The translations under genes were made by a program, and so were the position numbers. Below, in pieces: positions 1 to 64,000 of a stretch of 64,000 nucleotides of DNA (its first letter is position 1; the number at the start of each line of letters is the position of its first letter). The DNA lies in contig NZ_CP121117.1 in the NCBI RefSeq assembly GCF_029581395.1, positions 103,138 to 167,137 on the forward strand, in the 5' to 3' direction. Under the pieces are notes generated by a model. It saw only the letters and a program-made list of their open reading frames with translations. It was not told where the DNA came from and made no database searches. Source of the DNA: Roseinatronobacter sp. S2 (GTDB lineage: Bacteria > Pseudomonadota > Alphaproteobacteria > Rhodobacterales > Rhodobacteraceae).

Positions 1-621
1 GAACGACCAGGGAGACAGATTACCCTGCGAGTCCCGATAGGCGATACAGCGATGCGCCGTGAGGTCGGCTGGCTCCATAGGTGCCTTATGGTCGCTCAAA
101 TAGCTGGGAGCGGCCACCACCGCGACGCGAAGCGCAGGCCCCACTGCCAGCGCGATCATGTCCTTTTCCAATCGCTCTCCGAGCCGGATTCCCGCATCAT
201 AGCGGCCCGCCACAACATCAGTCATACCGTCCTCCACGCACACCTCCACCTCGATGCCGGGGTGGCGGCGCATGAAAGACGGGAGCATCGGCCACAGCAC
301 TGTGTCGGCAGCATGCTTGCCAGTCGTGATCCGAACGGTACCAACCGCCGCGCCGCGTGCCTGCGACAGTGCCTCGATCTCGTCGGTCAACCCGGCCAGA
401 GCCGGCGACAGGGTTGCGAGCAGGCGATCGCCGGCCTCGGTCGGGGCGACGCTGCGGGTCGTGCGGGAGAGTAGGCGAAAACCGAGCTGATCCTCGAGCC
501 GCTTCATGGTCTGGCTCAACGCCGATTGCGTGACGCCGAGCCGTTTCGCGGCACGTGTGAAGCTTTGGTCGGAAGCGATCGCAGCGAAGATGGCGAGATC
601 GCCAAGCTGATCGGGGCGCAT
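1..621 (-). CDS. LysR-family transcriptional regulator (partial, runs off left edge)
   Basis: The minus strand is open from an ATG at 621 to the window edge, giving 207 residues with no stop. The N-terminus reads MRPDQLGDLAIFAAIA, then SFTRAAKRLGVTQSALSQTM and LEDQLGFRLLSRTTRSV. This is the LysR winged helix-turn-helix (about residues 1-62). From about residue 92 it enters the type-2 periplasmic-binding-protein-like effector domain (VGTVRITTGKHAADTVLWP). Full-length LysR proteins are about 300 residues, so roughly a third is missing beyond the edge. It is divergent from a short-chain dehydrogenase at 724, the classic LysR arrangement, so it probably controls that gene. The ligand is unknown. 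Confidence 0.9.
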   Translation of the reverse strand, partial: MRPDQLGDLAIFAAIASDQSFTRAAKRLGVTQSALSQTMKRLEDQLGFRLLSRTTRSVAPTEAGDRLLATLSPALAGLTDEIEALSQARGAAVGTVRITTGKHAADTVLWPMLPSFMRRHPGIEVEVCVEDGMTDVVAGRYDAGIRLGERLEKDMIALAVGPALRVAVVAAPSYLSDHKAPMEPADLTAHRCIAYRDSQGNLSPWSF

Positions 622-633
622 TGATGATCCCTG

Positions 634-657
634 CTACTGGGGCATATTACTAAGTAG
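634..657. promoter_or_regulatory. Short inverted repeat in the LysR/SDR divergent promoter region
   Basis: The 102-bp gap between the divergent starts holds CTACT (634-638) and AGTAG (653-657) as inverted arms around an AT-rich centre (GGGGCATATTACTA). LysR proteins usually bind an imperfect dyad in exactly such a gap. The arms are short, so this is only a candidate operator. Confidence 0.3.
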
Positions 658-723
658 GCGATTGTCCTCGTTCATTAGCAAATCTAACTAGTAAAGAATA
701 GAAGCAGCAGCGAGGAACAGACG

Positions 724-1539
724 ATGAGCAAGGTTTGGATGGTGACCGGTGCAAGCCGCGGACTTGGACACGAAATCGCGCGCGCGGCGCTCAATGAGGG
801 CGCAACGGTCGTGGCAACGGCTCGATCCGCTGATGCGGTGCGTGATGCCTTCGCGGACGAACACTACCGCCTGCACGCGCTCACGCTCGATATCACCGAC
901 GCTGAGGCCGCAAAATCGGTCGCTGCGGAGACCATTGAGCGGTTCGGCACAATCGATGTACTGGTCAACAACGCGGGCTACGCCGAGCTCGGCTTTTTCG
1001 AGACTTTTACCGATGAAGCGGTGCGGCGTCAGTTCGAGGTTAACCTGTTCGGCACGATGAATGTGGCGCGCGCAGTCGCCCCACACATGCGCCAGCTTCG
1101 CTCGGGACTCATTATCACCATCTCGTCGGTCAGCGGGCTGGTCTCCAACGGCGGAGGAGCGGTCTATTCGGCGTCGAAGTTCGCGGTCGAGGGATGGATG
1201 GAGGGCTTTGCGCAGGAGCTGGCACCGTTGGGCGTCCGCTCGCTCCTGGTCGAGCCGGGGATGCTGCGCACGGATTTCATGGACGGCAAGTCGGCGAGCT
1301 TCGGCAGCATCAACATCCCTGATTATGCTGAGGCGATCGCGCAGTATCGCGCGTTCGTGGACGAGGCCAACGGCAACCAGCCCGGCGATCCGAAGCTGCT
1401 CGCCGCGCGGATCGTGGCGCTTGCTGAGCAGGGCGAGGTGCCATCGCGACTCGTGTTCGGCGACGACGCCCGGCAATGGGCGGGAGCAAAAGTCGATCAA
1501 TTGCGACAGGAGATTGCCCAGACCGTCGATTGGGGCTGA
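724..1539 (+). CDS. Short-chain dehydrogenase/reductase (SDR)
   Basis: A 271-residue classical SDR. The cofactor motif TGASRGLG is at residues 8-15, the structural NNAG at 82-85, and the catalytic Ser (134/135) precedes the YxxxK motif YSASK (Y148, K152). The family catalyses NAD(P)-dependent oxidation or reduction of hydroxyl/carbonyl groups in the cytoplasm; the substrate cannot be read from the sequence. The loop from residue about 180 (VEPGMLRTDFMDGKSA) is the usual substrate-lid region. It lies divergently from the LysR gene at 621 and is probably its target. Start: ATG at 724 after a purine-rich stretch (GCGAGGAACAG). Length and motif spacing are normal. Confidence 0.93.
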   Translation: MSKVWMVTGASRGLGHEIARAALNEGATVVATARSADAVRDAFADEHYRLHALTLDITDAEAAKSVAAETIERFGTIDVLVNNAGYAELGFFETFTDEAVRRQFEVNLFGTMNVARAVAPHMRQLRSGLIITISSVSGLVSNGGGAVYSASKFAVEGWMEGFAQELAPLGVRSLLVEPGMLRTDFMDGKSASFGSINIPDYAEAIAQYRAFVDEANGNQPGDPKLLAARIVALAEQGEVPSRLVFGDDARQWAGAKVDQLRQEIAQTVDWG

Positions 1540-1801
1540 ACCGGCTTCGAGGGAGAATCCAGAGGCATCCGAACGACCGAAACGGGGTGGTTTTCAGACA
1601 GGCAGCTTTTGGCGAACAAACAGAACAAGCAGCCGTTCGCGCTGGTTATTGTTATGCCGACGGCCGGGGTATCAACGCGGCGTAACGGGAGGCCGAGAGC
1701 CCAGCTGTCTCGGCATAATCTTATCAGGGCTTGTCGTCAGCTCAGTTAGCATAGATGTTTGGTATCAGACTTTGGGAACGGTTTCAGATTGAGCTGTCGC
1801 G

Positions 1802-2752
1802 ATGGGGGAAGCAGAAAGCGTATCGGGACTCAGCGATTTTTTGCTGGAACTTTACCATGATGCCTCTGAATGCACGCCCGATGAACTCCGTCTCCGCGTG
1901 CTGAAAAACCTGCAAAGCTTCATTCCCTTTGATTTCGGGGTGTGGGGCGGGGGCCAGGCCGATGGGCGAATGGTCACAGACCTGACCGTTCTCAACCAAA
2001 GCGCGGCGATATTGGGCGAATGGGATTCTGTCGCCCAGGATGATGCTTTCTGCGACCTGACACTCAATCGTCTCGGCGCGACCGCCCGCTTCGATGACGT
2101 TCCGGACTATCGCGCAAGTCTGGCCTACAACGAGCATTGGCGGCGCTTCGACGCTTCGCACATGATGGCGACAATCGTCGGTGAGAAAACCGATGGCTAT
2201 GTCAGCTTCGTGGGACTTTGTGCGGACGACAGACCGATGACCTTCTCCGACACCGAGCGCATGTTCAAGCAGATGCTTATGCCGCACCTGTCCCAGGCGC
2301 TGCGTATGAACCGCGAACTGTGGATCGGCCGAGCGGCCATGGAACACGAGGCGATTGCGCTGGTGGACCAGGAAGGCTGGGTGCTGTGCACTCAGGGGCC
2401 GTTTGACGATTTCACCAGGCACGAGTGGTCTGGGCGCATCGCCCGGCTCCCTGTTGACGTGATGCATGCACTCAAACAGCGCAAACGGTGGCGCGGGGAA
2501 CTGCTCGATGCGCGCATGTCCCGGTTTGGCAGCAATTACTTCGTTCATCTGTCAATCCATCCGGCCCTATCGGGCTTGTCTCCACGCGAACGCGAGGTCG
2601 CCGGATTGTTCGCATCCGGCATGACCAGCAAGCAGGTGGCACGAGCCCTGGGCACGTCACCATCCACCGTGCGTAATCAGGTCATGCGCATCTACGAGAA
2701 GCTCGGCATCTCCAGTAAAGCGGAACTCGCGACACTTGCCGGCGGCAAATAA
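1802..2752 (+). CDS. LuxR-family regulator with unknown N-terminal sensor region
   Basis: A 316-residue protein ending in a LuxR-type helix-turn-helix (about residues 255-312: LSPREREVAGLFASGMTSKQ, then STVRNQVMRIYEKLGISSKAE). The first 240 residues lack a receiver-type phospho-acceptor motif and do not clearly match an autoinducer-binding domain, so the signal is unknown. It would act as a DNA-binding activator or repressor. The gene stands alone: 262 bp from the SDR gene and 108 bp before the membrane-protein gene at 2861 on the same strand. The position makes it a candidate regulator of the exported-protein block at 2861-11099, but nothing in the sequence proves that. Confidence 0.82.
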   Translation: MGEAESVSGLSDFLLELYHDASECTPDELRLRVLKNLQSFIPFDFGVWGGGQADGRMVTDLTVLNQSAAILGEWDSVAQDDAFCDLTLNRLGATARFDDVPDYRASLAYNEHWRRFDASHMMATIVGEKTDGYVSFVGLCADDRPMTFSDTERMFKQMLMPHLSQALRMNRELWIGRAAMEHEAIALVDQEGWVLCTQGPFDDFTRHEWSGRIARLPVDVMHALKQRKRWRGELLDARMSRFGSNYFVHLSIHPALSGLSPREREVAGLFASGMTSKQVARALGTSPSTVRNQVMRIYEKLGISSKAELATLAGGK

Positions 2753-2860
2753 CCGCCGTTCTGCGCCGTCAATAGAGCAAATGCTCTATTCTCAAGCGTA
2801 GATCGACTCGGGATACCTTCGGAAGCTCGCCAGATGAGAGCGAGCGTAATCGGAGGATGC

Positions 2861-3835
2861 ATGTGGGATTTTAGTGTTGGCAGGGCGATGGGTCTGATGA
2901 TGCAGACCCTGCCTTTCGTCGTGCTTAGGATGGCGGTCTATTTCGGGATCACGCTGGCCTATATCCTTGTGACCGGTGCGGGCGCGGGAATAGGCTTCGG
3001 CGTTGGTGCCCTGGGTGATGTCGGCTTTCAGGCGGGTTCGACCTTCTGGGGCGGCCTGATCGGTTTCGGTATAGTCGGAGCCGTCATGTACTGGGCGCGC
3101 GAATATATCCTTTACATCGTCAAGGCCAGCCACATCGCGGTGCTTGTCGAACTGATCGACGGCAAACCAATGCCCGAGGGCCGCTCTCAGTTCGAGCATG
3201 GCAGAGTCGTTGTCACGGAGCGGTTCGCCCAGGCCAGCGTGCTGTTTGCCGTCGACCAGCTTATCAAGGGCGTGTTGCGGGCGATCACAGGGCTGTTCCG
3301 GGGTATCCTGACCATTTTGCCGATACCGGGTGCTCGTCAGTTGACGGGCATCCTGCATGCCTTCCTGCAAGTGGCCGTCGGGTTCATCGACGAGGTGATC
3401 CTTGCCTACGCGATCCGGACGGGCTCGACCAATCCGTGGGGTTCAGCCAAGGACGCGCTGGTGCTCTATGGGCAGAACTACAAGGTCATGCTCAAAAATG
3501 CCGCCTGGCTGGCCATCATCGTCTATCTCTTAAGCTTTGTGGTGTTCCTCGTGATGCTCGCGCCCGCGGGGCTGGTCGTCTACCTGATGCCGGGTGCGTG
3601 GGCGGCGGGCGGGTTCGTGTTCGCGCTTCTGTTCGCCTGGGCGGTCAAGGCCGCGGTTCTGGAGCCCTTCGCCATCACCTGCCTCATGCAGGTCTATTTC
3701 AAAACGATCGAGGGCCAGCGACCTGATCCCGAATGGGATGCACGGCTCGAACAAATGTCGGGCAAATTCCGCCAGCTCAAGGAGCGCGCCATCGGTGGGC
3801 AGCCCAGCCCCGATGCGAACGCCGAACCTGCATGA
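2861..3835 (+). CDS. Multi-pass inner-membrane protein of unknown function
   Basis: A 324-residue protein starting at ATG 2861 (MWDFSVGRAMGLMM), preceded by CGGAGG at 2851-2856. An earlier in-frame ATG at 2834 lacks a ribosome site. Hydrophobic segments lie near residues 15-45 (PFVVLRMAVYFGITLAYILV), 62-85, 160-185, 225-250 (WLAIIVYLLSFVVFLVMLAP) and 255-285, so at least five membrane spans are likely. The C-terminal about 40 residues are charged and cytoplasmic-looking (LEQMSGKFRQLKERA). I do not recognise the family. It is the first gene of a same-strand run with the VWA, SH3b, unknown and metzincin genes, 26 bp before the VWA gene, so it may help export or anchor those proteins. Confidence 0.75.
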   Translation: MWDFSVGRAMGLMMQTLPFVVLRMAVYFGITLAYILVTGAGAGIGFGVGALGDVGFQAGSTFWGGLIGFGIVGAVMYWAREYILYIVKASHIAVLVELIDGKPMPEGRSQFEHGRVVVTERFAQASVLFAVDQLIKGVLRAITGLFRGILTILPIPGARQLTGILHAFLQVAVGFIDEVILAYAIRTGSTNPWGSAKDALVLYGQNYKVMLKNAAWLAIIVYLLSFVVFLVMLAPAGLVVYLMPGAWAAGGFVFALLFAWAVKAAVLEPFAITCLMQVYFKTIEGQRPDPEWDARLEQMSGKFRQLKERAIGGQPSPDANAEPA

Positions 3836-3861
3836 CAGGACAATACGAGGAAATTTGAATC

Positions 3862-5892
3862 ATGAGATTTTTTGCCGCCTTGTCGCTGGCGCTCGCCACT
3901 GCCTTCATACCGTCCATCGCGACGGCATCCGAGGATGTGATGGTCGTTTATGACGGCTCGGGATCGATGTGGGGGCAGATCGATGGCGTCTCCAAGGTCG
4001 AGATCGCGCGCGAAGTCATGGGAGACCTCATCGTCACATGGCCCGAAGGCGCCAATGTGGGGCTCATGGCCTATGGGCACCGGCGCGAGGGTGACTGTTC
4101 CGACATCGAAACCCTGATTGCACCGGCCCCGCTGGACCGGCCCGCCTTCATATCGGCTGTCAACGGGATCACGCCGCGCGGGCGCACGCCGCTCACCGAA
4201 TCCGTTCGGCAGGCGGCCGAAGTGCTTTCGTACCGCGACACGCAGGCAACGGTGATCCTGATTTCCGACGGACTGGAAACCTGCCAGGCCGATCCATGCG
4301 CGTTGTCGGCGGAACTGGCGCAGCAGGGCGTCAATTTTACCGCCCATGTGGTCGGCTTTGATCTGACAGAAGAAGAACACGCTGGCCTTGCCTGCATTGC
4401 GGAAAATACGGGCGGGGTGTTTGTGCCCGCGCAAAATGCCGATGAGCTGCGCGACGCGCTCGCTCAGGTGCAAAGCATCGTGGACCTTCAGCCACTCTCA
4501 CCACCCGAACCCGTGGCGGAGCCGGAACCCGAACCGGAGCACCAGGTCGATGCCGAGATCGAAGTGGAAGCGCCTGCAACGGTGGTCACCGGTGCCCGCT
4601 TTGCCGTCTCCTGGTCTTCCGCGATCGATCCGCAGGATTATGTCACCATCGTTCCCATCGGGGCGGATGAGAACACCCGTGGCGATTATCAGCGGGTGCG
4701 CGGCGACACAGAGGGTAGCCTGACTGCGCCCGCCGAGCCGGGGCTGTACGAGGTGCGGTATGTGCTGAACGACGGCCGGCGCGTGCTCGGCACTGCCCCG
4801 GTGGAAGTTGTCGAGGCCGAAGTCACCGTGTCTGCACCCGATGAAGTCACGACGGGTGCCAACTTTATCGTCTCCTGGTCATCCTCGATCCATCCGCAGG
4901 ACTACGTCACCATCGTTCCGGCTGGCGCCGATGAAGGGAGCTACACCAATTACCAGCGCGTGCGCGAGACCACCGAAAACAGACTGGTCGCACCAGCCGA
5001 ACCCGGTCTCTACGAAGTGCGCTATGTGCTGAATGAGGGATCGAGGACGCTGGCCTCGACGCCGGTGGAGGTGGTCGAGACCGAGATGTCCATTTCTGCA
5101 CCCGATGAGGTCACGACCGGAGCGAGCTTCACCGTTTCCTGGTCATCCTCGGTCCACCCGCAGGACTACGTCACCATCGTTCCTGCCGGCGCCGATGAAG
5201 GGAGCTACACCAATTACCAGCGCGTGCGCGAGACCACCGAAAACAGACTGGTCGCACCAGCCGAACCCGGTCTCTACGAAGTGCGCTATGTGCTGAATGA
5301 GGGGTCGAGGACGCTGGCCTCGACGCCGGTGGAAGTCGTCGCGGCGGAGGTAATCCTGAACGGCCCGGACATGGTTCGTGCACAAGCACCGCTGCGCATC
5401 AGCTGGTCTATGGCCATTCACCCTCAGGACTATATCACCATCGTCCCGGCTGGCGCCGATGAGGGCACCTATCAGGACTATATCCGCGTCAGGGACAATC
5501 TTGAGGGTGACCTCGACGCGCCTGCCGAGCCCGGCCTTTACGAGATCAGATATGTTCTGCAGGAAGGCGCGCGCACGGTTTCCAGCCGTGTGCTGGAAGT
5601 TGTCGGCGCTGACGCTCCGCTTGATGACGGTGTCGGTCTGGTCGTTCCAGGCCAGGCCAGCCCCGGCGAGATAATCACCGTTTCCTGGTCCGGTGGCGCC
5701 GGCAGCGCCGACCAGCGCCTGGCGCTTGCCCGGGCCGATCAGGCCGATTTCAGCTGGATCGAAGCTCATCGTATCGCTGAGGAAACGACACTCGAATTGA
5801 CCATGCCAAATGAGCCGGGCCGCTATGAGGTCCGGTATCTCGATATCAGCGGGCAGGCTGTTCTTGGCCGCGCCATCGTGGAGGTGGAATAA
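3862..5892 (+). CDS. Exported VWA-domain protein with tandem Ig-like repeats
   Basis: A 676-residue protein with a signal peptide (MRFFAALSLALATAFIPSIA, cleaved near TASE). A von Willebrand factor A domain follows (about residues 24-205) with a MIDAS DxSxS motif in VVYDGSGSMWG and later ISDGLETC. Next come an acidic proline-rich linker (PEPVAEPEPEPEHQ) and four about 88-residue repeats, each with a variant of the core VSWSSxIxPQDYVTIVP and APAEPGLYEVRYVL, plus a shorter degenerate fifth unit at the C-terminus. The repeats look like beta-sandwich (Ig-like) modules. VWA domains bind proteins through a metal ion, so an adhesive or scaffold role in the periplasm or outside is likely. The SH3b gene follows after 2 bp, indicating one operon. 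Confidence 0.85.
   Translation: MRFFAALSLALATAFIPSIATASEDVMVVYDGSGSMWGQIDGVSKVEIAREVMGDLIVTWPEGANVGLMAYGHRREGDCSDIETLIAPAPLDRPAFISAVNGITPRGRTPLTESVRQAAEVLSYRDTQATVILISDGLETCQADPCALSAELAQQGVNFTAHVVGFDLTEEEHAGLACIAENTGGVFVPAQNADELRDALAQVQSIVDLQPLSPPEPVAEPEPEPEHQVDAEIEVEAPATVVTGARFAVSWSSAIDPQDYVTIVPIGADENTRGDYQRVRGDTEGSLTAPAEPGLYEVRYVLNDGRRVLGTAPVEVVEAEVTVSAPDEVTTGANFIVSWSSSIHPQDYVTIVPAGADEGSYTNYQRVRETTENRLVAPAEPGLYEVRYVLNEGSRTLASTPVEVVETEMSISAPDEVTTGASFTVSWSSSVHPQDYVTIVPAGADEGSYTNYQRVRETTENRLVAPAEPGLYEVRYVLNEGSRTLASTPVEVVAAEVILNGPDMVRAQAPLRISWSMAIHPQDYITIVPAGADEGTYQDYIRVRDNLEGDLDAPAEPGLYEIRYVLQEGARTVSSRVLEVVGADAPLDDGVGLVVPGQASPGEIITVSWSGGAGSADQRLALARADQADFSWIEAHRIAEETTLELTMPNEPGRYEVRYLDISGQAVLGRAIVEVE
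4831..5358 (+). repeat. Two near-identical 264-bp tandem units inside the VWA gene
   Basis: Units 4831-5094 and 5095-5358 are offset by exactly 264 bp (88 codons). The stretch from GGGAGCTACACCAATTACC (4935 and 5199) to the unit end is almost base-for-base identical. The flanking units (about 4567-4830 and 5359-5610) are clearly related but more diverged, so the middle pair is a recent duplication or gene conversion. Confidence 0.9.
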
Positions 5893-5894
5893 CG

Positions 5895-6749
5895 ATGTGT
5901 GGGACCAGACAATCTCGCCGATTTGCTATGGCGGCCATTGCCTTGGCGCTTCCTTTTTTCACGTCCGTTGCCCACGCCGAGATCGACGGGTCCGGCCCCG
6001 ATGCGTGGCGGGTAATGGGTGTCGCGCCGAACGATGTGCTCAATGTCCGCATGGGGCCGGGCACCAACTATCCGGTGATCGAGACCTTTGCGCATAACGA
6101 ACGCAATCTTCAGCAGATCACCTGCGTTCCGTTTTACACGATGGCGCATTTTTCGACGATGGCCGAAGCTGAACTCGATGCCCTGCCGCCGCGCTGGTGC
6201 CTGATGCGCACCGCCGATCTGACCAAGGCCGGCTGGGTGGCGCAACGCTATCTGATTGCCGACTTCGATGAGGAAATCCTGTTCGGCGATGGCGGAGCAT
6301 ATGACGAGCTGGAAGAAGTGGTGGATGTCGAAAAGATCCTTCCCGCCCCCACGACCGGTCCTCACGCGTGGTCAGGCGACGAACTGATCGAACACGCGCG
6401 TGGGCTCGTTGCGGCGCTTTATGCCTATGATGACCCTGCTCGCGGGGTGAGCCACCGCGATCCGGCAGCGCCCGATGTGTTTTTCTCCACCGAGTTCAGG
6501 GATGCGCTGCGATCCCGCCCGCCCGGCGCGGACCTGCTCATTGGCGCGCAGGATTTCCAGGGCAGCGTTTCCGAGCCGATGCCGGACCCCGATCAGCCCA
6601 TGTTCCGGGGCATGATCACGATCAATGTCCAGGTCGCGAATTTCGGCCAGAGGCACACAGCCGTTTTCCGCCTGCGCGGCGACACCACTCGCCCTGACGC
6701 CCCGCTGCGCATTTTCCGCATCGAATACGACGGCTGGTCGTTCCCGTAA
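5895..6749 (+). CDS. Exported SH3b-domain protein
   Basis: A 284-residue protein with a signal peptide (RRFAMAAIALALPFFTSVAHA, cleaved near AHA-EI). A bacterial SH3 (SH3b) fold follows at about residues 40-125: VLNVRMGPGTNYPVIETF is the typical RxGPGxxYxVI signature, and GWVAQRYL closes the domain. It contains cysteines around the SH3b core (ITCVPF, RWCLM) that could form a disulfide. SH3b domains usually bind peptidoglycan or peptides. The C-terminal about 150 residues match nothing I know. The start follows the VWA stop by 2 bp, so the two are translationally linked and probably act together in the periplasm. Confidence 0.82.
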   Translation: MCGTRQSRRFAMAAIALALPFFTSVAHAEIDGSGPDAWRVMGVAPNDVLNVRMGPGTNYPVIETFAHNERNLQQITCVPFYTMAHFSTMAEAELDALPPRWCLMRTADLTKAGWVAQRYLIADFDEEILFGDGGAYDELEEVVDVEKILPAPTTGPHAWSGDELIEHARGLVAALYAYDDPARGVSHRDPAAPDVFFSTEFRDALRSRPPGADLLIGAQDFQGSVSEPMPDPDQPMFRGMITINVQVANFGQRHTAVFRLRGDTTRPDAPLRIFRIEYDGWSFP

Positions 6750-6771
6750 GCGCATGAAAAGGACTTATGAA

Positions 6772-7317
6772 ATGAAAATTCACCAAGCGCCTATCCTGGC
6801 AGCGTTCGGACTCACCCTGTGCATGGCGCAACCTGCACTGGCTCAGATCGCACGAACGCCGGTTGGCGCGGTCAACGCCACCATCGATGGTACGCCCTAT
6901 TCGGGCGAAACGCTCGATGTGCCGTCCGAGGGGACATCGACGGCCGAGGTCCGGGCCTTTGGCCCGGTGACCTCGATCTCCATTCAGGCTCACGACCCTG
7001 AAGCCGAAAGCATCATGCGCAACGTTCTGTCTGTCGAGGTCTCGCTGATGGGAAATGACGCGTCGGCCTCCATCATGGATGTATCCGTTTCCTGGTGGCC
7101 GGACGGCATGAGCGAGCCCTTCTATCTCAGTGAGGATAGCGGGACGGCCCCCGATATCGTTTTTGATGCGCTATCGCTGGAAGACGGGCGCGCAGCCGCT
7201 CAAGGCAGCTTCTCGGCTGTTGTCTGCCGCAGGGATGGAATGTTTGCGGAGGCCGACACGAGCGACTGCCGGCAGGTCGAGGGCACATTCGATACCGCAT
7301 TGCGCAAGGCAGATTGA
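6772..7317 (+). CDS. Exported protein of unknown function
   Basis: A 181-residue protein beginning MKIHQAPILAAFGLTLCMAQ, a typical signal peptide cleaved near ALA-QI. ATG 6772 is chosen because AAGGA (6758-6762) sits nine bases upstream; an in-frame ATG at 6754 is the alternative. The mature part (about 155 residues) is acidic and likely all-beta (TSISIQAHDPEAES, SVEVSLMG, DVSVSWWPDGM). Two cysteines near the end (VVCRRDG, DCRQVEGTFD) may pair. No family recognised. It lies 22 bp after the SH3b gene and 38 bp before the metzincin gene, so it belongs to the same secreted-protein operon. Confidence 0.7.
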   Translation: MKIHQAPILAAFGLTLCMAQPALAQIARTPVGAVNATIDGTPYSGETLDVPSEGTSTAEVRAFGPVTSISIQAHDPEAESIMRNVLSVEVSLMGNDASASIMDVSVSWWPDGMSEPFYLSEDSGTAPDIVFDALSLEDGRAAAQGSFSAVVCRRDGMFAEADTSDCRQVEGTFDTALRKAD

Positions 7318-7355
7318 GGCGGGGAATTTTAGGGCGCTCTGGAAGAGGGTGAAGT

Positions 7356-10300
7356 ATGGTGGGCAATCGGACGGCGATGCTGTGGTTGAAGCGGTGCGCG
7401 CTCATTTGGGCGCTCGTCCTGCCAGCCCTCGCAATCTCACAGGCCGCGGCGCAGACCGTCGACCCAAACGCGCCCTATGAGGACGCCTATGACGCGCTGA
7501 CCCGCGGCCAGCTTGTGGGAACATGGCAGGGCGCCATCAGCGGAAGCTCGATCTCGCAGGCCGACGGGCAGATGGCCGGCCAAGCGGTGTTTGTGCGGCG
7601 CGGCTATGAGGGCCGCAACGATTTCGGCATTGTGCTGCATGACCATCGTCATCGTGACGGGGTGGACTACTCCGAGATCAGTATTGGCAATATCCCCTGC
7701 GGCCCGGACGGCGGGGTTGTTCGAGCCGTCCACGGTCTTGAGATGCAGAACGCGCCAGCCGGAGCCTTTGCGTCGGTTCTGTTCGACAACCGTCTAGCCG
7801 ACACCGGCCGCGATGATTTTCTTGTCTCTCCCGTCTACGGTCCGGAACTGGACAATCCGGCAAATCTTCAGACGCGCTGGAGCGATGACGGCTTTACCCT
7901 GAGGCTGTCGGGCCCGTTCATATCGATCGTCGCACCCGTACGGAACGGCACGGTTGATTATGAACGCCAAGGTGAAGGGTGGATCGAGCAGCTTCACCTC
8001 GACGTGGAATTCATTCTAGAGCGCAGCCCGGAAACCGAGGCCGCATTTGACCGGATGATGTGCAAGGAGCCGGATGTCTTTCATGTGGTCGAAACCGAAC
8101 CCTTGAATGGGCGCGAGAACGTGATTCTCGAGGGGGCAGATTTCTTCGTCGAATTCAGCGATGCGGTTGCAGAGGGTAGTCTCGACTCCGACACGGTCAT
8201 CATGACGACGCGGGACCGGAACAACGGACTCATCTTTGTTGATCTCGAACTCGGTCTCGAAGACGAAAATGGCATTGACGATGACAAGTCGCTTCGGCTC
8301 GCACCGCGTGAGCCGCTGCGCTCGGGCACGGTCTATGAGATTACCGTTGTGGGGGGCAATGCGGGCGTGCGGGGAATTGAGCGGCAGGTTCTGGAACGGG
8401 ATACGACCTTCTTTGTATCAACGATAATCGACCCGGATGACTTGCGGTTTGGCATTTACCAGGTGTCCCGCAATGCGCCGCTCGTCCATGGCAAACCTGC
8501 TGCCGCGCGCATCCAGGTTGAATGGGAGGAACTCCTGGACATTCACCCCGATTGGCAGGTTTTCGCTTATCCGGTTCTCGCCGAGGTGCTAGACGACCGA
8601 GACAACACGGTCTTCCCTCAGATTCAGCAACGGGTCGAACGGCCCGACCAGTACACCGATGAAGACCGGCGGCTGGGAGAACACACAGTCGATCTGTTTG
8701 GCTGGACCCCGTCCCCGCAGAACGACCCGCGAAATTTCAGAGCTGAGATCACGCCGGCTGACCATTATCCCGAGGACGTGGAGATCACTCCCGCGATCGT
8801 CGAACAGACGCTGGACTATGCAGCCCAACCCATCGACCTCCTGACGTTTGACTACTACATCGCCGCGCATTCGGAGTGGAGGGACAACATCGACATCGAG
8901 CAATCGAGACAGGTCGTGCAGGCTGCGCAACAAGACGGCGCATTCGCGAATCAGATATTCCCAGTCGCAAGGGTCAGAGGCCGTTTCCAGGGGACCTACA
9001 ACCTGCAGGATACGATCTGCACGATCCTGGGAGTGGAATGGGTTGTCTGCGAAGACGGCTTCCGTTTCTGGGATAATCCAGCGAGCCAGGCGGCGGATTT
9101 TAACGAGTGGAACGCACTGGTTCGCCTGTTTCACGAGCACGTCGCGGCGCATTCGAACGCGGACATTCTTGTTTCCTACCACCCGCCAAGCCTTGGAGGC
9201 ACTGGCATCACCCAGGCACCGTTCGAGCAACCCGAGTCCCTGCGGCGCAGCGGTGATGAACCATACTGGTTTGGAAATCCCGATCCGGATCTCCTCGACA
9301 GCCTTCACGCCGACCGGACGGGCCAGAACACCATCATGATGAGCACGTGGATACCGACGAACCAGATGTTCCCCGGCATCCTGCTTTCTCCGCTGGTAGC
9401 CCATGAATTCGGTCACGTCTTCGGCCTGCCGCATACACCCTATGCTGAGAACAACGCGCACAGGCAGAAGATATGCCGCACGGGCTATCAGACCGTTGCG
9501 CCCGGGATCGACGGAATGCGCATTGCGCTCCACGGATTGACTGGATGGCAGAAATCGAGCGAGCACGGAAATGCGCAGACCCGCGCGCCGCTGCTGAACC
9601 TGATGTTCCCCTGCATCTACGAGCCGCACAGCGACTACTGGATCGATCCGAACCAGTATAACTGGCTAGTTGAGAACATGCCGGCCATGTTGCGCTATAC
9701 CCGCAACCAGCGAGCCGAGGCTCCGGTTTTCTCTCGTGTCCAATTCGCGCAGTTGTCCGATCCAGCGGCGGGCAACATCGTTCGGAGCGACGCCAACCCC
9801 GAATTGCCTGACGTCCGGTGGATCATGCTTTCAGGCCTGGTGGATAGAGCCGAGGCGACACTGATGCCGGCTATCGGCGTGCAGGGATCACGCGAGCCGC
9901 TTTCGGGCAATGGTCCCTACGAATTGCGCGTTGAAGGCGCCGCCGGTCAACTTCTAGCTCGCGCTTCGGTGGGGCCTCGTCCCTTCGAGACCGGTCCCTG
10001 GCCATTTGCCGTAACGGTTCCGATCTCAGGCGACCCAACGAGGATCGTTCTGCTCCGCGACACCGAAGTGCTGGCGGAACGCCGGGCCGATCCGGCGCTA
10101 GCGGTACCGGAAGTCTTTTCGCATGCCCCCGGCTCGACATATCGCGCGGGGGAAACCCTCGAATGGGGCAGTGCTTCGGCCGAGGGGCGGACCTACACCC
10201 TGCGCTTCACTACCGACGGAGAGGCTTGGACGACATTGGCCGTGCTGCTGGGCGAGCCGCGTTTCACACCCGATCCCGCCACCTTAGGACCAGGACTTAA

Positions 10301-11099
10301 CCCCTCCTTCGAGATCATCGTCCATGATGGCGTGACCGAACGCGCGACGCGCCTGCCGGTCGAGGTCAATGTGCCGCTGGAGCCTCTGGCGGTCTGGCCG
10401 GAAGATCGAGAGTCGGGGGGATCGGCTGGTATTGCCTTCAACGTCCCGATCGACGCCGAAACGCTTGCTGCGATAACTCTTGAGGCCAATGGCGCTTCCG
10501 TTCCCGCCCATGTGACGCTCGATCCATCCGGCATGATCGTCACTGTCGCGCCGCAGGAGCCGGAGGCCGATGCCGTCTTTACTGCAATGGCCGACACGTC
10601 GCTGGCTGCCGTCGATGGCAGGTCTATACGGAACGCCATTCGGGTAAGCTTCACCGCGGAGCCTCTCGAACCCGTAGTGGCTGCCGCGGCGCGTGAAATT
10701 GCAACACCCGGGAGTTCCCCCAGTTCCGACGATGCGGCTGCCGCTGACGCCGAGATAGCCGGCATCGGCGAAATTCGTCTTGAACTTGGGCAACCCCTGA
10801 CCGTACCTGCGCAAATCCTGCGCTGCGCGACGGATGAGGATAATCGGCTGTCGCAGCTCGAAATCACCTTCGAAACAACGCCGGGCGACTGGGTGGGAAT
10901 CACGATGAGCCGTGATGCGGATGACGTACTGACCGTACAGATGGCTCTGAGCAATGGTGCCCAGTTCAACAATCAGGGAGGTGTCAACAACGGCTGGCAT
11001 TTTCGCTTGGAAGACGAGCAGGTCTCTGTCCAGGCTCGTGTCGGGGGACCGGGAGAACAGGTAAGATTTTCTATGACCGGCGAGTGCTCCTCGCGTTAG
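7356..11099 (+). CDS. Very large exported metzincin-type metalloprotease with Ig-like modules
   Basis: A 1247-residue protein with a signal peptide (CALIWALVLPALAISQAAAQ). Residues about 245-350 resemble an SbsA-type Ig-like domain (ETEPLNGRENVILEGADFFV, then TVYEITVVGGNAGVRG). The catalytic signature HEFGHVFGLPH is at residues 683-693; its three histidines and Glu684 are the zinc ligands and general base of metzincins. A second SbsA-like domain lies near residues 1010-1110 (ESGGSAGIAFNVP, IRNAIRVSFTAEP). A C-terminal beta-rich module contains cysteines (RCATDE, GECSSR). It probably cleaves proteins outside the cell or in the periplasm. I see no Met-turn motif that I can assign with certainty. 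It closes the operon begun at 2861. Confidence 0.83.
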   Translation: MVGNRTAMLWLKRCALIWALVLPALAISQAAAQTVDPNAPYEDAYDALTRGQLVGTWQGAISGSSISQADGQMAGQAVFVRRGYEGRNDFGIVLHDHRHRDGVDYSEISIGNIPCGPDGGVVRAVHGLEMQNAPAGAFASVLFDNRLADTGRDDFLVSPVYGPELDNPANLQTRWSDDGFTLRLSGPFISIVAPVRNGTVDYERQGEGWIEQLHLDVEFILERSPETEAAFDRMMCKEPDVFHVVETEPLNGRENVILEGADFFVEFSDAVAEGSLDSDTVIMTTRDRNNGLIFVDLELGLEDENGIDDDKSLRLAPREPLRSGTVYEITVVGGNAGVRGIERQVLERDTTFFVSTIIDPDDLRFGIYQVSRNAPLVHGKPAAARIQVEWEELLDIHPDWQVFAYPVLAEVLDDRDNTVFPQIQQRVERPDQYTDEDRRLGEHTVDLFGWTPSPQNDPRNFRAEITPADHYPEDVEITPAIVEQTLDYAAQPIDLLTFDYYIAAHSEWRDNIDIEQSRQVVQAAQQDGAFANQIFPVARVRGRFQGTYNLQDTICTILGVEWVVCEDGFRFWDNPASQAADFNEWNALVRLFHEHVAAHSNADILVSYHPPSLGGTGITQAPFEQPESLRRSGDEPYWFGNPDPDLLDSLHADRTGQNTIMMSTWIPTNQMFPGILLSPLVAHEFGHVFGLPHTPYAENNAHRQKICRTGYQTVAPGIDGMRIALHGLTGWQKSSEHGNAQTRAPLLNLMFPCIYEPHSDYWIDPNQYNWLVENMPAMLRYTRNQRAEAPVFSRVQFAQLSDPAAGNIVRSDANPELPDVRWIMLSGLVDRAEATLMPAIGVQGSREPLSGNGPYELRVEGAAGQLLARASVGPRPFETGPWPFAVTVPISGDPTRIVLLRDTEVLAERRADPALAVPEVFSHAPGSTYRAGETLEWGSASAEGRTYTLRFTTDGEAWTTLAVLLGEPRFTPDPATLGPGLNPSFEIIVHDGVTERATRLPVEVNVPLEPLAVWPEDRESGGSAGIAFNVPIDAETLAAITLEANGASVPAHVTLDPSGMIVTVAPQEPEADAVFTAMADTSLAAVDGRSIRNAIRVSFTAEPLEPVVAAAAREIATPGSSPSSDDAAAADAEIAGIGEIRLELGQPLTVPAQILRCATDEDNRLSQLEITFETTPGDWVGITMSRDADDVLTVQMALSNGAQFNNQGGVNNGWHFRLEDEQVSVQARVGGPGEQVRFSMTGECSSR

Positions 11100-11515
11100 A
11101 ACTGAGCCTTCATTTCGATCGGACTTTGAACGGACACTAGGTTTATTGTTGCGACCGCCTCTAGCCGGAAGACTGCCATTGGATCACGGCCGAACGGGAG
11201 TCTACAAGCGGGCCGGTGCTGGGTTTGCTTGGTCGAATTGCCTTGGCACCAGATTTGCTCCGCCTGCAACGTCTGCTTACAGCGTCACCGCTTCGCGGCG
11301 TCAACGACTGCAATAGCGTCGGGAACTGCCGATCAGCAACGCCCCACAACCGGTGCCGAGACCGCACTGCCGCCTTCCTGCCAACTGCATTCCCTCCGCA
11401 GCAGATCACCATCATTCTGGGGGCGGGCAAGGAGAATGGCAGGTTTCTGAATTGCACCGCGAAATGAGCCCTCTGTGAAGACCGATTAGGAGTTCTTATA
11501 GCTGAGACCTTTTCC
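11100..11515. other. 416-bp stretch without a supported gene
   Basis: Frames here are open on both strands but are arginine/serine-rich, with no RBS and no recognisable domain. I see no hairpin with a T-tract after the metalloprotease stop. The stretch leads into the insertion-sequence cluster. Confidence 0.5.
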
Positions 11516-11603
11516 CTACAGAGCCTCACCCAGTATGCGTATCGCCTTGGGGCCGACACCATGAATGGCCAATAACTCCTTCTTTGAATAGCTTGCGACT
11601 TGC
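11516..11603 (-). pseudogene. 3' end of a helix-hairpin-helix (alpha-CTD-like) DNA-binding protein gene
   Basis: The last 28 codons before a TAG (11516-11518) read QVASYSKKELLAIHGVGPKA then IRILGEAL. This is the helix-hairpin-helix C-terminus of small RNA-polymerase-alpha-CTD-like DNA-binding proteins (family memory: ...LALHGVGPKAIRIL...). The 5' part is gone: the fragment stops at the IS407-like element, and the sequence beyond the element does not continue it in the same frame. It is therefore a remnant cut by IS insertion and/or an accompanying rearrangement. Confidence 0.55.
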
Positions 11604-11734
11604 TGACCTGCCACGGGATTTTTCCTCCATTTGGAATTAGAGTCCGACCCAAGGAAGGGACGGACAATGAAGCGAACGAGATACACGGAAGTGAATCGCT
11701 CCGGGTTTGTCGGAGACCATCAACTTAAGTAAGG

Positions 11735-12076
11735 ATGATGGTTATGACGAAAAGCAAAATGGCAAATCGCTACTCGCCCGAGGTCCGCGCACGTGCGGTG
11801 CGGATGGTGTTCGAGCATCAGGGCTCATACGAAACGCAGGCGGGCGCGATCGCGGCCATTGCACCCAAGATTGGCTGTATTCCCCAGACGCTGCGCGAAT
11901 GGATCAAGCAGGCCGAGAAAGACAGCGGCATGCGCGATGGGGTGACCACTGAGGAACGGGACCGGATCAAGGCCCTGGAGCGTGAGGTCCGGGAGCTGCG
12001 CCAGGCGAATGAAATTCTCCGCAAGGCGTCAGCTTATTTTGCGCAGGCGGAACTCGACCGCCCACTGAAGCGATGA
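11735..12076 (+). CDS. IS3-family transposase OrfA
   Basis: A 113-residue protein with an N-terminal helix-turn-helix ([18 protein letters not shown] ... [17 protein letters not shown]). A leucine-zipper-like coiled coil follows ([20 protein letters not shown]), then [12 protein letters not shown], the usual end of OrfA in the IS51/IS3411 subgroup. It binds the element's ends and is normally made both alone and as an OrfAB fusion. The stop overlaps the orfB ATG by 4 nt, with orfB in the -1 frame. Several Met codons lie near the start (11735, 11738, 11747); the choice makes little difference. Group assignment is from memory and moderate. Confidence 0.9.
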
Positions 12077-12978
12077 TTGCCTTCATTGAAGATCAGCGCA
12101 TTGTTTACGGCGTCGAGTCGATCTGCAGGGTTCTGCCGATCGCGCCGTCAACGTTTTATCACCGCCTCGCATGTCGCGCTGATCCTTCCAAAGCATCGGC
12201 GCGACATCAGCGGGATGCGGAATTGCGACCAGAAATCAAAAGGGTCTGGGATGAAAACTATCAAGTCTACGGGGTCCGCAAGGCGTGGCACCAGATGAAG
12301 CGCGAGCGCTTTGATGTGGCCCGCTGCACGGTTGCACGCTTGATGAAGCAGATCGGCATCCGTGGGGCTGTGCGCGGCAAGGTGGTCAAAACAACGGTTC
12401 CAGACACGTCAGCGCCCTGTCCGCGTGACAAGGTGAACCGTCAGTTCCGGGCACCGGCACCAAACATGCTGTGGGTCAGTGATTTTACCTACGTGTCGAC
12501 ATGGCAGGGCTTTATCTATGTGGCCTTCGTCATCGACACATTCGCTGATCGCATTGTTGGTTGGCGGGTATCGCGGTCTGCCAAGACAGACTTTGTTCTC
12601 GATGCCTTGGAACAGGCCCTGCATGATCGACGGCCTGTCCAGAAGAGCGGCTTGGTCCATCACTCGGATCGCGGCGGGCAATATTTGTCTATTCGATACA
12701 CCGAGCGTTTGGCCGAAGCGGGCATTGAGCCATCGGTCGGCAGCGTCGGTGACTCATATGACAACGCCCTCGCGGAAACCATAAACGGCCTCTACAAAAC
12801 CGAGCTGGTTCACCGCCAGGGCCCTTGGCGCAACATGCAGGATCTGGAAATGGCCACCCTCGGCTGGGTCGATTGGTTCAACCACAGACGCCTACTCGGG
12901 CCCATCGGGAACATCCCACCAGCAGAGGCTGAAGAGAACTTCTATGCAAAGCGTGACGTGCTCGATATGGTCGCGTGA
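12073..12978 (+). CDS. IS3-family transposase OrfB (DDE integrase)
   Basis: A 301-residue catalytic subunit with an HTH_21-like N-terminal part ([20 protein letters not shown]) and an rve/integrase core. The DDE triad is visible: D137 (LWVSDFTY), D199 (HHSDRGGQY) and E235 ([12 protein letters not shown]), with exactly 35 residues between D199 and E235. It cuts and joins the IS ends. Expected to be produced mainly as an OrfAB fusion by -1 frameshifting at the 12073-12076 overlap. No damage is visible. Confidence 0.93.
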
Positions 12979-13255
12979 AATGAAGCTATAGGTCTCCGAC
13001 AAACCCGGAGCGATTCAAAGAACAGATCATCAGCATTCTGACCGAGCATGAGGCGGGCGCAAAGTGTGCCGATCTTTGCCGCAAGCACGGCATGTCGGAA
13101 GGCACCTTTTATGCGTGGAAGGCGAAGTTTGGCGGGATGACGGTTTCGGACGCCAAACGGCTGAAGGCGCTCGAGGACGAGAACGCAAAGCTGAAGAAGC
13201 TCTTGGCCGAGCAGATGCTGGACGCGGCGGCGATGAAGGAACTGCTGTCAAAAAA

Positions 13256-14185
13256 ATGGTAGGGCCCGCCGTGAAGCGCGAAGCTGTCGCGCATCTGCAG
13301 GCCAAGCTGGGCCTGTCGGAGCGGCGGGCCTGCCGCCTTGTCGGGGCGGATCGCAAGATGATCCGCTACCAGTCCAGAAGGCCGTGCGAAACCGAGTTGC
13401 GCCGGCGGCTGCGGGATCTGGCCAATGAGCGCCGCCGGTTTGGCTATCGGCGTCTGTTCGTGTTGCTGCGCCGCGATGGCGAGCCGTCAGGGATCAACCG
13501 CATCTACCGGCTGTATCGAGAAGAAGGGCTCACGGTGCGCAAACGCCGGGCTCGGCGCAAAGCAGTAGGAACACGCGCCCCGATCTTGGTCGAAGCACGG
13601 CCCAATGCGCGCTGGTCGCTGGATTTCGTCCATGACCAGCTTGCCTGTGGCCGACGGTTCCGCATCCTGAACGTGGTCGACGACGTGACTCGGGAATGTC
13701 TGGCAGCTATCCCGGATACATCGATCTCCGGGCGGCGTGTTGCGCGGGAACTGGCGGCACTGATCGAACGGCGCGGAAAGCCTGGCATGATCGTCAGCGA
13801 TAACGGCACCGAACTAACCAGTAACGCAATCTTAACCTTTGCCACGGAGCGCAAGATCGAATGGCATTACATCGCGCCGGGTAAGCCCATGCAGAACGGC
13901 TTCGTGGAAAGTTTCAACGGGCGCATGCGCGACGAGCTCCTGAACGAGACCATGTTCCGCAACATGGCCCATGCCCGCGCCGTGATCCGGGCCTGGGCCA
14001 CCGACTTCAACGAAACACGCCCGCATTCGGCGCTTGGCTATCAGACGCCAATGGAATTCGCGGAACACCTCACCACCGCAACCGACACCCGCGCTGCGCC
14101 ATCTGAAAGCTCCGCGCGGATGTCGGTTGCTCCACCTGCGCCAATCGGCGTATCAACCCAAAGGGCTCCGGTCCCGGCTGGATGA
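13256..14185 (+). CDS. IS407-like transposase OrfB (copy 1)
   Basis: A 309-residue DDE integrase starting [15 protein letters not shown]. The triad is D123 (WSLDFVHD), D182 (VSDNGTEL) and E218 ([10 protein letters not shown]), with 35 residues between the last two. It is identical over nearly all its length to the copy at 36137-37066; one visible difference is Ile versus Met in PDTSISG(I/M)AA-type positions of the shadow strand. The gene itself is intact, but its orfA is interrupted upstream, so the frameshift fusion cannot be made. The C-terminal about 35 residues ([19 protein letters not shown]) are a low-complexity tail. Confidence 0.9.
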
Positions 14186-14215
14186 AAGTTCAGTGGCAGG
14201 TCACTTGCTGAGCGC

Positions 14216-15288
14216 ACGGATACGCTCGAAATCTTCGCTGAGGCGCTTTCCCGCCGCGGTCACCATACGAACTTCGTTGTTGGGAACCAGACCAAGGGCG
14301 ATGAGAGGGCAGTGAAGGCCGTCTTTGGTAGCGCACCGGATGGTTTTCGGCGGATCACGCACGGTAAGTCTGTAGAGTCCTACTTCCGCCCTGGCGGGAA
14401 GAACGCCCCGCATGGTCCGGCGTCGGTATTTCTCACGTATAAAATGGCTGAGGGCATCAACCTCCAATCAGCCGATACCTAGGATCAGCCAGACGACTGC
14501 GCGACCACAACTTCCACGACGTTCTCGCGCGCACCAAGGAGAGAATTTCGCCCGAACGTTATGCTCTGATCAGCAAGGCAAGAATAGAAGGCACTTGGGG
14601 TGCTGACCTGGCGCTGCTGTCTGCTAGGGAGAGGTTCACCGCGTTACACCTGAAGGGCGTCGACAAGCCGGCCAACTTCTTTCCCCCGCGTTTGCTGATG
14701 CTGCGACATTCCGAGGAGGGATTAGTGCTGGTCAGGGATCAGTTGAGCTGCGCCAAGATTCTTGAAGCGGCCTACGAGCGCACGAGAAGCCTGGGCTTAG
14801 AACAGACCCGCATGCCCTTGGAGGATCTGTCCAGCGCGCTCGAAATCATCGCAGAGCAGCTTGGAACGCTCACAGAGTGGGACCTACGCCCTGCTCGGGT
14901 CGAAAGCCTGATGAAAGCATGCGCGGAGTTCATGAGCCGGCGCGGCGAAAGCCGCCTCGATGATCAGGAACTGTTCGGGCACCTTTCTTTACCTGCCATC
15001 GAGATGATCTGTGAGGCATGGAGCAGACTGCTTGACCCCTTCTGGGAGCAAGCCAAGCAAGAGGTGCGGGACAGCTTCGCCTATGAAGACCTCCCAAAGG
15101 GCTATATCGCGATTCAGGCAATTCTTCAGAAGCTGGATGGTGATGCTCGCCACGCCGATGAAATTCATGAAATGATGTCAAAGGGCCCGGCGTCCAGTCG
15201 TGAGCCCGTATTTCCATCCTATCGGGGAACAGCCACTCCCCAAGCTCTTATTAGATCGGGGACGACTCGCTCCCGCGATTACCCCATG
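14216..15288 (+). pseudogene. Remnant of a helicase-like protein (C-terminal part), truncated on both sides by IS elements
   Basis: From 14216 one frame reads TDTLEIFAEALSRRGHHT ... VFLTYKMAEGINLQSADT before a stop at 14480. This resembles the C-terminal helicase core (motifs IV-V, G-INLQ-AD). The next frame then carries on from 14494 (RLRDHNFHDVLARTKERISP) through LLMLRHSEEGLVLVRD to SSREPVFPSYRG, where the IS1111 element cuts in at 15289. A small deletion or frameshift near 14480-14494 explains the change. The helical tail (LDDQELFGHLSLPAIEMICE) matches nothing I recognise. The helicase label rests on short motifs, so treat it as tentative. The 5' part lies beyond the IS407-like copy and was not found. 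Confidence 0.45.
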
Positions 15289-16725
15289 TGGATGCCCCCA
15301 CCCGCCGGCATCGTATACAATGACGTGTGTGGATGTCCTCTGTTTGGCAAGCATTATCTTCGATTTTCGGCGGGGTCTTCGATCGGACGTGTGTCAGGCC
15401 TCTGAGTGTGGCCTTCTATGACGCCACGGGTGGGTCATGCTGTTCGGAAGGCTGGGTTCACATCGGTTCAGAGAGCTGCAAGCGCTCGTGCTCCGGGTCT
15501 GAATTTCCCTGCCTTGAACTTCGAAGTCCGTATCGCGCACTCCTCGTCGATCGCTCACCCTGGCCTTGCGGCCATGTCGTGCCTTTCCCCTTCTCGGGTT
15601 CAGATCACGCCATTCGATAATTCTCCTGCTTTGTCGAAATTGCCCAAATCATGCGCGCCGTTCGCGGTGAGCTTGAACCCGTGGCGCTGCACCGCTCACT
15701 GTTTGCCAAGGCAACGGCTGCCACCATCTTCGGTTTGCGTGCGACAAGTGCGGCCAGCCAGCGGTTTGTACTGCCGCCCCTGCGAACCACCCAGCGGATT
15801 ACGCTCATGGCGCCAACAATCAGCAATCGACGGATGTCGGTTTGCCCCATTTTGCTGACCGATCCCAGTCTGGCCTTTCCGCCCGTTGACCTTTGTCGCG
15901 ATACCAAGCCCAGCCAGGCGGCGAAGTTGCGGCCGCTGTCAAATGTATCAAGATCAGGGGCGAATGCCGCGACAGCGCCTGCGGTGACAGGGCCTATACC
16001 TAGGATGGTGCAAAGCCTGCGCAATTGCTCATCTGTCTTCGATGAGGTTTCCAGCTCATCGGAAAGCCGGTCAATGACTTCGGTGAGACGCGCAATCTGC
16101 TCAACATAGATCGATCCCATGTTTCGGACCGGCTCGGGCAGATCAGTACTCTCGTCAGCAAGGGCGCTCTCAAGCAGCTTGAGACTTGCGGGCCCTTTGG
16201 GCGCCACCAACCCGAACTCAGCCAAATGGCCGCGCAATGCGTTGATCAGCTGAGTGCGCTGTCGAACCATACATTGATGCGTGCGGTATGCGACTGCACG
16301 GCCTTGCGTTTCTGCGCTCTTCACTGCCACAAACCGCATGGTTGGTCGCAACGCAGCTTCTGCGATGGCCTCTGCATCCGCGCGGTCATTTTTCTGGCGT
16401 TTTACAAACGGCTTCACGTAAGCAGCCGGCACAAGGCGAACCTCATGACCACGGCTTTGCGCAAATCTTCCCCAGTGATGCGAGGTGGCACAAGCCTCCA
16501 TTGCCACAATGCAGGCCGGGTGGTCAGCAAGTAGCGCCGCCAACCGAGTACGCGACATAGCGCGGTTGAATACAACCACCCCATCAAGCCCAACTCCACA
16601 GACCTGAAAACTGCCTTTTGCCAAGTCGATCGCCAAAATATTGATTGTTGATGTCATCGGTGTGCCCTCCACTAAGCGTATATAGAACCGTCATGGTATA
16701 CGATGCCGGCGGGTGGGGGCATCCA
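15289..16725 (-). mobile_element. IS110-family (IS1111-type) insertion sequence
   Basis: Perfect 30-bp inverted repeats lie at 15289-15318 and 16696-16725 (core CCCCCACCCGCCGGCATCG). They bracket one transposase gene on the minus strand. Inverted subterminal repeats are the hallmark of the IS1111 subgroup; classic IS110 lacks them. The true ends may lie a few bases outside the repeats. About 285 bp between the left repeat and the gene's 3' end is the usual place for the IS110-family bridge/seeker RNA and hairpins. It interrupts the helicase-like remnant. Confidence 0.85.
15605..16657 (-). CDS. IS110-family (IS1111-type) transposase
   Basis: A 350-residue protein from ATG 16657 (MTSTINILAIDLAKGSFQVC), preceded by GGAGGG; an upstream in-frame start at 16672 is possible. 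The N-terminal RuvC-like DEDD domain shows the first acidic residue in AIDLAKG, E in VAMEACATSHHW, and NDRADAEAIAEA. The C-terminal Transposase_20 domain contains a helix-hairpin-helix-like GIGPVTAGAVAAFAPDLDTF and the conserved AWLGLVSRQRSTGGK serine region. The extreme C-terminus (ALANSERCSATGSSSPRT, then ARMIWAISTK) looks longer than usual by about a dozen residues but stays in frame. Likely functional. Confidence 0.92.
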   Translation of the reverse strand: MTSTINILAIDLAKGSFQVCGVGLDGVVVFNRAMSRTRLAALLADHPACIVAMEACATSHHWGRFAQSRGHEVRLVPAAYVKPFVKRQKNDRADAEAIAEAALRPTMRFVAVKSAETQGRAVAYRTHQCMVRQRTQLINALRGHLAEFGLVAPKGPASLKLLESALADESTDLPEPVRNMGSIYVEQIARLTEVIDRLSDELETSSKTDEQLRRLCTILGIGPVTAGAVAAFAPDLDTFDSGRNFAAWLGLVSRQRSTGGKARLGSVSKMGQTDIRRLLIVGAMSVIRWVVRRGGSTNRWLAALVARKPKMVAAVALANSERCSATGSSSPRTARMIWAISTKQENYRMA

Positions 16726-17100
16726 CGGCATCAGTTCAGATGGCAGAGGGGCGATCACTACCGGACCTGCTTAGGTCAGCCTGCTTTCAATTTGGAAAAC
16801 AGCACATGTCCATCGCGCGCCTCTCCCATCGGGATCGCTATCAGCAGTTACGGCAAATGTCGGAAGGGCGGTCGACGCCGTTCGGAAAGAGAAGAAGTTC
16901 CGCGATCATTTATTGGAAACGCGTCGCTCAGGTTGCGCCAGCTTGGAGCGGACTGATCACATCATTCAGCGATGCCGTCCTTCCTCGGCCCAAAGCTGGG
17001 CCTTGCTCTACCACCGCTGGTCCGAGTTTGGCAGATCTCGTTCAAGCGGCCGCGCGGCTCCATCAGAAGCGGCAGGCGCTGTGAAAATTCCCAGTGAGTT
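16726..17100. other. 375-bp stretch without a recognisable gene
   Basis: One plus-strand frame is open from inside the IS end to 17084 (SLPDLLRSACFQFGKQHMSI ... LADLVQAAARLHQKRQAL). It has no convincing start and no family I know. It could be the tail of the gene interrupted by the IS1111 element, but this is not provable by eye. Confidence 0.4.
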
Positions 17101-17697
17101 TCAGGCGCGCGCGGCCAACCCGGCGTCATTCAGCTGTTCAGCGTCTGGCAGGTCGCGCAAGCTCTCCAGCCCGAAAGCTGCGAGGAACGCGTCTGTGGTC
17201 ACGAAAGTATAGGGGGCACCACGACGCGGCGCGCGCGGCCCAGTTCCAATCAGACCGTGTGCATGCAGCCGCCCGATCAGGTCCCGGCTGATCTCTTTGC
17301 CGAAGATATCCTTGAGCCCGTCGCGGGTGATCGGCTGGTGGTAGGCGATGGCCGCCAAAATCGCGACGTCGAACTCGTTCAGGTCCAGAAGTTGGTCGCT
17401 CACATCGGCAGCGGCGCGGATCGCGGGCGCGTAGACAGGTCGCGTCCGGAACATCCACCCCCCGGCGACTTGGGCAATCTCGAACGCCCGCCCTTCAAGA
17501 TCGGCGGCCAGATCCTCGACCAGCAGATCAACCGAAGTCCCCTGCCCCACGATGCGCGCCAGATCCTCGCGCGGTACAGGCGAGGCAGAGGCAAACAGCA
17601 CCGCCTCGATCCGACGCATCCATTCCCGCCAGCGCAACTCCGGCGGCAGGTCGGATAGTTCGCGGTCAAGCTCGGGTTCGGTGCGATCCTTTGCCAT
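17101..17697 (-). CDS. scpB: SMC-Scp complex subunit ScpB homologue
   Basis: A 198-residue ScpB/kleisin-partner protein. The first winged helix (about residues 25-95) reads RRIEAVLFASASPVPREDLA and GGWMFRTRP. The second (about residues 100-180) contains LNEFDVAILAAIAYHQPITR and the conserved GLIGTGPRAPRRGAPYTFVTT motif that defines ScpB. Chromosomal ScpB works with ScpA and SMC in chromosome condensation. Here no scpA or smc is nearby; instead it is 2 bp downstream of the DUF1403 gene and divergent from a tyrosine recombinase. This is a plasmid-type, orphan ScpB. It may act on the plasmid or with the recombinase (inference). Confidence 0.88.
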   Translation of the reverse strand: MAKDRTEPELDRELSDLPPELRWREWMRRIEAVLFASASPVPREDLARIVGQGTSVDLLVEDLAADLEGRAFEIAQVAGGWMFRTRPVYAPAIRAAADVSDQLLDLNEFDVAILAAIAYHQPITRDGLKDIFGKEISRDLIGRLHAHGLIGTGPRAPRRGAPYTFVTTDAFLAAFGLESLRDLPDAEQLNDAGLAARA

Positions 17698-17699
17698 CG

Positions 17700-18584
17700 C
17701 TACACCCCGTAGAGCCGGAAGGTGTCGCGGCCGGTCAGCTCGCGCACGGCGCCGAGATCGACAAGCCGGTCACAGAGCCGCCGCGCCGCGCGGTTCGGCA
17801 AAGGCAAGGCACTGGGCGCCACCGCGTCCTGCGTCAGGAATATTTCCACCGCCGCCCCTGCCCCCTTGGCCCGAAGCTTTGGTGCAACCCCTTTCAAAAG
17901 CGCAGCCCGACGCGCGAGGTCGACAGCCAGACGCGTGGCCTCGACCGCGGATGCGGTCACAGCGCGATGACAGGCCAGGCGCAAATCGTGGCCCCGCTGG
18001 CGCAGGTCTGTGCGTTTCAAACCCGCGGCCAGCAGTGGCACGACATGATCCCAACTAAGCGCCTGGGCGAGGGCGGCGTCCGCGAGGACCAGCGCTGCGT
18101 CGTCTGCACGTGGCGCCTCGCGCAGAACGGCTTCCAGCGCCATCGCGGCACGGGTCACCGGCGCTCCCTTCTCCGTATCGAGCCATGTAGCAATCTGGCC
18201 CAACTCCAGGGTCGGCAAGGCTCGGCCCAGAGCCTTGATCGACACCGGCCGCTCCACCGCGCGCCGCCAGGCCAAGCAGGTTTCGCCGGCCGGTCCGGGT
18301 AGATCACCGGGGCGCAGAAGACGCATCGCGTCGCGCAGCTCTGAGGCTCTTTCCGGACGCCCCGAAAACGCCACGCAAGCCTCCGCGGCGCGCAGCGCGA
18401 GGCGATCGCGCAACAAGGCGTGTGGTACCGCATGATGTCCCGAAATAACATGCAGGTAGCTCAGGGCCGCGCCCGACAAAAACGCTACATTTTCAGGGGC
18501 TTCACCTCGCGGCGAGGTGATCCAGGAGGGGGTCTTGAGTATCGTGTCGAGGGTGTCGATGGGATCGTGCAGGGTAAATGTCAT
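17700..18584 (-). CDS. DUF1403-family protein
   Basis: A 294-residue, mostly helical, arginine/alanine-rich protein. I recognise it as DUF1403 from the arrangement PSWITSPRGEAPENVAFLSG (about residues 19-38), the AGETCLAWRRAVERP region and the C-terminal PNRAARRLCDRLVDLGAVRE. The function is unknown. The family is typical of plasmids and mobile regions of alphaproteobacteria (family memory). It is the first gene of a two-gene unit with ScpB (gap 2 bp) and faces the tyrosine recombinase across a 113-bp divergent promoter that contains a dif-like site. The genomic pairing is the main clue to its role. Confidence 0.85.
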   Translation of the reverse strand: MTFTLHDPIDTLDTILKTPSWITSPRGEAPENVAFLSGAALSYLHVISGHHAVPHALLRDRLALRAAEACVAFSGRPERASELRDAMRLLRPGDLPGPAGETCLAWRRAVERPVSIKALGRALPTLELGQIATWLDTEKGAPVTRAAMALEAVLREAPRADDAALVLADAALAQALSWDHVVPLLAAGLKRTDLRQRGHDLRLACHRAVTASAVEATRLAVDLARRAALLKGVAPKLRAKGAGAAVEIFLTQDAVAPSALPLPNRAARRLCDRLVDLGAVRELTGRDTFRLYGV

Positions 18585-18657
18585 GCATTGAGCTTATATC
18601 AGTGCGGCGCTTTAATCCAGAAAATAGCACTTATAGCGCCCTTCTCTATCTATTGCT

Positions 18658-18692
18658 ATAAAGTCCAATAAGTTTGCATTATCGGACATAAT
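18658..18692. other. dif-like / attachment-type recombination site next to the integrase
   Basis: Two 14-bp arms in inverted orientation (ATAAAGTCCAATAA at 18658-18671 and the complement of ATTATGTCCGATAA at 18679-18692; 11 of 14 match) flank a 7-bp centre, GTTTGCA. Arms ending in ATAA/TTAT around a 6-8-bp spacer are the layout of tyrosine-recombinase core sites. It abuts the start of the recombinase gene, as attP sites often do, so binding would also regulate that gene. Confidence 0.55.
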
Positions 18693-18697
18693 TGAAT

Positions 18698-19819
18698 ATG
18701 CAGCGCGATATGCAAGAAAACAACGAGAAATCGACCGCAGCGGCCTCTGATACGATTGCTGATGCGCACCTTGACCAGAGCGCGCAAGAAACCGGCGATA
18801 TCATTGCCCTGCCCGCGCATATCGCCGGTTCCGGCACGCTGGACAGGCTTGTTGATACCGCGCGCGATTATGCGCGTGCGGCCGCGTCCGAAAACACCCT
18901 CAAGGCCTATGCCAAGGATTGGGCGCATTTTGCACGCTGGTGCCGGATGCGCGGGGCGGACCCCCTGCCCCCGGCGCCGGAACTTGTGGGCCTTTATATC
19001 GCCGATCTGGCCGCACCACAGGGCGACGGTCCAACCAAGCCCCCTGCCCTATCGGTTGCCTCCATCGAGCGCCGTTTGTCTGGGTTGGGTTGGGGCTATA
19101 CGCAGCGCGGGCTGCAGCTTGATCGCAAAGATCGCCATATCGCAAGCGTTCTGGCTGGTATTCGGCGCAAACATGCGCGCCCACCCGTGCAGAAAGAAGC
19201 CATCCTGGCCGACGACATCCGCGCCATGGTCGCCACCCTGCCCCATGACCTGCGGGGCTTGCGCGACCGCGCCATTTTGCTGATCGGGTTTACCGGCGGG
19301 TTGCGGCGCTCGGAAATCGTCAGCCTGGACCGGCACAAGGATGACACGATGGACTCTGGCGGTTGGATTGACATTCTGGAAGGCGGCGCATTGATCACCC
19401 TGCGCGGCAAGACCGGCTGGCGCGAAGTGGAGATCGGGCGCGGGTCCTCCGAGCAGACCTGCCCTGTCCACGCCCTAGAACAATGGCTGCATTACGGGCG
19501 CATCAGTTTCGGGCCGATCTTCACCGGCGTCACCCGCGATGGCAAACGCGCGCGCGAGACTCGTCTGAATGACAAGCACGTCGCCCGATTGATCAAGGCC
19601 TGCGTGCTGGATGCAGGTCTGCGCCCCGATCTGCCTGATTTGGAACGGATCAAGTTATACTCTGGCCATTCTTTGCGCGCGGGTCTGGCCAGCAGTGCCG
19701 AGGTGGATGAGCGCTATGTGCAGAAACAACTGGGCCATGCCAGCGCCGAGATGACCCGCCGCTATCAGCGCAGGCGTGACAGGTTCCGCGTCAACCTCAC
19801 CAAAGCAGCGGGTTTGTGA
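18698..19819 (+). CDS. Tyrosine recombinase / site-specific integrase
   Basis: About 373 residues from ATG 18698 (a TTG at 18692 would add two). The SAM-like core-binding domain lies at about residues 50-155 (SENTLKAYAKDWAHFARWCR), followed by the catalytic domain. Numbered from the TTG start, the catalytic set is complete: R205 (TGGLRRSEI), K240 (RGKTGW), H326 and R329 (SGHSLRAG), H349 (LGHASAEMTRRY) and Y358. It should cut and join DNA at the adjacent dif-like site (18658-18692). The divergent DUF1403-scpB pair shares its promoter region. It is not an IS transposase; it more likely serves dimer resolution or element integration. Confidence 0.93.
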   Translation: MQRDMQENNEKSTAAASDTIADAHLDQSAQETGDIIALPAHIAGSGTLDRLVDTARDYARAAASENTLKAYAKDWAHFARWCRMRGADPLPPAPELVGLYIADLAAPQGDGPTKPPALSVASIERRLSGLGWGYTQRGLQLDRKDRHIASVLAGIRRKHARPPVQKEAILADDIRAMVATLPHDLRGLRDRAILLIGFTGGLRRSEIVSLDRHKDDTMDSGGWIDILEGGALITLRGKTGWREVEIGRGSSEQTCPVHALEQWLHYGRISFGPIFTGVTRDGKRARETRLNDKHVARLIKACVLDAGLRPDLPDLERIKLYSGHSLRAGLASSAEVDERYVQKQLGHASAEMTRRYQRRRDRFRVNLTKAAGL

Positions 19820-19901
19820 CTATTTGCCTTCGGGTCCGGCATGCGGACGCTATCTGCCACATGGAAACAGGTCGAGACATTCCTTGATCAGGAGCCGGGT
19901 T

Positions 19902-20975
19902 TCAGGAAACACTCAGAAGATACCGCGTTGATCTGCCGCCTTCGGCCCCTTTGAAAACTGCTCCGACTGCTTCCAGTTCAGCCAGGTCGCGTGTTGCAGT
20001 GGCAAGAGAGACGCCTGCTATCTTCGAATACGGACCCGCGCTGATACCCTCGGATACACGCCGAGGTCCTTCAGCGAAGAGGCGGCGCAACACCTTCTCA
20101 CCCCGCTGTGAAAGGTTTGAAAAGCGCATGAAATATGCGTTGCGCATGACCAAGAACCTGGCCTCTGCCTCGGCCTCAACGATCCCGGCCGTCAGGCGCT
20201 CGAGGAACCACAAGACGAATGGAGTGGCGTCGATATGATCGCCAGACACCATTCGCCCAGCCTGAAGTGCCTGATAGTAACCTTGTTTATCAGACTCAAT
20301 CTGGCGCGACAGAGAAAACGGCAAGGCAGCGTCTTGCGCAAAGATATATTCAATAAGGGCCCGGCCAATCCGCCCATTCCCGTCGCTGAAAGGGTGAATC
20401 GACTCAAACCAAAGGTGAGCGAGGGCCGCACGGACAGGGACCGGACGACGGTCAGTTTGCAGGTTGGTCAAAAATTCTTGCATCATAGCAGGCACGCGGT
20501 CATGCGGTGGTGCTGAATAAAGAACCTCTTCCTTGCCGACATTCGCACCACGCACGATCACGATCGGGAAGCTCCGCCACCGTCCTTTATCTTCCAGATC
20601 AACACCGTGAAACAAAAGTTGGTGCCAGTGGAACAAGCGATCCTCGGATAAAGCCCCCTGCCCTTCTCTGGCTTCCAGCATCAAAGTTGCAATGGCGTCT
20701 GTACGTCGTTGGGGCTCGGCGCCCCGATGGGCCAGTGACGCTACGACGGATGCTTCGATTTCCTCTGCACGAAGGATCGCCCCCTCGATTGCGAAACTGG
20801 CTACAGCTTCGTTGGTTACAGCCCGCATAAAGGTTTCGCGCCGCTCTTCCGCGCTCAAAGCCATCTGCAACCCTTTGATGGACCCGAGACGTGCGGAGAA
20901 ATCTGCCAGCGGGCCTTCGGTCGCCGCTGCATCATGTCGAAAGTTGGGCCAGGAGGGTGTTTGCCAGATATCCAT
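19902..20975 (-). CDS. Fic-family AMP-transferase-type protein with C-terminal winged helix
   Basis: About 357 residues from the ATG at 20975 (MDIWQTPSWPNF); a GTG at 21011 would add 12. The Fic motif HPFSDGNGRIGR is intact (residues 206-217 from the GTG): His is the catalytic base and the GNGR loop binds nucleotide. The inhibitory-helix motif SFAIEG lies at 72-77 (S-x-x-x-E-G), placing it in the self-inhibited class with the inhibitory helix N-terminal to the Fic core. The N-terminal DUF4172-like part begins WQTPSWPNFRHD. The C-terminus (GPYSKIAGVSLATATRDLAE) is a winged helix that could bind its own promoter. Fic proteins AMPylate target proteins; the target is unknown. Confidence 0.9.
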   Translation of the reverse strand: MDIWQTPSWPNFRHDAAATEGPLADFSARLGSIKGLQMALSAEERRETFMRAVTNEAVASFAIEGAILRAEEIEASVVASLAHRGAEPQRRTDAIATLMLEAREGQGALSEDRLFHWHQLLFHGVDLEDKGRWRSFPIVIVRGANVGKEEVLYSAPPHDRVPAMMQEFLTNLQTDRRPVPVRAALAHLWFESIHPFSDGNGRIGRALIEYIFAQDAALPFSLSRQIESDKQGYYQALQAGRMVSGDHIDATPFVLWFLERLTAGIVEAEAEARFLVMRNAYFMRFSNLSQRGEKVLRRLFAEGPRRVSEGISAGPYSKIAGVSLATATRDLAELEAVGAVFKGAEGGRSTRYLLSVS

Positions 20976-21004
20976 GAGGGGAATATGCCAACTATTCCCC
21001 TCAT
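20974..21004. promoter_or_regulatory. Perfect 12-bp inverted repeat at the fic start (candidate operator)
   Basis: ATGAGGGGAATA (20974-20985), 7-bp spacer TGCCAAC, then TATTCCCCTCAT (20993-21004), a perfect dyad. It covers the region just upstream of the fic ATG and includes the start codon on the minus strand. A protein dimer bound here would block fic expression; the Fic protein's own winged helix is an obvious candidate. Confidence 0.6.
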
Positions 21005-21100
21005 AATCCACCGCCCGATGACGGGAATAATAAAATAATTCTCATCATCAGTTCCTGCACTGCACGCAAGTCGGACATCGGAGGCAATACCAACCTCTGC

Positions 21101-21123
21101 ATACGGTCGTTTATTAGCCGTAT
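21101..21123. repeat. Inverted repeat before the serine recombinase (res-type candidate)
   Basis: ATACGG (21101-21106) and CCGTAT (21118-21123) face each other across an AT-rich centre (TCGTTTATTAG), 26 bp before the recombinase ATG. Resolvases often bind such dyads and recombine at them. Only one clear dyad is visible rather than the usual three-subsite res. Confidence 0.4.
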
Positions 21124-21148
21124 CCGTAACTGCAAAAGGCAGGATTTG

Positions 21149-22033
21149 ATGCCGTTGATAGGCTATGCGCGAGTATCGACCGAGGATCAGACCCCCCTGC
21201 CCCAGTCGCAGGCCCTGAAATCAGCGGGCTGTGTCGAAATCCATGAGGAACAGGCTTCTGGCGGTGATCGTGCACGGCCTGTGCTGGCGCGGGTGCTGGA
21301 ACGCGTTGGCAAGGGCGACACGCTGGTGGTTGTGCGTATCGACCGGCTGGCCCGGTCGCTGTCGCATTTGCTGGAGGTGATTGAACGGCTGGAGGCCAAG
21401 GGCGCCTTCTTTCGGTCAATCCAAGACCCGATCGATACCGCGTCCCCGCAGGGCAAGTTCACGCTGCAGGTGCTGGGCGCCGCGGCGGAATTTGAACGCG
21501 CGCTGATCCGGGAACGCACCAAGGCCGGCCTCGCCAGCGCGCGAACAAAGGGGCGGGTCGGCGGAAACCCTGGCCTGCGCGCGCGGGATCCGGCAGCGCT
21601 GCGCAAGGTGCGACTTGCGCGACAGGACGGATATATGGAGCGCCTGAATAAAACCGCGCAGGACTGGGTGCCGCATGTGCGCCGCTTGCGCCCCGATCTG
21701 GCTTGGGAAGACGTGGTGCGCATCGTCAACGGCCCCCTGCCCCGCGAGCGTCAATGGACGCAAAGCCGACTGCTGCGCGCTGTGAACGCCTATGTCCGCG
21801 ATGGGTTCCTCCCCGCGACCGTGCTTGATCGCTCGGGCCCACGAGCGCGAGATGACCGCCTGCCCGCCATCGTGGCGGGCATCAAGGGCGCGGATCCCGA
21901 CATTACGCTTCAGGCCATCTGCGCCCGCTTGGAGAACATGCGTGAGCGCACCCCCCGTGGGAGGGCAAGCTGGCAGCCGTCATCAGTGAAGATGCTGCTG
22001 GAGCGGGCCGAGAGGCTGGGATTGCTCGACTGA
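21149..22033 (+). CDS. Serine recombinase (resolvase/invertase family) with extended C-terminus
   Basis: About 294 residues from ATG 21149 (a TTG one codon earlier is possible), with AAAGGCAGGA upstream. The catalytic domain begins MPLIGYARVSTEDQT; Ser10 is the nucleophile. It continues through GDTLVVVRIDRLARSLSHLL (catalytic arginine loop) and AEFERALIRERTKAGLASAR (E-helix). The C-terminal about 150 residues are longer than in Tn3-type resolvases and end with two HTH-like segments (DPDITLQAICARLENMRERT). It probably resolves plasmid multimers or inverts or integrates DNA. It lies directly before repABC and points toward it. Confidence 0.9.
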   Translation: MPLIGYARVSTEDQTPLPQSQALKSAGCVEIHEEQASGGDRARPVLARVLERVGKGDTLVVVRIDRLARSLSHLLEVIERLEAKGAFFRSIQDPIDTASPQGKFTLQVLGAAAEFERALIRERTKAGLASARTKGRVGGNPGLRARDPAALRKVRLARQDGYMERLNKTAQDWVPHVRRLRPDLAWEDVVRIVNGPLPRERQWTQSRLLRAVNAYVRDGFLPATVLDRSGPRARDDRLPAIVAGIKGADPDITLQAICARLENMRERTPRGRASWQPSSVKMLLERAERLGLLD

Positions 22034-22290
22034 GATCTCCGGGAATCGCCCATCCGATTCTGCCAGCTGATTTCTGTATGCACTAACAATATATCTTGTG
22101 GTCACTTCATAGCTGGCAACGAAGTGTTGAAGTAGCGTGAGAGCTCAGTCGTCCAAGACACTGATTTTTAACAGTTTACTATCGACGGAAATAGGCACAT
22201 TCAACGCCCCTAGGCCGCTCAACGGTTTGGTCTGGATTTATCCAAAATATCTGTTAAGCTCTGCTAAACAATAAAGACTTGAGGGCAGTA

Positions 22291-23472
22291 ATGAACGGGA
22301 TACGGGCCTCCCAGAGATTCGAAGTCATGTCCAAGCGGCTTGGTAGTCGGTTACGTGAACATGCGCAGGAAACCTTCCCCCCGGACGCTCAGAAGGGCCT
22401 CCGACGCTTCGCCATGCGAGAAGCGGCCGAACTGCTTCGCATTAATCAGAACACCTTTCGCCATCATGTGTCAAACCTCGAAGGCTTTCCCGAAGGTATC
22501 TTGGAGGGCGGCAACCGCCGTAGCTTCTCTGCAGAGGAGATGGTCGAAGCACAACGCGTACTTCTCGAGACTGGAAGGATCAAGCCAGAAGAACACCCGC
22601 ACAGAAGACCAGGAGAGGCTTGTCAGGTCTTGACGATCTTCAACCTGAAGGGTGGCTCCGCTAAGACGTCATCTGTTGCCCATGTAGGGCAACTACTGGG
22701 TCTGCGCGGTTACAGGGTCTTGCTGATCGACCTCGACAGCCAGGCAAGTCTGACAAACCTGTTCGGGGTTACTCCCGAGCTCGACCCGGATATGCCGACT
22801 TCATACGATCTTATCCGATCCGACGATCCACTACCTGCAGCAGAGATCATTCGCAAAACGAACTTCCCGACTGTAGATCTGATCCCGGCATCCATGGACA
22901 TCATGGAGTACGAGTTCGAGGTCGCTCTGAGCTTCAGACACGGCGCTACCACATTCCATAGCCGTATCCGTGAAGCGCTTGAGCCCGTCCTGAACCGGTA
23001 TGACGTGGTGATCTTCGACACCCCGCCGCAGCTGAACTTTTCGGTGATCTCCGCCCTCTTTGCATCGACCGGGGTCCTGATCCCGCTCAACGCGTCGATG
23101 CTCGATGTCATGTCGCTGGCAAGCTTTCTGGGCATGGCGAGCAACCTGATGGGCGTCGTCGAGGCACACGCCCCGGAACATGGACTGAACTTCGTGCGAG
23201 TTCTGATCACACGCTACGAACACACGGATGGTCCGCAAGTTCAGATTTCGTCTCTGCTTCGGACAGTCCTCGGGGATGCCGTGCTGTCTGCCGAGTTCCT
23301 GAAATCAACAGCCGTAGGTGACGCTGCAAATACCCAGCAGAGCATCTTCGAAGTCGAACCTCGCGACGTGAACCGCAGAACTTACGAGCGTGCGATCGAG
23401 TCCGTTTCGCGCGTAACCGACGAAGTCGAACGCGAAATCCTTAAGGCATGGGGGCGTAGCCATGGCGCGTAA
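22291..23472 (+). CDS. repA: RepA, ParA-type ATPase of the repABC module
   Basis: About 393 residues from ATG 22291 (alternatives: TTG 22279, ATG 22327). The N-terminal HTH-like region binds the operator (REAAELLRINQNTFRHHVSN). A deviant Walker A, KGGSAKTS, is at about residues 120-127, followed by VLLIDLDSQASLTNLFG (A' motif) and VVIFDTPPQLNFSVISALFA (Walker B region). RepA represses repABC and, with RepB and parS, segregates the plasmid. repB begins 11 bp before its stop, so the two are coupled. Length fits plasmid RepA proteins. The promoter should lie within 22034-22290. Confidence 0.95.
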   Translation: MNGIRASQRFEVMSKRLGSRLREHAQETFPPDAQKGLRRFAMREAAELLRINQNTFRHHVSNLEGFPEGILEGGNRRSFSAEEMVEAQRVLLETGRIKPEEHPHRRPGEACQVLTIFNLKGGSAKTSSVAHVGQLLGLRGYRVLLIDLDSQASLTNLFGVTPELDPDMPTSYDLIRSDDPLPAAEIIRKTNFPTVDLIPASMDIMEYEFEVALSFRHGATTFHSRIREALEPVLNRYDVVIFDTPPQLNFSVISALFASTGVLIPLNASMLDVMSLASFLGMASNLMGVVEAHAPEHGLNFVRVLITRYEHTDGPQVQISSLLRTVLGDAVLSAEFLKSTAVGDAANTQQSIFEVEPRDVNRRTYERAIESVSRVTDEVEREILKAWGRSHGA

Positions 23473-24385
23473 GGTCTTTGGGGACTCACTCAAGAACGCG
23501 ATGGGCAAAACGCCGCCTTCGGACGAGGATCTGGATGTGAAGCGCACGAGCCCGACTGTAGCTCGCGCACAAGCATCCGTGCTCGAAGAGGATAAACACG
23601 CCACGCGGTTGATCGACCCGACCACCATACGGATGTCCGCGGTCATGGACCGCATCGATCCAAGCGATGGGCTGCATGAGCTTGTGTCATCGATCCGCGA
23701 GCACGGTCAAAAGGTTCCAGTGCTGGTTCGCCGAACCGAGGACGGTGCGCTTGAGATAGTCTATGGACGCCGTCGGCTTCTCGCCTGTCGCCAACTTGGT
23801 CAGAAGGTGCGTGCATCGGTCATGGAAATGACCGACGAGGAAGCACTCATCGCCCAAGGCGTGGAGAACAATGCCCGCCAAGACCCATCATTCATCGAAA
23901 GGGCTCTCTTCGTCGCCGGCATCATTCGGGAGCTTGGGAAAACCGACGAAACGCGCAAGAACGCTCAAACGATCGCGTATCGGGCACTTCAAATCGATGA
24001 ATCGCTTGTCTCTCGGATGAACCGTATCGCTACAGGCATCCCAATGGAACTGATCCAGGCTATCGGACCTGCACACGGCGTTGGTCGGAGGGTTTGGGAA
24101 AAGCTATTCAGGCTATGCGAGAAAGACGTCGCGAGAGCGCGAGAAGTTGCAGACGAAATCCCTCGCAACATCCCGGGCCCCGACCGTCTCGAAGCGGCGG
24201 TTACCTTGCTGACTGCCACCAAAACGTCGACGCAGAAGGCACATCCCAGTGAGCGCGTGAAGATCGGCCGAAAAGGCAACCGCATTACCATCGATGTGGA
24301 CGCTGATCTTGTACCTCGTGTTGAGGATGCAGTCCGGAAGCTGATCACGGAGCTTCTTGACCGCGGTCAAGAGATGCCAGAGTGA
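23462..24385 (+). CDS. repB: RepB, ParB-type centromere-binding protein of repABC
   Basis: A 307-residue plasmid partition protein RepB. Residues about 50-140 form the ParB N-terminal domain (LHELVSSIREHGQKVPVLVR, IVYGRRRLLACRQLG, IAQGVENNARQDPSFIERAL); the sequence YGRRR is the family's CTP/arginine motif. A helix-turn-helix follows (YRALQIDESLVSRMNRIAT). The C-terminal part (KGNRITIDVDADLVPRVEDA) is the RepB dimerisation region. It overlaps repA by 11 bp. A copy of the palindrome that I take as parS lies inside its last codons (24355-24372) and two others lie within 1.4 kb. Confidence 0.94.
   Translation: MARKVFGDSLKNAMGKTPPSDEDLDVKRTSPTVARAQASVLEEDKHATRLIDPTTIRMSAVMDRIDPSDGLHELVSSIREHGQKVPVLVRRTEDGALEIVYGRRRLLACRQLGQKVRASVMEMTDEEALIAQGVENNARQDPSFIERALFVAGIIRELGKTDETRKNAQTIAYRALQIDESLVSRMNRIATGIPMELIQAIGPAHGVGRRVWEKLFRLCEKDVARAREVADEIPRNIPGPDRLEAAVTLLTATKTSTQKAHPSERVKIGRKGNRITIDVDADLVPRVEDAVRKLITELLDRGQEMPE
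24355..24372. promoter_or_regulatory. parS-like palindrome, copy 1 (inside repB 3' end)
   Basis: A perfect 18-bp palindrome TCTTGACCGCGGTCAAGA. The identical 18-bp core recurs at 24396-24413 and 25726-25743. Multiple identical dyads clustered around repB/repC are the usual form of a repABC centromere. Confidence 0.8.
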
Positions 24386-24393
24386 CGACCCCG

Positions 24394-24415
24394 TGTCTTG
24401 ACCGCGGTCAAGACA
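24394..24415. promoter_or_regulatory. parS-like palindrome, copy 2 (repB-repC intergenic)
   Basis: The same core as copy 1, here extended to a perfect 22-bp palindrome (outer bases TG...CA). It lies 9 bp after the repB stop. Confidence 0.8.
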
Positions 24416-24455
24416 TCAAAAGCAACGAGCAGAAAACGAAAGGAGGACCGGCTAG

Positions 24456-24509
24456 AAAAAGAAAGACCCCCCGAAAGCGATGCTTCCGAAGGGCCTCAAT
24501 CAGTCTCGA
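24456..24509 (-). ncRNA. Predicted counter-transcribed RNA (ctRNA, incompatibility RNA) of repABC
   Basis: On the minus strand a promoter-like pair TTGAAA (24540-24545) and TATCAA (-10, about 24517-24522) with 17-bp spacing would start RNA near 24509. The product would be about 54 nt: a short single-stranded 5' end (CTGATTGAGG), then a terminator hairpin (24467-24478 with 24482-24493) followed by a T-rich run (complement of 24454-24466). This is exactly the layout of known repABC ctRNAs, which pair with the repC leader and limit RepC synthesis. The plus-strand leader can form TCAATCAG/CTGATTGA (24496-24503 with 24513-24520). Confidence 0.75.
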
Positions 24510-24588
24510 CACCTGATTGATACCCCCAAAACGAATTGATTTCAACACCGCTTGCGGTGAACGGGGAAGCTTTTTCTTCCGAAACACC

Positions 24589-25722
24589 ATGAGACATGCA
24601 ACTGAAACAACAACCGCCTTGGCGGAACGGACATCTTTGCCCTGCCCTAACCCCTATGAGCTTCTGGGCCCGGTTCGCGTACTAAAGAAGGAGCTCGGTC
24701 TCACAGCCAATGACCTCGCCGTTCTGACCGCGCTCATTAGCTTCCTGCCCCGCAAAGAACGCGAGATTCAGGACAGCCAGCGACTTACGCTCACTGTCGT
24801 GTTCCCATCGAACGCTTCTCTGTCAGAGCGCGCCAATGGGCTCGACGAGAGAACACTTCGACGCAGCCTAGGACGCCTCTCAGCTGCTGAACTGATCGAG
24901 CGAAAGAGCTCAGCAAATGGCAAGCGCTTTCCGCTGCGTTATGGAGGCGTTATCAGAGATGCGTTCGGTATCGACCTGAAGCCCTTGATCCAAAGGTACG
25001 GCGCGCTCGCGACTCAAGCCTTGCAGCTCACCGAGGAACGCGAGCGCTTGCGCTCACTAAAAGCTGAGGCGTTAGCCCTACGTGCTTCGCTTCTCCAACA
25101 GACACGCTTCGATGAAGCAAAGCTGTCTACCCTCAACATGATCAGAAATGTCCTGCGTCGAGCAACATTAACCGTTGATGCAGTCCTGAACGTTATCTCA
25201 GAACTTAGGGCCCTCGGAGCCAGTACCGACGCAAGCTACGGTGAACACCATGCCGCAGCAAAAGCTGGTTCCGAAGACAATTCCCAAGCTGTCGAACACC
25301 AACCTCATGCACCAGAATCCAACGATCTGCCCGCCACAAACGGACAAAATGTCCGGCACATAGAGTCTATAAAAAAAGATATTAAAAAGATTGCTTCCGC
25401 TATGGTTAATCGCGGTGAACAAACCGCAAAAACCAAACCCACGATCAACCGAGACACAGCACGCATGGCATGGGAAGACTTCACCCATGTTGCGGCATTT
25501 TTCCCAGAACCTCCACGCACAGGAGAAGCCCTTACCCGCATTCTATACGACCTCGGTCGATTGCTAAGAATAAACCAAGACGAACTGAGGCATGGCATCC
25601 AGAAAGCTGGCGCAGGCAAACTGCTTCTCGTCTTCGACTACCTGATAGCAAGAGCAGACACGATCAGAAACCCTGGCGCTTATTTTGTAAGGATCCTACG
25701 CACACAACTTGCTCCCACATGA
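24589..25722 (+). CDS. repC: RepC, replication initiator of repABC
   Basis: 377 residues from ATG 24589 (MRHATETTTALAERTS). A TTG-initiated extension to 24517 would run through the ctRNA target and is unlikely. The N-terminal winged-helix region reads LLGPVRVLKKELGLTANDLA, SFLPRKEREIQDSQRLTL and LDERTLRRSLGRLSAAELIE, matching plasmid replication protein RepC. The C-terminal domain (WEDFTHVAAFFPEPPRTGEA ... LIARADTIRNPGAYFVRILR) is also typical. RepC initiates at an origin usually located inside its own gene. GGGGAAG (24563-24569) in the leader is partly in a small hairpin (GGAAG/CTTCC, 24565-24580). Expression is probably limited by the ctRNA. Confidence 0.95.
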   Translation: MRHATETTTALAERTSLPCPNPYELLGPVRVLKKELGLTANDLAVLTALISFLPRKEREIQDSQRLTLTVVFPSNASLSERANGLDERTLRRSLGRLSAAELIERKSSANGKRFPLRYGGVIRDAFGIDLKPLIQRYGALATQALQLTEERERLRSLKAEALALRASLLQQTRFDEAKLSTLNMIRNVLRRATLTVDAVLNVISELRALGASTDASYGEHHAAAKAGSEDNSQAVEHQPHAPESNDLPATNGQNVRHIESIKKDIKKIASAMVNRGEQTAKTKPTINRDTARMAWEDFTHVAAFFPEPPRTGEALTRILYDLGRLLRINQDELRHGIQKAGAGKLLLVFDYLIARADTIRNPGAYFVRILRTQLAPT

Positions 25723-25723
25723 G

Positions 25724-25745
25724 CTTCTTGACCGCGGTCAAGAAG
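25724..25745. promoter_or_regulatory. parS-like palindrome, copy 3 (after repC)
   Basis: A perfect 22-bp palindrome with the same 18-bp core as copies 1 and 2, immediately after the repC stop and about 110 bp before the long ParB-like gene. Binding here could also control that gene. Confidence 0.8.
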
Positions 25746-25796
25746 TACCATGAGAGGGAAAGGGTTGTTGGTTTGAGGGTGACGGGAAGTGAGATC

Positions 25797-25817
25797 GGGA
25801 GAGTGGCTTCCGGCGCC
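25797..25817 (+). promoter_or_regulatory. Shared leader motif, copy A (ParB-like gene)
   Basis: A 21-nt element beginning GGGAGAGTGGCTTCC and ending GCGCC. It is 20/21 identical to 43404-43424 and 17/21 to 44780-44800, each ending 16-18 nt before a start codon. Probably a common 5'-UTR or operator element. Confidence 0.6.
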
Positions 25818-25835
25818 CGTTGTGGAGATGATCTG

Positions 25836-28040
25836 ATGGCGAAATCTGCTATGAGAATTACCCTGTCCGCATCCAAGGACATCCCTTTCGACAAGCTCAT
25901 GCTGAGCCAGTCCAATGTGCGGCGCATCAAGGCCGGTGTCTCTGTTGAGGAACTTGCCGAGGATATCGCGCGGCGTGGATTGCTGCAGGGCTTGAGCGTC
26001 CGGGCGGTGTTGAATGACGATGGCACCGAAACCGGCATGTATGAAATTCCTGCGGGCGGGCGGCGGTTTCAGGCGCTGGCTCTGCTGGTGAAGCAGAAAC
26101 GACTGGCCAGGACAGCCCCCATTCCCTGCATTCTGCGTGAGGCTGGGTCGAACATTCTGGCGGAAGACGATTCACTGGCTGAGAATATGCAGCGCGTCGC
26201 TCTGCACCCGCTCGACCAGTTTCGCGCATTCGTGGCTTTGCGCGAGAAGGGTCAGGGCGATGAAGCGATCGCCGCGGCCTTCTTTGTCACGCCGCAAGTG
26301 GTGAAGCAGCGGCTGAAGCTGGCCTCTGTGGCCCCTGCCCTTTTGGATGTCTATGCCGAGGATGGCATGACGCTTGAGCAGCTCATGGCCTTTACCGTCA
26401 ATCCTGATCACGACCGCCAGATGCAGGTCTGGGATGTGATCTCATCCTCGTGGAACAAGGAGCCGTTTCAGATCCGGCGCATGCTGACGGAAACCTCGGT
26501 CCGCGCCTCGGATCGTCGTGCGGTGTTCGTCGGGCCTGAGGCTTATGAAGCCGCTGGCGGCACGGTTCTGCGCGATCTGTTTCAAGGCGATGATGGCGGC
26601 TGGCTTGAAGATGTCGCGCTGCTCGATCGTCTTGTCGCGGATCGGTTGCAGTGCGAGGCAGAGGTGATTTCTTCCGAGGGCTGGAAGTGGATCGAGGTCG
26701 CGCTCGACCTGCCCTATGGCTACAGCCACGGGCTGCGGCGGTTGTCCGGTGATCCGGCACCAATGAGCGATGAGGAGATTGCGGCCCATGCAGCGCTGCT
26801 GGCTGAGTACCGCGCACTTGAGGATGAGTATGCCGGTCAGGATGAAATCCCCGAAGAGGTTGATGCCAGGCTGGGGGAACTCGAGCAAGCCATGGAAGCG
26901 ATCGAGGCGCGGCCGCTGATCTTCGATCCAGACGAGGTCACGCGGGCCGGGGCCTTTGTGACCCTTGATCGCTCGGGACAGCTGTCAGTTTACCGCGGCT
27001 ATGTCCGCCCAGAGGATGAGCCGCGCGCAGAGACCGCGGTTCAGGATGGCAGCGAGGCTGGCGCTGCTCAGATGGGGCAGGGGGGTGATGTCGGGCTTTC
27101 AGCTTTGGGTCACGATGGCAGCGATGCCGGGGCCCATGTCGGGACCATCATCACGTCCGGCGGTCAGCCGCTTGGGGCTGGTCTGCCGGAGGACGAGGAT
27201 GATGGCGCTTTGAAGCCACTGCCCGAGCGGCTGGTTCAGGAATTGACTGCACATCGCACGCTGGCGTTGCGCGAGGCCCTTGGCCGGTCTCCCGATGTCG
27301 CGCTGACGCTTCTTCTGATGAAACTGGTGGGTGACACGTTCCACAGCGCGGGGGCGGCGTCGGGCGGTTGTCTCGAGGCTTCAGTCCGGCAGGTCTATTT
27401 GCCTGCGCAAGCGCCGGATCTGAAGGACAGCGCCGTGGCGCTTGCCGTCGATGATCGCCACGCCGCATGGGAAGCCGATCTGCCCCTTGGCAATGAAGCT
27501 GCGCTCTGGGACTATCTGTCAGTGCTCGACCAGGGCAGCCGCCTGTCCTTGCTGGCCCATTGCCTCAGCTTCGGGATCAATGCCCTTCATGAAAAGGTGA
27601 ACCCATATGGTGCGGGCATTTCCGCCTCTGGCCTGACACGGCGCATGGCGCAGGCGGATCGGCTGGCCCAGGCTGTCGATCTCGACATGGTGGATGCTGG
27701 CTGGGAGCCGACAGTCGACACCTATCTCAACCGTGTGCCCAAGGCGCGTATTCTCGAAGCCGTGCGCGAGGCGAAAGGGGAGGGGACAGCCCAGCTTCTG
27801 GATCACCTCAAGAAGGGCGAGATGGCGACCGAGGCCGAGCGGCTGCTCAAAGGCTCCGGCTGGTTGCCCGAGGTCCTGCGTCGCGCTGATCTGGCAGCGC
27901 TTGACGGCGAAGATGGCGCGGAAGGGCAGGGGGCCGATATCGGCTCGGACACCTTGGAAAGCGTCAGTGATGCTGACCTTCCAGCCTTCCTGACCGATGA
28001 TCTGCCGGATGCGGCCGAGGCCATGATGGCTGCAGAGTGA
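25836..28040 (+). CDS. Long ParB-like (ParB/Srx-fold) plasmid protein
   Basis: 734 residues from ATG 25836, with GGAG (25823) upstream; the frame is open further 5' but that part overlaps repC. The ParB N-terminal domain spans about residues 15-130, with GGRRFQAL at 74-81 (the GERR-type motif) and SLAENMQR at 113-120. A helix-turn-helix follows at about 139-171 (AIAAAFFVTPQVVKQRLKLA). The remaining 560 residues are specific to this plasmid-borne family: an acidic linker near 420-480 (rich in Gly/Asp/Gln) and a helical C-terminal region (LHEKVNPYGAGISASGLTRR). It is not the partition protein (that is RepB). It probably binds or processes DNA in plasmid transfer or establishment. Confidence 0.85.
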   Translation: MAKSAMRITLSASKDIPFDKLMLSQSNVRRIKAGVSVEELAEDIARRGLLQGLSVRAVLNDDGTETGMYEIPAGGRRFQALALLVKQKRLARTAPIPCILREAGSNILAEDDSLAENMQRVALHPLDQFRAFVALREKGQGDEAIAAAFFVTPQVVKQRLKLASVAPALLDVYAEDGMTLEQLMAFTVNPDHDRQMQVWDVISSSWNKEPFQIRRMLTETSVRASDRRAVFVGPEAYEAAGGTVLRDLFQGDDGGWLEDVALLDRLVADRLQCEAEVISSEGWKWIEVALDLPYGYSHGLRRLSGDPAPMSDEEIAAHAALLAEYRALEDEYAGQDEIPEEVDARLGELEQAMEAIEARPLIFDPDEVTRAGAFVTLDRSGQLSVYRGYVRPEDEPRAETAVQDGSEAGAAQMGQGGDVGLSALGHDGSDAGAHVGTIITSGGQPLGAGLPEDEDDGALKPLPERLVQELTAHRTLALREALGRSPDVALTLLLMKLVGDTFHSAGAASGGCLEASVRQVYLPAQAPDLKDSAVALAVDDRHAAWEADLPLGNEAALWDYLSVLDQGSRLSLLAHCLSFGINALHEKVNPYGAGISASGLTRRMAQADRLAQAVDLDMVDAGWEPTVDTYLNRVPKARILEAVREAKGEGTAQLLDHLKKGEMATEAERLLKGSGWLPEVLRRADLAALDGEDGAEGQGADIGSDTLESVSDADLPAFLTDDLPDAAEAMMAAE

Positions 28041-28051
28041 TCTGAGCATCC

Positions 28052-28073
28052 GAGGGCGGGGAAATCCGCCCTC
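28052..28073 (+). terminator. Hairpin after the ParB-like gene
   Basis: GAGGGCGG (28052-28059) and CCGCCCTC (28066-28073) form a perfect 8-bp stem with a 6-nt loop, 11 bp after the stop, followed by a weakly T-rich run (ACTTCCCCTTTA). Likely a terminator or mRNA-end hairpin. Confidence 0.6.
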
Positions 28074-28139
28074 ACTTCCCCTTTATCATAACAATATCAA
28101 CAGGATGCGGTGCAATGCTCGCATTCGGGATGAGGAACC

Positions 28140-28610
28140 ATGTCTGCAACAACCATTCTCAACACAGCCCCCCTGGGGGCGCTGATCCGCTATACTGACC
28201 ACACCCCCAAACCGCCTGCGCGCTTCACCCGCAAGCTCGCGGCCTGGGAGCGTTCCAACGGTGTCGGGCGTCTGGTCAAGAAAGAGCCGCCCCGCGTCTA
28301 CGCGACCTGGACCGCGCCCACGAGTTTTACACTGCATGAGGGGAATTTCGCCTCGGACGGGGTGATCCTCGTCACCATCATGCGCAGCCATTCGGCCGAG
28401 AGCCAGCTTACATTCGAAGTGGCGGAGGAGCCCAAGCCGGGGCAGGTGCGTGTGCTTCTGGATTTCGGTGGCAACACGGAACTGCTGCATATGGCGGAAT
28501 CCATCATCGCCGCCGAGCTGTGGATCGCCAAGGAAGGCTATAGCAATGCCCGCCTCGAGATCGTCAGCGAGGACAGCGATGGGGCAGGGGGCGTGGATCG
28601 CGCCGCCTGA
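28140..28610 (+). CDS. Conserved-type hypothetical protein downstream of the ParB-like gene
   Basis: A 156-residue protein starting at ATG 28140 after GGATGAGGAACC. The sequence is mixed alpha/beta with no signal peptide or membrane span (LIRYTDHTPKPPARFTRKLA, GVILVTIMRSHSAESQLTFE, RVLLDFGGNTELLHMAESII). I do not recognise a domain. It is 100 bp after the ParB-like gene with a terminator-like hairpin between them, and is followed by another hairpin at 28627-28650. From family memory small proteins of this kind accompany the long ParB on alphaproteobacterial plasmids. No function can be given. Confidence 0.72.
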   Translation: MSATTILNTAPLGALIRYTDHTPKPPARFTRKLAAWERSNGVGRLVKKEPPRVYATWTAPTSFTLHEGNFASDGVILVTIMRSHSAESQLTFEVAEEPKPGQVRVLLDFGGNTELLHMAESIIAAELWIAKEGYSNARLEIVSEDSDGAGGVDRAA

Positions 28611-28626
28611 GACGTTCACAAAACCC

Positions 28627-28650
28627 GAGGGGTCCGCAGGTGCGGGCCTC
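28627..28650 (+). terminator. GC-rich hairpin after the 28140 gene
   Basis: GAGG plus GTCCGCA (28627-28638) pairs with TGCGGGC plus CTC (28641-28650), a strong hairpin 17 bp after the stop, without a clear T-tract. A possible terminator. Confidence 0.4.
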
Positions 28651-28935
28651 TCCCACAAGACAACCTGTCGCAATGGCTCATAGGCAAATGCGCGCCAGAG
28701 GTGCCATCCCCAAGGAAGACATCCACAACCATATCCGGTCAGCAAGGCTGGCAAAAACGCATGCATCTTCGGGACAAGAGGCTCCTGCCGTCAAGGCCCC
28801 ATCCCCCGCTCGCCATGCCCTTCCTTGGCCCAAATCCAGTCCTCGAGATCAACCCGCAAGGGGTCGGACTACGGGCAAGCCCGTGCCGCCGGCCGGATTC
28901 GGAGCAAGTCCGTACGCACCCGGTGATGTCAGCCA

Positions 28936-28991
28936 GTCTTTGGTCCTTCGGGGTCCTGTCGCGCGGGGGATGGTCCCTCGCCTCCAAAGAC
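28936..28991 (+). promoter_or_regulatory. Structured leader hairpin before the 54-residue membrane protein gene
   Basis: GTCTTTGG (28936-28943) is the inverted repeat of CCAAAGAC (28984-28991), enclosing a GC-rich interior with further pairing (GGTCC.../...GGTCC-type). It ends 13 bp before ATG 29005. It could be a 5'-UTR control hairpin; no riboswitch class recognised. Confidence 0.4.
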
Positions 28992-29004
28992 AGGAACCAA
29001 ACAG

Positions 29005-29169
29005 ATGTCCCGCAAAGATGCATACGCCTTCGCCACTTCACTCGCCGCCACGCTGATGGTCTCGATCGTCGTCTTCCAGGCTGGGGATGGCACCTATGGC
29101 GCGGTCCCCGCCGATGACATCGACGGCGACGAAGTCGCTCTCGTGGAAGAGATCAACCCTTGGGAGTAA
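29005..29169 (+). CDS. Small membrane-anchored protein (54 residues)
   Basis: ATG 29005 follows a purine-rich AGGAACC. The product starts MSRKDAYAFATSLAATLMVS and continues with a hydrophobic stretch IVVFQAG, giving one N-terminal membrane segment or signal anchor. It ends with an acidic tail (VPADDIDGDEVALVEEINPW E). The size, single hydrophobic segment and clean acidic tail suggest a real gene. Function unknown. It is preceded by the long hairpin at 28936-28991 and followed after 130 bp by the IS66-derived element. An intergenic stretch of about 350 bp between 28651 and 29004 shows no other supported gene. Confidence 0.6.
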   Translation: MSRKDAYAFATSLAATLMVSIVVFQAGDGTYGAVPADDIDGDEVALVEEINPWE

Positions 29170-29298
29170 TCCCCACGGGTTTTGCGAAAGCCCCGGGCAT
29201 GGCGCATGGCGCCCCCGGGCCCATCGCTGTCCCGCGCCTAAACGCGGGCGGGACATAAGGGGCCAATGTGATTGGCCGTGCGATCCAGGAGGCGATTT

Positions 29299-29817
29299 GT
29301 AAGCGTTCGCTACGGATCACCGAGCTTTCAGCTTGACGGCTTGAAGTTCCATGGCAGCAGGTCGTCGATGCGGTTCTGGGGATGACTGTTCGCGATAGCG
29401 GTTAGGGTTGCCTTGAGATAGGGGTTTTGGATTGAGGGACGAAGGCTCCTGTGCAACCTGCGCCGAAGGATCGGACACCACGACTGGCGCAAAACACGGG
29501 CTGTCATCATCCCGTACAGCCGGTAATACAAGCTTTCCACACCGTGCCTGACCACGCCATTCCGAAAGGTGATTGGGCCGAATGCCATATCTCTGCGCAA
29601 CCGCATTCACCGTAGCCCCTGGCTCCAGCGTCTCTGCCACAATCCGCGCTTTCACCTCATCTGGCCATCGCCGCTGACCATTAGAGCGTATATCCACCCC
29701 ATAGTCCTTGAGAAACTCCACCGTAGTCGCCATCGCGAAACTCCATCCAGATTTCAATCAGGCCGGAGATCGCAGCTCAGGGCAAAGACTGGAAGGTGGC
29801 GCTCAGAATACGCTTAC
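29299..29817 (-). mobile_element. Internally deleted IS66-family element, 519 bp, with intact target duplication
   Basis: Ends begin GTAAGCG (29299) and end CGCTTAC (29817), the IS66 terminal signature. The flanks are GGCGATTT on both sides (29291-29298, 29818-29825), a perfect 8-bp target duplication as expected for IS66. Inside are only the start of tnpA and the end of tnpC; tnpB and most of tnpC are missing. It is either a mini-element mobilised by a full IS66 or a copy deleted in place. Confidence 0.88.
29328..29733 (-). pseudogene. IS66 tnpA 5' part joined to tnpC 3' end
   Basis: From ATG 29733 the product begins MATTVEFLKDYGVDIRSNGQ and RRWPDEVKARIVAETLEPGA, then NAVAQRYGIRPNHLSEWRGQ, the helix-turn-helix of IS66 TnpA, up to about FAPVVV. 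In a shifted frame the region nearer 29328 reads YLKATLTAIANSHPQNRIDD then LLPWNFK and a stop, which is the characteristic C-terminus of the IS66 TnpC transposase. The two ends of a 2.5-kb class element are therefore fused by a deletion of tnpB and most of tnpC. No functional transposase remains. Confidence 0.8.
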
Positions 29818-29825
29818 GGCGATTT

Positions 29826-30386
29826 GCACGCCGCGCGCCGACAAAACGTAGCGCGCCGTTTCGGATGCGCTTCAAAAAGCAGTCAGTCGATCTGATCGCG
29901 CGCGGCTTGTTGCTGCGGCTCGAGCTGAGATGCGCGATCCGCCCACGCCCGGCTGGGCCGACGACGTGCCCGGCCCATAACGGACAGTCGATACGGGAAG
30001 ATGCCGCACGGCGGCATTCTCGGAAGCGGCCTGTCAGTCAGCTCTGCAGAAAATACCGAACTTGTGCGGTGGATGCCACGATCACTGCGGAGCGGTAGTT
30101 GGCGTTTCCAGCCAGTAGATACAGCGCTGCCGAGCCCGGACTATTTAGCACGGGTGGGGGCGATTGCTGCGCGGCGCGGCACGCTAGGTATGCGCAAGAT
30201 ACCCCATGGCAGCGGAGTAGGACGTACCCTCGCCGCTGCGGGGCTGGCGCTACAGCGGGAAGATCGGCCAGAGAGATACTACCTCACCCCCTGCTGTTAA
30301 TCGCGGTTGGCGTATGCAACAAAAGCAGGTGACGACCACTCGTGCCGTGCGGTATTGATCGATCCGATAAACATCTGGAAAGCTGC
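29826..30386. other. 561-bp stretch without a supported gene
   Basis: Plus-strand frames are open (for example 29796-30098 and 30001-30300) but are arginine-rich, lack ribosome sites and show no domain I know. It may hold degenerate remnants of the gene into which the IS66 element inserted. Ribosome site GGAAAG (30377-30382) at the end belongs to the DUF4145 gene. Confidence 0.4.
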
Positions 30387-31130
30387 ATGTGTGACCAACC
30401 CGCCGAAACCAAGAAGCCTGACGCTATCAAAGCTCATTGTCCGACTTGCGATGCAGAGCGGAAATGCAATCTACATGGCCATGTATATAAAGCATGGTCC
30501 TGGGAAGACCGTGAAGGACGTCATTCTATGAATGGTGGAGTGGAGCATTCGCTTTTGGAGTGTCGAGGCTGCGAAACCGTGTTCTACCTGAGCGATGCGT
30601 GGGACTCAGAAAGCATGGACTATTATTACGGCCCTAACGGGGAAACGATGGTCGAAGCAGAGCGTGACAAGCGCACTTATCCGTCGCCGGCAAGCCAAAC
30701 CAAGCCCATCTGGTTCGACGCAATTGGGAAGACCGACGCTCAGCTACAAAGCATACTAAACGAGATGTATGTCGCCTATGATCACGGCGCCAATATTCTC
30801 ACTGCCGTTGGCCTGAGAACCGCATTAGATCGAGCTACCGAGGTTATAGGCATCGATCCAGCAATGACCTTCGAGGAGAAGCTGACTGAATTGAAGAACG
30901 GCGGTTGGATCGGTGCTACAGAGCACGACATTCTGGACGTGATAACAAATGCCGGGAATGCTGCCGCTCATCGAGGCTGGTCGCCGAGCAAGGAGGACGT
31001 AGGAAAATTGCTGACGGCGATGGAAGCATTCTTGCACCGCGCATTCATAGTCGGACAGGACGCTCTGGCCATTAAGGCCAATATCCCACCCAAACCGAAG
31101 CGCAAGAAAGCAACGAAGGGAAAACCGTGA
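30387..31130 (+). CDS. DUF4145-domain protein
   Basis: 247 residues from ATG 30387 (MCDQPAETKKPDAIKAHC), with GGAAAG upstream. The N-terminus has zinc-ribbon-like cysteines (HCPTCDAERKCNLHGH and ECRGCETVFY). The DUF4145 helical domain occupies about residues 120-225 (DAQLQSILNEMYVAYDHGAN, AVGLRTALDRATEVIGIDP, then ITNAGNAAAHRGWSPSKEDV). The basic C-terminus (PKPKRKKATKGKP) may bind nucleic acid. DUF4145 is often found fused to or next to restriction and other defence nucleases. Here it precedes a DUF262/HNH gene by 426 bp in a defence-rich region, which supports a phage-defence link (inference). Confidence 0.85.
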   Translation: MCDQPAETKKPDAIKAHCPTCDAERKCNLHGHVYKAWSWEDREGRHSMNGGVEHSLLECRGCETVFYLSDAWDSESMDYYYGPNGETMVEAERDKRTYPSPASQTKPIWFDAIGKTDAQLQSILNEMYVAYDHGANILTAVGLRTALDRATEVIGIDPAMTFEEKLTELKNGGWIGATEHDILDVITNAGNAAAHRGWSPSKEDVGKLLTAMEAFLHRAFIVGQDALAIKANIPPKPKRKKATKGKP

Positions 31131-31556
31131 AGGTTATGAAAGACATTTTTTCTATCGCTGTAGCGTGGCACAGTGGAGGCATCACCTCCTCGCCGGGCGT
31201 ATGCATCGATAGTGCTGATGAGGTCAGCATGACCTTGGCGAGCACGTGGCCCTGACGTCCGTCGACGCACCAACGCAGCATGGCTGCTCCGAGCCCAAAC
31301 TGGCCGAGGCTTGCCACGTCGCCTCTGCCAATGGAGTAACGCGCTACGCATTGCGTCCCGGCCCATTGCCGACGGTCGCTTGACGAGGACGCGCACACGC
31401 CCCATTGAGCGCAGGTTGTGGTATCCCGCAGCGCTAGTTGCCCTGGAACCGTCACCCCTCGACTGGCCGCCCTCACGGGGACCCTATCAAGCCGTGGACA
31501 CGCCATTCCCCGATCGCTACGGTGGGGACCGAAGTTAGAGTTCTCAGGATTTTACG
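31131..31556. other. 426-bp stretch between DUF4145 and DUF262 genes
   Basis: A short frame near 31127-31254 (VMKDIFSIAVAWHSGGITSS ... LASTWP) could encode about 40 residues but has no independent support. The rest shows no gene. The promoter of the DUF262 gene must lie here. Confidence 0.35.
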
Positions 31557-33224
31557 ATGACCATTTACCCGCAGCCCAAGCCCGATAGCCGTAAGTATCA
31601 GGACCTGATCAACGACATCGACAAGGGCATCATCAAAATCCCCAAGTTCCAGCGGGAGTTCGTCTGGCCGATCGAGAAGACCGCGGCGCTGCTCGACTCC
31701 ATCGTCAAAGGCTACCCGATCGGCACCTTCATCATCTGGAAGACCGATCATCGCATGGGTGACGTCAAGGACATCGGGAACATCCCCCTGCCCGCGACAC
31801 CGAAGGACCGGCAGGTCGAATACGTCCTGGACGGTCAGCAGCGGATGACGTCGCTCTTCGCCGCGTTTCGGGGGGCGAAGATCCAGCGTGCGAACTCGCG
31901 CAAGGAAACGGACTTCTCGGAGATTTACGTTGATCTTGCATCAGACCTTGCCGACGACGACCAGATCGTCATCACCGAGCTGCCGCCCGCGCCACATAAA
32001 TGCGTCCCCCTGGGCGACATCATCGCCTTCGACTGGAACGTCGGCATGCGCCTTTCCGCCGCAGGGTTTAGTAACGACGACCTCGCGCTTGCGGGCAAAA
32101 TCAAGGAAGCCTTCACGACTTACGATTTCAGCCTCGTCACGCTAACCCGGAACGACATCGACAGCGCGATCGAGGTCTTCACACGGATCAACACTGGCGG
32201 CTCTGTGCTGACCCTCTTCGAGATCATGGTCGCCAAGACCTACGATGAAGAGCGCAAGTTCGACATGCAGGAGCGCTGGAACGCGCTTGAGAAGCGCATG
32301 AAGAAGGTAGGCTTCGACGGCGTTTCCCCGTCAACGATCCTCTCGCTGCTCTCTCTGATCCTGAGCAAGACCGGCGAGTGCAAGCGCACGACGATCCTTG
32401 GCCTCGACAAGGACGCGATCATTGACGAGTGGGACGCCGTCGTGTCATCGTTGGAGGGGGCCGTTGACTACGTGCGCCGAGCCTACCGCATCCCGGTGTC
32501 GTCGCTGCTGCCCTACGACGCCATGCTGGTGCCTCTGGCCTACTTCTTGCACACGAAGAAGAAAGCCCCGTCTGGCAACGAAATCCTGCGCCTGCGCGAG
32601 TTCTTCTGGCGTGCTGCACTCACCTCCCGCTACTCGGCGTCGAGCGAGACCATGCTCTCCCAGGACAAGCGGCGGATGGACGAGATCCTCATAGGCGACT
32701 TGACCCCGTGGGCGGACCTCCAAAAGCTCGACATCGAAAACGCGCAAGCCCTGATCGAGACCAACTTCTCAACCGGCAACGCGCGCTGCAAGGCGATCCT
32801 GTGCCTGCTCGCGCATGAGCAACCTAAGGACTTCGACACGAACGGAACGGTCAGTGTCGACAACGTGTTCCTGAAGACGAGCGCTAGCCGCAACTACCAC
32901 CACTTCTTCCCTCGTTCGTATCTGACGAAGGCTGGGATCGGGAACGAGAACTCGATCGTCAACATCACGCTCGTCTCGGACCAGCTCAACAAGAATGAGA
33001 TCCGCGCCCGGGCGCCGAAGGACTACATCATAGCTTTCCAAAAGACGAACCCCCACATGGTGGCCAGCTTAGCGTCGCACATGATCGACCGGCACGGCAT
33101 GGGCATCGACGAAGACGACTACGGCTTGTTCCTCGCACAGCGCGGCGAGAAGATCTGGGCCATGATCGAGGAGCGGGTAAACCCGGTCTTTGCCACCGAG
33201 GAAGCTGACGCTAGCGCCTCCTGA
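31557..33224 (+). CDS. DUF262/HNH (GmrSD-type, DndB-like fold) restriction protein
   Basis: A 555-residue protein. The N-terminal DUF262 domain has IPKFQREFVW (residues 28-37) and the ParB-like DGQQR motif (92-96), the nucleotide-hydrolysis/DNA-sensing signature of GmrS and SspE-like proteins. The C-terminal DUF1524-type His-Me finger nuclease shows NYHHFFPRSYL (446-456) with a following NSIVNITLVSDQLNKNE. Such proteins cut modified phage DNA in type IV restriction or act with phosphorothioate systems. Start ATG 31557 after GATTTTACG; there is no strong Shine-Dalgarno. The stop overlaps an ATG (TGATG) of a frameshifted nuclease fragment downstream, suggesting a former two-gene operon. Confidence 0.88.
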   Translation: MTIYPQPKPDSRKYQDLINDIDKGIIKIPKFQREFVWPIEKTAALLDSIVKGYPIGTFIIWKTDHRMGDVKDIGNIPLPATPKDRQVEYVLDGQQRMTSLFAAFRGAKIQRANSRKETDFSEIYVDLASDLADDDQIVITELPPAPHKCVPLGDIIAFDWNVGMRLSAAGFSNDDLALAGKIKEAFTTYDFSLVTLTRNDIDSAIEVFTRINTGGSVLTLFEIMVAKTYDEERKFDMQERWNALEKRMKKVGFDGVSPSTILSLLSLILSKTGECKRTTILGLDKDAIIDEWDAVVSSLEGAVDYVRRAYRIPVSSLLPYDAMLVPLAYFLHTKKKAPSGNEILRLREFFWRAALTSRYSASSETMLSQDKRRMDEILIGDLTPWADLQKLDIENAQALIETNFSTGNARCKAILCLLAHEQPKDFDTNGTVSVDNVFLKTSASRNYHHFFPRSYLTKAGIGNENSIVNITLVSDQLNKNEIRARAPKDYIIAFQKTNPHMVASLASHMIDRHGMGIDEDDYGLFLAQRGEKIWAMIEERVNPVFATEEADASAS

Positions 33225-33437
33225 TGCAAGATTTCAAGCCTCCAAGCTGGATGCCTCGGCGAACTTCTCGCCATCGCCAAGCTGAGCTCCCTTGGCCTCG
33301 CTGCCTACGCGAGCATAGAGGGCGCACCCAGCCACGACGTGATCGTCGTGGTCGAAGGGATGGCGAAATCCGTCGAAGTGAAGACGCGCCAACAGTGGGC
33401 ACGCGGGACCGAACCGCCGGAAGAGCGATGCTTATAA
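33224..33437 (+). pseudogene. Frameshifted fragment of a small PD-(D/E)XK nuclease-like protein
   Basis: ATG 33224 overlaps the stop of the DUF262 gene. Its frame reads MQDFKPPSWMPR and then must shift by one base, near 33250-33260, to continue ELLAIAKLSSLGLAAYASIE, GAPSHDVIVVVEGMAKSVEV then KTRQQW to a TAA at 33437. The D in SHDVIVVV and the EVK in KSVEVKTR are the PD-(D/E)XK catalytic pattern. The protein would also be shorter than usual. An IS5-like element sits 28 bp beyond. It was probably the nuclease partner of the DUF262 protein and is now broken. A sequencing error is the alternative. Confidence 0.55.
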
Positions 33438-33465
33438 CGGAGGATACTCGCGATCAGTGTACCTA

Positions 33466-34942
33466 GTTCGCGCTGAACAATCCTCTCACACGGCTTCTGG
33501 TGTAACTTTATTGACTGTGCGCTGCCAAATGGCGGCGAGTATGGCCGCGATGAAGAGCGCCAAGATTGCCCTCAGGTGGGCCAGTATCTTGCGGATATTG
33601 TGGCCGCAGGCGCAGAGCACAGCAAAGATCGCATCGCCCTCCGTGCCCTTCAGCGGGCAACGTGTCAGTCGACCATCTGTTTTCATGTGTCCGATCTCGG
33701 CCTCAATGGCGCTGCGCCGTCGCAACAGTTTTGCCAGCATGGGCGTGATACTTTTGCGCATGCCGCTGATCAGCACGCGGGTGCGGGTTACGCCATGCCC
33801 ACGATAGCCGCGATCGACCACCGCCAGTGAGGGGCGAATGTCAGTCAGAACTTCGACCTGATCCAGCGCATCCGCCAGCGTGTGACCGTCATATGGGTTT
33901 CCGGGCATTGAGCGGGCACCGACAATGAAGCCTTCGTTGATGGTGGCTGCGACCGAGACCTTGGTGCCGAATTCGTAGCGCACGCGGGCCTTGCCCTTGG
34001 AAATGCAATCGACCTCGGCCTCGTGCAGGCTGTAGATCTTGTTCTTGTCCTTCGGCTTCTGGGCCAACAACCGCCCGGTCAGCACCAACGCATCGCAGAT
34101 CTTCTCGCGCAGCGCTCCGGCCGGAATGCCGCTCAGATAACGGCGCAAGTCGCGCATGACCCGACCGGTGTAGCCTTTCAGCGTTTTCAGTGCCTTGCGC
34201 ATACGCTTGAATTGCTTCGCATGGGCATATCGGCCAACCTGCAGCGCCAGGCGCGGGGCAAGGCGGGCATAGCTCTGGCGCAGTTCGACACCCGCCTGTT
34301 GGGCCAGTGCCACCAGCTTCTGGCGGGCGCGTTCATAGAGCCGCGCATCGGTCGGATAAGCAATGTTCTTTTCCATCACGACCGAGACCCGCTCAATGCT
34401 TTTGTCAGTTACAGCCCCAGAGACACGTCCCGCCTCTATGGTCTTCGTGAGCAGCCATTCCGCGCCCTCTTCACCAATGCGGTTACGCCAGCGCGTGAGC
34501 GAGGACGGGTCGATGGGCGGGCGGTGCTGAAAGAACACCTCGCCGCAGAAATGCTGGTAATAGGGGTTCTCTACCCAACGCGCGACCACAGCCTCGTCCG
34601 ACAGCTTGTAGGCGTGCTGGAGATAGAGAAGCCCTGCAACGAGGCGTGAGGGCGTGGCGGGCCTGCCCGCCTCGGACGGGAAGAACCCCGCCCATTCGCG
34701 CTCGAAGAAATCCCAGTCGATCAGCGCGGCCAGTTTCACCAGCTCATGGCGCATGTCGATGATTTCGACCAGACGCGCGCGAAACAGATCGTCTTGCTCT
34801 GGCCCCTTCGGTTTCGCCTTCATCGCCTACCCCGAAATTGCAAGGTTTCGGACGAAATCATACAAAACCCTGCAATCAAAGGCGACAGAAAATGCATATT
34901 TCCTGTACTAAATCAGCGTGTTGGGAGTTGTTCAGGGCGAAC
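33466..34942 (-). mobile_element. IS5-family-like insertion sequence, 1477 bp
   Basis: Imperfect inverted repeats start GTTCGCGCTGAACAATCC (33466) and, complementary, GTTCGCCCTGAACAACTCC (34942). The flanks TACCTA (33460-33465 and 34943-34948) form an apparent 6-bp target duplication. One transposase gene fills it. It separates the broken nuclease fragment from the Septu-like genes. Some IS5 members make 4-bp duplications, so the true end could differ by a base or two. Confidence 0.83.
33486..34823 (-). CDS. IS5-family transposase
   Basis: A 445-residue DDE transposase. The N-terminal DUF772-type domain is clear (ERARQ...; FFPSEAGRPATPSRLVAGLL, HAYKLSDEAVVARWVENPYY, then FFQHRPPIDPSSLTRWRNRI). 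The catalytic core includes FGTKVSVAATINEGFIVGAR (first Asp region near the preceding AEVDCISKGKARVRYEFG), VVDRGYRGHGV (second Asp) and IEAEIGHMKTDGRL (Glu region). It ends in a hydrophobic C-terminus (ILALFIAAILAAIWQR). Intact length; likely functional. No internal frameshift was seen. Confidence 0.93.
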   Translation of the reverse strand: MKAKPKGPEQDDLFRARLVEIIDMRHELVKLAALIDWDFFEREWAGFFPSEAGRPATPSRLVAGLLYLQHAYKLSDEAVVARWVENPYYQHFCGEVFFQHRPPIDPSSLTRWRNRIGEEGAEWLLTKTIEAGRVSGAVTDKSIERVSVVMEKNIAYPTDARLYERARQKLVALAQQAGVELRQSYARLAPRLALQVGRYAHAKQFKRMRKALKTLKGYTGRVMRDLRRYLSGIPAGALREKICDALVLTGRLLAQKPKDKNKIYSLHEAEVDCISKGKARVRYEFGTKVSVAATINEGFIVGARSMPGNPYDGHTLADALDQVEVLTDIRPSLAVVDRGYRGHGVTRTRVLISGMRKSITPMLAKLLRRRSAIEAEIGHMKTDGRLTRCPLKGTEGDAIFAVLCACGHNIRKILAHLRAILALFIAAILAAIWQRTVNKVTPEAV

Positions 34943-35085
34943 TACCTATTGCCCTTGGCGTCCAAGCGCGCCAATGTTGCGAAGCAGCTTCGTCCTTGGG
35001 CTCCGAGTTACATGCCGCGGCGCAGAATGGAGGCAGAGCAAGTCTGGGATAGCCTCAATTCCGCGCCAGTTAGGCCCGGCCCAAA

Positions 35086-35116
35086 GCTGCCACGTGACAC
35101 AATGTCACGTGGCAGC
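35086..35116. terminator. Perfect 14-bp hairpin downstream of the HNH gene
   Basis: GCTGCCACGTGACA (35086-35099), loop CAA, TGTCACGTGGCAGC (35103-35116), a perfect stem. It lies 90 bp beyond the stop of the minus-strand HNH gene and has only a weak T run (CTTTGG), so it may be a terminator or a dyad binding site (it contains two CACGTG cores). Confidence 0.5.
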
Positions 35117-35206
35117 GGTTGCAGCCTCAATAGCCGTCATTCGCCGCATCTGCAAGTTTTGTGGCTGGCTACCTTGCACATTCAGCGTGCATTGGGGGCA
35201 GTCCGG

Positions 35207-36058
35207 CTACGCTCTGAAGCCCCCATTGCAAAACCAATCACTTTGGGACGCTGCTTCATATAACGCGCCATCCCAGGAATTGAGGCTTACGTCTGCACAA
35301 CTTAGGCTCCTTTCGAGCAAATCCGCGCTGACAACATCAGCTCCCGCGGCTTCGTAAATGTTGGATAGAGAACGTCGGATGTTTTGTAGTTGTCGACCGG
35401 CTTGGGAGGCATAGAGCCTCGCCAGCTTTAGCCTCTCAAAGTGCCTCCTGACCCTTGCCGACGTGGCGTCGTCCCATTGTTCCGGCGGGTCGACATGGAA
35501 AGTCGCTCCGGGCGGCGAACCCTCCAAGATTGCGGCATAGAGCCAGCGATCGGCCGTGAGGTCGTCATAGTAAGCGTGTAGGAACTGTGTCTCAGGCGAG
35601 TTTGGCCCGGAGGTCCCCTTGTTGTGGTTGCAGTCCTTGCAGCACGGGATGAGGTTGAGCGGTGTGAGTGCAAGTGCAGGGTGTTGCGCTTTAGGCAGGG
35701 AATGGTCCAGCGTGGAAACCGGTAGATGTCCGCAGAATGGGCACTGTCCGTGTGCGGCAGCCATCATAATCTTGTCGTAGATTTCCCTGCCACGACTCTT
35801 TTGTCGCGCTAGGTGACGGTCATATAGCTGCTCCATCTCCTTTGCTGTGGCATTGCCATTGGCTCCGGCAAGGGTATTTGCCCCAACGACAAGGTGGAGC
35901 TCAGTCGCTGTAGCTCTGGCATCGAACTCAGTTTCGGCTTGTTCGATCTGCTCTCGAATGCCTTCGAGTCGCGCCTTCTTGGCAGCATCCGCGATCCCTT
36001 GGACGCATATTTCAAAGATATCGAGTGCTGTGAATTCCGGCCGGGGTACAGTCCACAT
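35207..36058 (-). CDS. PtuB-like HNH endonuclease (Septu-type defence)
   Basis: A 283-residue protein with a central HNH: CPFCG (C106, C109), LDHSLPK (D118, H119, K123), N135, then CC and C143 in IPCCKDCNHNKG with N144 and K147. This is the DH-N-CxxCN zinc-supported HNH of PtuB-like nucleases. The N-terminal about 95 residues are helical (LEGIREQIEQAETEFDARAT). The ATPase gene lies directly upstream: joined across the IS, its stop TGA is followed 3 nt later by this ATG, so the two formed an operon. Septu PtuB cleaves DNA when PtuA senses phage. The IS now separates it from the ATPase promoter. Confidence 0.8.
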   Translation of the reverse strand: MWTVPRPEFTALDIFEICVQGIADAAKKARLEGIREQIEQAETEFDARATATELHLVVGANTLAGANGNATAKEMEQLYDRHLARQKSRGREIYDKIMMAAAHGQCPFCGHLPVSTLDHSLPKAQHPALALTPLNLIPCCKDCNHNKGTSGPNSPETQFLHAYYDDLTADRWLYAAILEGSPPGATFHVDPPEQWDDATSARVRRHFERLKLARLYASQAGRQLQNIRRSLSNIYEAAGADVVSADLLERSLSCADVSLNSWDGALYEAASQSDWFCNGGFRA

Positions 36059-36136
36059 GTGTCAACCTTCTTGCTCTCGCACGGCGATGAGCGAACGGAC
36101 GATGCCTCTTGCTTCGTCTGACCTGCCACTGAACTT

Positions 36137-37066
36137 TCATCCAGCCGGGACCGGAGCCCTTTGGGTTGATACGCCGATTGGCGCAGGTGGAGCAACCGAC
36201 ATCCGCGCGGAGCTTTCAGATGGCGCAGCGCGGGTGTCGGTTGCGGTGGTGAGGTGTTCCGCGAATTCCATTGGCGTCTGATAGCCAAGCGCCGAATGCG
36301 GGCGTGTTTCGTTGAAGTCGGTGGCCCAGGCCCGGATCACGGCGCGGGCATGGGCCATGTTGCGGAACATGGTCTCGTTCAGGAGCTCGTCGCGCATGCG
36401 CCCGTTGAAACTTTCCACGAAGCCGTTCTGCATGGGCTTACCCGGCGCGATGTAATGCCATTCGATCTTGCGCTCCGTGGCAAAGGTTAAGATTGCGTTA
36501 CTGGTTAGTTCGGTGCCGTTATCGCTGACGATCATGCCAGGCTTTCCGCGCCGTTCGATCAGTGCCGCCAGTTCCCGCGCAACACGCCGCCCGGAGATCG
36601 ATGTATCCGGGATGGCTGCCAGACATTCCCGAGTCACGTCGTCGACCACGTTCAGGATGCGGAACCGTCGGCCACAGGCAAGCTGGTCATGGACGAAATC
36701 CAGCGACCAGCGCGCATTGGGCCGTGCTTCGACCAAGATCGGGGCGCGTGTTCCTACTGCTTTGCGCCGAGCCCGGCGTTTGCGCACCGTGAGCCCTTCT
36801 TCTCGATACAGCCGGTAGATGCGGTTGATCCCTGACGGCTCGCCATCGCGGCGCAGCAACACGAACAGACGCCGATAGCCAAACCGGCGGCGCTCATTGG
36901 CCAGATCCCGCAGCCGCCGGCGCAACTCGGTTTCGCACGGCCTTCTGGACTGGTAGCGGATCATCTTGCGATCCGCCCCGACAAGGCGGCAGGCCCGCCG
37001 CTCCGACAGGCCCAGCTTGGCCTGCAGATGCGCGACAGCTTCGCGCTTCACGGCGGGCCCTACCAT
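36137..37066 (-). CDS. IS407-like transposase OrfB (copy 2)
   Basis: A 309-residue DDE integrase ([20 protein letters not shown] ...) with D123, D182 and E218 and the D-35-E spacing, the same protein as at 13256-14185. It overlaps orfA by 7 nt in the -1 frame, with the A7 slippery run just before the orfA stop, so an OrfAB fusion is expected. This copy is uninterrupted and probably functional. It runs in the opposite direction to copy 1. Confidence 0.93.
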
Positions 37067-37326
37067 TTTTTTGACAGCAGTTCCTTCATCGCCGCCGCGT
37101 CCAGCATCTGCTCGGCCAAGAGCTTCTTCAGCTTTGCGTTCTCGTCCTCGAGCGCCTTCAGCCGTTTGGCGTCCGAAACCGTCATCCCGCCAAACTTCGC
37201 CTTCCACGCATAAAAGGTGCCTTCCGACATGCCGTGCTTGCGGCAAAGATCGGCACACTTTGCGCCCGCCTCATGCTCGGTCAGAATGCTGATGATCTGT
37301 TCTTCCGTGTATCTCGTTCGCTTCAT
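37060..37326 (-). CDS. IS407-like transposase OrfA (copy 2)
   Basis: 88 residues from ATG 37326 ([20 protein letters not shown]). It is a transposase_8-type helix-turn-helix ([20 protein letters not shown]) followed by a leucine-zipper-like coiled coil ([20 protein letters not shown]) and LLSKKW. It binds the element's ends. The A7 run before the stop allows -1 frameshifting into orfB. This intact gene proves the uninterrupted target of the IS nested in copy 1. Confidence 0.93.
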
Positions 37327-38914
37327 TGTCCGTCCCTTCCTTGGGTCGGACTCTAATTCCAAATGGAGGAAAAATCCCGTGGCAGGTCACGTCACCTAGC
37401 TGACCATTGAAGCGTGCGAGGACTTCTTCATATGTGAGGTCGTCGCGAACGGAGTCGCTCAACATCTTGTGAAAGCCGGAGTTTGTAACTTCGAGGCCAA
37501 ATATCTCTTGGGTAAGTGTTCCGACATTCTCGCCAAAGGTTTCAGCGTTTGGCCGTTCAATGCGCTTCTCACGGCCGCTTCTCCATATCCTCCAGACACA
37601 TGTTTTGGGAACCTCCTGGAGGATCACTGGCGAGTGGGTGGCAATGATCGCCACTCCGTTTCGGTTGATAAGAAGATCAGACAATGAGCGAATGAACGCG
37701 GAAAGCAATGGCGGATGAAGATGAGCTTCCGGTTCGTCAAGCAATACCAGGGAGCGTTCTTCAAGCGCCTCCACAAGTCGGGTTATGGTTAGCACAACGA
37801 TCTTGTGGCCAGAACTAAGCTTTGAATAGAGCTGTCTTGCATTTTTGCGGAGTTGATTGAATGCTTCGCGGGGCTCGTTCTCAGCTTTCAACTCTTCGAA
37901 TGTTTCGATCAGTTTCCATATTTCCGCTTGCTTGAAGATGGGATCGGATTCCAACAAGGACAAAGCACGCCGCCACCGCTCCTGCTTCGATGTCTGAGTG
38001 AGGATCAATTGCACAGACTTCCCGAAATCTGCGGCAAGGTCATCCGTAGATTTTGGTGGCTTTTTCGTACCATCTTCGTTTTGTCCAATATGTTTAAGGC
38101 CAATATATTGATAGCGAACGCGGGATAGTTTGTTCTTAGGGGTGGATAGCGGCTCGAACGGGTCGAAAGCGCTGAAAGTCACGGCAATGATGTTTGAGAA
38201 GTTTTCGGCTTCTTCGAGGCCAAACTCGTCAATTTCGTCCCAGTGGAAGTCTCCAAACTTACCTTCTTCGGGGCGGACAAGGGCGTTTGTCATTTGCTCA
38301 ACGGTATATGTCTTACCGACATTATTGCGGCCGATGAGGACATGAACGTTGGTTGGGGGGTAGGATTCCGGATGCACTGCGAATTTATAGGTCGGCGGTA
38401 CGTTATTTGGGCCCCATGGGGGAGGCGTATAGGAGAATGCATATTCTGTCAGGCGCGCGCCGCCTTGCGCCATTCTCCGGTACTGACCTCTTACCGATTG
38501 ATCTGACACAGATCGCAGAAGCGAGACGCCAGTTACTTTTTCGTCCAATGCACGTTCGAAGAGTTCGGCATCGCGTGCAACGTCTCTCATCGCCTCTAGG
38601 AAAACATCTCGAAAGGAGTCCCCGAGTTCATTGACCTTCTGATAGTAACTATCATCTTGTCCAAGCGAGAAGAATTTCTCTTCGAGTTCATTGAACTCGT
38701 CAGGGATATTTGGCCGTCGCTGGTCGGCGACCATCTCAAACTCACCTATCTTAACTTCGCCAATGCGGTGTTTTTCTCCGGCTTTGTCGAAGTAAAACAC
38801 TACGTACATCGTGCTATAGGTGAACCAGTCATCCCAGCCGTCGGTCAGCAGGAAGACCTTGTTTGTGTGCCCTTCCGGCAAATTTTCACGGTGCGGAATG
38901 ACTTGAAAATCCAT
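37271..38914 (-). CDS. PtuA-like AAA/ABC ATPase (Septu-type), 3' end replaced by IS
   Basis: A 547-residue product whose last 40 residues (DVTCHGIFPPFGIRVRPKEG...) come from the IS407-like element. Natural residues 1-507 show Walker A GRNNVGKT (195-202), the KLSSGHK signature (about 365-371), Walker B LVLLDEPEAH (389-398) and the H-loop ATHSPVILQEVP (425-436). Removing the IS and one CGTC restores DEARGIVRSLIAVREQEG and a stop at 36062-36064, a 525-residue protein followed at once by the HNH gene. This ATPase-HNH pair is the Septu (PtuAB) layout. Phage sensing and ATP-gated control of the nuclease would be its job. Whether the altered tail is tolerated is unknown. Confidence 0.82.
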   Translation of the reverse strand: MDFQVIPHRENLPEGHTNKVFLLTDGWDDWFTYSTMYVVFYFDKAGEKHRIGEVKIGEFEMVADQRRPNIPDEFNELEEKFFSLGQDDSYYQKVNELGDSFRDVFLEAMRDVARDAELFERALDEKVTGVSLLRSVSDQSVRGQYRRMAQGGARLTEYAFSYTPPPWGPNNVPPTYKFAVHPESYPPTNVHVLIGRNNVGKTYTVEQMTNALVRPEEGKFGDFHWDEIDEFGLEEAENFSNIIAVTFSAFDPFEPLSTPKNKLSRVRYQYIGLKHIGQNEDGTKKPPKSTDDLAADFGKSVQLILTQTSKQERWRRALSLLESDPIFKQAEIWKLIETFEELKAENEPREAFNQLRKNARQLYSKLSSGHKIVVLTITRLVEALEERSLVLLDEPEAHLHPPLLSAFIRSLSDLLINRNGVAIIATHSPVILQEVPKTCVWRIWRSGREKRIERPNAETFGENVGTLTQEIFGLEVTNSGFHKMLSDSVRDDLTYEEVLARFNGQLGDVTCHGIFPPFGIRVRPKEGTDNEANEIHGRTDHQHSDRA

Positions 38915-39183
38915 GATTTAACGATGCTAGCAGGTCAAAGGTCGTTGTCCAGCGGTAAAGATGAATTCGGGAGACCCCGTCGGATTGGGCTATCGTGAAC
39001 CAATGCCACTTCTCGGCTGGGCCATCTGGCGACCCGCCGCAGGCATCCAGCGCGGCAGAGCGCTGAACAGCCCTAGCGCCGGCCTCCAGCGCATCTTTCT
39101 ACAGACAAGTGCTTGTCCATCTTCATTTTCTTCGCGTGGCAGGCCGCCTGGTCGCCAGACAGAAAGTCTGGTTCCTTCGTCGG

Positions 39184-39906
39184 TTAAGGCTTTGGCAGAG
39201 AATTGCGTATGGTGTGGGTTCGATTTATGACCTTGCGGGTCCGAGGGTGGTGATGCTCGAAGATCACATGCGGGATCGGTGTGCCGTCACGTATATGCGC
39301 AACGAGGTCATCCTTTTTAAACCACCGACCTAGCGCACATGCCCAATCGCGACCACTCATCAGCCAGACATCTTCGGCTCCGAAATCAAAGGCAACAATC
39401 ACACCCAGATCTGCCCACTCCTGAAGTAACCGGGCATCATATACCGAAAAGCGGTCTATGGCGGGCTCTCCCGAACACGGCGCGGATCTGTAACGAAACA
39501 ACTCGTCAAACTGCCTCCTATCCGTTGGGCGCCGCTCACCGCTGACCACCCAAAGCATCGGCGCGTGGAACTCCGTTCGCTTCAAAGCCTCCTCTGGCTT
39601 TATGTACGAGTATTGAAACTCGACAACCAACCCATGTGGCGTCCTAACGTCTGCTATGTGTAACTCGCCGCGATCATCTCGAGCTGACCTCTCCTGCCAC
39701 TCCTTGGGGAATCGGTCTTTCCAAGATCGGTGCCATTCAGTCTCAGGCTCCCACCAGTGATCGCAGTGGCGCTGGCCCTTGTGTGCCCAATGCCAGACCT
39801 TCTTGGTGCCGCACTTCGCGGTTAACTCAGCGCTACACCCAGGGCACAAACCAACGGCACCGGGGGTGGCCTCAACCCGATGCTCGTTATGGACTGCAAA
39901 CCTCAT
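39184..39906 (-). CDS. CoiA-like nuclease-fold protein
   Basis: A 240-residue protein. The N-terminal zinc ribbon has C21-P-G-C24 with HWAHKGQRHCDHW (H39, H42). The catalytic-type core follows: EWHRSWKDRFP, then HIADVRTPHGLVVEFQYSYI, in which D86, E96 and Q98 form the PD-(D/E)XK-like pattern. This is the competence protein CoiA-like fold, which in many genomes occurs in defence or DNA-uptake contexts. It stands alone, 269 bp from the ATPase gene on the same strand, and closes the defence-type island. DNA cleavage is likely from the fold; target unknown. Confidence 0.8.
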   Translation of the reverse strand: MRFAVHNEHRVEATPGAVGLCPGCSAELTAKCGTKKVWHWAHKGQRHCDHWWEPETEWHRSWKDRFPKEWQERSARDDRGELHIADVRTPHGLVVEFQYSYIKPEEALKRTEFHAPMLWVVSGERRPTDRRQFDELFRYRSAPCSGEPAIDRFSVYDARLLQEWADLGVIVAFDFGAEDVWLMSGRDWACALGRWFKKDDLVAHIRDGTPIPHVIFEHHHPRTRKVINRTHTIRNSLPKP

Positions 39907-40213
39907 GATGCGACAATAAGATATCGATGGTTCATCGCCAAGTGATGCTTGCGGTTCGAAACTTCGGGAAAAGTTCGGACGAGCATATCGCGAACCCTCT
40001 AACCCCCGTTCCTTCCCGGTGGATGATTAGATTGGGCAGACCAATTCGAAGGGGCAAGAGGGTACCCTTATCCACAGCACCGCCCAAGATATTGTGTTTT
40101 GGCATTCTTGTGAAAGGCTCAATCAAGCTCGAGGTTGGCAACGCTAGCAAATCCGACTTTCGTACAGCCTGCGGAGAAAGTCCACCCGCCCTCTATGCTA
40201 AATACACCTCTCC
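39907..40213. other. 307-bp stretch without a supported gene
   Basis: Short frames on both strands lack ribosome sites and recognisable motifs. It separates the divergent-end defence island from the permease gene. Confidence 0.4.
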
Positions 40214-41161
40214 TCAAATCGGCGGTGCTGCGCGCTCTGTGACCAACTGACGGGCTGTGACCCTTTCGCGGTGGATCATATATAGGCCCGCACCGATGAT
40301 GATAGTTATGCCAGTCAGGGTCAGCGCATTGGGGAAATCTTGGAATACGAGATAGCCCAAAAGAGTCGCCACCGGCAGTTCCAGATATTGGAGTGGTGCG
40401 AGCGTGGCAGAGGGCGCGAGTGACAATGCATAGGTCATCATCATATGGCTGACGGCTGCGAAACACCCCACGCCAAACAGCCAGAGCCATGCAATTCCTT
40501 CAGGCCAAACCAAATCCAGAAGCTCTGTCCCGCTGCCCTGCGCCAGTAGCAGCACAGGTAAGCAAAGCAGGCTGGCGATGAAGCCGGTGTGGAATTGCAG
40601 TGTCACCGGATGCATCCGCCGTGACAGCCCGCGCGTTACCAGAATGTAAAAAGCAAAGCCTATAGCTGTGCCAAGGGGAAACAGCGCCACTGCGCCGAAG
40701 GCCGCGAAACTGGGCTGAATTACGAACAAGACACCCACAAAACCACCCATCGCTGCGCCGACACGGCGGGGGCCAACATCCTCGCCCAGATAGAACTTAC
40801 CGACCAAAAGCACAATGAACGGAGCCACGAAGACGATCGCGAGCGCATCGGCCAGGGGCATGACGCGGATCGCGGCGATGAAGCAGAAGGTCGCGACAAG
40901 CAAAAGCGCTGCGCGAAACACCAACGCCAACCATTGCGCCCGCGCCACGTGCAGGGATAGCCCCATGATCCAGACAAAAGGCGCCATCAAAGCGCATTGC
41001 ACGATGAAGCGCGCGGCAGTGATTTGACCCACGGGCACAGTGGCCGATGCCAGCTTGGCTGCCACATCGAGCATGGGCGCGGTAATGCAAAAACCCAACA
41101 TCAAGGCGACACCGGCGAGGATGCGGTCAGTCGAGGGCGTGTAAGGCTGGGCTGTGCTCAT
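40214..41161 (-). CDS. EamA/DMT-superfamily permease
   Basis: 315 residues from ATG 41161 (MSTAQPYTPSTDRILAGVAL); a start nine codons upstream is possible. Ten hydrophobic segments in two EamA repeats are visible, for example LMLGFCITAPMLDVAAKLAS, LVFRAALLLVATFCFIAAIR, LAIVFVAPFIVLLVGKFYLG, then in the second half LVTRGLSRRMHPVTLQFHTG, VGCFAAVSHMMMTYALSLAP and LQYLELPVATLLGYLVFQD. It lies in the inner membrane and exports or imports small metabolites; the substrate cannot be read. It stands alone between the defence island and the first H-NS/SSB cassette. Confidence 0.92.
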   Translation of the reverse strand: MSTAQPYTPSTDRILAGVALMLGFCITAPMLDVAAKLASATVPVGQITAARFIVQCALMAPFVWIMGLSLHVARAQWLALVFRAALLLVATFCFIAAIRVMPLADALAIVFVAPFIVLLVGKFYLGEDVGPRRVGAAMGGFVGVLFVIQPSFAAFGAVALFPLGTAIGFAFYILVTRGLSRRMHPVTLQFHTGFIASLLCLPVLLLAQGSGTELLDLVWPEGIAWLWLFGVGCFAAVSHMMMTYALSLAPSATLAPLQYLELPVATLLGYLVFQDFPNALTLTGITIIIGAGLYMIHRERVTARQLVTERAAPPI

Positions 41162-41457
41162 AATGCATGCATAGCGATGTCGACCCATCGGGGTCTATTC
41201 AATTTGCGACGCTTGTCAGCGCATCGCGTCGTTCCCCGTGGGGCCAGCGACCGGCGGCTATCTCAGATTTCTGCGGATGCGATGCCGCGGCGTCACAGGC
41301 TGCTCCCCGCCCTCCACGTCGGTCTTGCGCCGGATATCTGCGCAAAATCTGCATCCCATTTAGACCGACGGCACTCGGTTGCTGCGCCACGCCTGAGCGG
41401 CCGCTTTGCTGAAATATGGCAATGGTGAGCTGCCGCCGGGATGTCCGCCGCGGCTCA

Positions 41458-41779
41458 TCAAACGATTTCCAAGTCCTCTGCGGCTTTGCCCGCTGACTGC
41501 GCCTCCAAAAACCACTGCGGTTTGCGCCCCCGACCGGACCAGGTGAGCGCCGGGTTCTCAGGGTGTCGGTATTTCGCAGGCACCGGCGCACGCACGGTTT
41601 TCGTTGCCGCGCCCATCAGTTCTGCCAGCGAATAGCCCAGCTCTCTGGCGAAGGCTTCCACCTTGGCGCGGGCCTCTGCCTTTTGTCGGTCCTCGTAGGT
41701 GGAAATCGACTTGGCGATGTCGTTCATGCAATTTGCGCAGTTCCGCGAGCGACAGCGCCTCGAGATCGAAATCAGCCAT
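41458..41779 (-). pseudogene. H-NS-family protein gene, frameshifted copy
   Basis: It starts MADFDLEALSLAELRKLH at 41779, like the intact copy at 58207. An extra base in the LHKDIAK region (TTGCATGAACGACATC here against TTGCACAAGGACATC in the intact copy) shifts the frame after about 18 codons. The rest is intact in the neighbouring frame (SISTYEDRQKAEARAKVEAF ... YRHPENPALTWSGRGRKPQW ... AAEDLEIV). The conserved DNA-binding loop TWSGRGRKP is present. The gene is therefore disabled here, or there is a sequencing error. H-NS proteins silence AT-rich foreign DNA. Confidence 0.8.
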
Positions 41780-42210
41780 GCGATGCTTTCCGTGTCCTGA
41801 ATGATCCCGCAAGGTAGCCTGTATCGGCAGGACCCCGCAACTCCCTGACTGCTGGGGCAGGGGGGGCGGTTGGGCATGATCGGTATCGACCGCCAGTGCA
41901 GTGCCGGGCTCGGGTTCTGACAGGCCATGTTTGCCAGATGACAGGGTCTGGCATTGGCTTCCCCCGTGTCGCTCTGTCTGCTGGCCCATCCCTTCGACTG
42001 ACAATCCCCTAATCCCGTTCGGGCTCTCGCGCGCAACCCCGCGTCAGACCGGGCCGTGTTGGCCGCCTGTGGCGTCCTGCCCGCGCCACCCCGGTCCTCT
42101 GGAGGTTTCCGGCGTCCGTTCCGTCCACCGTGCACGCGTCGCCCGACGGGCTTTTTCCGGGTCTTGTCGAAGGGACGGTCCCGAAGACAGGACACAGAAG
42201 GAAGCTACCC

Positions 42211-42615
42211 ATGCAGAACATCGTCATCCTCGCTGGCAACATTGGCCAAAAACCCGAAACCCGCACCACCCAAGGTGGCACCAACATCACCAACTTCAGC
42301 CTCGCCACCTCCCGCCCCCGCCTCTCGGAAGGTCGCGTGCTGCGCGACGAGAACGGCTACCGGGTCATGGACACGGAATGGCACCGCATCACCTGCTTCA
42401 ACGGTCTCGGCAAGACGGTCGCGGAGCACTGCGAAAAGGGCATGAAAGTCCTCGTCCACGGCCGCATCCACTACACGAAATGGATCGACAGCATGGGGAA
42501 CGACCGCTACGGCTGCGAGATCATCGCCGAGAAGGTCGATTTCCTCAGCCGCCCGAAATCGGCCGAGAGTGAAAACCCCGAGCTGGTCGACAAAGACGAC
42601 GAGATCCCGTTCTGA
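42211..42615 (+). CDS. ssb: Single-stranded DNA-binding protein, copy 1
   Basis: 134 residues from ATG 42211 (MQNIVILAGNIGQKPETRTT), preceded by AGAAGGAAG. The OB fold is standard: TNITNFSLATSR, TEWHRITCFNGLGKTVAEHC, KGMKVLVHGRIHYTKW, GCEIIAEKVDFL. It ends with the acidic tip DKDDEIPF that recruits partner proteins. The protein is shorter than chromosomal SSB (no long Gly/Gln linker), as is common on plasmids. It differs from copy 2 at only a few residues (TQGGTN versus TQSGTN, WIDSMG versus WTDAAG). It coats single strands during replication or plasmid entry. A hairpin overlaps its stop. Confidence 0.95.
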   Translation: MQNIVILAGNIGQKPETRTTQGGTNITNFSLATSRPRLSEGRVLRDENGYRVMDTEWHRITCFNGLGKTVAEHCEKGMKVLVHGRIHYTKWIDSMGNDRYGCEIIAEKVDFLSRPKSAESENPELVDKDDEIPF

Positions 42616-42628
42616 AAAGAACGGGGTC
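42603..42628 (+). terminator. Hairpin overlapping the ssb stop, copy 1
   Basis: GATCCCGTTCT (42603-42613) pairs with AGAACGGGGTC (42618-42628), 11 bp with one wobble around a GAAA tetraloop, and encloses the TGA stop. A second stem, CCCGGCGGG/CCCGCCGGG (42640-42661), follows. Probably the transcript end. Confidence 0.6.
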
Positions 42629-42910
42629 TCCCCCTCGGGCCCGGCGGGGAAACCCGCCGGGTTCGCTGCACTGCCGCAAGGCAGGTTGGAGCCCAGACTC
42701 ACAGATGCTGCATTATTCTCGGATGTCCGCTTTCAAGCGTGAACTAAAACCGTTCAACGCTTTTTGGTTTTGAACGAGGTTTGTTGCGGCATCAAATGAG
42801 GGTTTTTGCGGTGTTAAAGCGGGAAACTCCCAAATTCAGCTCACCCGCAGGATATTTGATCATCCAGAATGTCAAGGGTATTAGAAGAGGGGGTTCAGAG
42901 AGAAAGCGAC

Positions 42911-43102
42911 CTAATCGCAGGCATCACATAGCGCGGCTTCATAACCGTCAGGAATCTTCCGCCCAAGCGGGTTACCGCAATTGATGCAGGTATCGCCGCT
43001 CACGGAAGAAATTTCGGCATCTTCATCGCCTCGCTTCTTGCGGCGGCGATCCTCGTGCCATGCAGCACGTTCTTTGTCTGTAAAGCCAATATTCTTTGTC
43101 AT
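42911..43102 (-). CDS. Small zinc-ribbon-like protein (63 residues)
   Basis: The start chosen is ATG 43102 (MTKNIGFTDKERAAWHEDRR), giving 63 residues; a longer frame to 43174 exists. It is charged, with RKKRGDEDAE, and ends with two CxxC knuckles: CINCGNP and ALCDACD. That suggests a zinc ribbon of the DksA/TraR or rubredoxin-like size, though the DksA core is absent. No family is assigned. It is transcribed toward the ssb gene end and away from the DUF932 gene, with the inverted repeat at 43292-43324 in between. Confidence 0.55.
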   Translation of the reverse strand: MTKNIGFTDKERAAWHEDRRRKKRGDEDAEISSVSGDTCINCGNPLGRKIPDGYEAALCDACD

Positions 43103-43291
43103 AAGTATCTCTCCTGCCGTGCCAACTGAAGCGTTTGGGTGCGCGCTTAAATCTATCAATTTTCGCCTTTTCAATTCAAATCATAATTTGCCTATGCGGC
43201 AGAAATTGGCCTTTATTGTTTACTTGGGAGATTTTTCGATGACACAATGACGTTTCCCAAAAAACCACTATTTTTCGAACTTTTGACCGAA

Positions 43292-43324
43292 CCGGACATT
43301 GGCGCAGATGCAGCGAATGTCCGG
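43292..43324. promoter_or_regulatory. Inverted repeat upstream of the DUF932 gene
   Basis: CCGGACATT (43292-43300) and AATGTCCGG (43316-43324) form a perfect 9-bp dyad around a 15-bp spacer, in the shared upstream region of the divergent 43102 and 43443 genes. A candidate operator for the plasmid regulon. Confidence 0.45.
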
Positions 43325-43403
43325 AAGGTCCGCATAACTGCCCCTCACATCCGCGTTGTAGAGTCAGAGAAGGGCTGGTTGCTTTCGCGACGGGTTGAGG
43401 GCT

Positions 43404-43424
43404 GGGAGAGTGGCTTCCAGCGCC
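43404..43424 (+). promoter_or_regulatory. Shared leader motif, copy B (DUF932 gene)
   Basis: GGGAGAGTGGCTTCCAGCGC plus C; 20 of 21 bases match copy A at 25797-25817. It ends 18 nt before the ATG at 43443, the same distance as copy A. Confidence 0.6.
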
Positions 43425-43442
43425 TGTCACGGAGGAATACCG

Positions 43443-44642
43443 ATGGGTGTTGTGGAAGTAATGGATCCGGTTCGGCCGACGCGGGCAGGTGGCTGGAAAG
43501 TGGATGTAAGCCGGGGCGAGCGGAACGGGCGTGTGTCGTCCGAATGGTTCAACCGGCCTGATGACGAGCGGTATCTGTCGCTCGACGATCTCTGGGCCGA
43601 TGTGAAGGGTCGGTCCGAGCGCAGCCGCAGCCGGGTGGTGCAGACGGCAGACATCCGGGTCGAGGCCGCGCGCGATAACCCCGAGCGGTTGCATCTGATG
43701 CTGCCAACAGCGCAAGAGCCGGTCGCGCCCACGCACTGGGCCTTCGGCCAGCTGGCCAGCATTGTCGGCGCCCCGGCGTCATATCTGCGGCAGCTGCCAG
43801 CGCCACTGGCGGGGATCAACCTGCAATACGGCCTGACCAACCACCGGGCCGAGCAGGTGAAGACCTTCGAGACCGAAGATGGCCGCACCGAACTGCGCGC
43901 GGTGACCGGTCCGGACTATGGCCGCATCCATGACCACGAGCTGGTCGAGGCGGTTCAGCGCATTGCGGGCAATGGCACGGGGGATACGCGCTGGAAGGTG
44001 CCGGGTGTGCTCGACTGGTCGACCGGGGTCTACAACCCCGATGTCGAGATCAGCCGCGACACGACCACGCTCTATGCCTCGGACCGTGACGTCTTCCTGT
44101 TCCTGGTCGATGATCGCAACCCGATCGAGGCAGGCAAGCTGCCCGACGGCTCCCCCGATCTCTACTTCCGGGGCTTTTACTGCTGGAACTCCGAAGTTGG
44201 TGCCAAGACCCTCGGCATGGCAAGTTTCTACCTGCGAGCAGTGTGTCAAAACCGCAACCTCTGGGGCGTCGAAGATTTTCAGGAAATCCGCATCCGGCAT
44301 TCGAAATATGCCGCCTCGCGCTTCGCGCATGAGGCTGCCCCGGCGTTGACGCGGTTTGCCAATTCCTCGCCGCAAGGGTTTGTGAACGGGATCAAGGCCG
44401 CGCGGCAGCAGATCGTGGCACGCACGGATGAGGATCGTGCGGATTTCCTGCGCAAGCGCGGTTTCTCAAAGGCCGAATCCGGCAAGATTATCGAGAAAGT
44501 GCTGATGGAAGAGGAGCGCCCGCCCGAGTCGATCTTCGATTTCGTGCAGGGCATCACGCGGCTGGCGCGCGACAAGACCCAGCAGGATGCCCGCCTCGAC
44601 ATGGAAGGGCGCGCCAAGAAGCTGCTCGACCGGGTCGGCTGA
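43443..44642 (+). CDS. DUF932-family protein
   Basis: 399 residues from ATG 43443 (MGVVEVMDPVRPTRAGGWKV), with CGGAGG upstream; the upstream open frame covers the leader motif. DUF932 (phage/plasmid-like) features are clear: WFNRPDDERYLSLDDLWADV, FGQLASIVGAPASYLRQLPA, RAVTGPDYGRIHDHELVEAV, DRDVFLFLVDDRNPIEAG and RGFYCWNSEVGAKTLGMASF. The C-terminal helical part includes GFSKAESGKIIEKVLMEEER. The family is common on plasmids and phages. The biochemical role is not known; some members sit beside replication or recombination genes. It shares its leader with the ParB-like gene and the next gene. Confidence 0.9.
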   Translation: MGVVEVMDPVRPTRAGGWKVDVSRGERNGRVSSEWFNRPDDERYLSLDDLWADVKGRSERSRSRVVQTADIRVEAARDNPERLHLMLPTAQEPVAPTHWAFGQLASIVGAPASYLRQLPAPLAGINLQYGLTNHRAEQVKTFETEDGRTELRAVTGPDYGRIHDHELVEAVQRIAGNGTGDTRWKVPGVLDWSTGVYNPDVEISRDTTTLYASDRDVFLFLVDDRNPIEAGKLPDGSPDLYFRGFYCWNSEVGAKTLGMASFYLRAVCQNRNLWGVEDFQEIRIRHSKYAASRFAHEAAPALTRFANSSPQGFVNGIKAARQQIVARTDEDRADFLRKRGFSKAESGKIIEKVLMEEERPPESIFDFVQGITRLARDKTQQDARLDMEGRAKKLLDRVG

Positions 44643-44656
44643 CGCGATCCTTCTGA

Positions 44657-44688
44657 ACGTGGCCGCGCAAGGCAACGGGCGGCCACGT
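44657..44688 (+). terminator. Hairpin after the DUF932 gene
   Basis: ACGTGGCCGC (44657-44666) pairs perfectly with GCGGCCACGT (44679-44688) across 12 nt, 14 bp after the stop. No T-tract; it may stabilise or end the message. Confidence 0.55.
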
Positions 44689-44779
44689 CCGTTTCACGTT
44701 CTGCATGGCTATCCACATCAACGCCGCCGCCCCCCTTCGAGGCAGAGGGCGGCGGTTTGGTCTTTGACGGTTTCAAGCG

Positions 44780-44800
44780 GGGAGAGAGGCTTTCCGCGCC
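44780..44800 (+). promoter_or_regulatory. Shared leader motif, copy C (44817 gene)
   Basis: GGGAGAGAGGCTTTCCGCGC plus C; 17 of 21 bases match copy A. It ends 16 nt before the ATG at 44817. Confidence 0.5.
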
Positions 44801-44816
44801 GTCGGAGATATCAGCC

Positions 44817-45335
44817 ATGTTCGACTTGCCCCTGCCGATCCACCCGACCCCTCGCCCGAGCGGCCCCGCGCCACACAGCCCAAATGGCTCCGCTGACCCC
44901 AGCCGCCCCTTCGCCCTGACAGTCTCAAACCCTTTGCCCGCTGCTCAGATGTCGGGCCGGGCCGCGCCCATGGTCCTTGCGCGTTTCAAGACGCTGGCGG
45001 AGGCCATGCAGGGCGCGACCGATCATGCCGAGGACATGGCCCCCGATGCTTCCCCGCAGATGATTGCCATTCTGGACCGCGACGCGCGTCTGGTGCTCGC
45101 GGGTGCGGCCAGCGAGAGCGCAGTGGCCTGGTGCCATCCGGTGACCAGTGCCGCCGAGGCGCGCTCCGTGGTGCATGAGGCAAGCCAGCTGCGCGCCCAG
45201 GCGGGCCGTGCCGCCGATTGGCGCGAGGCTGATCTGGCAGAACGCCTGCGCCAGCGTGCCGATCTGCTGGATGCGCGTCTGGTCGATCCGCTCTGGTGCG
45301 GATTTGCCGCCCGCGCGCTGCAACTGGCAGCCTGA
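44817..45335 (+). CDS. Hypothetical plasmid protein
   Basis: 172 residues from ATG 44817 (MFDLPLPIHPTPRPSGPAPH), with CGGAGATATC upstream. The first 50 residues are proline-rich and probably disordered. The rest is an alanine-rich helical protein (VLARFKTLAEAMQGATDHAE, IAILDRDARLVLAGAASESA, DLAERLRQRADLLDARLV). There is no membrane span and no known domain. It is 174 bp after the DUF932 gene, carries its own copy of the leader motif and precedes two further small genes in the same direction. Function unknown; context links it to plasmid biology. Confidence 0.7.
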   Translation: MFDLPLPIHPTPRPSGPAPHSPNGSADPSRPFALTVSNPLPAAQMSGRAAPMVLARFKTLAEAMQGATDHAEDMAPDASPQMIAILDRDARLVLAGAASESAVAWCHPVTSAAEARSVVHEASQLRAQAGRAADWREADLAERLRQRADLLDARLVDPLWCGFAARALQLAA

Positions 45336-45434
45336 AGAGACAGAGGCGGGCAGGGCAGAGATGCGCCTTGCGGGGGGGAGAGGAAAGATCGCCCCGCGAC
45401 GCGCATGTCCCCAGGCTGTTTCAAGGAGAGAACG

Positions 45435-45950
45435 ATGCGCCAGAATTCCCCGACATTACCCGCTCCGCTGCCCCCAGCCCGCACGGATTTTCACGGGCTG
45501 CAGGCCCGGCATGCCGAGGCCGAGGCCCGCCTGGCCGCGCTGATGGCCGCCAATATGACCCGGCTTTATGATCATCTGACCCGTGCCGGCATCACCCATG
45601 TCATGGTCAGCTTTCACTGTGATCATGACATCTGCTTGATCACCGGCCTCACCGCCTGGGCGGATGATGTGGAACGCCCCTGTCCCGATGTGACCATCCC
45701 CTATGTTGCGCTGGACCAGCCCGGGCCCGCGCCCCGCAATCTGGCGCTCAGGCACGCGATTACGCGCATCGCCTGCGATGTGCTGCAGGATTTGCGCGCG
45801 GCATCCGGCACGACCCGCGCTGCAGATGGCAGCTTTTGCTTCGACGCCGCCGCGCGCGCGAACCTGCTCGATTACACTCCGTGCGATGCGATGGCTCCCT
45901 CCGGTCAGTTGCAAGCCTGCTCCGCCAGTTATGCGCGGCGGCCGTGGTGA
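45435..45950 (+). CDS. DUF6878-like protein (possibly 3'-diverged)
   Basis: 171 residues from ATG 45435, with AGGAGAGAACG upstream. The N-terminal half resembles the DUF6878 plasmid family (AEARLAALMAANMTRLYDHL, AGITHVMVSFHCDHDICLIT). In family members I recall the motif is followed by a longer acidic C-terminus; here the end is short and basic (ASYARRPW). The change after about residue 130 suggests a truncated or rearranged tail. The stop TGA overlaps the ATG of the next small gene, which shows tight coupling. Assignment from memory, moderate. Confidence 0.6.
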   Translation: MRQNSPTLPAPLPPARTDFHGLQARHAEAEARLAALMAANMTRLYDHLTRAGITHVMVSFHCDHDICLITGLTAWADDVERPCPDVTIPYVALDQPGPAPRNLALRHAITRIACDVLQDLRAASGTTRAADGSFCFDAAARANLLDYTPCDAMAPSGQLQACSASYARRPW

Positions 45951-46147
45951 TGGACCCGTTCTATGCACGCCTCGGGGTAAGCCCTCAGGACAGGCCCTGC
46001 ACTGTGCTGCGCGCCACGATCCGGGCGCTGCATCCCAGCCTGCGGCGCATGCGCGGGCTTCGCGTCGCGCGCCAGCGGTTTTACCGCGCCATGCTGGCCA
46101 GCCATGCGCGCCTGCAGACAAAGGCTAACCCAGTGGGCGCGGACTGA
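45950..46147 (+). CDS. Small basic protein coupled to the 45435 gene
   Basis: 65 residues, ATG 45950 overlapping the preceding stop (ATGA-type overlap). The sequence is basic and helical (MDPFYARLGVSPQDRPCTVL, LHPSLRRMRGLRVARQRFYR). No domain recognised. Coupling and the terminator 40 bp downstream support its reality. It might bind nucleic acid given its charge (inference). Confidence 0.5.
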   Translation: MDPFYARLGVSPQDRPCTVLRATIRALHPSLRRMRGLRVARQRFYRAMLASHARLQTKANPVGAD

Positions 46148-46186
46148 CGCTGCCGCCCCTGATCACCCCAACTCATCACACCCCAC

Positions 46187-46212
46187 GCCCGGCCTTTGGT
46201 CGGGCCTTTTCT
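46187..46212 (+). terminator. Rho-independent terminator / leader hairpin
   Basis: GCCCGGCC (46187-46194), loop TTT, GGTCGGGC (46198-46205) form an 8-bp stem with one wobble, followed by CTTTTCTT. A classic intrinsic terminator ending the 45435-46147 unit, placed immediately before the ribosome site of the 46226 gene. Confidence 0.75.
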
Positions 46213-46225
46213 TATGGAGACCCCA

Positions 46226-46645
46226 ATGGCGGATTATTTCACCCGTTTCTCGTGCCTGCTGGACGTTGGCAGCCCCGACAAGGCTGTGCGTGCGCTCGAG
46301 CTGTTCCGGGAACTGCACGCTGCGGATCACGACGCAGACGACCCGGAGGTCGCAGGCCTCACACTCGTGCGTCAGGACGCGCCCGAGGGCAGCATCCTCT
46401 GGATCTATGACGACGAACACGGCGACCCTGAGGCGGTCATCCGTTTCGTGCTGCGCCTTGCGCACGACCTCGATCTCACCGGCCTCTGGGGGTTTACCTA
46501 TGCTGTGACCTGCTCCCGGCCCCGCCTCGACGCATTCGGCGGTGGTGCGCATGTCATCGACCTTGGCGCGCGCAAATCGATTGGTGCCACCAGCACGCAA
46601 GACTGGCTGACAGCCGCACTGAACGGGGAGGACCCCCATGCCTGA
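46226..46645 (+). CDS. Hypothetical acidic plasmid protein
   Basis: 139 residues from ATG 46226 (MADYFTRFSCLLDVGSPDKA), with GGAG seven bases before it; an ATG at 46214 is the alternative. It is a small acidic alpha/beta protein (LELFRELHAADHDADDPEVA, ILWIYDDEHGDPEAVIRFVL, HVIDLGARKSIGATSTQDWL). No domain recognised. Its end overlaps the start of the 46638 gene by 8 nt, so they are co-translated. Both resemble small genes seen together on plasmids and phages; function unknown. Confidence 0.72.
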   Translation: MADYFTRFSCLLDVGSPDKAVRALELFRELHAADHDADDPEVAGLTLVRQDAPEGSILWIYDDEHGDPEAVIRFVLRLAHDLDLTGLWGFTYAVTCSRPRLDAFGGGAHVIDLGARKSIGATSTQDWLTAALNGEDPHA

Positions 46646-47282
46646 GGTGATTTGCACCACCGTCTACCAGTTCCCCGAACTCTCGGATGTGGCCAAGGAA
46701 AAAGCGCGCAGCTGGTATTGCGAATTGGGCCCCCATGATGACTGGTGGGACGCGGTCTATGAGGATTTTGAGCAGGTCTGCGAGATCCTCGGCGTCCGCC
46801 TGAAAACCACCCCCGTCCGCCTGATGGGCGGCGGCACGCGCCAAAAACCCTGCATCTGGTTCTCAGGTTTCTGGAGCCAGGGCGATGGCGCCTGTCTGGA
46901 AGGGTTTTACAGCCACGCCAAGGGCGCGACCGCGCGCATCCGCGCCTATGCGCCCAAGGACGCAAGCTTGCACAGCATAGCCGACCGGCTGCAGGCCATT
47001 CAACGGCGGAACTTCTACCAGCTTGCCGCCGAGATCAGCCATCGGGGCCGCCATTACCACGAATACAGCATGTCGGTGGACGTCACCCGTGACAGCCCGA
47101 CCTGGCAGCTGCCGACCGAGGATGCCGAGGAAACCGTGGTTGAAGCAATCCGCGATCTGGCCCGCTGGCTCTATCGTCAGCTTCAGTCTGAGTACGACCA
47201 CCTCACCTCGGATGAGGCCGTCGAGGAGGGCATTATCGCCAATGAATACACGTTCACGGAAACGGGGCGGCGGTTCGGGTGA
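46638..47282 (+). CDS. Hypothetical phage/plasmid protein (antitoxin-of-stability-system type annotation)
   Basis: A 214-residue protein overlapping the preceding gene by 8 nt. Conserved-looking blocks are VAKEKARSWYCELGPHDDWW, WFSGFWSQGDGACLEGFYSH (a hallmark of a widespread phage/plasmid family) and HYHEYSMSVDVT. It is soluble, with no signal peptide. Related proteins are sometimes labelled antitoxin of a toxin-antitoxin stability system, but I see no toxin partner here that would support this. It lies upstream of a true Phd/PemK pair. Function unknown. Confidence 0.72.
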   Translation: MPEVICTTVYQFPELSDVAKEKARSWYCELGPHDDWWDAVYEDFEQVCEILGVRLKTTPVRLMGGGTRQKPCIWFSGFWSQGDGACLEGFYSHAKGATARIRAYAPKDASLHSIADRLQAIQRRNFYQLAAEISHRGRHYHEYSMSVDVTRDSPTWQLPTEDAEETVVEAIRDLARWLYRQLQSEYDHLTSDEAVEEGIIANEYTFTETGRRFG

Positions 47283-47319
47283 CACATGGACCGGCTCAAC
47301 CCATCTCTTGCGGAATATC

Positions 47320-47339
47320 CAGAATGTATGTATATTCTG
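47320..47339. promoter_or_regulatory. Imperfect palindrome before the phd-type antitoxin gene
   Basis: CAGAATGTATGTATATTCTG (47320-47339): six-base arms CAGAAT/ATTCTG around an AT-rich centre, flanked by GAATAT (47313-47318). Toxin-antitoxin operons are usually repressed by their antitoxin at such a site, and TATATT could be the -10 element. Confidence 0.55.
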
Positions 47340-47344
47340 CACAA

Positions 47345-47614
47345 ATGGAGACCCAGATCATGCATGAGCTTCCCGAGTTCAAAGCTGCCGACCTGACGCG
47401 GCACACAAGCGACCTGTTTGACGCGGCCATTCGGTCGCCGATCGCGATCACCAAGCATCGCAAGCCGAAATTCGTGCTGATGAGCATGGACCAGTACCAG
47501 CAGCTCGCTCGGGGGGCCACGCAACAGGCTCACATGATCGACGAGATGCCAGAGGATCTCAAGGCGCTGATGATAGAAGGGCTCGAGCGGGACTTGACGC
47601 GGGCGGATGACTAA
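47345..47614 (+). CDS. Phd/YefM-type antitoxin
   Basis: 89 residues from ATG 47345; ATG 47360 (MHELPEFKAADLTRHTSDLF) is better spaced from GGAG at 47346 and may be the true start. The N-terminal Phd/YefM dimerisation and DNA-binding fold reads FKAADLTRHTSDLFDAAIRS and PIAITKHRKPKFVLMSMDQY. The C-terminal acidic tail (IDEMPEDLKALMIEGLERDL) should wrap the toxin. It overlaps the PemK/MazF-type toxin gene by 8 nt. Together they stabilise the plasmid by killing cells that lose it. Confidence 0.88.
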   Translation: METQIMHELPEFKAADLTRHTSDLFDAAIRSPIAITKHRKPKFVLMSMDQYQQLARGATQQAHMIDEMPEDLKALMIEGLERDLTRADD

Positions 47615-48023
47615 GCCGGCTGCTGGAGAAGTTTTTCGCTATCCGTTCCTGTGGAAACGCGAACAGATGGCGGGCGAGACCGAGGGCCGCAAGACGCGGC
47701 CTGTCTGTATCGCCGTCACTGTCGCCAAGTCCGATAGCGAGACCGTGGTGTTCATCTTGCCGATCACCACGCAGCCGCCCTTGGCCTCGCGCAAATTCAT
47801 CGAGGTGCCACAGATCGAGTCGCAGCGCGTTGGGTTAGAGACCCATGTTCGCAAATGGGTCATGCTGGACGAGATCAACACCGATATTCTAGAGCGGTCC
47901 TACGTCTGGGAGGACCGCACGCCCATCGGCACGTTCAGTTCCGTCTTCACATCCAGGATACAGTCCAGCCTGATCGCGCTTGCCAGGTCGGGCGGAGCAT
48001 CCGTTGTCGATCGGCTGAAGTAA
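47607..48023 (+). CDS. PemK/MazF-type toxin
   Basis: A 138-residue protein beginning MTKPAAGEVFRYPFLWKREQ. The SH3-like RNase fold is visible: GEVFRYPF, then KTRPVCIAVTV (the PGxxRPVLV-type strand), ILPITTQPP (the T-region) and RKWVMLDEINTDIL (the closing strand). Such toxins cut mRNA at short sequences. The gene starts inside the antitoxin gene (8-nt overlap). It is somewhat longer than classic MazF, with a helical tail. Its Phd-type partner is a less common pairing but known. Confidence 0.85.
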   Translation: MTKPAAGEVFRYPFLWKREQMAGETEGRKTRPVCIAVTVAKSDSETVVFILPITTQPPLASRKFIEVPQIESQRVGLETHVRKWVMLDEINTDILERSYVWEDRTPIGTFSSVFTSRIQSSLIALARSGGASVVDRLK

Positions 48024-48051
48024 TCTCGATCAACGCAGGGTCTGCCTACCC

Positions 48052-48348
48052 TCACCTGTTCCCTTCGATCCATTTCGACATCAGCCCCTTGTCGCGAAAG
48101 CATTCATCCGGCACGGCGCGGCGTTTGGTGCGGGCGAGGCGTTCGGCGAAGGCGACCTGTTTGGACGAGGGCAGGCTGTCGAGCGCTGTGGCGGGTGCCA
48201 TTCTGGCTTGCGTGTCGATCCAGGCACTGAGTGCGCGGCGATCCTGCTGCACCTCCCAAGGCAGAAGCGTCTGGTTGCGCAGGGCCAGCGCGCGCGCATA
48301 GGCGATCTGCTTGGGCGTTGCGGGCAGGGCGAATGTGGTCTCTTCCAT
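48052..48348 (-). CDS. Small protein with two copies of a TPKQ-type repeat
   Basis: 98 residues from ATG 48348 (MEETTFALPATPKQIAYARA). Two related units are visible: TPKQIAYARALALRNQTLLP ... ALSAWID, and SSKQVAFAERLARTKRRAVP ... LMSKWIE, each a helix pair with a conserved WI. It faces the toxin gene convergently (29-bp gap) and the methylase-helicase gene divergently. The family is seen on plasmids but I cannot name it. The basic surface suggests nucleic-acid binding (inference). Confidence 0.65.
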   Translation of the reverse strand: MEETTFALPATPKQIAYARALALRNQTLLPWEVQQDRRALSAWIDTQARMAPATALDSLPSSKQVAFAERLARTKRRAVPDECFRDKGLMSKWIEGNR

Positions 48349-48528
48349 CGGGGCGGTTTCCCTTGCTGGCGTGTTTTTCAACATAGAACATAACACGAAC
48401 AAATGCAAGCCGCCTATCGTCATGACAGGGGTTTTGAGAGCTTGAGGAGGGATGGGGAAGAACAGGTTTGAGCCTGCCTGAGAGAGGGGGCCTCGACCTG
48501 ATCCTGACCCTTATTCTGGAGTTTTCCC

Positions 48529-51500
48529 ATGACGCATCTTTCCCCTGTCACGCCCGCACAGGTGCCGGCTTTGCCGATCCACGCAGCTGCCCCCGCCGCG
48601 GCACCTGAAACGACCACCCCCGACACGGCGCTCACGATCCTCGCTGTGGCCGAAGCGCTGCAGCCTGATCTGGCCCAAGGTTTCCAGATCGATGCGCTGC
48701 GCCTACGCGTAGAAATGGAGCGCGCCTTTGGCGGCTCCGATGCGACCGGCGCCTGGGATTGGAAGCTCGCCTATGAGGCTGGCGAGGCAGCGCTGGTCCT
48801 GTTCCTGCGGAAATTCGGCCGCGCGCTTCTGGCCCGGGCGGGTTCACCAGCCGCGCTGCTGCCCATCCTTGCCAAGGTGGCGGGCCTCTTGCCCACGCAC
48901 ACCCGCCGCTCGGAAGAAATGGAGCGGTTCCAGCAGTTCAGTACACCGCTGCCGATGGGACTGGCGGCGCTGGCCGCCGCGCAGATCACGCCGCGTGATC
49001 TGGTCCTTGAGCCTTCGGCCGGGACCGGGCTTCTGGCGATTCTGGCCGAGATCACGGGCGGCAGCCTCGCGCTGAACGAGCTGGCCGACACCCGCGCCGA
49101 TCTTCTGCGTCGCCTGTTTCCAGGGCGTCCGGTCACCAGTTTCGACGCGGCGCAGATCGACGATCATCTGGACGCGGGTGTTCGACCGAGCGTCATCCTG
49201 ATGAACCCGCCATTCTCGGCAGTGGCCAATGTCGACGCCCGCACCACCGAGGCGACAGCCCGGCATTTGCGCTCGGCCCTTGCGCGCCTGGCCCCCGGCG
49301 GACGGCTGGTCGCCATCACAGGGGCTGGTTTCGCGCCCGAAGCCCCGGCCTGGGCTGACACTTTCACCCGCCTCACTGAGTCCGCGCATCTGGTCTTCAC
49401 TGGTGCAGTTTCGGGCGCTGCCTTCGCCAAGCACGGCACCAGCTTCGAGACGCGGGTTTCGGTCTTCGACAAATGCCGCGGTGGCGAGGCGTGCGGCATC
49501 ACCGCCGAGCTGGCGCGCCCGATATCGCCTGATGTCGCCAGCCTGCTGTCGCTGATCACCGCTTATGTCCCCCCACGCCTCGCGCTGGCGCAGGTCGCAC
49601 CAGCCGGGCAGGGCCACACTTCCCCCTTCCCGGGAAATCCTGCCCGCCCCACGCGCACGGCCATCAGCACATCGCGCGCGACCCCTGCGGCCCAGCCCCA
49701 CCAATCCAGTGCACAAATCGAGGCTGAAGATCTGGCCTATACGCAGCGCGATGCGACTGAGGACGATGCCAGTGCGCGCCTGTCGGATGCCATTTATGAA
49801 ACCTTCCGGCTGCAGGCGATCGACATCCCCGGCGCGGCACCGCACCCGACGAAGTTGGTGCAATCGGCGGCGATGGCCTCGGTCGCGCCCCCGAAACCCA
49901 GCTACCGCCCCCAGCTGCCCGCCGCCATCCTGCGTGAGGGGCTTCTGTCCGACGCGCAACTCGAGACCGTGATCTACGCGGGCGAAGCGCATTCGGCGTA
50001 TCTCGCCGGGTCCTGGTGCGTCGATGAAACCGGCGACATGGTCTCGGCCGCGCCCGACGATGCCGCAGACGCCATCCGCTTCCGCCGAGGCTTCTTCCTC
50101 GGCGATGGCACGGGTGCAGGCAAGGGCCGCCAGTCGGCCGGAATTGTTCTGGACAACTGGGCGCAGGGCCGCCGCAAGGCGCTCTGGATTTCCAAGAGCG
50201 ACAAGCTTTTGGAGGATGCGCAGCGCGACTGGTCGGCCCTTGGCCAGGAACGCTTGCTGGTCACACCGCTCTCGCGCTTTGCGCAAGGCAAAGACATCCC
50301 GCTCACGGAAGGCATCCTCTTCACCACCTACGCCACACTGCGCTCGGAAGAGCGGGGGGCAAAAAAGTCCCGCGTTGACCAGATCGTCGACTGGTTGGGG
50401 GCTGATTTCGACGGGGTGATCCTGTTCGATGAAAGCCATGCCATGGCGAATGCCGCCGGATCGAAGGGCGAGCGCGGTGACACCGAGGCCTCGCAGCAGG
50501 GCAGGGCGGGCCTGTGTCTGCAACACAAGCTGCCCAATGCCCGCGTGGTTTATGTCTCGGCCACGGGCGCGACCTCGGTGCACAACCTCGCCTATGCGCA
50601 GCGGCTCGGCCTCTGGGGCGGGGAAGACTTTCCGTTTTCGACGCGGGCAGAATTCGTGCAAGCGATTGAGGCGGGTGGCGTAGCTGCGATGGAAGTCCTT
50701 GCCCGCGACCTGCGGTCGCTCGGTCTCTACACGGCCCGGTCGCTTTCTTATGACGGCGTCGAATACGAGATGCTGGTTCATGCCCTCAGCCCGGAGCAGC
50801 GAAGCATCTATGATGCCTATGCCGGCGCCTTCGCCATCATCCACAATAACCTGGCCGCTGCGATGGAGGCCGCGAATGTCACGGGTGAGAACGGCACGCT
50901 GAACCGCCAGGCCAAATCCGCCGCGCGGTCTGCCTTCGAGTCCGCCAAGCAGCGCTTCTTCGGCCATCTCCTCACCTCAATGAAAACCCCCACTTTGATC
51001 GCCGCCATCGATGCCGATCTGGCAGCAGGCCATGCGTCGGTCATCCAGATCGTCTCGACCGGCGAGGCGCTGATGGAACGCCGCCTGTCGGACATCCCCA
51101 CGGATGAATGGAATGACGTCCGCGTTGACATCACGCCGAGGGAGGCGTGCCTCGACTACCTCGCCCATTCCTTCCCGGTGCAGCTGTTTGAGCCCTTCAC
51201 CGACAGCGAGGGCAACCTGTCTTCGCGGCCTGTCACGCGCGATGGCCAGCCGGTGGAATGCCGCGAGGCGGTGCGACGACGCGATGCGCTGATCGAGCAT
51301 CTGGCAAGCCTGCCGCCCGTGCCCGGCGCGCTCGACCAGATCGTCCAGCGCTTCGGCACCGATCTAGTGGCGGAAGTGACGGGCCGGTCGCGGCGCATCG
51401 TGCGCAAAGGCGCTGGTCCTGCGGCGCGCCTTGTCGTGGAAAGCCGGGCAGGATCTGCCAATCTCGCGGAAACCGCCGCCTTCATGGATGACCAGAAGCG

Positions 51501-52932
51501 TATCCTGATCTTCTCAGACGCCGGTGGCACGGGGCGTAGCTATCACGCCGATCTTGGCGCCAAGAACCAGCGCCTGCGGGTGCATTACCTCTTGGAACCG
51601 GGCTGGAAGGCCGATGCTGCGATCCAGGGCCTTGGCCGCACCAACCGCACCAATCAGGCGCAACCGCCACTGTTCCGGCCTGTGGCCACCGATGTGAAAG
51701 CAGAAAAGCGTTTTCTCTCCACCATCGCGCGCCGCCTCGACACGCTGGGGGCCATCACGCGCGGCCAGCGCCAGACAGGCGGGCAGGGGCTCTTCCGGCC
51801 GGAAGACAACCTCGAGTCGCCCTATGCCCGCGACGCGCTCCGCCAGCTCTACCGCAAACTGCATCGCGGTGATGTCGCGGGCTGTTCGCTGGAAGCGTTT
51901 GAGGATGCGACCGGTCTCAACCTGACCGATGACAACGGTCTCAAGGACAATCTGCCCCCGATCACCACCTTCCTCAATCGGCTGCTGGCGCTGACGATCG
52001 ATATGCAGGGTGTGCTGTTCACAGCCTTCGAGGAGCTTCTCGACCAGCGCATCGAGGGTGCCATCGCGGCCGGGGTCTATGACCTCGGTCTCGAGACCCT
52101 GCGTGCCGAAAGCTTCCGTGTCACGGATGCGCGGGTGATCTACACCCATCCCGGCTCTGGCGCGGAAACCCAGCTTCTCACCATCGCGCAAAAGCAGCGC
52201 AACACGCCGCTGTCACTGGCGGATGCGCTGGATTGGCTGGAAGATCCGAAAGCGCGGCTGCTGGTCAACAGCCGTTCAAACCGCGCTGCTGTGCTGGTGC
52301 CCGCGACCAGCCTGATGCTTGATGATGGCACCATCGAGCCGCGCCTGCGACTGGTCCGTCCCACCGAGGCCAGTACTGTGCCTGCCAAGATCATGGAGGA
52401 CACCCACTGGCTCGAGGCTGACCGCGCTGCCTTCACTGCCGCCTGGACTGCGGAACTGGCTGAGGTGCCGGAGTTCTCGGAAACCACGCTGCACATCGTG
52501 GCAGGCCTCTTGCTGCCGATCTGGAAGCAGCTCCCCCAGGATGAGACCCGCGTCTACCGACTGCAAACTGACGATGGCCAGCGCATCATCGGCCGCCGGG
52601 TCTCGCCCGCCTGGGTCGCAACCACGCTGGCGGAGGATGCACCAAAGCTCACAGCGGCGCAGGTCCATGCCCTTATTCTGGAGGGCAAGACGGTGGTGCG
52701 GCTGGCGGAGGGGATGGAGTTGCACCGCTCGCGCGTCATGGGGGTCAACCGGATCGAGCTGTCTGGCTTCACCGAGGCCGCCAAGGACCGGCTCAAGGCG
52801 GATGGCTTCTTTTCGGAAATCATCGCCTGGAAGCTGCGGCTGTTCTGCCCGACGGATCCGCGTGGGATTGCGGTGCTGGAGCAGTTGCTTGCGCGCCTGC
52901 CCGTCGCTGGCCTACATGCACGCAATGGTTGA
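48529..52932 (+). CDS. Adenine-methylase / strawberry-notch helicase fusion (DarB-like)
   Basis: A 1467-residue protein. The N-terminal N6-adenine methylase has motif I LEPSAGTG (160-167) and motif IV NPPF (226-229). A strawberry-notch (SF2) helicase follows: Walker A GDGTGAGKGRQ (525-535), TTYATL, the DESH box (634-637), then DAGGTGRSYHAD (about 997-1008) and IQGLGRTNRTNQ (1032-1043), whose arginines are motif VI. This methylase-helicase fusion resembles DarB, the phage P1 virion protein that protects incoming DNA from type I restriction. It may methylate or protect the plasmid during entry. The Toprim gene starts at its 3' end, so they are co-transcribed. No frameshift; a very large single gene. 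Confidence 0.88.
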   Translation: MTHLSPVTPAQVPALPIHAAAPAAAPETTTPDTALTILAVAEALQPDLAQGFQIDALRLRVEMERAFGGSDATGAWDWKLAYEAGEAALVLFLRKFGRALLARAGSPAALLPILAKVAGLLPTHTRRSEEMERFQQFSTPLPMGLAALAAAQITPRDLVLEPSAGTGLLAILAEITGGSLALNELADTRADLLRRLFPGRPVTSFDAAQIDDHLDAGVRPSVILMNPPFSAVANVDARTTEATARHLRSALARLAPGGRLVAITGAGFAPEAPAWADTFTRLTESAHLVFTGAVSGAAFAKHGTSFETRVSVFDKCRGGEACGITAELARPISPDVASLLSLITAYVPPRLALAQVAPAGQGHTSPFPGNPARPTRTAISTSRATPAAQPHQSSAQIEAEDLAYTQRDATEDDASARLSDAIYETFRLQAIDIPGAAPHPTKLVQSAAMASVAPPKPSYRPQLPAAILREGLLSDAQLETVIYAGEAHSAYLAGSWCVDETGDMVSAAPDDAADAIRFRRGFFLGDGTGAGKGRQSAGIVLDNWAQGRRKALWISKSDKLLEDAQRDWSALGQERLLVTPLSRFAQGKDIPLTEGILFTTYATLRSEERGAKKSRVDQIVDWLGADFDGVILFDESHAMANAAGSKGERGDTEASQQGRAGLCLQHKLPNARVVYVSATGATSVHNLAYAQRLGLWGGEDFPFSTRAEFVQAIEAGGVAAMEVLARDLRSLGLYTARSLSYDGVEYEMLVHALSPEQRSIYDAYAGAFAIIHNNLAAAMEAANVTGENGTLNRQAKSAARSAFESAKQRFFGHLLTSMKTPTLIAAIDADLAAGHASVIQIVSTGEALMERRLSDIPTDEWNDVRVDITPREACLDYLAHSFPVQLFEPFTDSEGNLSSRPVTRDGQPVECREAVRRRDALIEHLASLPPVPGALDQIVQRFGTDLVAEVTGRSRRIVRKGAGPAARLVVESRAGSANLAETAAFMDDQKRILIFSDAGGTGRSYHADLGAKNQRLRVHYLLEPGWKADAAIQGLGRTNRTNQAQPPLFRPVATDVKAEKRFLSTIARRLDTLGAITRGQRQTGGQGLFRPEDNLESPYARDALRQLYRKLHRGDVAGCSLEAFEDATGLNLTDDNGLKDNLPPITTFLNRLLALTIDMQGVLFTAFEELLDQRIEGAIAAGVYDLGLETLRAESFRVTDARVIYTHPGSGAETQLLTIAQKQRNTPLSLADALDWLEDPKARLLVNSRSNRAAVLVPATSLMLDDGTIEPRLRLVRPTEASTVPAKIMEDTHWLEADRAAFTAAWTAELAEVPEFSETTLHIVAGLLLPIWKQLPQDETRVYRLQTDDGQRIIGRRVSPAWVATTLAEDAPKLTAAQVHALILEGKTVVRLAEGMELHRSRVMGVNRIELSGFTEAAKDRLKADGFFSEIIAWKLRLFCPTDPRGIAVLEQLLARLPVAGLHARNG

Positions 52933-52937
52933 AAAAG

Positions 52938-53978
52938 ATGCGGTCCATGTCGGTTGAAACAGAAGATTTACTGCGCGAACTTGCGCAAAACGCTGAAAGC
53001 GTATGTCGTCATTACCTTCCCGCCGGGCGGCGGGAAGGGTCTTACTGGATGGTGGGCGATCTGCAGAACAACCCGGGCCGGTCGCTCTTTGTGCGGTTGA
53101 CCGGTCCTACGTCGGGGCCGGGGGCGCGGGGGAAATGGACTGACTCCGCCACGTCGCAATATGGGGATCTGCTGGATATCATCCGCGCACGCACGGGGAT
53201 CACGCGGTTTCCCGAACTCCTGGACGAGGCCCGCGCGCATCTTGGCCGTCCGCAGCCGGTCCTCCCGCATGTGCCAGCACCGAGGAAACCCAAACCCCCC
53301 GGTGGCACGCCAGCAGCAGCAGCGCGCCTGTTCGCGGCCTCAAAGCCGGTCGCCGGCACGCTTGCCGACAGCTATCTGCGCGCCCGGGGCCTCACCCAAG
53401 GCGGCATGATGAGTGCCCTGCGCTTCCACCCCAAGTGCTGGCATCGGGATGAGGGTGAGAGCAAGCCTGTCCCCAGACCGGCGCTGATCGCTGCAGTCAC
53501 TGATGGGGCAGGGGCCTTGCAGGGTGTGCATCGCACTTGGCTGGCACCTGACGGAGAGGGAAAGGCGGCGGTCAAAACGCAGCGGCGTGCCATGGGTCAC
53601 CTTCTGGGCAATGCCGTCAGGCTGACCCCGCATGAGGGCATCCTTGTGGTTGGCGAAGGCATCGAGACCATGTTGTCGCTCACGCAAGCGGTCCCCGGCC
53701 TTCCTGTCTGGGCGGCGCTCTCATCGGGTCACCTCGGGGCCGTCCTGTTGCCGGAGGGTTTGCAGCGCCTCTATATCGCCATCGACCGCGATCCGGCCGG
53801 CCAACGCGCGGCAGAGAGGTTGAGCGCCAGAGCCCGTGATGCCGGGATAGCCGTGCAGGTGCTGGAACCGCGTCTCGGGGATTTCAACGATGATCTCCGG
53901 GCGCACGGCGTCGCAGGGCTGCGTCCGCATCTGGCAGGTCAGATCGGGCCCGAGGATCGCCAGCGCCTGTTCGGCTGA
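52938..53978 (+). CDS. Toprim-domain (plasmid primase-like) protein
   Basis: 346 residues from ATG 52938 (MRSMSVETEDLLRELAQNAE); a TTG at 52929 overlaps the helicase stop and is possible. The N-terminal part (SVCRHYLPAGRREGSYWMVG) is the primase-type entry domain but lacks a CHC2 zinc finger. The Toprim domain (about residues 235-315) has the catalytic Glu in ILVVGEGIETMLS and DxD in LYIAIDRDPAGQRAAERL. DUF7146-type middle region (DSYLRARGLTQG). It could prime plasmid strands or relax DNA. Directly coupled to the helicase gene, so both probably act on the same single-stranded or damaged DNA. Confidence 0.88.
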   Translation: MRSMSVETEDLLRELAQNAESVCRHYLPAGRREGSYWMVGDLQNNPGRSLFVRLTGPTSGPGARGKWTDSATSQYGDLLDIIRARTGITRFPELLDEARAHLGRPQPVLPHVPAPRKPKPPGGTPAAAARLFAASKPVAGTLADSYLRARGLTQGGMMSALRFHPKCWHRDEGESKPVPRPALIAAVTDGAGALQGVHRTWLAPDGEGKAAVKTQRRAMGHLLGNAVRLTPHEGILVVGEGIETMLSLTQAVPGLPVWAALSSGHLGAVLLPEGLQRLYIAIDRDPAGQRAAERLSARARDAGIAVQVLEPRLGDFNDDLRAHGVAGLRPHLAGQIGPEDRQRLFG

Positions 53979-54348
53979 GCCGCATCGCGCAGGGGGCGGT
54001 CGGGGATGGCGGGGCAGGGGTCACGGATCCCTGTCGTGGCTCTGGACCATCGCTTTGCCTCTTCCCGGGCTTTGCTCATCCCCCGACACCCGAGCGGCCT
54101 TCTCAGAGATGGGCGTGCTGCCGTCAAAGGGTCCGCCCCCTCAAGGGCGGCAGTCAGGCTATTTCCGCCGCAGGGGACGAGCCCCCGCTTTGCATCGCGA
54201 AACAAATAGCCTGCCTGCCGCCCTCCTCCACTGCGTTTCGGCCCCCAAAGAGGGGGTGAAGGGGCGTCCGCCATGACGGCTCAGAGCTGCCCATGAAGGC
54301 CGCGCGGGATGTCGCGCGGACGAGTTGAGGCCCGGAGGCAAGACCAAA
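53979..54348. other. 370-bp stretch without a gene
   Basis: It is GC-rich with poor coding character on both strands. The end (GTTGAGGCCCGGAGGCAAG) provides the ribosome site of the DUF2493 gene. No shared leader motif was found here. Confidence 0.4.
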
Positions 54349-55284
54349 ATGACGATCCAGACCCACGACGATGCCTATGACCCCGCCCAGACTGTATCCC
54401 AAACCGCCCATGCGCTCGAAGAGCTGCAGCTCTATGGCTACCGTCCCTTTGAAGACGAGCCCGATCCGCGCCCGATGCCGGATGCCGATCACCTGCGCCG
54501 CGCCGCAGCCGATATCTTCGACGCCCTCGTCGCGACCCTGGAAGACACCCGCATGGAACCCGACCTCGAAGAAGTCCTCTGGGGCCAGGTCAACCTGTTT
54601 CACCGTGCGACGGCACGGATCGAGCGGTCGCTCGATGAGAACGAGCAGGCGCAGCGCCGCCTCCAGCGCGAGCAGGACGGCTCCGAGGTGAAATCCACCG
54701 AACTTGAGCGCCTGACGGCCGAAGGCCTGACCCTTGTTGAGCGGCGCAACTGCATGGATATGATGCGCGATCACGCCGCGACCGAGTTTGTCCATCATAC
54801 GGGTTCCGCCTGGCGCCCCCGCACCGGATCGATGGTGAACCGCCAGCACATGACCGCAGCGCTGATCGACAGCCGCGACTTCCTGGCCGCCAAGCGCCGC
54901 GCGGAAACCGAGGTGATGCTGCCCGCGGGCCCGAAGGTTGCCCTCACCGGTAGCAGCGATTTCAACGATCACCGCCTGATCTGGGGCAAGCTCGATCAAG
55001 TCCGGAGCAAACATCCCGATATGGTGCTCTTGCATGGGGGAAGCCCCAAGGGCGCGGAACTCATCGCCGCCAAATGGGCCGAGGCGAGGGGTGTCACGCA
55101 GGTGGCCTTCAAGCCTGACTGGACCAAACACGCCAAGGCCGCGCCCTTCAAGCGCAACGATGCGATGCTGGACGTGCTGCCGGTGGGTGTTCTGGTCTTC
55201 CCGGGCAATGGCATTCAGGAGAACCTCGCTGACAAGGCCCGCAAGCTGGGCATCCCGGTCATGAAGTTTGAGAAGGGGGCGTGA
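54349..55284 (+). CDS. DUF2493 (SLOG/YspA-like) plasmid protein
   Basis: 311 residues from ATG 54349 (MTIQTHDDAYDPAQTVSQTA). The first 190 residues are helical, with a coiled-coil-like ERSLDENEQAQRRLQREQDG. The C-terminal DUF2493 domain starts at about residue 198: KVALTGSSDFNDHRLIWGKL, then MVLLHGGSPKGAELIAAKWA and LVFPGNGIQENLADKARK. It is a Rossmann-like SLOG fold that binds nucleotides. SLOG proteins occur in phage defence and plasmid systems. It follows the Toprim gene on the same strand. Confidence 0.88.
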   Translation: MTIQTHDDAYDPAQTVSQTAHALEELQLYGYRPFEDEPDPRPMPDADHLRRAAADIFDALVATLEDTRMEPDLEEVLWGQVNLFHRATARIERSLDENEQAQRRLQREQDGSEVKSTELERLTAEGLTLVERRNCMDMMRDHAATEFVHHTGSAWRPRTGSMVNRQHMTAALIDSRDFLAAKRRAETEVMLPAGPKVALTGSSDFNDHRLIWGKLDQVRSKHPDMVLLHGGSPKGAELIAAKWAEARGVTQVAFKPDWTKHAKAAPFKRNDAMLDVLPVGVLVFPGNGIQENLADKARKLGIPVMKFEKGA

Positions 55285-55387
55285 GCCCCTTTTTCCTCAC
55301 GGGGACACCACAGCGGCGGACATCACGGTGGAAGCGATCGCTTTCCCCTGATATCATGGCACAAAGACCCCGCGCCCGGATTGCGAC

Positions 55388-55645
55388 ATGTCTCATGCTG
55401 TCAGCCAACTGGAAATCTTCCCGACCGACCTGCAAATGCGCCGGGTCGATCCTGCCCGCAACATGCGCCGGTTTTACCGCATGAGCATCCAGCCCGACCT
55501 GTTCGGCGGTGCCAGCCTTGTGCGCGAGTGGGGTCGGATCGGATATCGTGGTCAGATGATGAGCGAGCTGCATGCCGATGAAGGGCAGGCCGTGACTGCG
55601 CTCATAAAGCTCGCGCGCGTGAAACAGCGGCGGGGATATGTGTGA
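55388..55645 (+). CDS. WGR-domain protein
   Basis: 85 residues from ATG 55388 (MSHAVSQLEIFPTDLQMRRV). It is one WGR domain: RRFYRMSIQPDLFGGASLVR then EWGRIGYRGQMMSELHADEG. WGR domains occur in poly(ADP-ribose) polymerases and in bacterial DNA-associated proteins, where they bind DNA ends or other proteins. It stands 103 bp after the DUF2493 gene and 47 bp before the DUF6429 gene. Plasmid copies of this size are common; the role is unknown. Confidence 0.85.
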   Translation: MSHAVSQLEIFPTDLQMRRVDPARNMRRFYRMSIQPDLFGGASLVREWGRIGYRGQMMSELHADEGQAVTALIKLARVKQRRGYV

Positions 55646-55692
55646 TGCGTGTGGCTGCGAGACGGCGCAAAGCCTGACCAGACAACGAGGGG

Positions 55693-55926
55693 ATGATGAC
55701 ACTCGACCCTGACAAGATCGACGATGCGGCCTTCGCGATCCTCAGCCTGACGCTGCATGGTGGTGATCGGGTCTGGAAGGGGATCGATTGGGACATCACC
55801 GACCGGCTGCATGACAAAGGCCTGATCTATGATCCCAAAAACAAGGCGAAATCACTGACCCTGACGCCTGAGGGCATCGCGCATGCGCGGACCGTTCTCG
55901 CGCGGGAGTTCAGCAAGGCCGAGTGA
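55693..55926 (+). CDS. DUF6429-type small protein
   Basis: 77 residues (ATG 55693 or 55696). The sequence DDAAFAILSLTLHGGDRVWK and GIDWDITDRLHDKGLIYDPK NKAKS is the DUF6429 pattern (a conserved WKGxDWDxxxRLHxKG-type segment, from memory). It looks like a small winged helix (LTPEGIAHARTVLA at the end). It may act as a DNA-binding regulator. Same strand and near the WGR gene, so perhaps the last gene of this operon. A good Shine-Dalgarno (CGAGGGG) precedes it. Confidence 0.75.
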   Translation: MMTLDPDKIDDAAFAILSLTLHGGDRVWKGIDWDITDRLHDKGLIYDPKNKAKSLTLTPEGIAHARTVLAREFSKAE

Positions 55927-55950
55927 AAACCGGTTTGCGACCGCCAGCGT

Positions 55951-56370
55951 TCACGCAAGATCTGTCTGCGCGAAATCATTGCCTTTGTAGATCAGCTTGA
56001 GCCGATAGGCCCGGGCGCAGGCATAGGCAAAGCAATCGCCGAAATTCAGATCGGCGGGATGTCCGACGATCTTGCCATATTCCGCCGCAGCTTGAATCGC
56101 GCCATCCCCGATGCTGCCCGTGATATGGATATCCCGTGCGGATAATTCTTCCACGAAATCCTTAACCAGCCCGGCACAGGCGTCCATTAACGCGCGCGAT
56201 GGCCTTGCCTGCGCGCCGGAGCGTGAGCGCGCAAGGCTGACACTCGCCTCAAACCGCGCCATGGGCGATGTGTAAAGCTCGCCTTCATGATCGCCCATGC
56301 GGCGCACCAGGTCCTCATACCCTGCCTCGCGGTTCAGGACCGCCACGATCGCGGAGGCGTCGATGAACAT
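55951..56370 (-). CDS. vapC: VapC-type PIN-domain toxin
   Basis: 139 residues from ATG 56370 (MFIDASAIVAVLNREAGYED). The PIN acidic residues are visible: D4, E in MARFEASVSLARS, and D in NFGDCFAYACARAYRLKLIY with a later GNDF. It would cleave RNA, often tRNA. Its start shares an A with the vapB stop (TGATG), so the pair is coupled. GTG at 56385 would add five residues. It is the toxin of a second stability module, on the opposite strand to the plasmid operon. Confidence 0.93.
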   Translation of the reverse strand: MFIDASAIVAVLNREAGYEDLVRRMGDHEGELYTSPMARFEASVSLARSRSGAQARPSRALMDACAGLVKDFVEELSARDIHITGSIGDGAIQAAAEYGKIVGHPADLNFGDCFAYACARAYRLKLIYKGNDFAQTDLA

Positions 56371-56615
56371 CAGCGCGCGTCCCACATCTCATCTGTGAAA
56401 CGCTTCATGTCGAAATCGGGATCGGCGGGACCCAGTTCATCCGCGCGATTCAGCAGCGGGGCCAGCCGGTCGAGCAGCGGCATGCGTGCCTGCTCGACGG
56501 CAAGCTGCGCCGTCAGCGCCATGCGCACAGCCTCCGTCTTGGTCTTCGCGCCGCTCAGTTTCATGAAGCGCGTCGCGAGATCATCGACATTGTCATCCCG
56601 GATGTAGAGCGGCAT
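56370..56615 (-). CDS. vapB: VapB-type antitoxin
   Basis: 81 residues from ATG 56615 (MPLYIRDDNVDDLATRFMKL). This is the PSK/AbrB-type antitoxin (TKTEAVRMALTAQLAVEQAR) followed by a toxin-binding tail (LGPADPDFDMKRFTDEMWDA). It neutralises VapC and represses the operon. Coupled to vapC by TGATG. Confidence 0.9.
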   Translation of the reverse strand: MPLYIRDDNVDDLATRFMKLSGAKTKTEAVRMALTAQLAVEQARMPLLDRLAPLLNRADELGPADPDFDMKRFTDEMWDAR

Positions 56616-56787
56616 TATCTGTCTCTCACTGATGATCGGCGCATATCCGATGACGCGCCTGCAATGGTCATATGTATATCCCAATGTGCATATTCAATCA
56701 ATGCGTTTCGGGATATCCCGCCGCGATAGAGCAGAGCTTCTGACTGGCGGCTGTGCGGGACCTTGCGGACAAAATAGGTAAGGCAGC

Positions 56788-57570
56788 TTACTCAACAGCG
56801 TTAAGGCGTCTTTGTTGGAGTTCCTCTGCTATGAAACTGTGCGGATCCAAACAGAATGTGCGATACAAACGAAAATGGCGCGTGTCCTCAAGCGATACGT
56901 CCTCGAGCCCGAACCGGGTTACCTCAAGCAGCCTGGCACCGGGGGTTCCCATCAAGATGGGTGAATGGGTCGCCATGATAATCTGTGCGGATGCCGTTTC
57001 CTGAACGCGCGCCAGTGTGTCAACCAGGTCCAGCTGCCGAGCAGGGGATAAGGCACTTTCAGGCTCGTCCATCAGATAAAGCCCTTGTCGGGAGCAGCGT
57101 TCGGCAAACAGCCGCAGAAACCCTTCACCATGCGAATGTGACAAGAAATCCGCCGAGGGGCTGCCAACTTCATCCATATAGCGTGCCACAGACCAGAAGG
57201 TTTCGGCCTTGAAGAACCATCCTGTGGTTATTTTCGGCAACCAACTTGCCCTCAGATGACTCGCGAGTTCCGCACCCGACCTGTCTATGGCGCGAGAGTG
57301 GTCAACTGGCATGTATCCCTTGCCGCCACCGGCTTCATCATAGCCAATCAAGGCCGCCAATGCTTCGATAATGGTCGATTTTCCCGCGCCGTTTTCGCCC
57401 ACCAGAATCGTGACTGGTGTCGTGAATTCGATCTCCCAATGTCGGTCCTTCAGAAAGGGCAACGAGAACGGATAATCCGTCGGACGATCTTCGTCGGGCC
57501 GGGCCCATGTTGTACGCTTTAGGTAGGGCGAAGGCAGCGTGGTTCTTTTGGGACGTCGCGACGCCATCAA
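56788..57570 (-). CDS. AAA-family ATPase (ABC-type, COG3910-like)
   Basis: A 260-residue ATPase. Walker A is GENGAGKST (in VTILVGENGAGKSTIIEALA, about residues 57-65). The signature region SHGEGFLRLFAERC, Walker B LYLMDEPESALSPARQLDL and the H-loop ATHSPILMGTPG follow. Such single ABC-type ATPases act in DNA repair-like or defence systems, often with a nuclease; no partner gene is adjacent here. It lies 172 bp from vapB on the same strand. Start ATG 57570 or the following one. Confidence 0.88.
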   Translation of the reverse strand: MMASRRPKRTTLPSPYLKRTTWARPDEDRPTDYPFSLPFLKDRHWEIEFTTPVTILVGENGAGKSTIIEALAALIGYDEAGGGKGYMPVDHSRAIDRSGAELASHLRASWLPKITTGWFFKAETFWSVARYMDEVGSPSADFLSHSHGEGFLRLFAERCSRQGLYLMDEPESALSPARQLDLVDTLARVQETASAQIIMATHSPILMGTPGARLLEVTRFGLEDVSLEDTRHFRLYRTFCLDPHSFIAEELQQRRLNAVE

Positions 57571-57886
57571 TTTCTCCAGACGAAGTAAGAGTTTTCCAAG
57601 TTTAGGTGAGTTTATTCATCCTCCGACCGTCGGAAAAGAGCTTTCGACTTTGGCAAGCCCCGCAAGCGGGGCCGGGCTGCTGAGGCTTCGCCCCGAATTC
57701 TGACCCTGCTGGCTTCCTGTGCCTATACGGCTTGGTCTGTCTCATCCTGAGCCAGGCCAACCCATTTGTCACATGGTCGCCGTCACGATCCGCTTTCAGC
57801 CCTGTGGGGTCTGCATCCCTCTTGCAAGGCGGGCGCGGTCGGCAATCCAATCTGTCGCCAAGGGCTGACCGCGACAGCATCGGTCA
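57571..57886. other. 316-bp stretch without a supported gene
   Basis: Open frames here are Arg/Pro-rich with no ribosome site or domain. It leads into the second H-NS/SSB cassette. Confidence 0.4.
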
Positions 57887-58207
57887 TCACCCGATGGCCA
57901 TGTCCTCTGCGGCTTTGCCCGCTGACAACGCTTCCACGAACCACAGCGGTTTGCGCCCCCGACCGGACCAGGTGAGCGCCGGGTTTTCAGGGTGCCGGTA
58001 TTTCGGCGGAACGGGCACACGGGTGATTTTCGTCGCAGTGCTGACGAGTTCGGCGAGGGAGTATCCCAGCTCTCTGGCGAAGGTTTCCACCTTGGCGCGG
58101 GCCTCTGCCTTTTGCCTCTCCTCATAGGTGGTGATCGCCTTGGCGATGTCCTTGTGCAATTTGCGCAGGTCCGTGAGCGATAGCGCCTCGAGATCGAAAT
58201 CAGCCAT
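57887..58207 (-). CDS. hns: H-NS-family nucleoid protein (intact copy)
   Basis: 106 residues from ATG 58207 (MADFDLEALSLTDLRKLHKD). An N-terminal coiled-coil oligomerisation region (IAKAITTYEERQKAEARAKV) is followed by a linker and the C-terminal DNA-binding domain (VPPKYRHPENPALTWSGRGR KPLW). The core TWSGRGRKP binds the DNA minor groove. It condenses DNA and silences foreign genes. It is divergent from ssb and is the working copy, since the one at 41458 is frameshifted. Confidence 0.93.
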   Translation of the reverse strand: MADFDLEALSLTDLRKLHKDIAKAITTYEERQKAEARAKVETFARELGYSLAELVSTATKITRVPVPPKYRHPENPALTWSGRGRKPLWFVEALSAGKAAEDMAIG

Positions 58208-58635
58208 GCGATGCTTTCCGTGTCCTGAATGATCCCGCAAGATAGCCTCTATCGACAGGGCTCCCGCAACTCCCTGACGGCTGGGGCGCGGTTGGCTGTT
58301 TGAGATGATCGGTATCGACCGTCAGTGCAGTGCCGGGCTCGGGTTCTGACAGGCCATGTTGGCCGGATGACAGGGTCTGGCATTGGCTTCCCCCGTGTCG
58401 CTCTGGCTTCTGGCCCATCCCTTCGACTGACAATCCCCTAATCCCGTTCGGGCTCCTGCGCGCAACCCCGCGTCAGACCGGGCCGTGTTGCCCCTTCGGG
58501 TCTGCCCGCTCCACCCCGGTCCTCTGGGGGTTTCCGGCGTCCGTTCCGTCCACCGTGCACGCGTCACCCGACGGGCTTTTTCCGGGTCTTGTCGAAGGGA
58601 CGGTCCCGAAGACAGGACACAGAAGGAAGCTTACC
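58208..58635. promoter_or_regulatory. 428-bp divergent promoter region of hns and ssb
   Basis: It is gene-free and shared with copy 1 (41780-42210). It contains a perfect direct repeat-like GGGTCTTGTCGAAGGGACGG and ends with the ribosome site AGAAGGAAGC before ssb. Control sites for both genes must lie here. Confidence 0.45.
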
Positions 58636-59040
58636 ATGCAGAACATCGTCATCCTCGCTGGCAACATTGGCCAAAAACCCGAAACCCGCACCACCCAGAG
58701 CGGCACCAACATCACCAATTTCAGCCTCGCCACCTCGCGCCCCCGCCTCTCGGAAGGTCGCGTGCTGCGCGACGAGAACGGCTACCGGGTCATGGACACC
58801 GAATGGCACCGCATCACCTGCTTTAACGGTCTCGGCAAAACGGTCGCGGAGCATTGCGAAAAGGGCATGAAGGTTCTCGTCCACGGCCGCATCCACTACA
58901 CCAAGTGGACCGACGCTGCAGGCAACGACCGCTACGGCTGCGAGATCATCGCCGAGAAGGTCGATTTCCTGAGCCGCCCGAAATCGGCCGAGAGTGAAAA
59001 CCCCGAGCTGGTCGACAAAGACGACGAGATCCCGTTCTGA
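58636..59040 (+). CDS. ssb: Single-stranded DNA-binding protein, copy 2
   Basis: 134 residues, the same OB-fold protein as at 42211 with few changes (TQSGTN, KWTDAAGND). The C-terminal tip DKDDEIPF is present. It lies divergently from the intact hns gene. Two near-identical plasmid ssb genes point to a recent cassette duplication. Confidence 0.95.
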   Translation: MQNIVILAGNIGQKPETRTTQSGTNITNFSLATSRPRLSEGRVLRDENGYRVMDTEWHRITCFNGLGKTVAEHCEKGMKVLVHGRIHYTKWTDAAGNDRYGCEIIAEKVDFLSRPKSAESENPELVDKDDEIPF

Positions 59041-59053
59041 AAAGAACGGGGTC
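59028..59053 (+). terminator. Hairpin overlapping the ssb stop, copy 2
   Basis: Same hairpin as at 42603-42628 (GATCCCGTTCT / AGAACGGGGTC around GAAA), followed by a second stem. Confidence 0.6.
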
Positions 59054-59370
59054 TCCCCCTCGGGCCCGGCGGGTAAACCCGCCGGGTTCAGGCTGTTCGT
59101 GGAAGCGGACAGTCGCTGCAGCCGCAGCATGGACCGGCGTGACCGGCGGCTGTTGGCAGAAAGCGTAGTTTGCAAAGTGACGCGGCATGGTCGTGGTTTT
59201 CGACGTGTCCGGCCTTTTTCGGCTGTTCGGGGGGGGGTAATGCAACATTCTTGAAAGCGGCCACTCATGTTCGTCGCATCAGTTCATGCATCGTCCCCCG
59301 CCAAAAGTTAGACAACACCTACGGGAGGGTCGGTGAATGTTGCGCCGAGAATAGCTCGAATGAGGTATCC
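59041..59370. other. 330-bp stretch without a supported gene
   Basis: After the ssb terminator stems no gene is visible. The end of the repeat is near 59090. The rest leads to the stop of the minus-strand BCCT gene at 59371. Confidence 0.4.
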
Positions 59371-61059
59371 TCAGTCCTTCTCAGTGATACCGACGTCCTC
59401 GATATCTGGACCATCACTGGTTGGCGGCATCTCGGGTGCGCTTGGGTGGGCTTCTTCTTCGGCATGCCTCGCGGCTTCACGCTCATCCTCGCGTAGAAGC
59501 AGGCGTTCGATTCGCATTGTCAGAAGTCGGTCAGTTTCGGCTCTTGTCGCCAGGTCTTGCGACAAATCCCGATGCAGCGAGACTGCAATCAGGATCATCA
59601 GGAGCATGAACGGGAATGCCGCAATGATTGATACTGTCTGCAAACTTTCCAGCCCGCCTGTTAGCAGCAGGACCACAACCATCATCAACTGTAAGGCTGC
59701 CCAGAAAACGCGCAAGGTGGTGGTCGGATTGAGCACCCCTTTGGAGGTGAACATGCCCAGCACGAAGGTTGCCGCATCCGCCGAGGTGATCAGGAACAGG
59801 CAGACCAGAACAATCGCCACAGCCGTCAGCACCCCGCTGAGCGGAAGCTGTTCGAGCATGACAAACAGGCCGGAGGGAACCTCAGCGGCAACGGCATCGC
59901 CAATGCCGGCATTGGCAAAGATTTCAAAGTGAATTGACGCCCCGCCAAAGACAGAGAACCACAGCATACTCAGCGCCACGGGCACTATCATGACGCCCAG
60001 CACAAATTCGCGGATGGTCCGCCCACGCGAGATACGTGCGATGAAGCTGCCCACGAAGGGCGCCCAGCTTAGCCCCCAGGCCCAATAGAACATGGTCCAT
60101 TGCTCGACCCAGCGCGCGTCGGAAAAGGGTGTGGTGACAAGGCTCATCTGCACGACATTGCCCAGATACTCGCCTAATGTCTGGGTCATTACACCAAAGA
60201 TGAAAGCGGTCGGGCCAAAGGCCAACACGATAACTAGAAGCAAGCCCGCCAGCACCATGTTGAGATTGCTCAGCAACCGCAGTCCCTTATCCAGCGATGT
60301 CATCGCCGAGAGAATGAACAAGCCACCAACCCCGGCAAGAATAGCGAATTGAGCAGGAAAGCCAAAGGGAATGCCTGTCAGGCGCGATACACCGCTGTTG
60401 ATCTGCAATGCCCCGAGGCCGAGCGTCGTCGCCACGCCGAACACAGTGGAGACGACTGTCACAGTATCAATCGCCTTGCCCCAACCGCGATCTACCCTGT
60501 CCCCGAAAAGCGGCCTCAGCGTTTCACTGATCAGGCCGAAGCTGTGATGGCGAAACCGCACATAGGCGATGGCAAGCCCCACAAGAGCGAAATTCGCCCA
60601 TTGATGCAGCCCCCAGTGAAAGAAGGCATATGTCATCCCGGTTTGCGCAGCATCGGTCGTGCGCGGCAGGCCACTGCCCATTGGCGGCTCGTTGAAATGC
60701 ATCATGGGTTCGGCCACGCCCCAGAATACCAGCCCTACGCCCATACCCGCCGAAAAGATCATAGCCAGCCAGCTGGAATAGGAAAACTCTGCAGGTTCGT
60801 CTTCCGCACCCAAGCGGATGGAGCCGAACTTCGTCAGTCCCAGATACAGCACGAAGCCGACAAAGACTGTGATGACAAGAAGATACATCCAGCCAAGATT
60901 GGCCGCTGTCACCTGCAAGACACCTTGCGCCGCGCGCCCCACCGTTTCAGGCGCAAAAGCAGCCGCCGCAACGAAGAATACGACAATGGCTGCTGAAACG
61001 CGAAAAACAGTGCCAACATCGCCCAACAGGGTTCTGATCGTCTCTGACGCTGATTTCAT
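59371..61059 (-). CDS. BCCT-family transporter (betaine/carnitine/choline type)
   Basis: 562 residues from ATG 61059 (MKSASETIRTLLGDVGTVFR); an upstream ATG at 61089 exists. Twelve hydrophobic segments. BCCT signatures: SAGMGVGLVFWGVAEPM (Gly-rich substrate/ion segment), FFHWGLHQWANFALVGLAIA, and the diagnostic MFYWAWGLSWAPFVGSFIAR ISRGRTIREF motif. It imports quaternary amines such as glycine betaine, often for osmoprotection or as nutrients. The C-terminal tail (MRIERLLLREDEREAARHAE) is charged and may sense osmolarity. It stands alone on the minus strand. Confidence 0.95.
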   Translation of the reverse strand: MKSASETIRTLLGDVGTVFRVSAAIVVFFVAAAAFAPETVGRAAQGVLQVTAANLGWMYLLVITVFVGFVLYLGLTKFGSIRLGAEDEPAEFSYSSWLAMIFSAGMGVGLVFWGVAEPMMHFNEPPMGSGLPRTTDAAQTGMTYAFFHWGLHQWANFALVGLAIAYVRFRHHSFGLISETLRPLFGDRVDRGWGKAIDTVTVVSTVFGVATTLGLGALQINSGVSRLTGIPFGFPAQFAILAGVGGLFILSAMTSLDKGLRLLSNLNMVLAGLLLVIVLAFGPTAFIFGVMTQTLGEYLGNVVQMSLVTTPFSDARWVEQWTMFYWAWGLSWAPFVGSFIARISRGRTIREFVLGVMIVPVALSMLWFSVFGGASIHFEIFANAGIGDAVAAEVPSGLFVMLEQLPLSGVLTAVAIVLVCLFLITSADAATFVLGMFTSKGVLNPTTTLRVFWAALQLMMVVVLLLTGGLESLQTVSIIAAFPFMLLMILIAVSLHRDLSQDLATRAETDRLLTMRIERLLLREDEREAARHAEEEAHPSAPEMPPTSDGPDIEDVGITEKD

Positions 61060-61310
61060 CGGGCCCCGCAGGTAATCATTTGATCGCACAGGGATGCGCG
61101 CAGCATACCGCAGTCGGCCAATGTATAGGCGAGATACGCTTCAGGGTCAAAACCGCGCGAGTTGGGATGATGCTGCGAATTCAGGGCAGCACCAAGGCAC
61201 TTCGCCTCATTCGCATCGCGCCTTATCAGCCCTGTCCGTATGCGTCAGGCCTGCCTTTGTGGCGCTTCGGGTGCGCGATGCCGGATTTCACAGCTTGAGC
61301 TGGTATCTGC

Positions 61311-62300
61311 CTATTCTTGCAAAATCACCCCATCAAACTCGCCTCGCACCTCCACTGAGGTTTCCCCGTCAGTTGAAAAATCGAACGATCCTGACAAAAG
61401 GTTGCCGGTGCGTTCAAGCGTGATTTCGCCTTGCAGACTGTCGTAGTCATAATTTATCAGGCGCATTCCGGCTTCATCGGGGGCAGCGGCGCGCTGCACC
61501 AGCCTATAGCGCCCGATTTCGAACCCGGCAGGCAGCCGCAAGTAGAGTTCGCGACCAAGCATCAGCTGATAATCCCCCTCAGACCCAACCGAACGCCCGG
61601 AGGGCGTGGCGAATTCCTGACGCGTTTCGTCCGCTGTGGCCAGTTCGTATCGAACTTCAGCCTGCGGGCTGAGAGTCAGAGCATTGACCGCGCCGAGAAT
61701 GTTGATGTTGTCTTCATCCTGCGACATGAGAATTTCGAAACTCGCGGACAGCACATCATCGATCTCGGTGAGATGTAATTGGCCGGAGAACCCGTCATTA
61801 TAGTTCCAGGCATTGCCATCACCTGCCAGTCGCGCGACGATCGCGTCGTCATCAGCGCGCCTCCCATCCACTGTATAGACACCGGGTTCCGCGCCCTTTG
61901 GCAGGATGAGCGTGAGCGATGCGCGAACGGATGTCTCGGGCGCGTGCCCGCTGTGAACCGCATCGCCATACAGCACCAATTCATAGGGCCCATCGGCATT
62001 GCTGCCTCGGCGGTTGTTGCTGGTTGACGGGCGAAAGGCATCGGCGGAATCACTGATGTAGCGGGGGTCACCTGAAAGCGTGTCACGGGTGCCCGTGGTT
62101 TCAACGATCCCCGCTATCTTGATGCGAGCCTCACCTGCGCCCAACTGCTGAAAAAGCTCCTGCGCCATGCCACCTGCAGTGCTGTCCACGCCTGTTTCGG
62201 CATCATCCTCGCGGCAAGCGCTGACCAACAGCACCACCCCAAGGACCGCAACGACATGCAAACCACGAAAGCCAACCAGGCCTGAAGAAATCAATGTCAA
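61311..62300 (-). CDS. Lipoprotein of unknown function
   Basis: About 329 residues, starting with TTG 62300 (alternatively 62294), with GAGGGAAAA upstream. The open frame extends to 62381 but without a ribosome site. The signal ends LGVVLLVSAC, a lipobox with Cys as lipid anchor. The mature protein is acidic and beta-rich (DGPYELVLYGDAVHSGHAPE, ASLTLILPKGAEPGVYTVDG, GSFDFSTDGETSVEVRGEFD). No domain recognised. The style resembles the exported proteins at 2861-11099 but there is no close relation visible. Probably an outer-membrane lipoprotein. Confidence 0.72.
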   Translation of the reverse strand: MTLISSGLVGFRGLHVVAVLGVVLLVSACREDDAETGVDSTAGGMAQELFQQLGAGEARIKIAGIVETTGTRDTLSGDPRYISDSADAFRPSTSNNRRGSNADGPYELVLYGDAVHSGHAPETSVRASLTLILPKGAEPGVYTVDGRRADDDAIVARLAGDGNAWNYNDGFSGQLHLTEIDDVLSASFEILMSQDEDNINILGAVNALTLSPQAEVRYELATADETRQEFATPSGRSVGSEGDYQLMLGRELYLRLPAGFEIGRYRLVQRAAAPDEAGMRLINYDYDSLQGEITLERTGNLLSGSFDFSTDGETSVEVRGEFDGVILQE

Positions 62301-62653
62301 TTTTCCCTCATTTAATCCCGAAAATTCATTTAAGGGCCCGCGCCTATGAACGGCGCAATCCAGAGTGTCCTCTCGACGCAAACTAACGGCGCTTGCACGT
62401 CGTGTCCCCCGTTGTTCGGAGGGGAGCGAGGTGTAGCCATGCGAAGGACGGACTACTGTTCGGTCCGTTCATTGTGGCACCTCATGGGCGGCTAACGCAC
62501 CATTATCTATCGCCATCTTTTTACATCATTGGCGCTCTGGCCGGACACAGCACGCAGATCGAGCGAGGTGATGACCGCTAGAATAGGGAGCGATAGCGTC
62601 CACCCCTGTCCGAATGCGCCTGAACAATGGTGTTGGCGCGCATGATGCGATTT
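62301..62653. other. 353-bp stretch without a supported gene
   Basis: A minus-strand frame from 62526 upward overlaps the permease out of frame and is a shadow. No other gene is seen. It separates the lipoprotein from the permease gene. Confidence 0.4.
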
Positions 62654-64000
62654 TCAGAAAGGCAAGATCAGGGGCATCAGAACCACACTCGCAGCCATGC
62701 AGATCACGGCGAAGGGCACGCCGATCCGCAGGAAATCTGCGAACTGGTAGTTGCCCGGACCCACGACCAGCGTGTTGACGGGTGAGGACACGGGGGTCAT
62801 GAACGCAGCCGAGGCCGCCAGCGCCACCGTCATCGCGAAGGGATAGGGCGAGGCGTCCAGCGCGCCCGCGACGGCCAGTGCTACCGGGGCCATCAGGACA
62901 GCCGTAGCCGTGTTGGAGATGAACAGCCCCAACAGCCCGGTAACTGCGAAGATCGCCACCAGCACCAGCCGGGGCGAGGCACCGTCCAGCGCGCCAAGCA
63001 GTGCCTGTGCCGCGATTTCGACCCCGCCGGTGCGCTGCAGTGCCAGCGAAAACGGCAGCATGCCGACAATCAGGATCAGGCTCTGCCAGTGGATCGAGCG
63101 ATAGGCACCCGCCATGTCGATGCAGCGGAATAGGCCCAGCAGCAGGCATCCGAACAGTGCCGCCTGCACATTGGGCACGATCCCCCAGACCATCAGCACT
63201 ACCACCAGCGCCAGCACGCCCACCGCCAGCGGTGCGCGGTGGCGCGCGGGCACTGCCTCGTCAGATTCGGCGGGTAGGTCCAGCAGGATCAGATCGCGCC
63301 GTTCGTCCATCAGCTTGCGGATCGCGCGCCAGGGGCCGACAGTCAGCAATGTGTCGCCCGCGCGCAGTGGTTCATCTATCACGCGCTCAGACACGGGTTT
63401 CGTGCCGTGCTTCATGCCGATCACCGACAGGTCATAGGTGCTGCGGAACCGCGCCTTGGTCACAGTCTGGCCGATCAGCCGAGAAGTCGGCGGCACAATA
63501 ATTTGCGCCATGCCGATTTCTTGTGCCGTGTCTGCAAACCACTGGCCGGACACTGGCAAAGTAATCAAGTCATGCGCCTGCGCGAAGGTGTCAAGGTCGA
63601 AGCCCGCCCCTTGCCCGCGCGCCCGCTGGTCGATCAGCAGAATGTCGCCCGCCTCCAGCACTGTCTGGGCGCGCGGATGGATCAGCTTGCGGCGAAACCG
63701 GCTGCCGCGTTCGATGGCGACAATGTTGATGCCCGCGCTGGCGCGCAGGTCCAGACTGTCCAGCCGCTTGCCTGCAAGCATAGAGCCGGGGCGCAACCGC
63801 AATCGATGCTCGCGCCCGGCAAGGTCGTAATCTGCAACCCAGCCGGTCAGTGCGGCGCGCTCAGGCAGAACAGGCGCGGGGCCGGGTGCAAGAAAGCGCC
63901 GCGCAAACAGCATATAGAGAATGGCCAGCGCCAGAATTGGCATACCGAAGGGCGTGAAGGCGAAAAAGCCGAACCCCTCATGCCCCTGCCGCATCAGTTC
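62654..64000 (-). CDS. SLC13-type permease with TrkA-C (RCK_C) domains, partial
   Basis: 448 residues to the window edge; the frame is open at 64000, so the N-terminus is missing (full proteins are about 590 residues). An N-terminal fragment of the membrane domain (FTPFGMPILALAILYMLFAR) is followed by two TrkA-C/RCK_C units (LRLRPGSMLAGKRLDSLDLR; IIVPPTSRLIGQTVTKARFR). The second membrane half (HWQSLILIVGMLPFSLALQR, FISNTATAVLMAPVALAVAG, FMTPVSSPVNTLVVGPGNY) carries the SNTAT and SxxN-type motif of divalent anion/sodium symporters. It probably imports sulfate or dicarboxylates. Confidence 0.9.
   Translation of the reverse strand, partial: ELMRQGHEGFGFFAFTPFGMPILALAILYMLFARRFLAPGPAPVLPERAALTGWVADYDLAGREHRLRLRPGSMLAGKRLDSLDLRASAGINIVAIERGSRFRRKLIHPRAQTVLEAGDILLIDQRARGQGAGFDLDTFAQAHDLITLPVSGQWFADTAQEIGMAQIIVPPTSRLIGQTVTKARFRSTYDLSVIGMKHGTKPVSERVIDEPLRAGDTLLTVGPWRAIRKLMDERRDLILLDLPAESDEAVPARHRAPLAVGVLALVVVLMVWGIVPNVQAALFGCLLLGLFRCIDMAGAYRSIHWQSLILIVGMLPFSLALQRTGGVEIAAQALLGALDGASPRLVLVAIFAVTGLLGLFISNTATAVLMAPVALAVAGALDASPYPFAMTVALAASAAFMTPVSSPVNTLVVGPGNYQFADFLRIGVPFAVICMAASVVLMPLILPF

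Follow-up and report, generated by a model that had tools for sequence, protein, structure and literature searches.

Gene content of the block and its recurrence

The window analysed in this work, a 64,000 nt stretch of Roseinatronobacter sp. S2 (NZ_CP121117.1), is part of a circular 167-kb plasmid that carries relaxase and T4SS genes. The ORF list and profile scans recovered every gene that the original prediction had named for the block. All of its genes lie on the plus strand except where stated, and they begin with a DUF932-like gene (43443..44642; DUF932 2.5e-4, 21.3 bits, under the Pfam cut-off of 23). This is followed by genes for a protein without assigned family (44757..45335; in 39 of 49 Rhodobacterales loci), a DUF6878 protein (45405..45950; PF21798 7e-12; 38/49), and three further proteins without assigned family, namely a small basic one (45950..46147; 44/49), an acidic one of pI 4.5 (46196..46645; 44/49) and one of 214 aa (46638..47282; 46/49). 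An antitoxin-like gene with a PemK-like toxin (47360..48023; PemK 0.0056, below cut-off) is probably local cargo. A minus-strand gene without assigned family (48052..48423), present in 49/49 Rhodobacterales loci, diverges from the gene of a 1467-aa methylase (probably N6-adenine)/Strawberry-notch translocase (48529..52932; AAA_34 4.7e-122, Helicase_C_4 3e-97). Downstream of the latter lie a Toprim primase with DUF7146 (52947..53978, inferred start; Toprim_3 1.5e-25, DUF7146 3e-34), a conserved structured element with a full core of about 215 nt (54092..54306, plus strand), a DUF2493/YAcAr (SLOG) protein (54349..55284, start inferred from relatives; PF10686 3.3e-30), a WGR-domain protein (55388..55645; PF05406 2e-20; in 31/44 loci) and a DUF6429 protein (55693..55926; PF20008 2e-27; in 3/44 loci). 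The predicted structures of the DUF932-like protein (mean pLDDT 46.3) and of the 214-aa protein (pLDDT 55.5) were too poor for fold searches, and homology of the former to the DUF932 protein of the F plasmid could not be demonstrated (profile comparison probability 2.5%).

The block had also been described as flanked by two SSB genes and linked to a long ParB-like protein. Two SSB genes are indeed present (copy 1 at 42211..42615, plus strand, inferred start; PF00436 5e-25 on ORF 42130-42615), but both are copies of one H-NS/SSB direct repeat of about 0.9 kb (41455-42376 and 57884-58801; four ungapped pieces, 84-96%), so that the flanking looks like a local duplication. The long protein with a ParB_N domain exists as well (25836..28040, plus strand, inferred start codon; ParB_N 4e-6), but it sits 15 kb upstream of the block.

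The genes recur together on unrelated alphaproteobacterial plasmids, as had been anticipated. Toprim and DUF2493 genes follow the translocase gene in 44/44 Rhodobacterales loci with enough flank and in 55/55 loci with at least 2.5 kb downstream, both sets being close relatives, and across the class each of the two was found in 15 of 19 loci; this recurrence indicates that the arrangement is not a matter of chance. Of the 49 Rhodobacterales loci just one has a long ParB gene in the 10 kb upstream of the translocase gene; among 21 other loci which carry both genes, 19 have it upstream and on the strand of the translocase gene. The recurring core across the Alphaproteobacteria is composed of the long ParB, the methylase/Strawberry-notch translocase, the Toprim primase and DUF2493, with DUF932 (0/19 class-wide loci), the small genes, WGR and DUF6429 as additions of patchy occurrence. 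PemK (0/49 Rhodobacterales loci) and the VapBC and AAA genes (VapB, VapC and AAA each 0/44 Rhodobacterales loci with enough flank) look like local cargo; a VapC homologue (40%) was seen near one Methylocystis locus (L088). The 688 matching plasmid records comprised 361 typed as conjugative, 82 as mobilizable and 245 as non-mobilizable, and none of the viral contigs searched yielded a confirmed relative. The gene set is widespread, and within one bacterial class it appears to serve plasmids as a module for establishing themselves in a recipient once mating has taken place. A single 2547-aa protein of one gammaproteobacterial plasmid combines the translocase with ArdC-N, a zincin peptidase and Toprim.

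The methylase-translocase and the primase

The catalytic motifs of both the methylase and the motor are invariant among 11 sequences which are 25-71% identical to the window protein. The methylase profile scores alike against EcoKI M (9e-5) and against an rRNA methyltransferase (8.6e-5); adenine (N6) is the probable target. In the primase the Toprim residues E243, D286, D288 and N320 are invariant in eight sequences, seven of which carry the DFND/DFNE motif, named in the relevant passages of Iyer et al. 2017 (PMC5512222) as a mark of mobile-element primases.

The translocase had been called DarB-like, a comparison which does not hold beyond the general architecture. Both proteins are DNA methylases fused to an SF2 motor, but P1 DarB has 2255 aa with an SNF2 motor, in contrast to the AAA_34/Helicase_C_4 (Strawberry-notch) motor of the 1467-aa window protein, and pairwise BLASTP aligns the methylase motif alone (E 0.005, 22% identity). 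Membership of the DarB family was rejected, as the protein showed neither end-to-end homology with DarB nor an SNF2 motor. Other marks of that family are protection of DNA in cis against type I restriction and an N-terminal LPD36 domain, the latter named in PMC5512222. Since the motors belong to different families and the alignment is confined to the methylase motif, P1 DarB is an analogue only, and the F plasmid is the better anchor for comparison. Phage records gave no match to the window translocase (tblastn, 1e-5). The description of the whole system as new has to be narrowed: pairs of a methylase with an SF2/Strawberry-notch motor, together with Toprim primases of conjugative elements, are covered in the pertinent passages on polyvalent proteins, where an anti-restriction role for such pairs was already put forward by inference (PMC5512222). 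The window differs in having individual genes whose order recurs, ParB and DUF2493 among them, and those same passages mention neither the structured element described below nor the geometry relative to the relaxase.

A methylase joined to a motor could also belong to a restriction-like defence against phages or plasmids. In its favour, PADLOC relates the methylase part weakly to MADS mad2 (3.5e-9) and gives strong matches to candidate defence systems elsewhere on the plasmid. We regard this as very unlikely, given that at 1e-5 PADLOC matched none of Toprim, DUF2493 and ParB, that a restriction nuclease is absent among the genes counted as conserved (a nuclease role of ParB being possible), and that the translocase gene is bound to the geometry of the relaxase.

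Relaxase geometry and a probable leading region

In the tabulated same-contig pairs the translocase gene lies on the strand of the relaxase gene in 63/63 cases and upstream of it, in linear order, in 57 of these 63; the class subset has 10 pairs from nine families. Entered were 13 of 15 plasmid loci besides F (L091 and L094 left out), 32 of 80 loci taken for their long contigs (L004 left out, L017 without relaxase) and 16 of 21 class genomes with a translocase gene; contigs with a translocase gene and no relaxase are outside the tally. PF03432 matched none of W01, W06 and W07, W06 being retained through its annotated traA. Also left out were two more same-strand cases, a second copy in G299:C9 that lies downstream in linear order and an upstream fragment in G314:C7. 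Where a gene was split (G189, G315, G316, G317, G318 and G319), its pieces were joined manually. Among the six exceptions in linear order G189, G291, G297, G311b and G316b would fit if the contig were circular; W08, where the Methylotuvimicrobium translocase gene is downstream of traI, is a real one. On our plasmid the relaxase gene follows 15.6 kb after the end of the block and 18.6 kb after the translocase gene, with transporter cargo in between.

A position upstream of the relaxase gene and on its strand fits a leading region. Most of what is known of leading regions comes from enterobacterial plasmids. Plasmid conjugation is reported for the marine laboratory pair Phaeobacter inhibens and Dinoroseobacter shibae (PMC4886583). 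In the F plasmid (L120) the leading genes and the tra genes share one strand, and oriT sits between them. The long ParB of the window is a full-length homologue of the F leading-region ParB (YubM) (BLASTP, 29% over 677 aa, E 9e-53), which when used as the query matched 25 of 33 related loci in addition to this plasmid. The block thus resembles the ssb-parB2-psiB-psiA type of leading region in its homologous ParB, its SSB and the strand of its genes, but here the methylase-translocase, Toprim primase and DUF2493 take the place of psiB/psiA; no PsiB homologue was found on this plasmid (tblastn, 1e-3), and the methylase-translocase and the primase are both absent from the F stretch examined. Structured noncoding elements precede the leading genes of F as well, namely Frpo1 and Frpo2, according to the relevant part of PMC9849209. 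The leading-side anti-defence islands of PMC11541004 likewise hold orphan methylases, SSB and TA genes in the part consulted, whereas its main text does not contain the words strawberry, DUF932, helicase or alphaproteobacteria. Relaxase geometry and F-homologous ParB together agree with the earlier idea of an establishment programme, the leading side of the plasmid being inferred from the position of the relaxase gene.

In the reading that we consider probable, an alphaproteobacterial conjugative plasmid carries this block on its leading side as an establishment module. The incoming single strand would then be the template strand for the block genes; SSB would cover it and the Toprim primase would initiate the complementary strand. 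The methylase-translocase would travel along the new duplex, methylating probably at adenines and so making host restriction less harmful, with the long ParB working on the same DNA, as is thought for its F relative, and the structured element before DUF2493 (DUF736 in relatives) would set the timing or strength of small-gene expression. If so, a counterpart of the leading region can be named in another class from the order of its genes, its relaxase geometry and the homology of its ParB.

The translocase and primase might instead constitute a primosome-like unit for normal plasmid replication, to which conjugation would be incidental. In pNL1 both adjoin the replication gene, in the order RepA, Toprim, translocase, which fits vegetative replication; repABC-type genes lie near the ParB gene here as well as in L121, L124 and L125, and the primase residues are intact. 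Against it stand the strand and order shared with the relaxase gene, the membership of the ParB in the F leading-region family, and the fused methylase, which replication does not need. We hold this alternative to be unlikely.

Several observations were counted against the establishment reading, namely the relaxase distance, W08, the pNL1 order, the absent PsiB, the patchy DUF932 and the 245 non-mobilizable records, as well as null deletions: in the pertinent portions of the published accounts, neither transfer nor SOS changed detectably when pED208 lost parB2, and loss of Frpo2 or ssb from F did not affect transfer (PMC9849209).

A structured element upstream of DUF2493 and DUF736

The structured element is new here and was missed by the original prediction. 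Its portion under the covariance models R1/R2 spans 54135..54267 (plus strand). Alignment A2 was built from 78 spacers, of which 71 had both landmarks, 24 remained after removal of near-identical sequences and 20 were used, L113 and L115 (misaligned) and L034 and L089 (long inserts) having been dropped. Covariation was strong, with a score of 0.473 against 0.140 in shuffled and 0.046-0.068 in slid alignments. Rfam release 15 gave chance-level matches only, and no prior report was found among open-licence PMC papers. In relatives, 20 copies precede DUF736, and in all 20 the model ends 79-88 nt before the start of the DUF736 domain.

The element may act as a leader within RNA or as a hairpin of single-stranded DNA. 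A leader of the DUF2493/DUF736 mRNAs, exerting translational or attenuation control regardless of single-stranded entry, would account for the near-fixed spacing, for one pair which is G-U in 39/42 rows, for the plus-strand RNA fold (z -4.6) and for canonical sigma-70 -35/-10 boxes which, in the linear sequence of 34 copies, are no better than shuffles on either strand. Against it, the minus strand folds no less strongly as DNA (z -5.8), and the remaining pairs hold 27 G-U and 27 A-C cells, so that the wobble bias expected of RNA is absent; a call of the strand from these cells was abandoned, the counts being equal apart from the one pair. We judge the prospects of the leader to be evenly balanced. 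More tentatively, and with rather more doubt than confidence, we propose that alphaproteobacterial plasmids and integrative elements share an unnamed class of structured cis-element that precedes DUF2493/DUF736 by a near-fixed distance and works on the single-stranded plasmid, either as a non-canonical hairpin promoter or as a landing site for the primase or ParB of the plasmid itself. Like the Frpo single-strand promoters it is a stable hairpin upstream of genes placed by inference in the leading region, but unlike them it shows no enrichment of canonical -35/-10 boxes over the chance level; if the proposal is correct, it would turn on establishment genes upon entry in an Frpo-like yet independently invented manner. 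A covarying element at near-fixed spacing, common to two families without a known function, offers a direct way into the question of what triggers expression of these genes, and also into the roles of DUF736 and DUF2493. While this plasmid carries just one copy of the element, several of its relatives carry more than one.

A conserved core and its local additions

The block at 43443-55926, in which all of the genes named in the original prediction were found, is best read as an establishment module, conserved and generally of a known kind, though in a version absent from the literature searched. The predicted status of "undescribed" thus holds for this version and not for the kind, since methylase-motor pairs, including Strawberry notch motors, are already proposed to protect incoming DNA in PMC5512222. 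The genome scan for relatives of its methylase/Strawberry-notch translocase (48529-52932, + strand) covered the best 80 of 399, by title nearly all Rhodobacterales or unplaced MAGs, with one (L061) an Enemella, an actinobacterium. Among these 80, Toprim (52947-53978) and DUF2493 (54349-55284) were both present in every one of the 44 loci whose downstream sequence extends for 9 kb or more. In the Rhodobacterales loci with enough flank, which are close relatives, the divergent small gene (48052-48423, - strand) was found upstream in 49/49, the 214-aa gene (46638-47282) in 46/49, the acidic gene (46196-46645) in 44/49, DUF932 (43443-44642) in 38/49, SSB in 26/49 (some positions being downstream) and the long ParB gene (25836-28040, + strand) upstream in 1/49, while downstream WGR was found in 31/44 and DUF6429 in 3/44. 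PemK was found in 0/49, and VapBC and the AAA gene in 0/44, of the Rhodobacterales loci able to show them.

A class-wide sample of 19 loci from 18 genomes across Alphaproteobacteria (three of the loci being pieces shorter than 12 kb) contained Toprim, DUF2493 and the long ParB in 15 loci each, and DUF932 and WGR in none; the core shared across the class therefore consists of ParB, the methylase-translocase, Toprim and DUF2493. Co-occurrence on unrelated alphaproteobacterial plasmids, one of the checks originally proposed, was supported, with DUF932 and WGR as patchy additions. The Rhodobacterales ParB is usually farther away, lying 15 kb upstream in Phaeobacter pP97_c. In PLSDB the translocase protein was matched by 688 of 72,556 records, 412 of which hold at least 80% of the protein.

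The two flanking SSB genes of the original prediction are both present, but as copies within one H-NS/SSB direct repeat (41455-42376 and 57884-58801, 16.4 kb apart, pieces 84-96% identical) which encloses the block and TA genes. Recombination between the repeat copies could delete both. Elsewhere in the window a transposase-like frame occurs twice with identical translations in opposite orientation (13064-14185, +; 36137-37258, -), 35207-38914 (-) gives strong matches (E 4e-198 and 2e-103) to A and B of PDC-M01, a candidate defence system with a PtuA-like ATPase and its partner, and a protein at 31557-33224 (+) matches PDC-M55C and HEC-05.

The methylase-translocase

Across 11 translocase sequences, 25-71% identical to that of the window, the invariant columns include QQxSTP, EPxxGxG, NPPF, GxGKGR (Walker A), DExH, SAT and GRxxR. 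Because these catalytic motifs are invariant, both the methylase and the motor halves look active. An rRNA methyltransferase matches the alignment profile (8.6e-5) as well as the EcoKI methylase subunit does (9e-5), so that adenine as the methylation target is only inferred. The proposed DarB-like identity was rejected: P1 DarB has an SNF2 motor, whereas the window's translocase has Strawberry notch, and the alignment was limited to the methylase motif (E 0.005). In Methylotuvimicrobium (L093:15214-22857) a single 2547-aa protein combines translocase, ArdC-N, zincin peptidase, DUF5710 and a weak Toprim match below the curated cut-off, a fusion which links these functions. Anti-restriction is a plausible putative role of the module. 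On a different contig of the same genome, a second translocase gene is represented by two short fragments, one of which contains a stop (G000:C3:558092-558470).

Plasmid setting and the probable leading side

The window is the final 64 kb of contig C5 (C5:103138-167137; 167,137 bases in total), which is most likely a circular plasmid because a 611-aa permease frame is continuous across its two ends. The window's replication genes read as repABC. The plasmid also encodes an LPD7-domain relaxase (C5:7492-10398, +), with a MobC-like gene ahead of it, together with a coupling protein, a VirC1-like ATPase and homologues of VirB8-VirB11 (25-32% identity). The coupling-protein gene is followed after about 2 kb by an MmeI-like methylase frame (C5:14396-16447).

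The translocase gene and relaxase were on one strand in all 63 tabulated same-contig pairs, with the translocase upstream in 57; the table omits some cases, one of which is on the same strand and downstream in linear order. It was upstream in nine of 10 class-wide pairs (nine families, median 11.3 kb), in 10 of 11 plasmid pairs and in 38 of 42 Rhodobacterales pairs, which are not independent. On C5 the distance is 18.6 kb going round the circle. Since tra genes are usually the last to enter and the translocase lies upstream on the relaxase strand, we infer from relaxase geometry that the module is on the leading side, where its genes would be readable from the incoming strand.

The long ParB is homologous to the leading-region ParB of F (677 columns, 29%, E 9e-53), and F SSB matches both window SSB copies; F PsiB and F DUF932 queries had no match anywhere on C5. 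For pED208, PMC8406263 terms an ssb-parB2-psiB-psiA cluster broadly conserved on conjugative plasmids, and reports that ParB2 is itself transferred through the T4SS and that parB2 deletion left transfer and SOS without detectable change. The gene order described there suggests that ParB2 of pED208 belongs to the same family as YubM of F.

A structured element before DUF2493

The spacer between Toprim and DUF2493 matches, listed up to 900 nt, measured 253-423 nt in all but two of the 77 loci, in which it reached 622 and 822 nt. In the window it holds a conserved structured element (54092-54306). In a 20-sequence alignment free of model fitting, 23 of the 33 pairs in the fold changed on both sides. 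In the 44-row alignment, fitted to the covariance model and biased towards it, paired cells reached 92.5% against 70.8% when shuffled, and the covariation score was 0.473 against 0.140 shuffled and 0.046-0.068 slid; the 57 further pair types discriminate less well, as 39 of 500 shuffles reach that number. An Rfam search found nothing, and the element is apparently unnamed. It gave no match at E 1 in three loci with a DUF2493 match (L090, L113, L117) and was absent from the P1 and F stretches examined.

The element has about an even chance of being an RNA leader: its spacing to the gene start is near-constant, but G-U pairs do not exceed A-C (27 vs 27, one mostly G-U pair excluded). Fold z was -4.6 for plus-strand RNA and -5.8 for minus-strand DNA, and action as single-strand DNA is a possible, less probable reading; the obvious analogue of the element is the Frpo hairpins of F (PMC9849209), but canonical promoter boxes, sought in linear sequence, were no better than in shuffles on either strand of 34 copies. 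Duplex DNA bound by a protein is the least likely of the three.

Among 289 class genomes the element was found in 23, the translocase gene in 21 and both in 15 (Fisher p 5e-15), a test biased by a model built largely from copies adjoining the translocase gene in some of the tested genomes; the eight genomes with the element and, at the threshold used, no translocase gene are outside that bias. Twenty of the 43 copies precede DUF736, at 79-88 nt ahead of the domain on the same strand, and accompany 20 of 46 DUF736 matches. According to PMC8627217, DUF736 genes occur on all elements of a Mesorhizobium ICE/plasmid set, often duplicated. Where genomes were searched for both, copies on a relaxase-bearing contig were on the relaxase strand in 17/17 cases and upstream in 16/17. 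The source genome has a single copy, and BLASTN found something similar in 54 PLSDB records. A further 18 copies precede DUF2493 (from translations), and the remaining five (G105:C23:15413, G105:C23:6105, G105:C13:2006, G275:C4:21880 and G175:C2:1169318, given as genome, contig and position) are unassigned between the two gene families.
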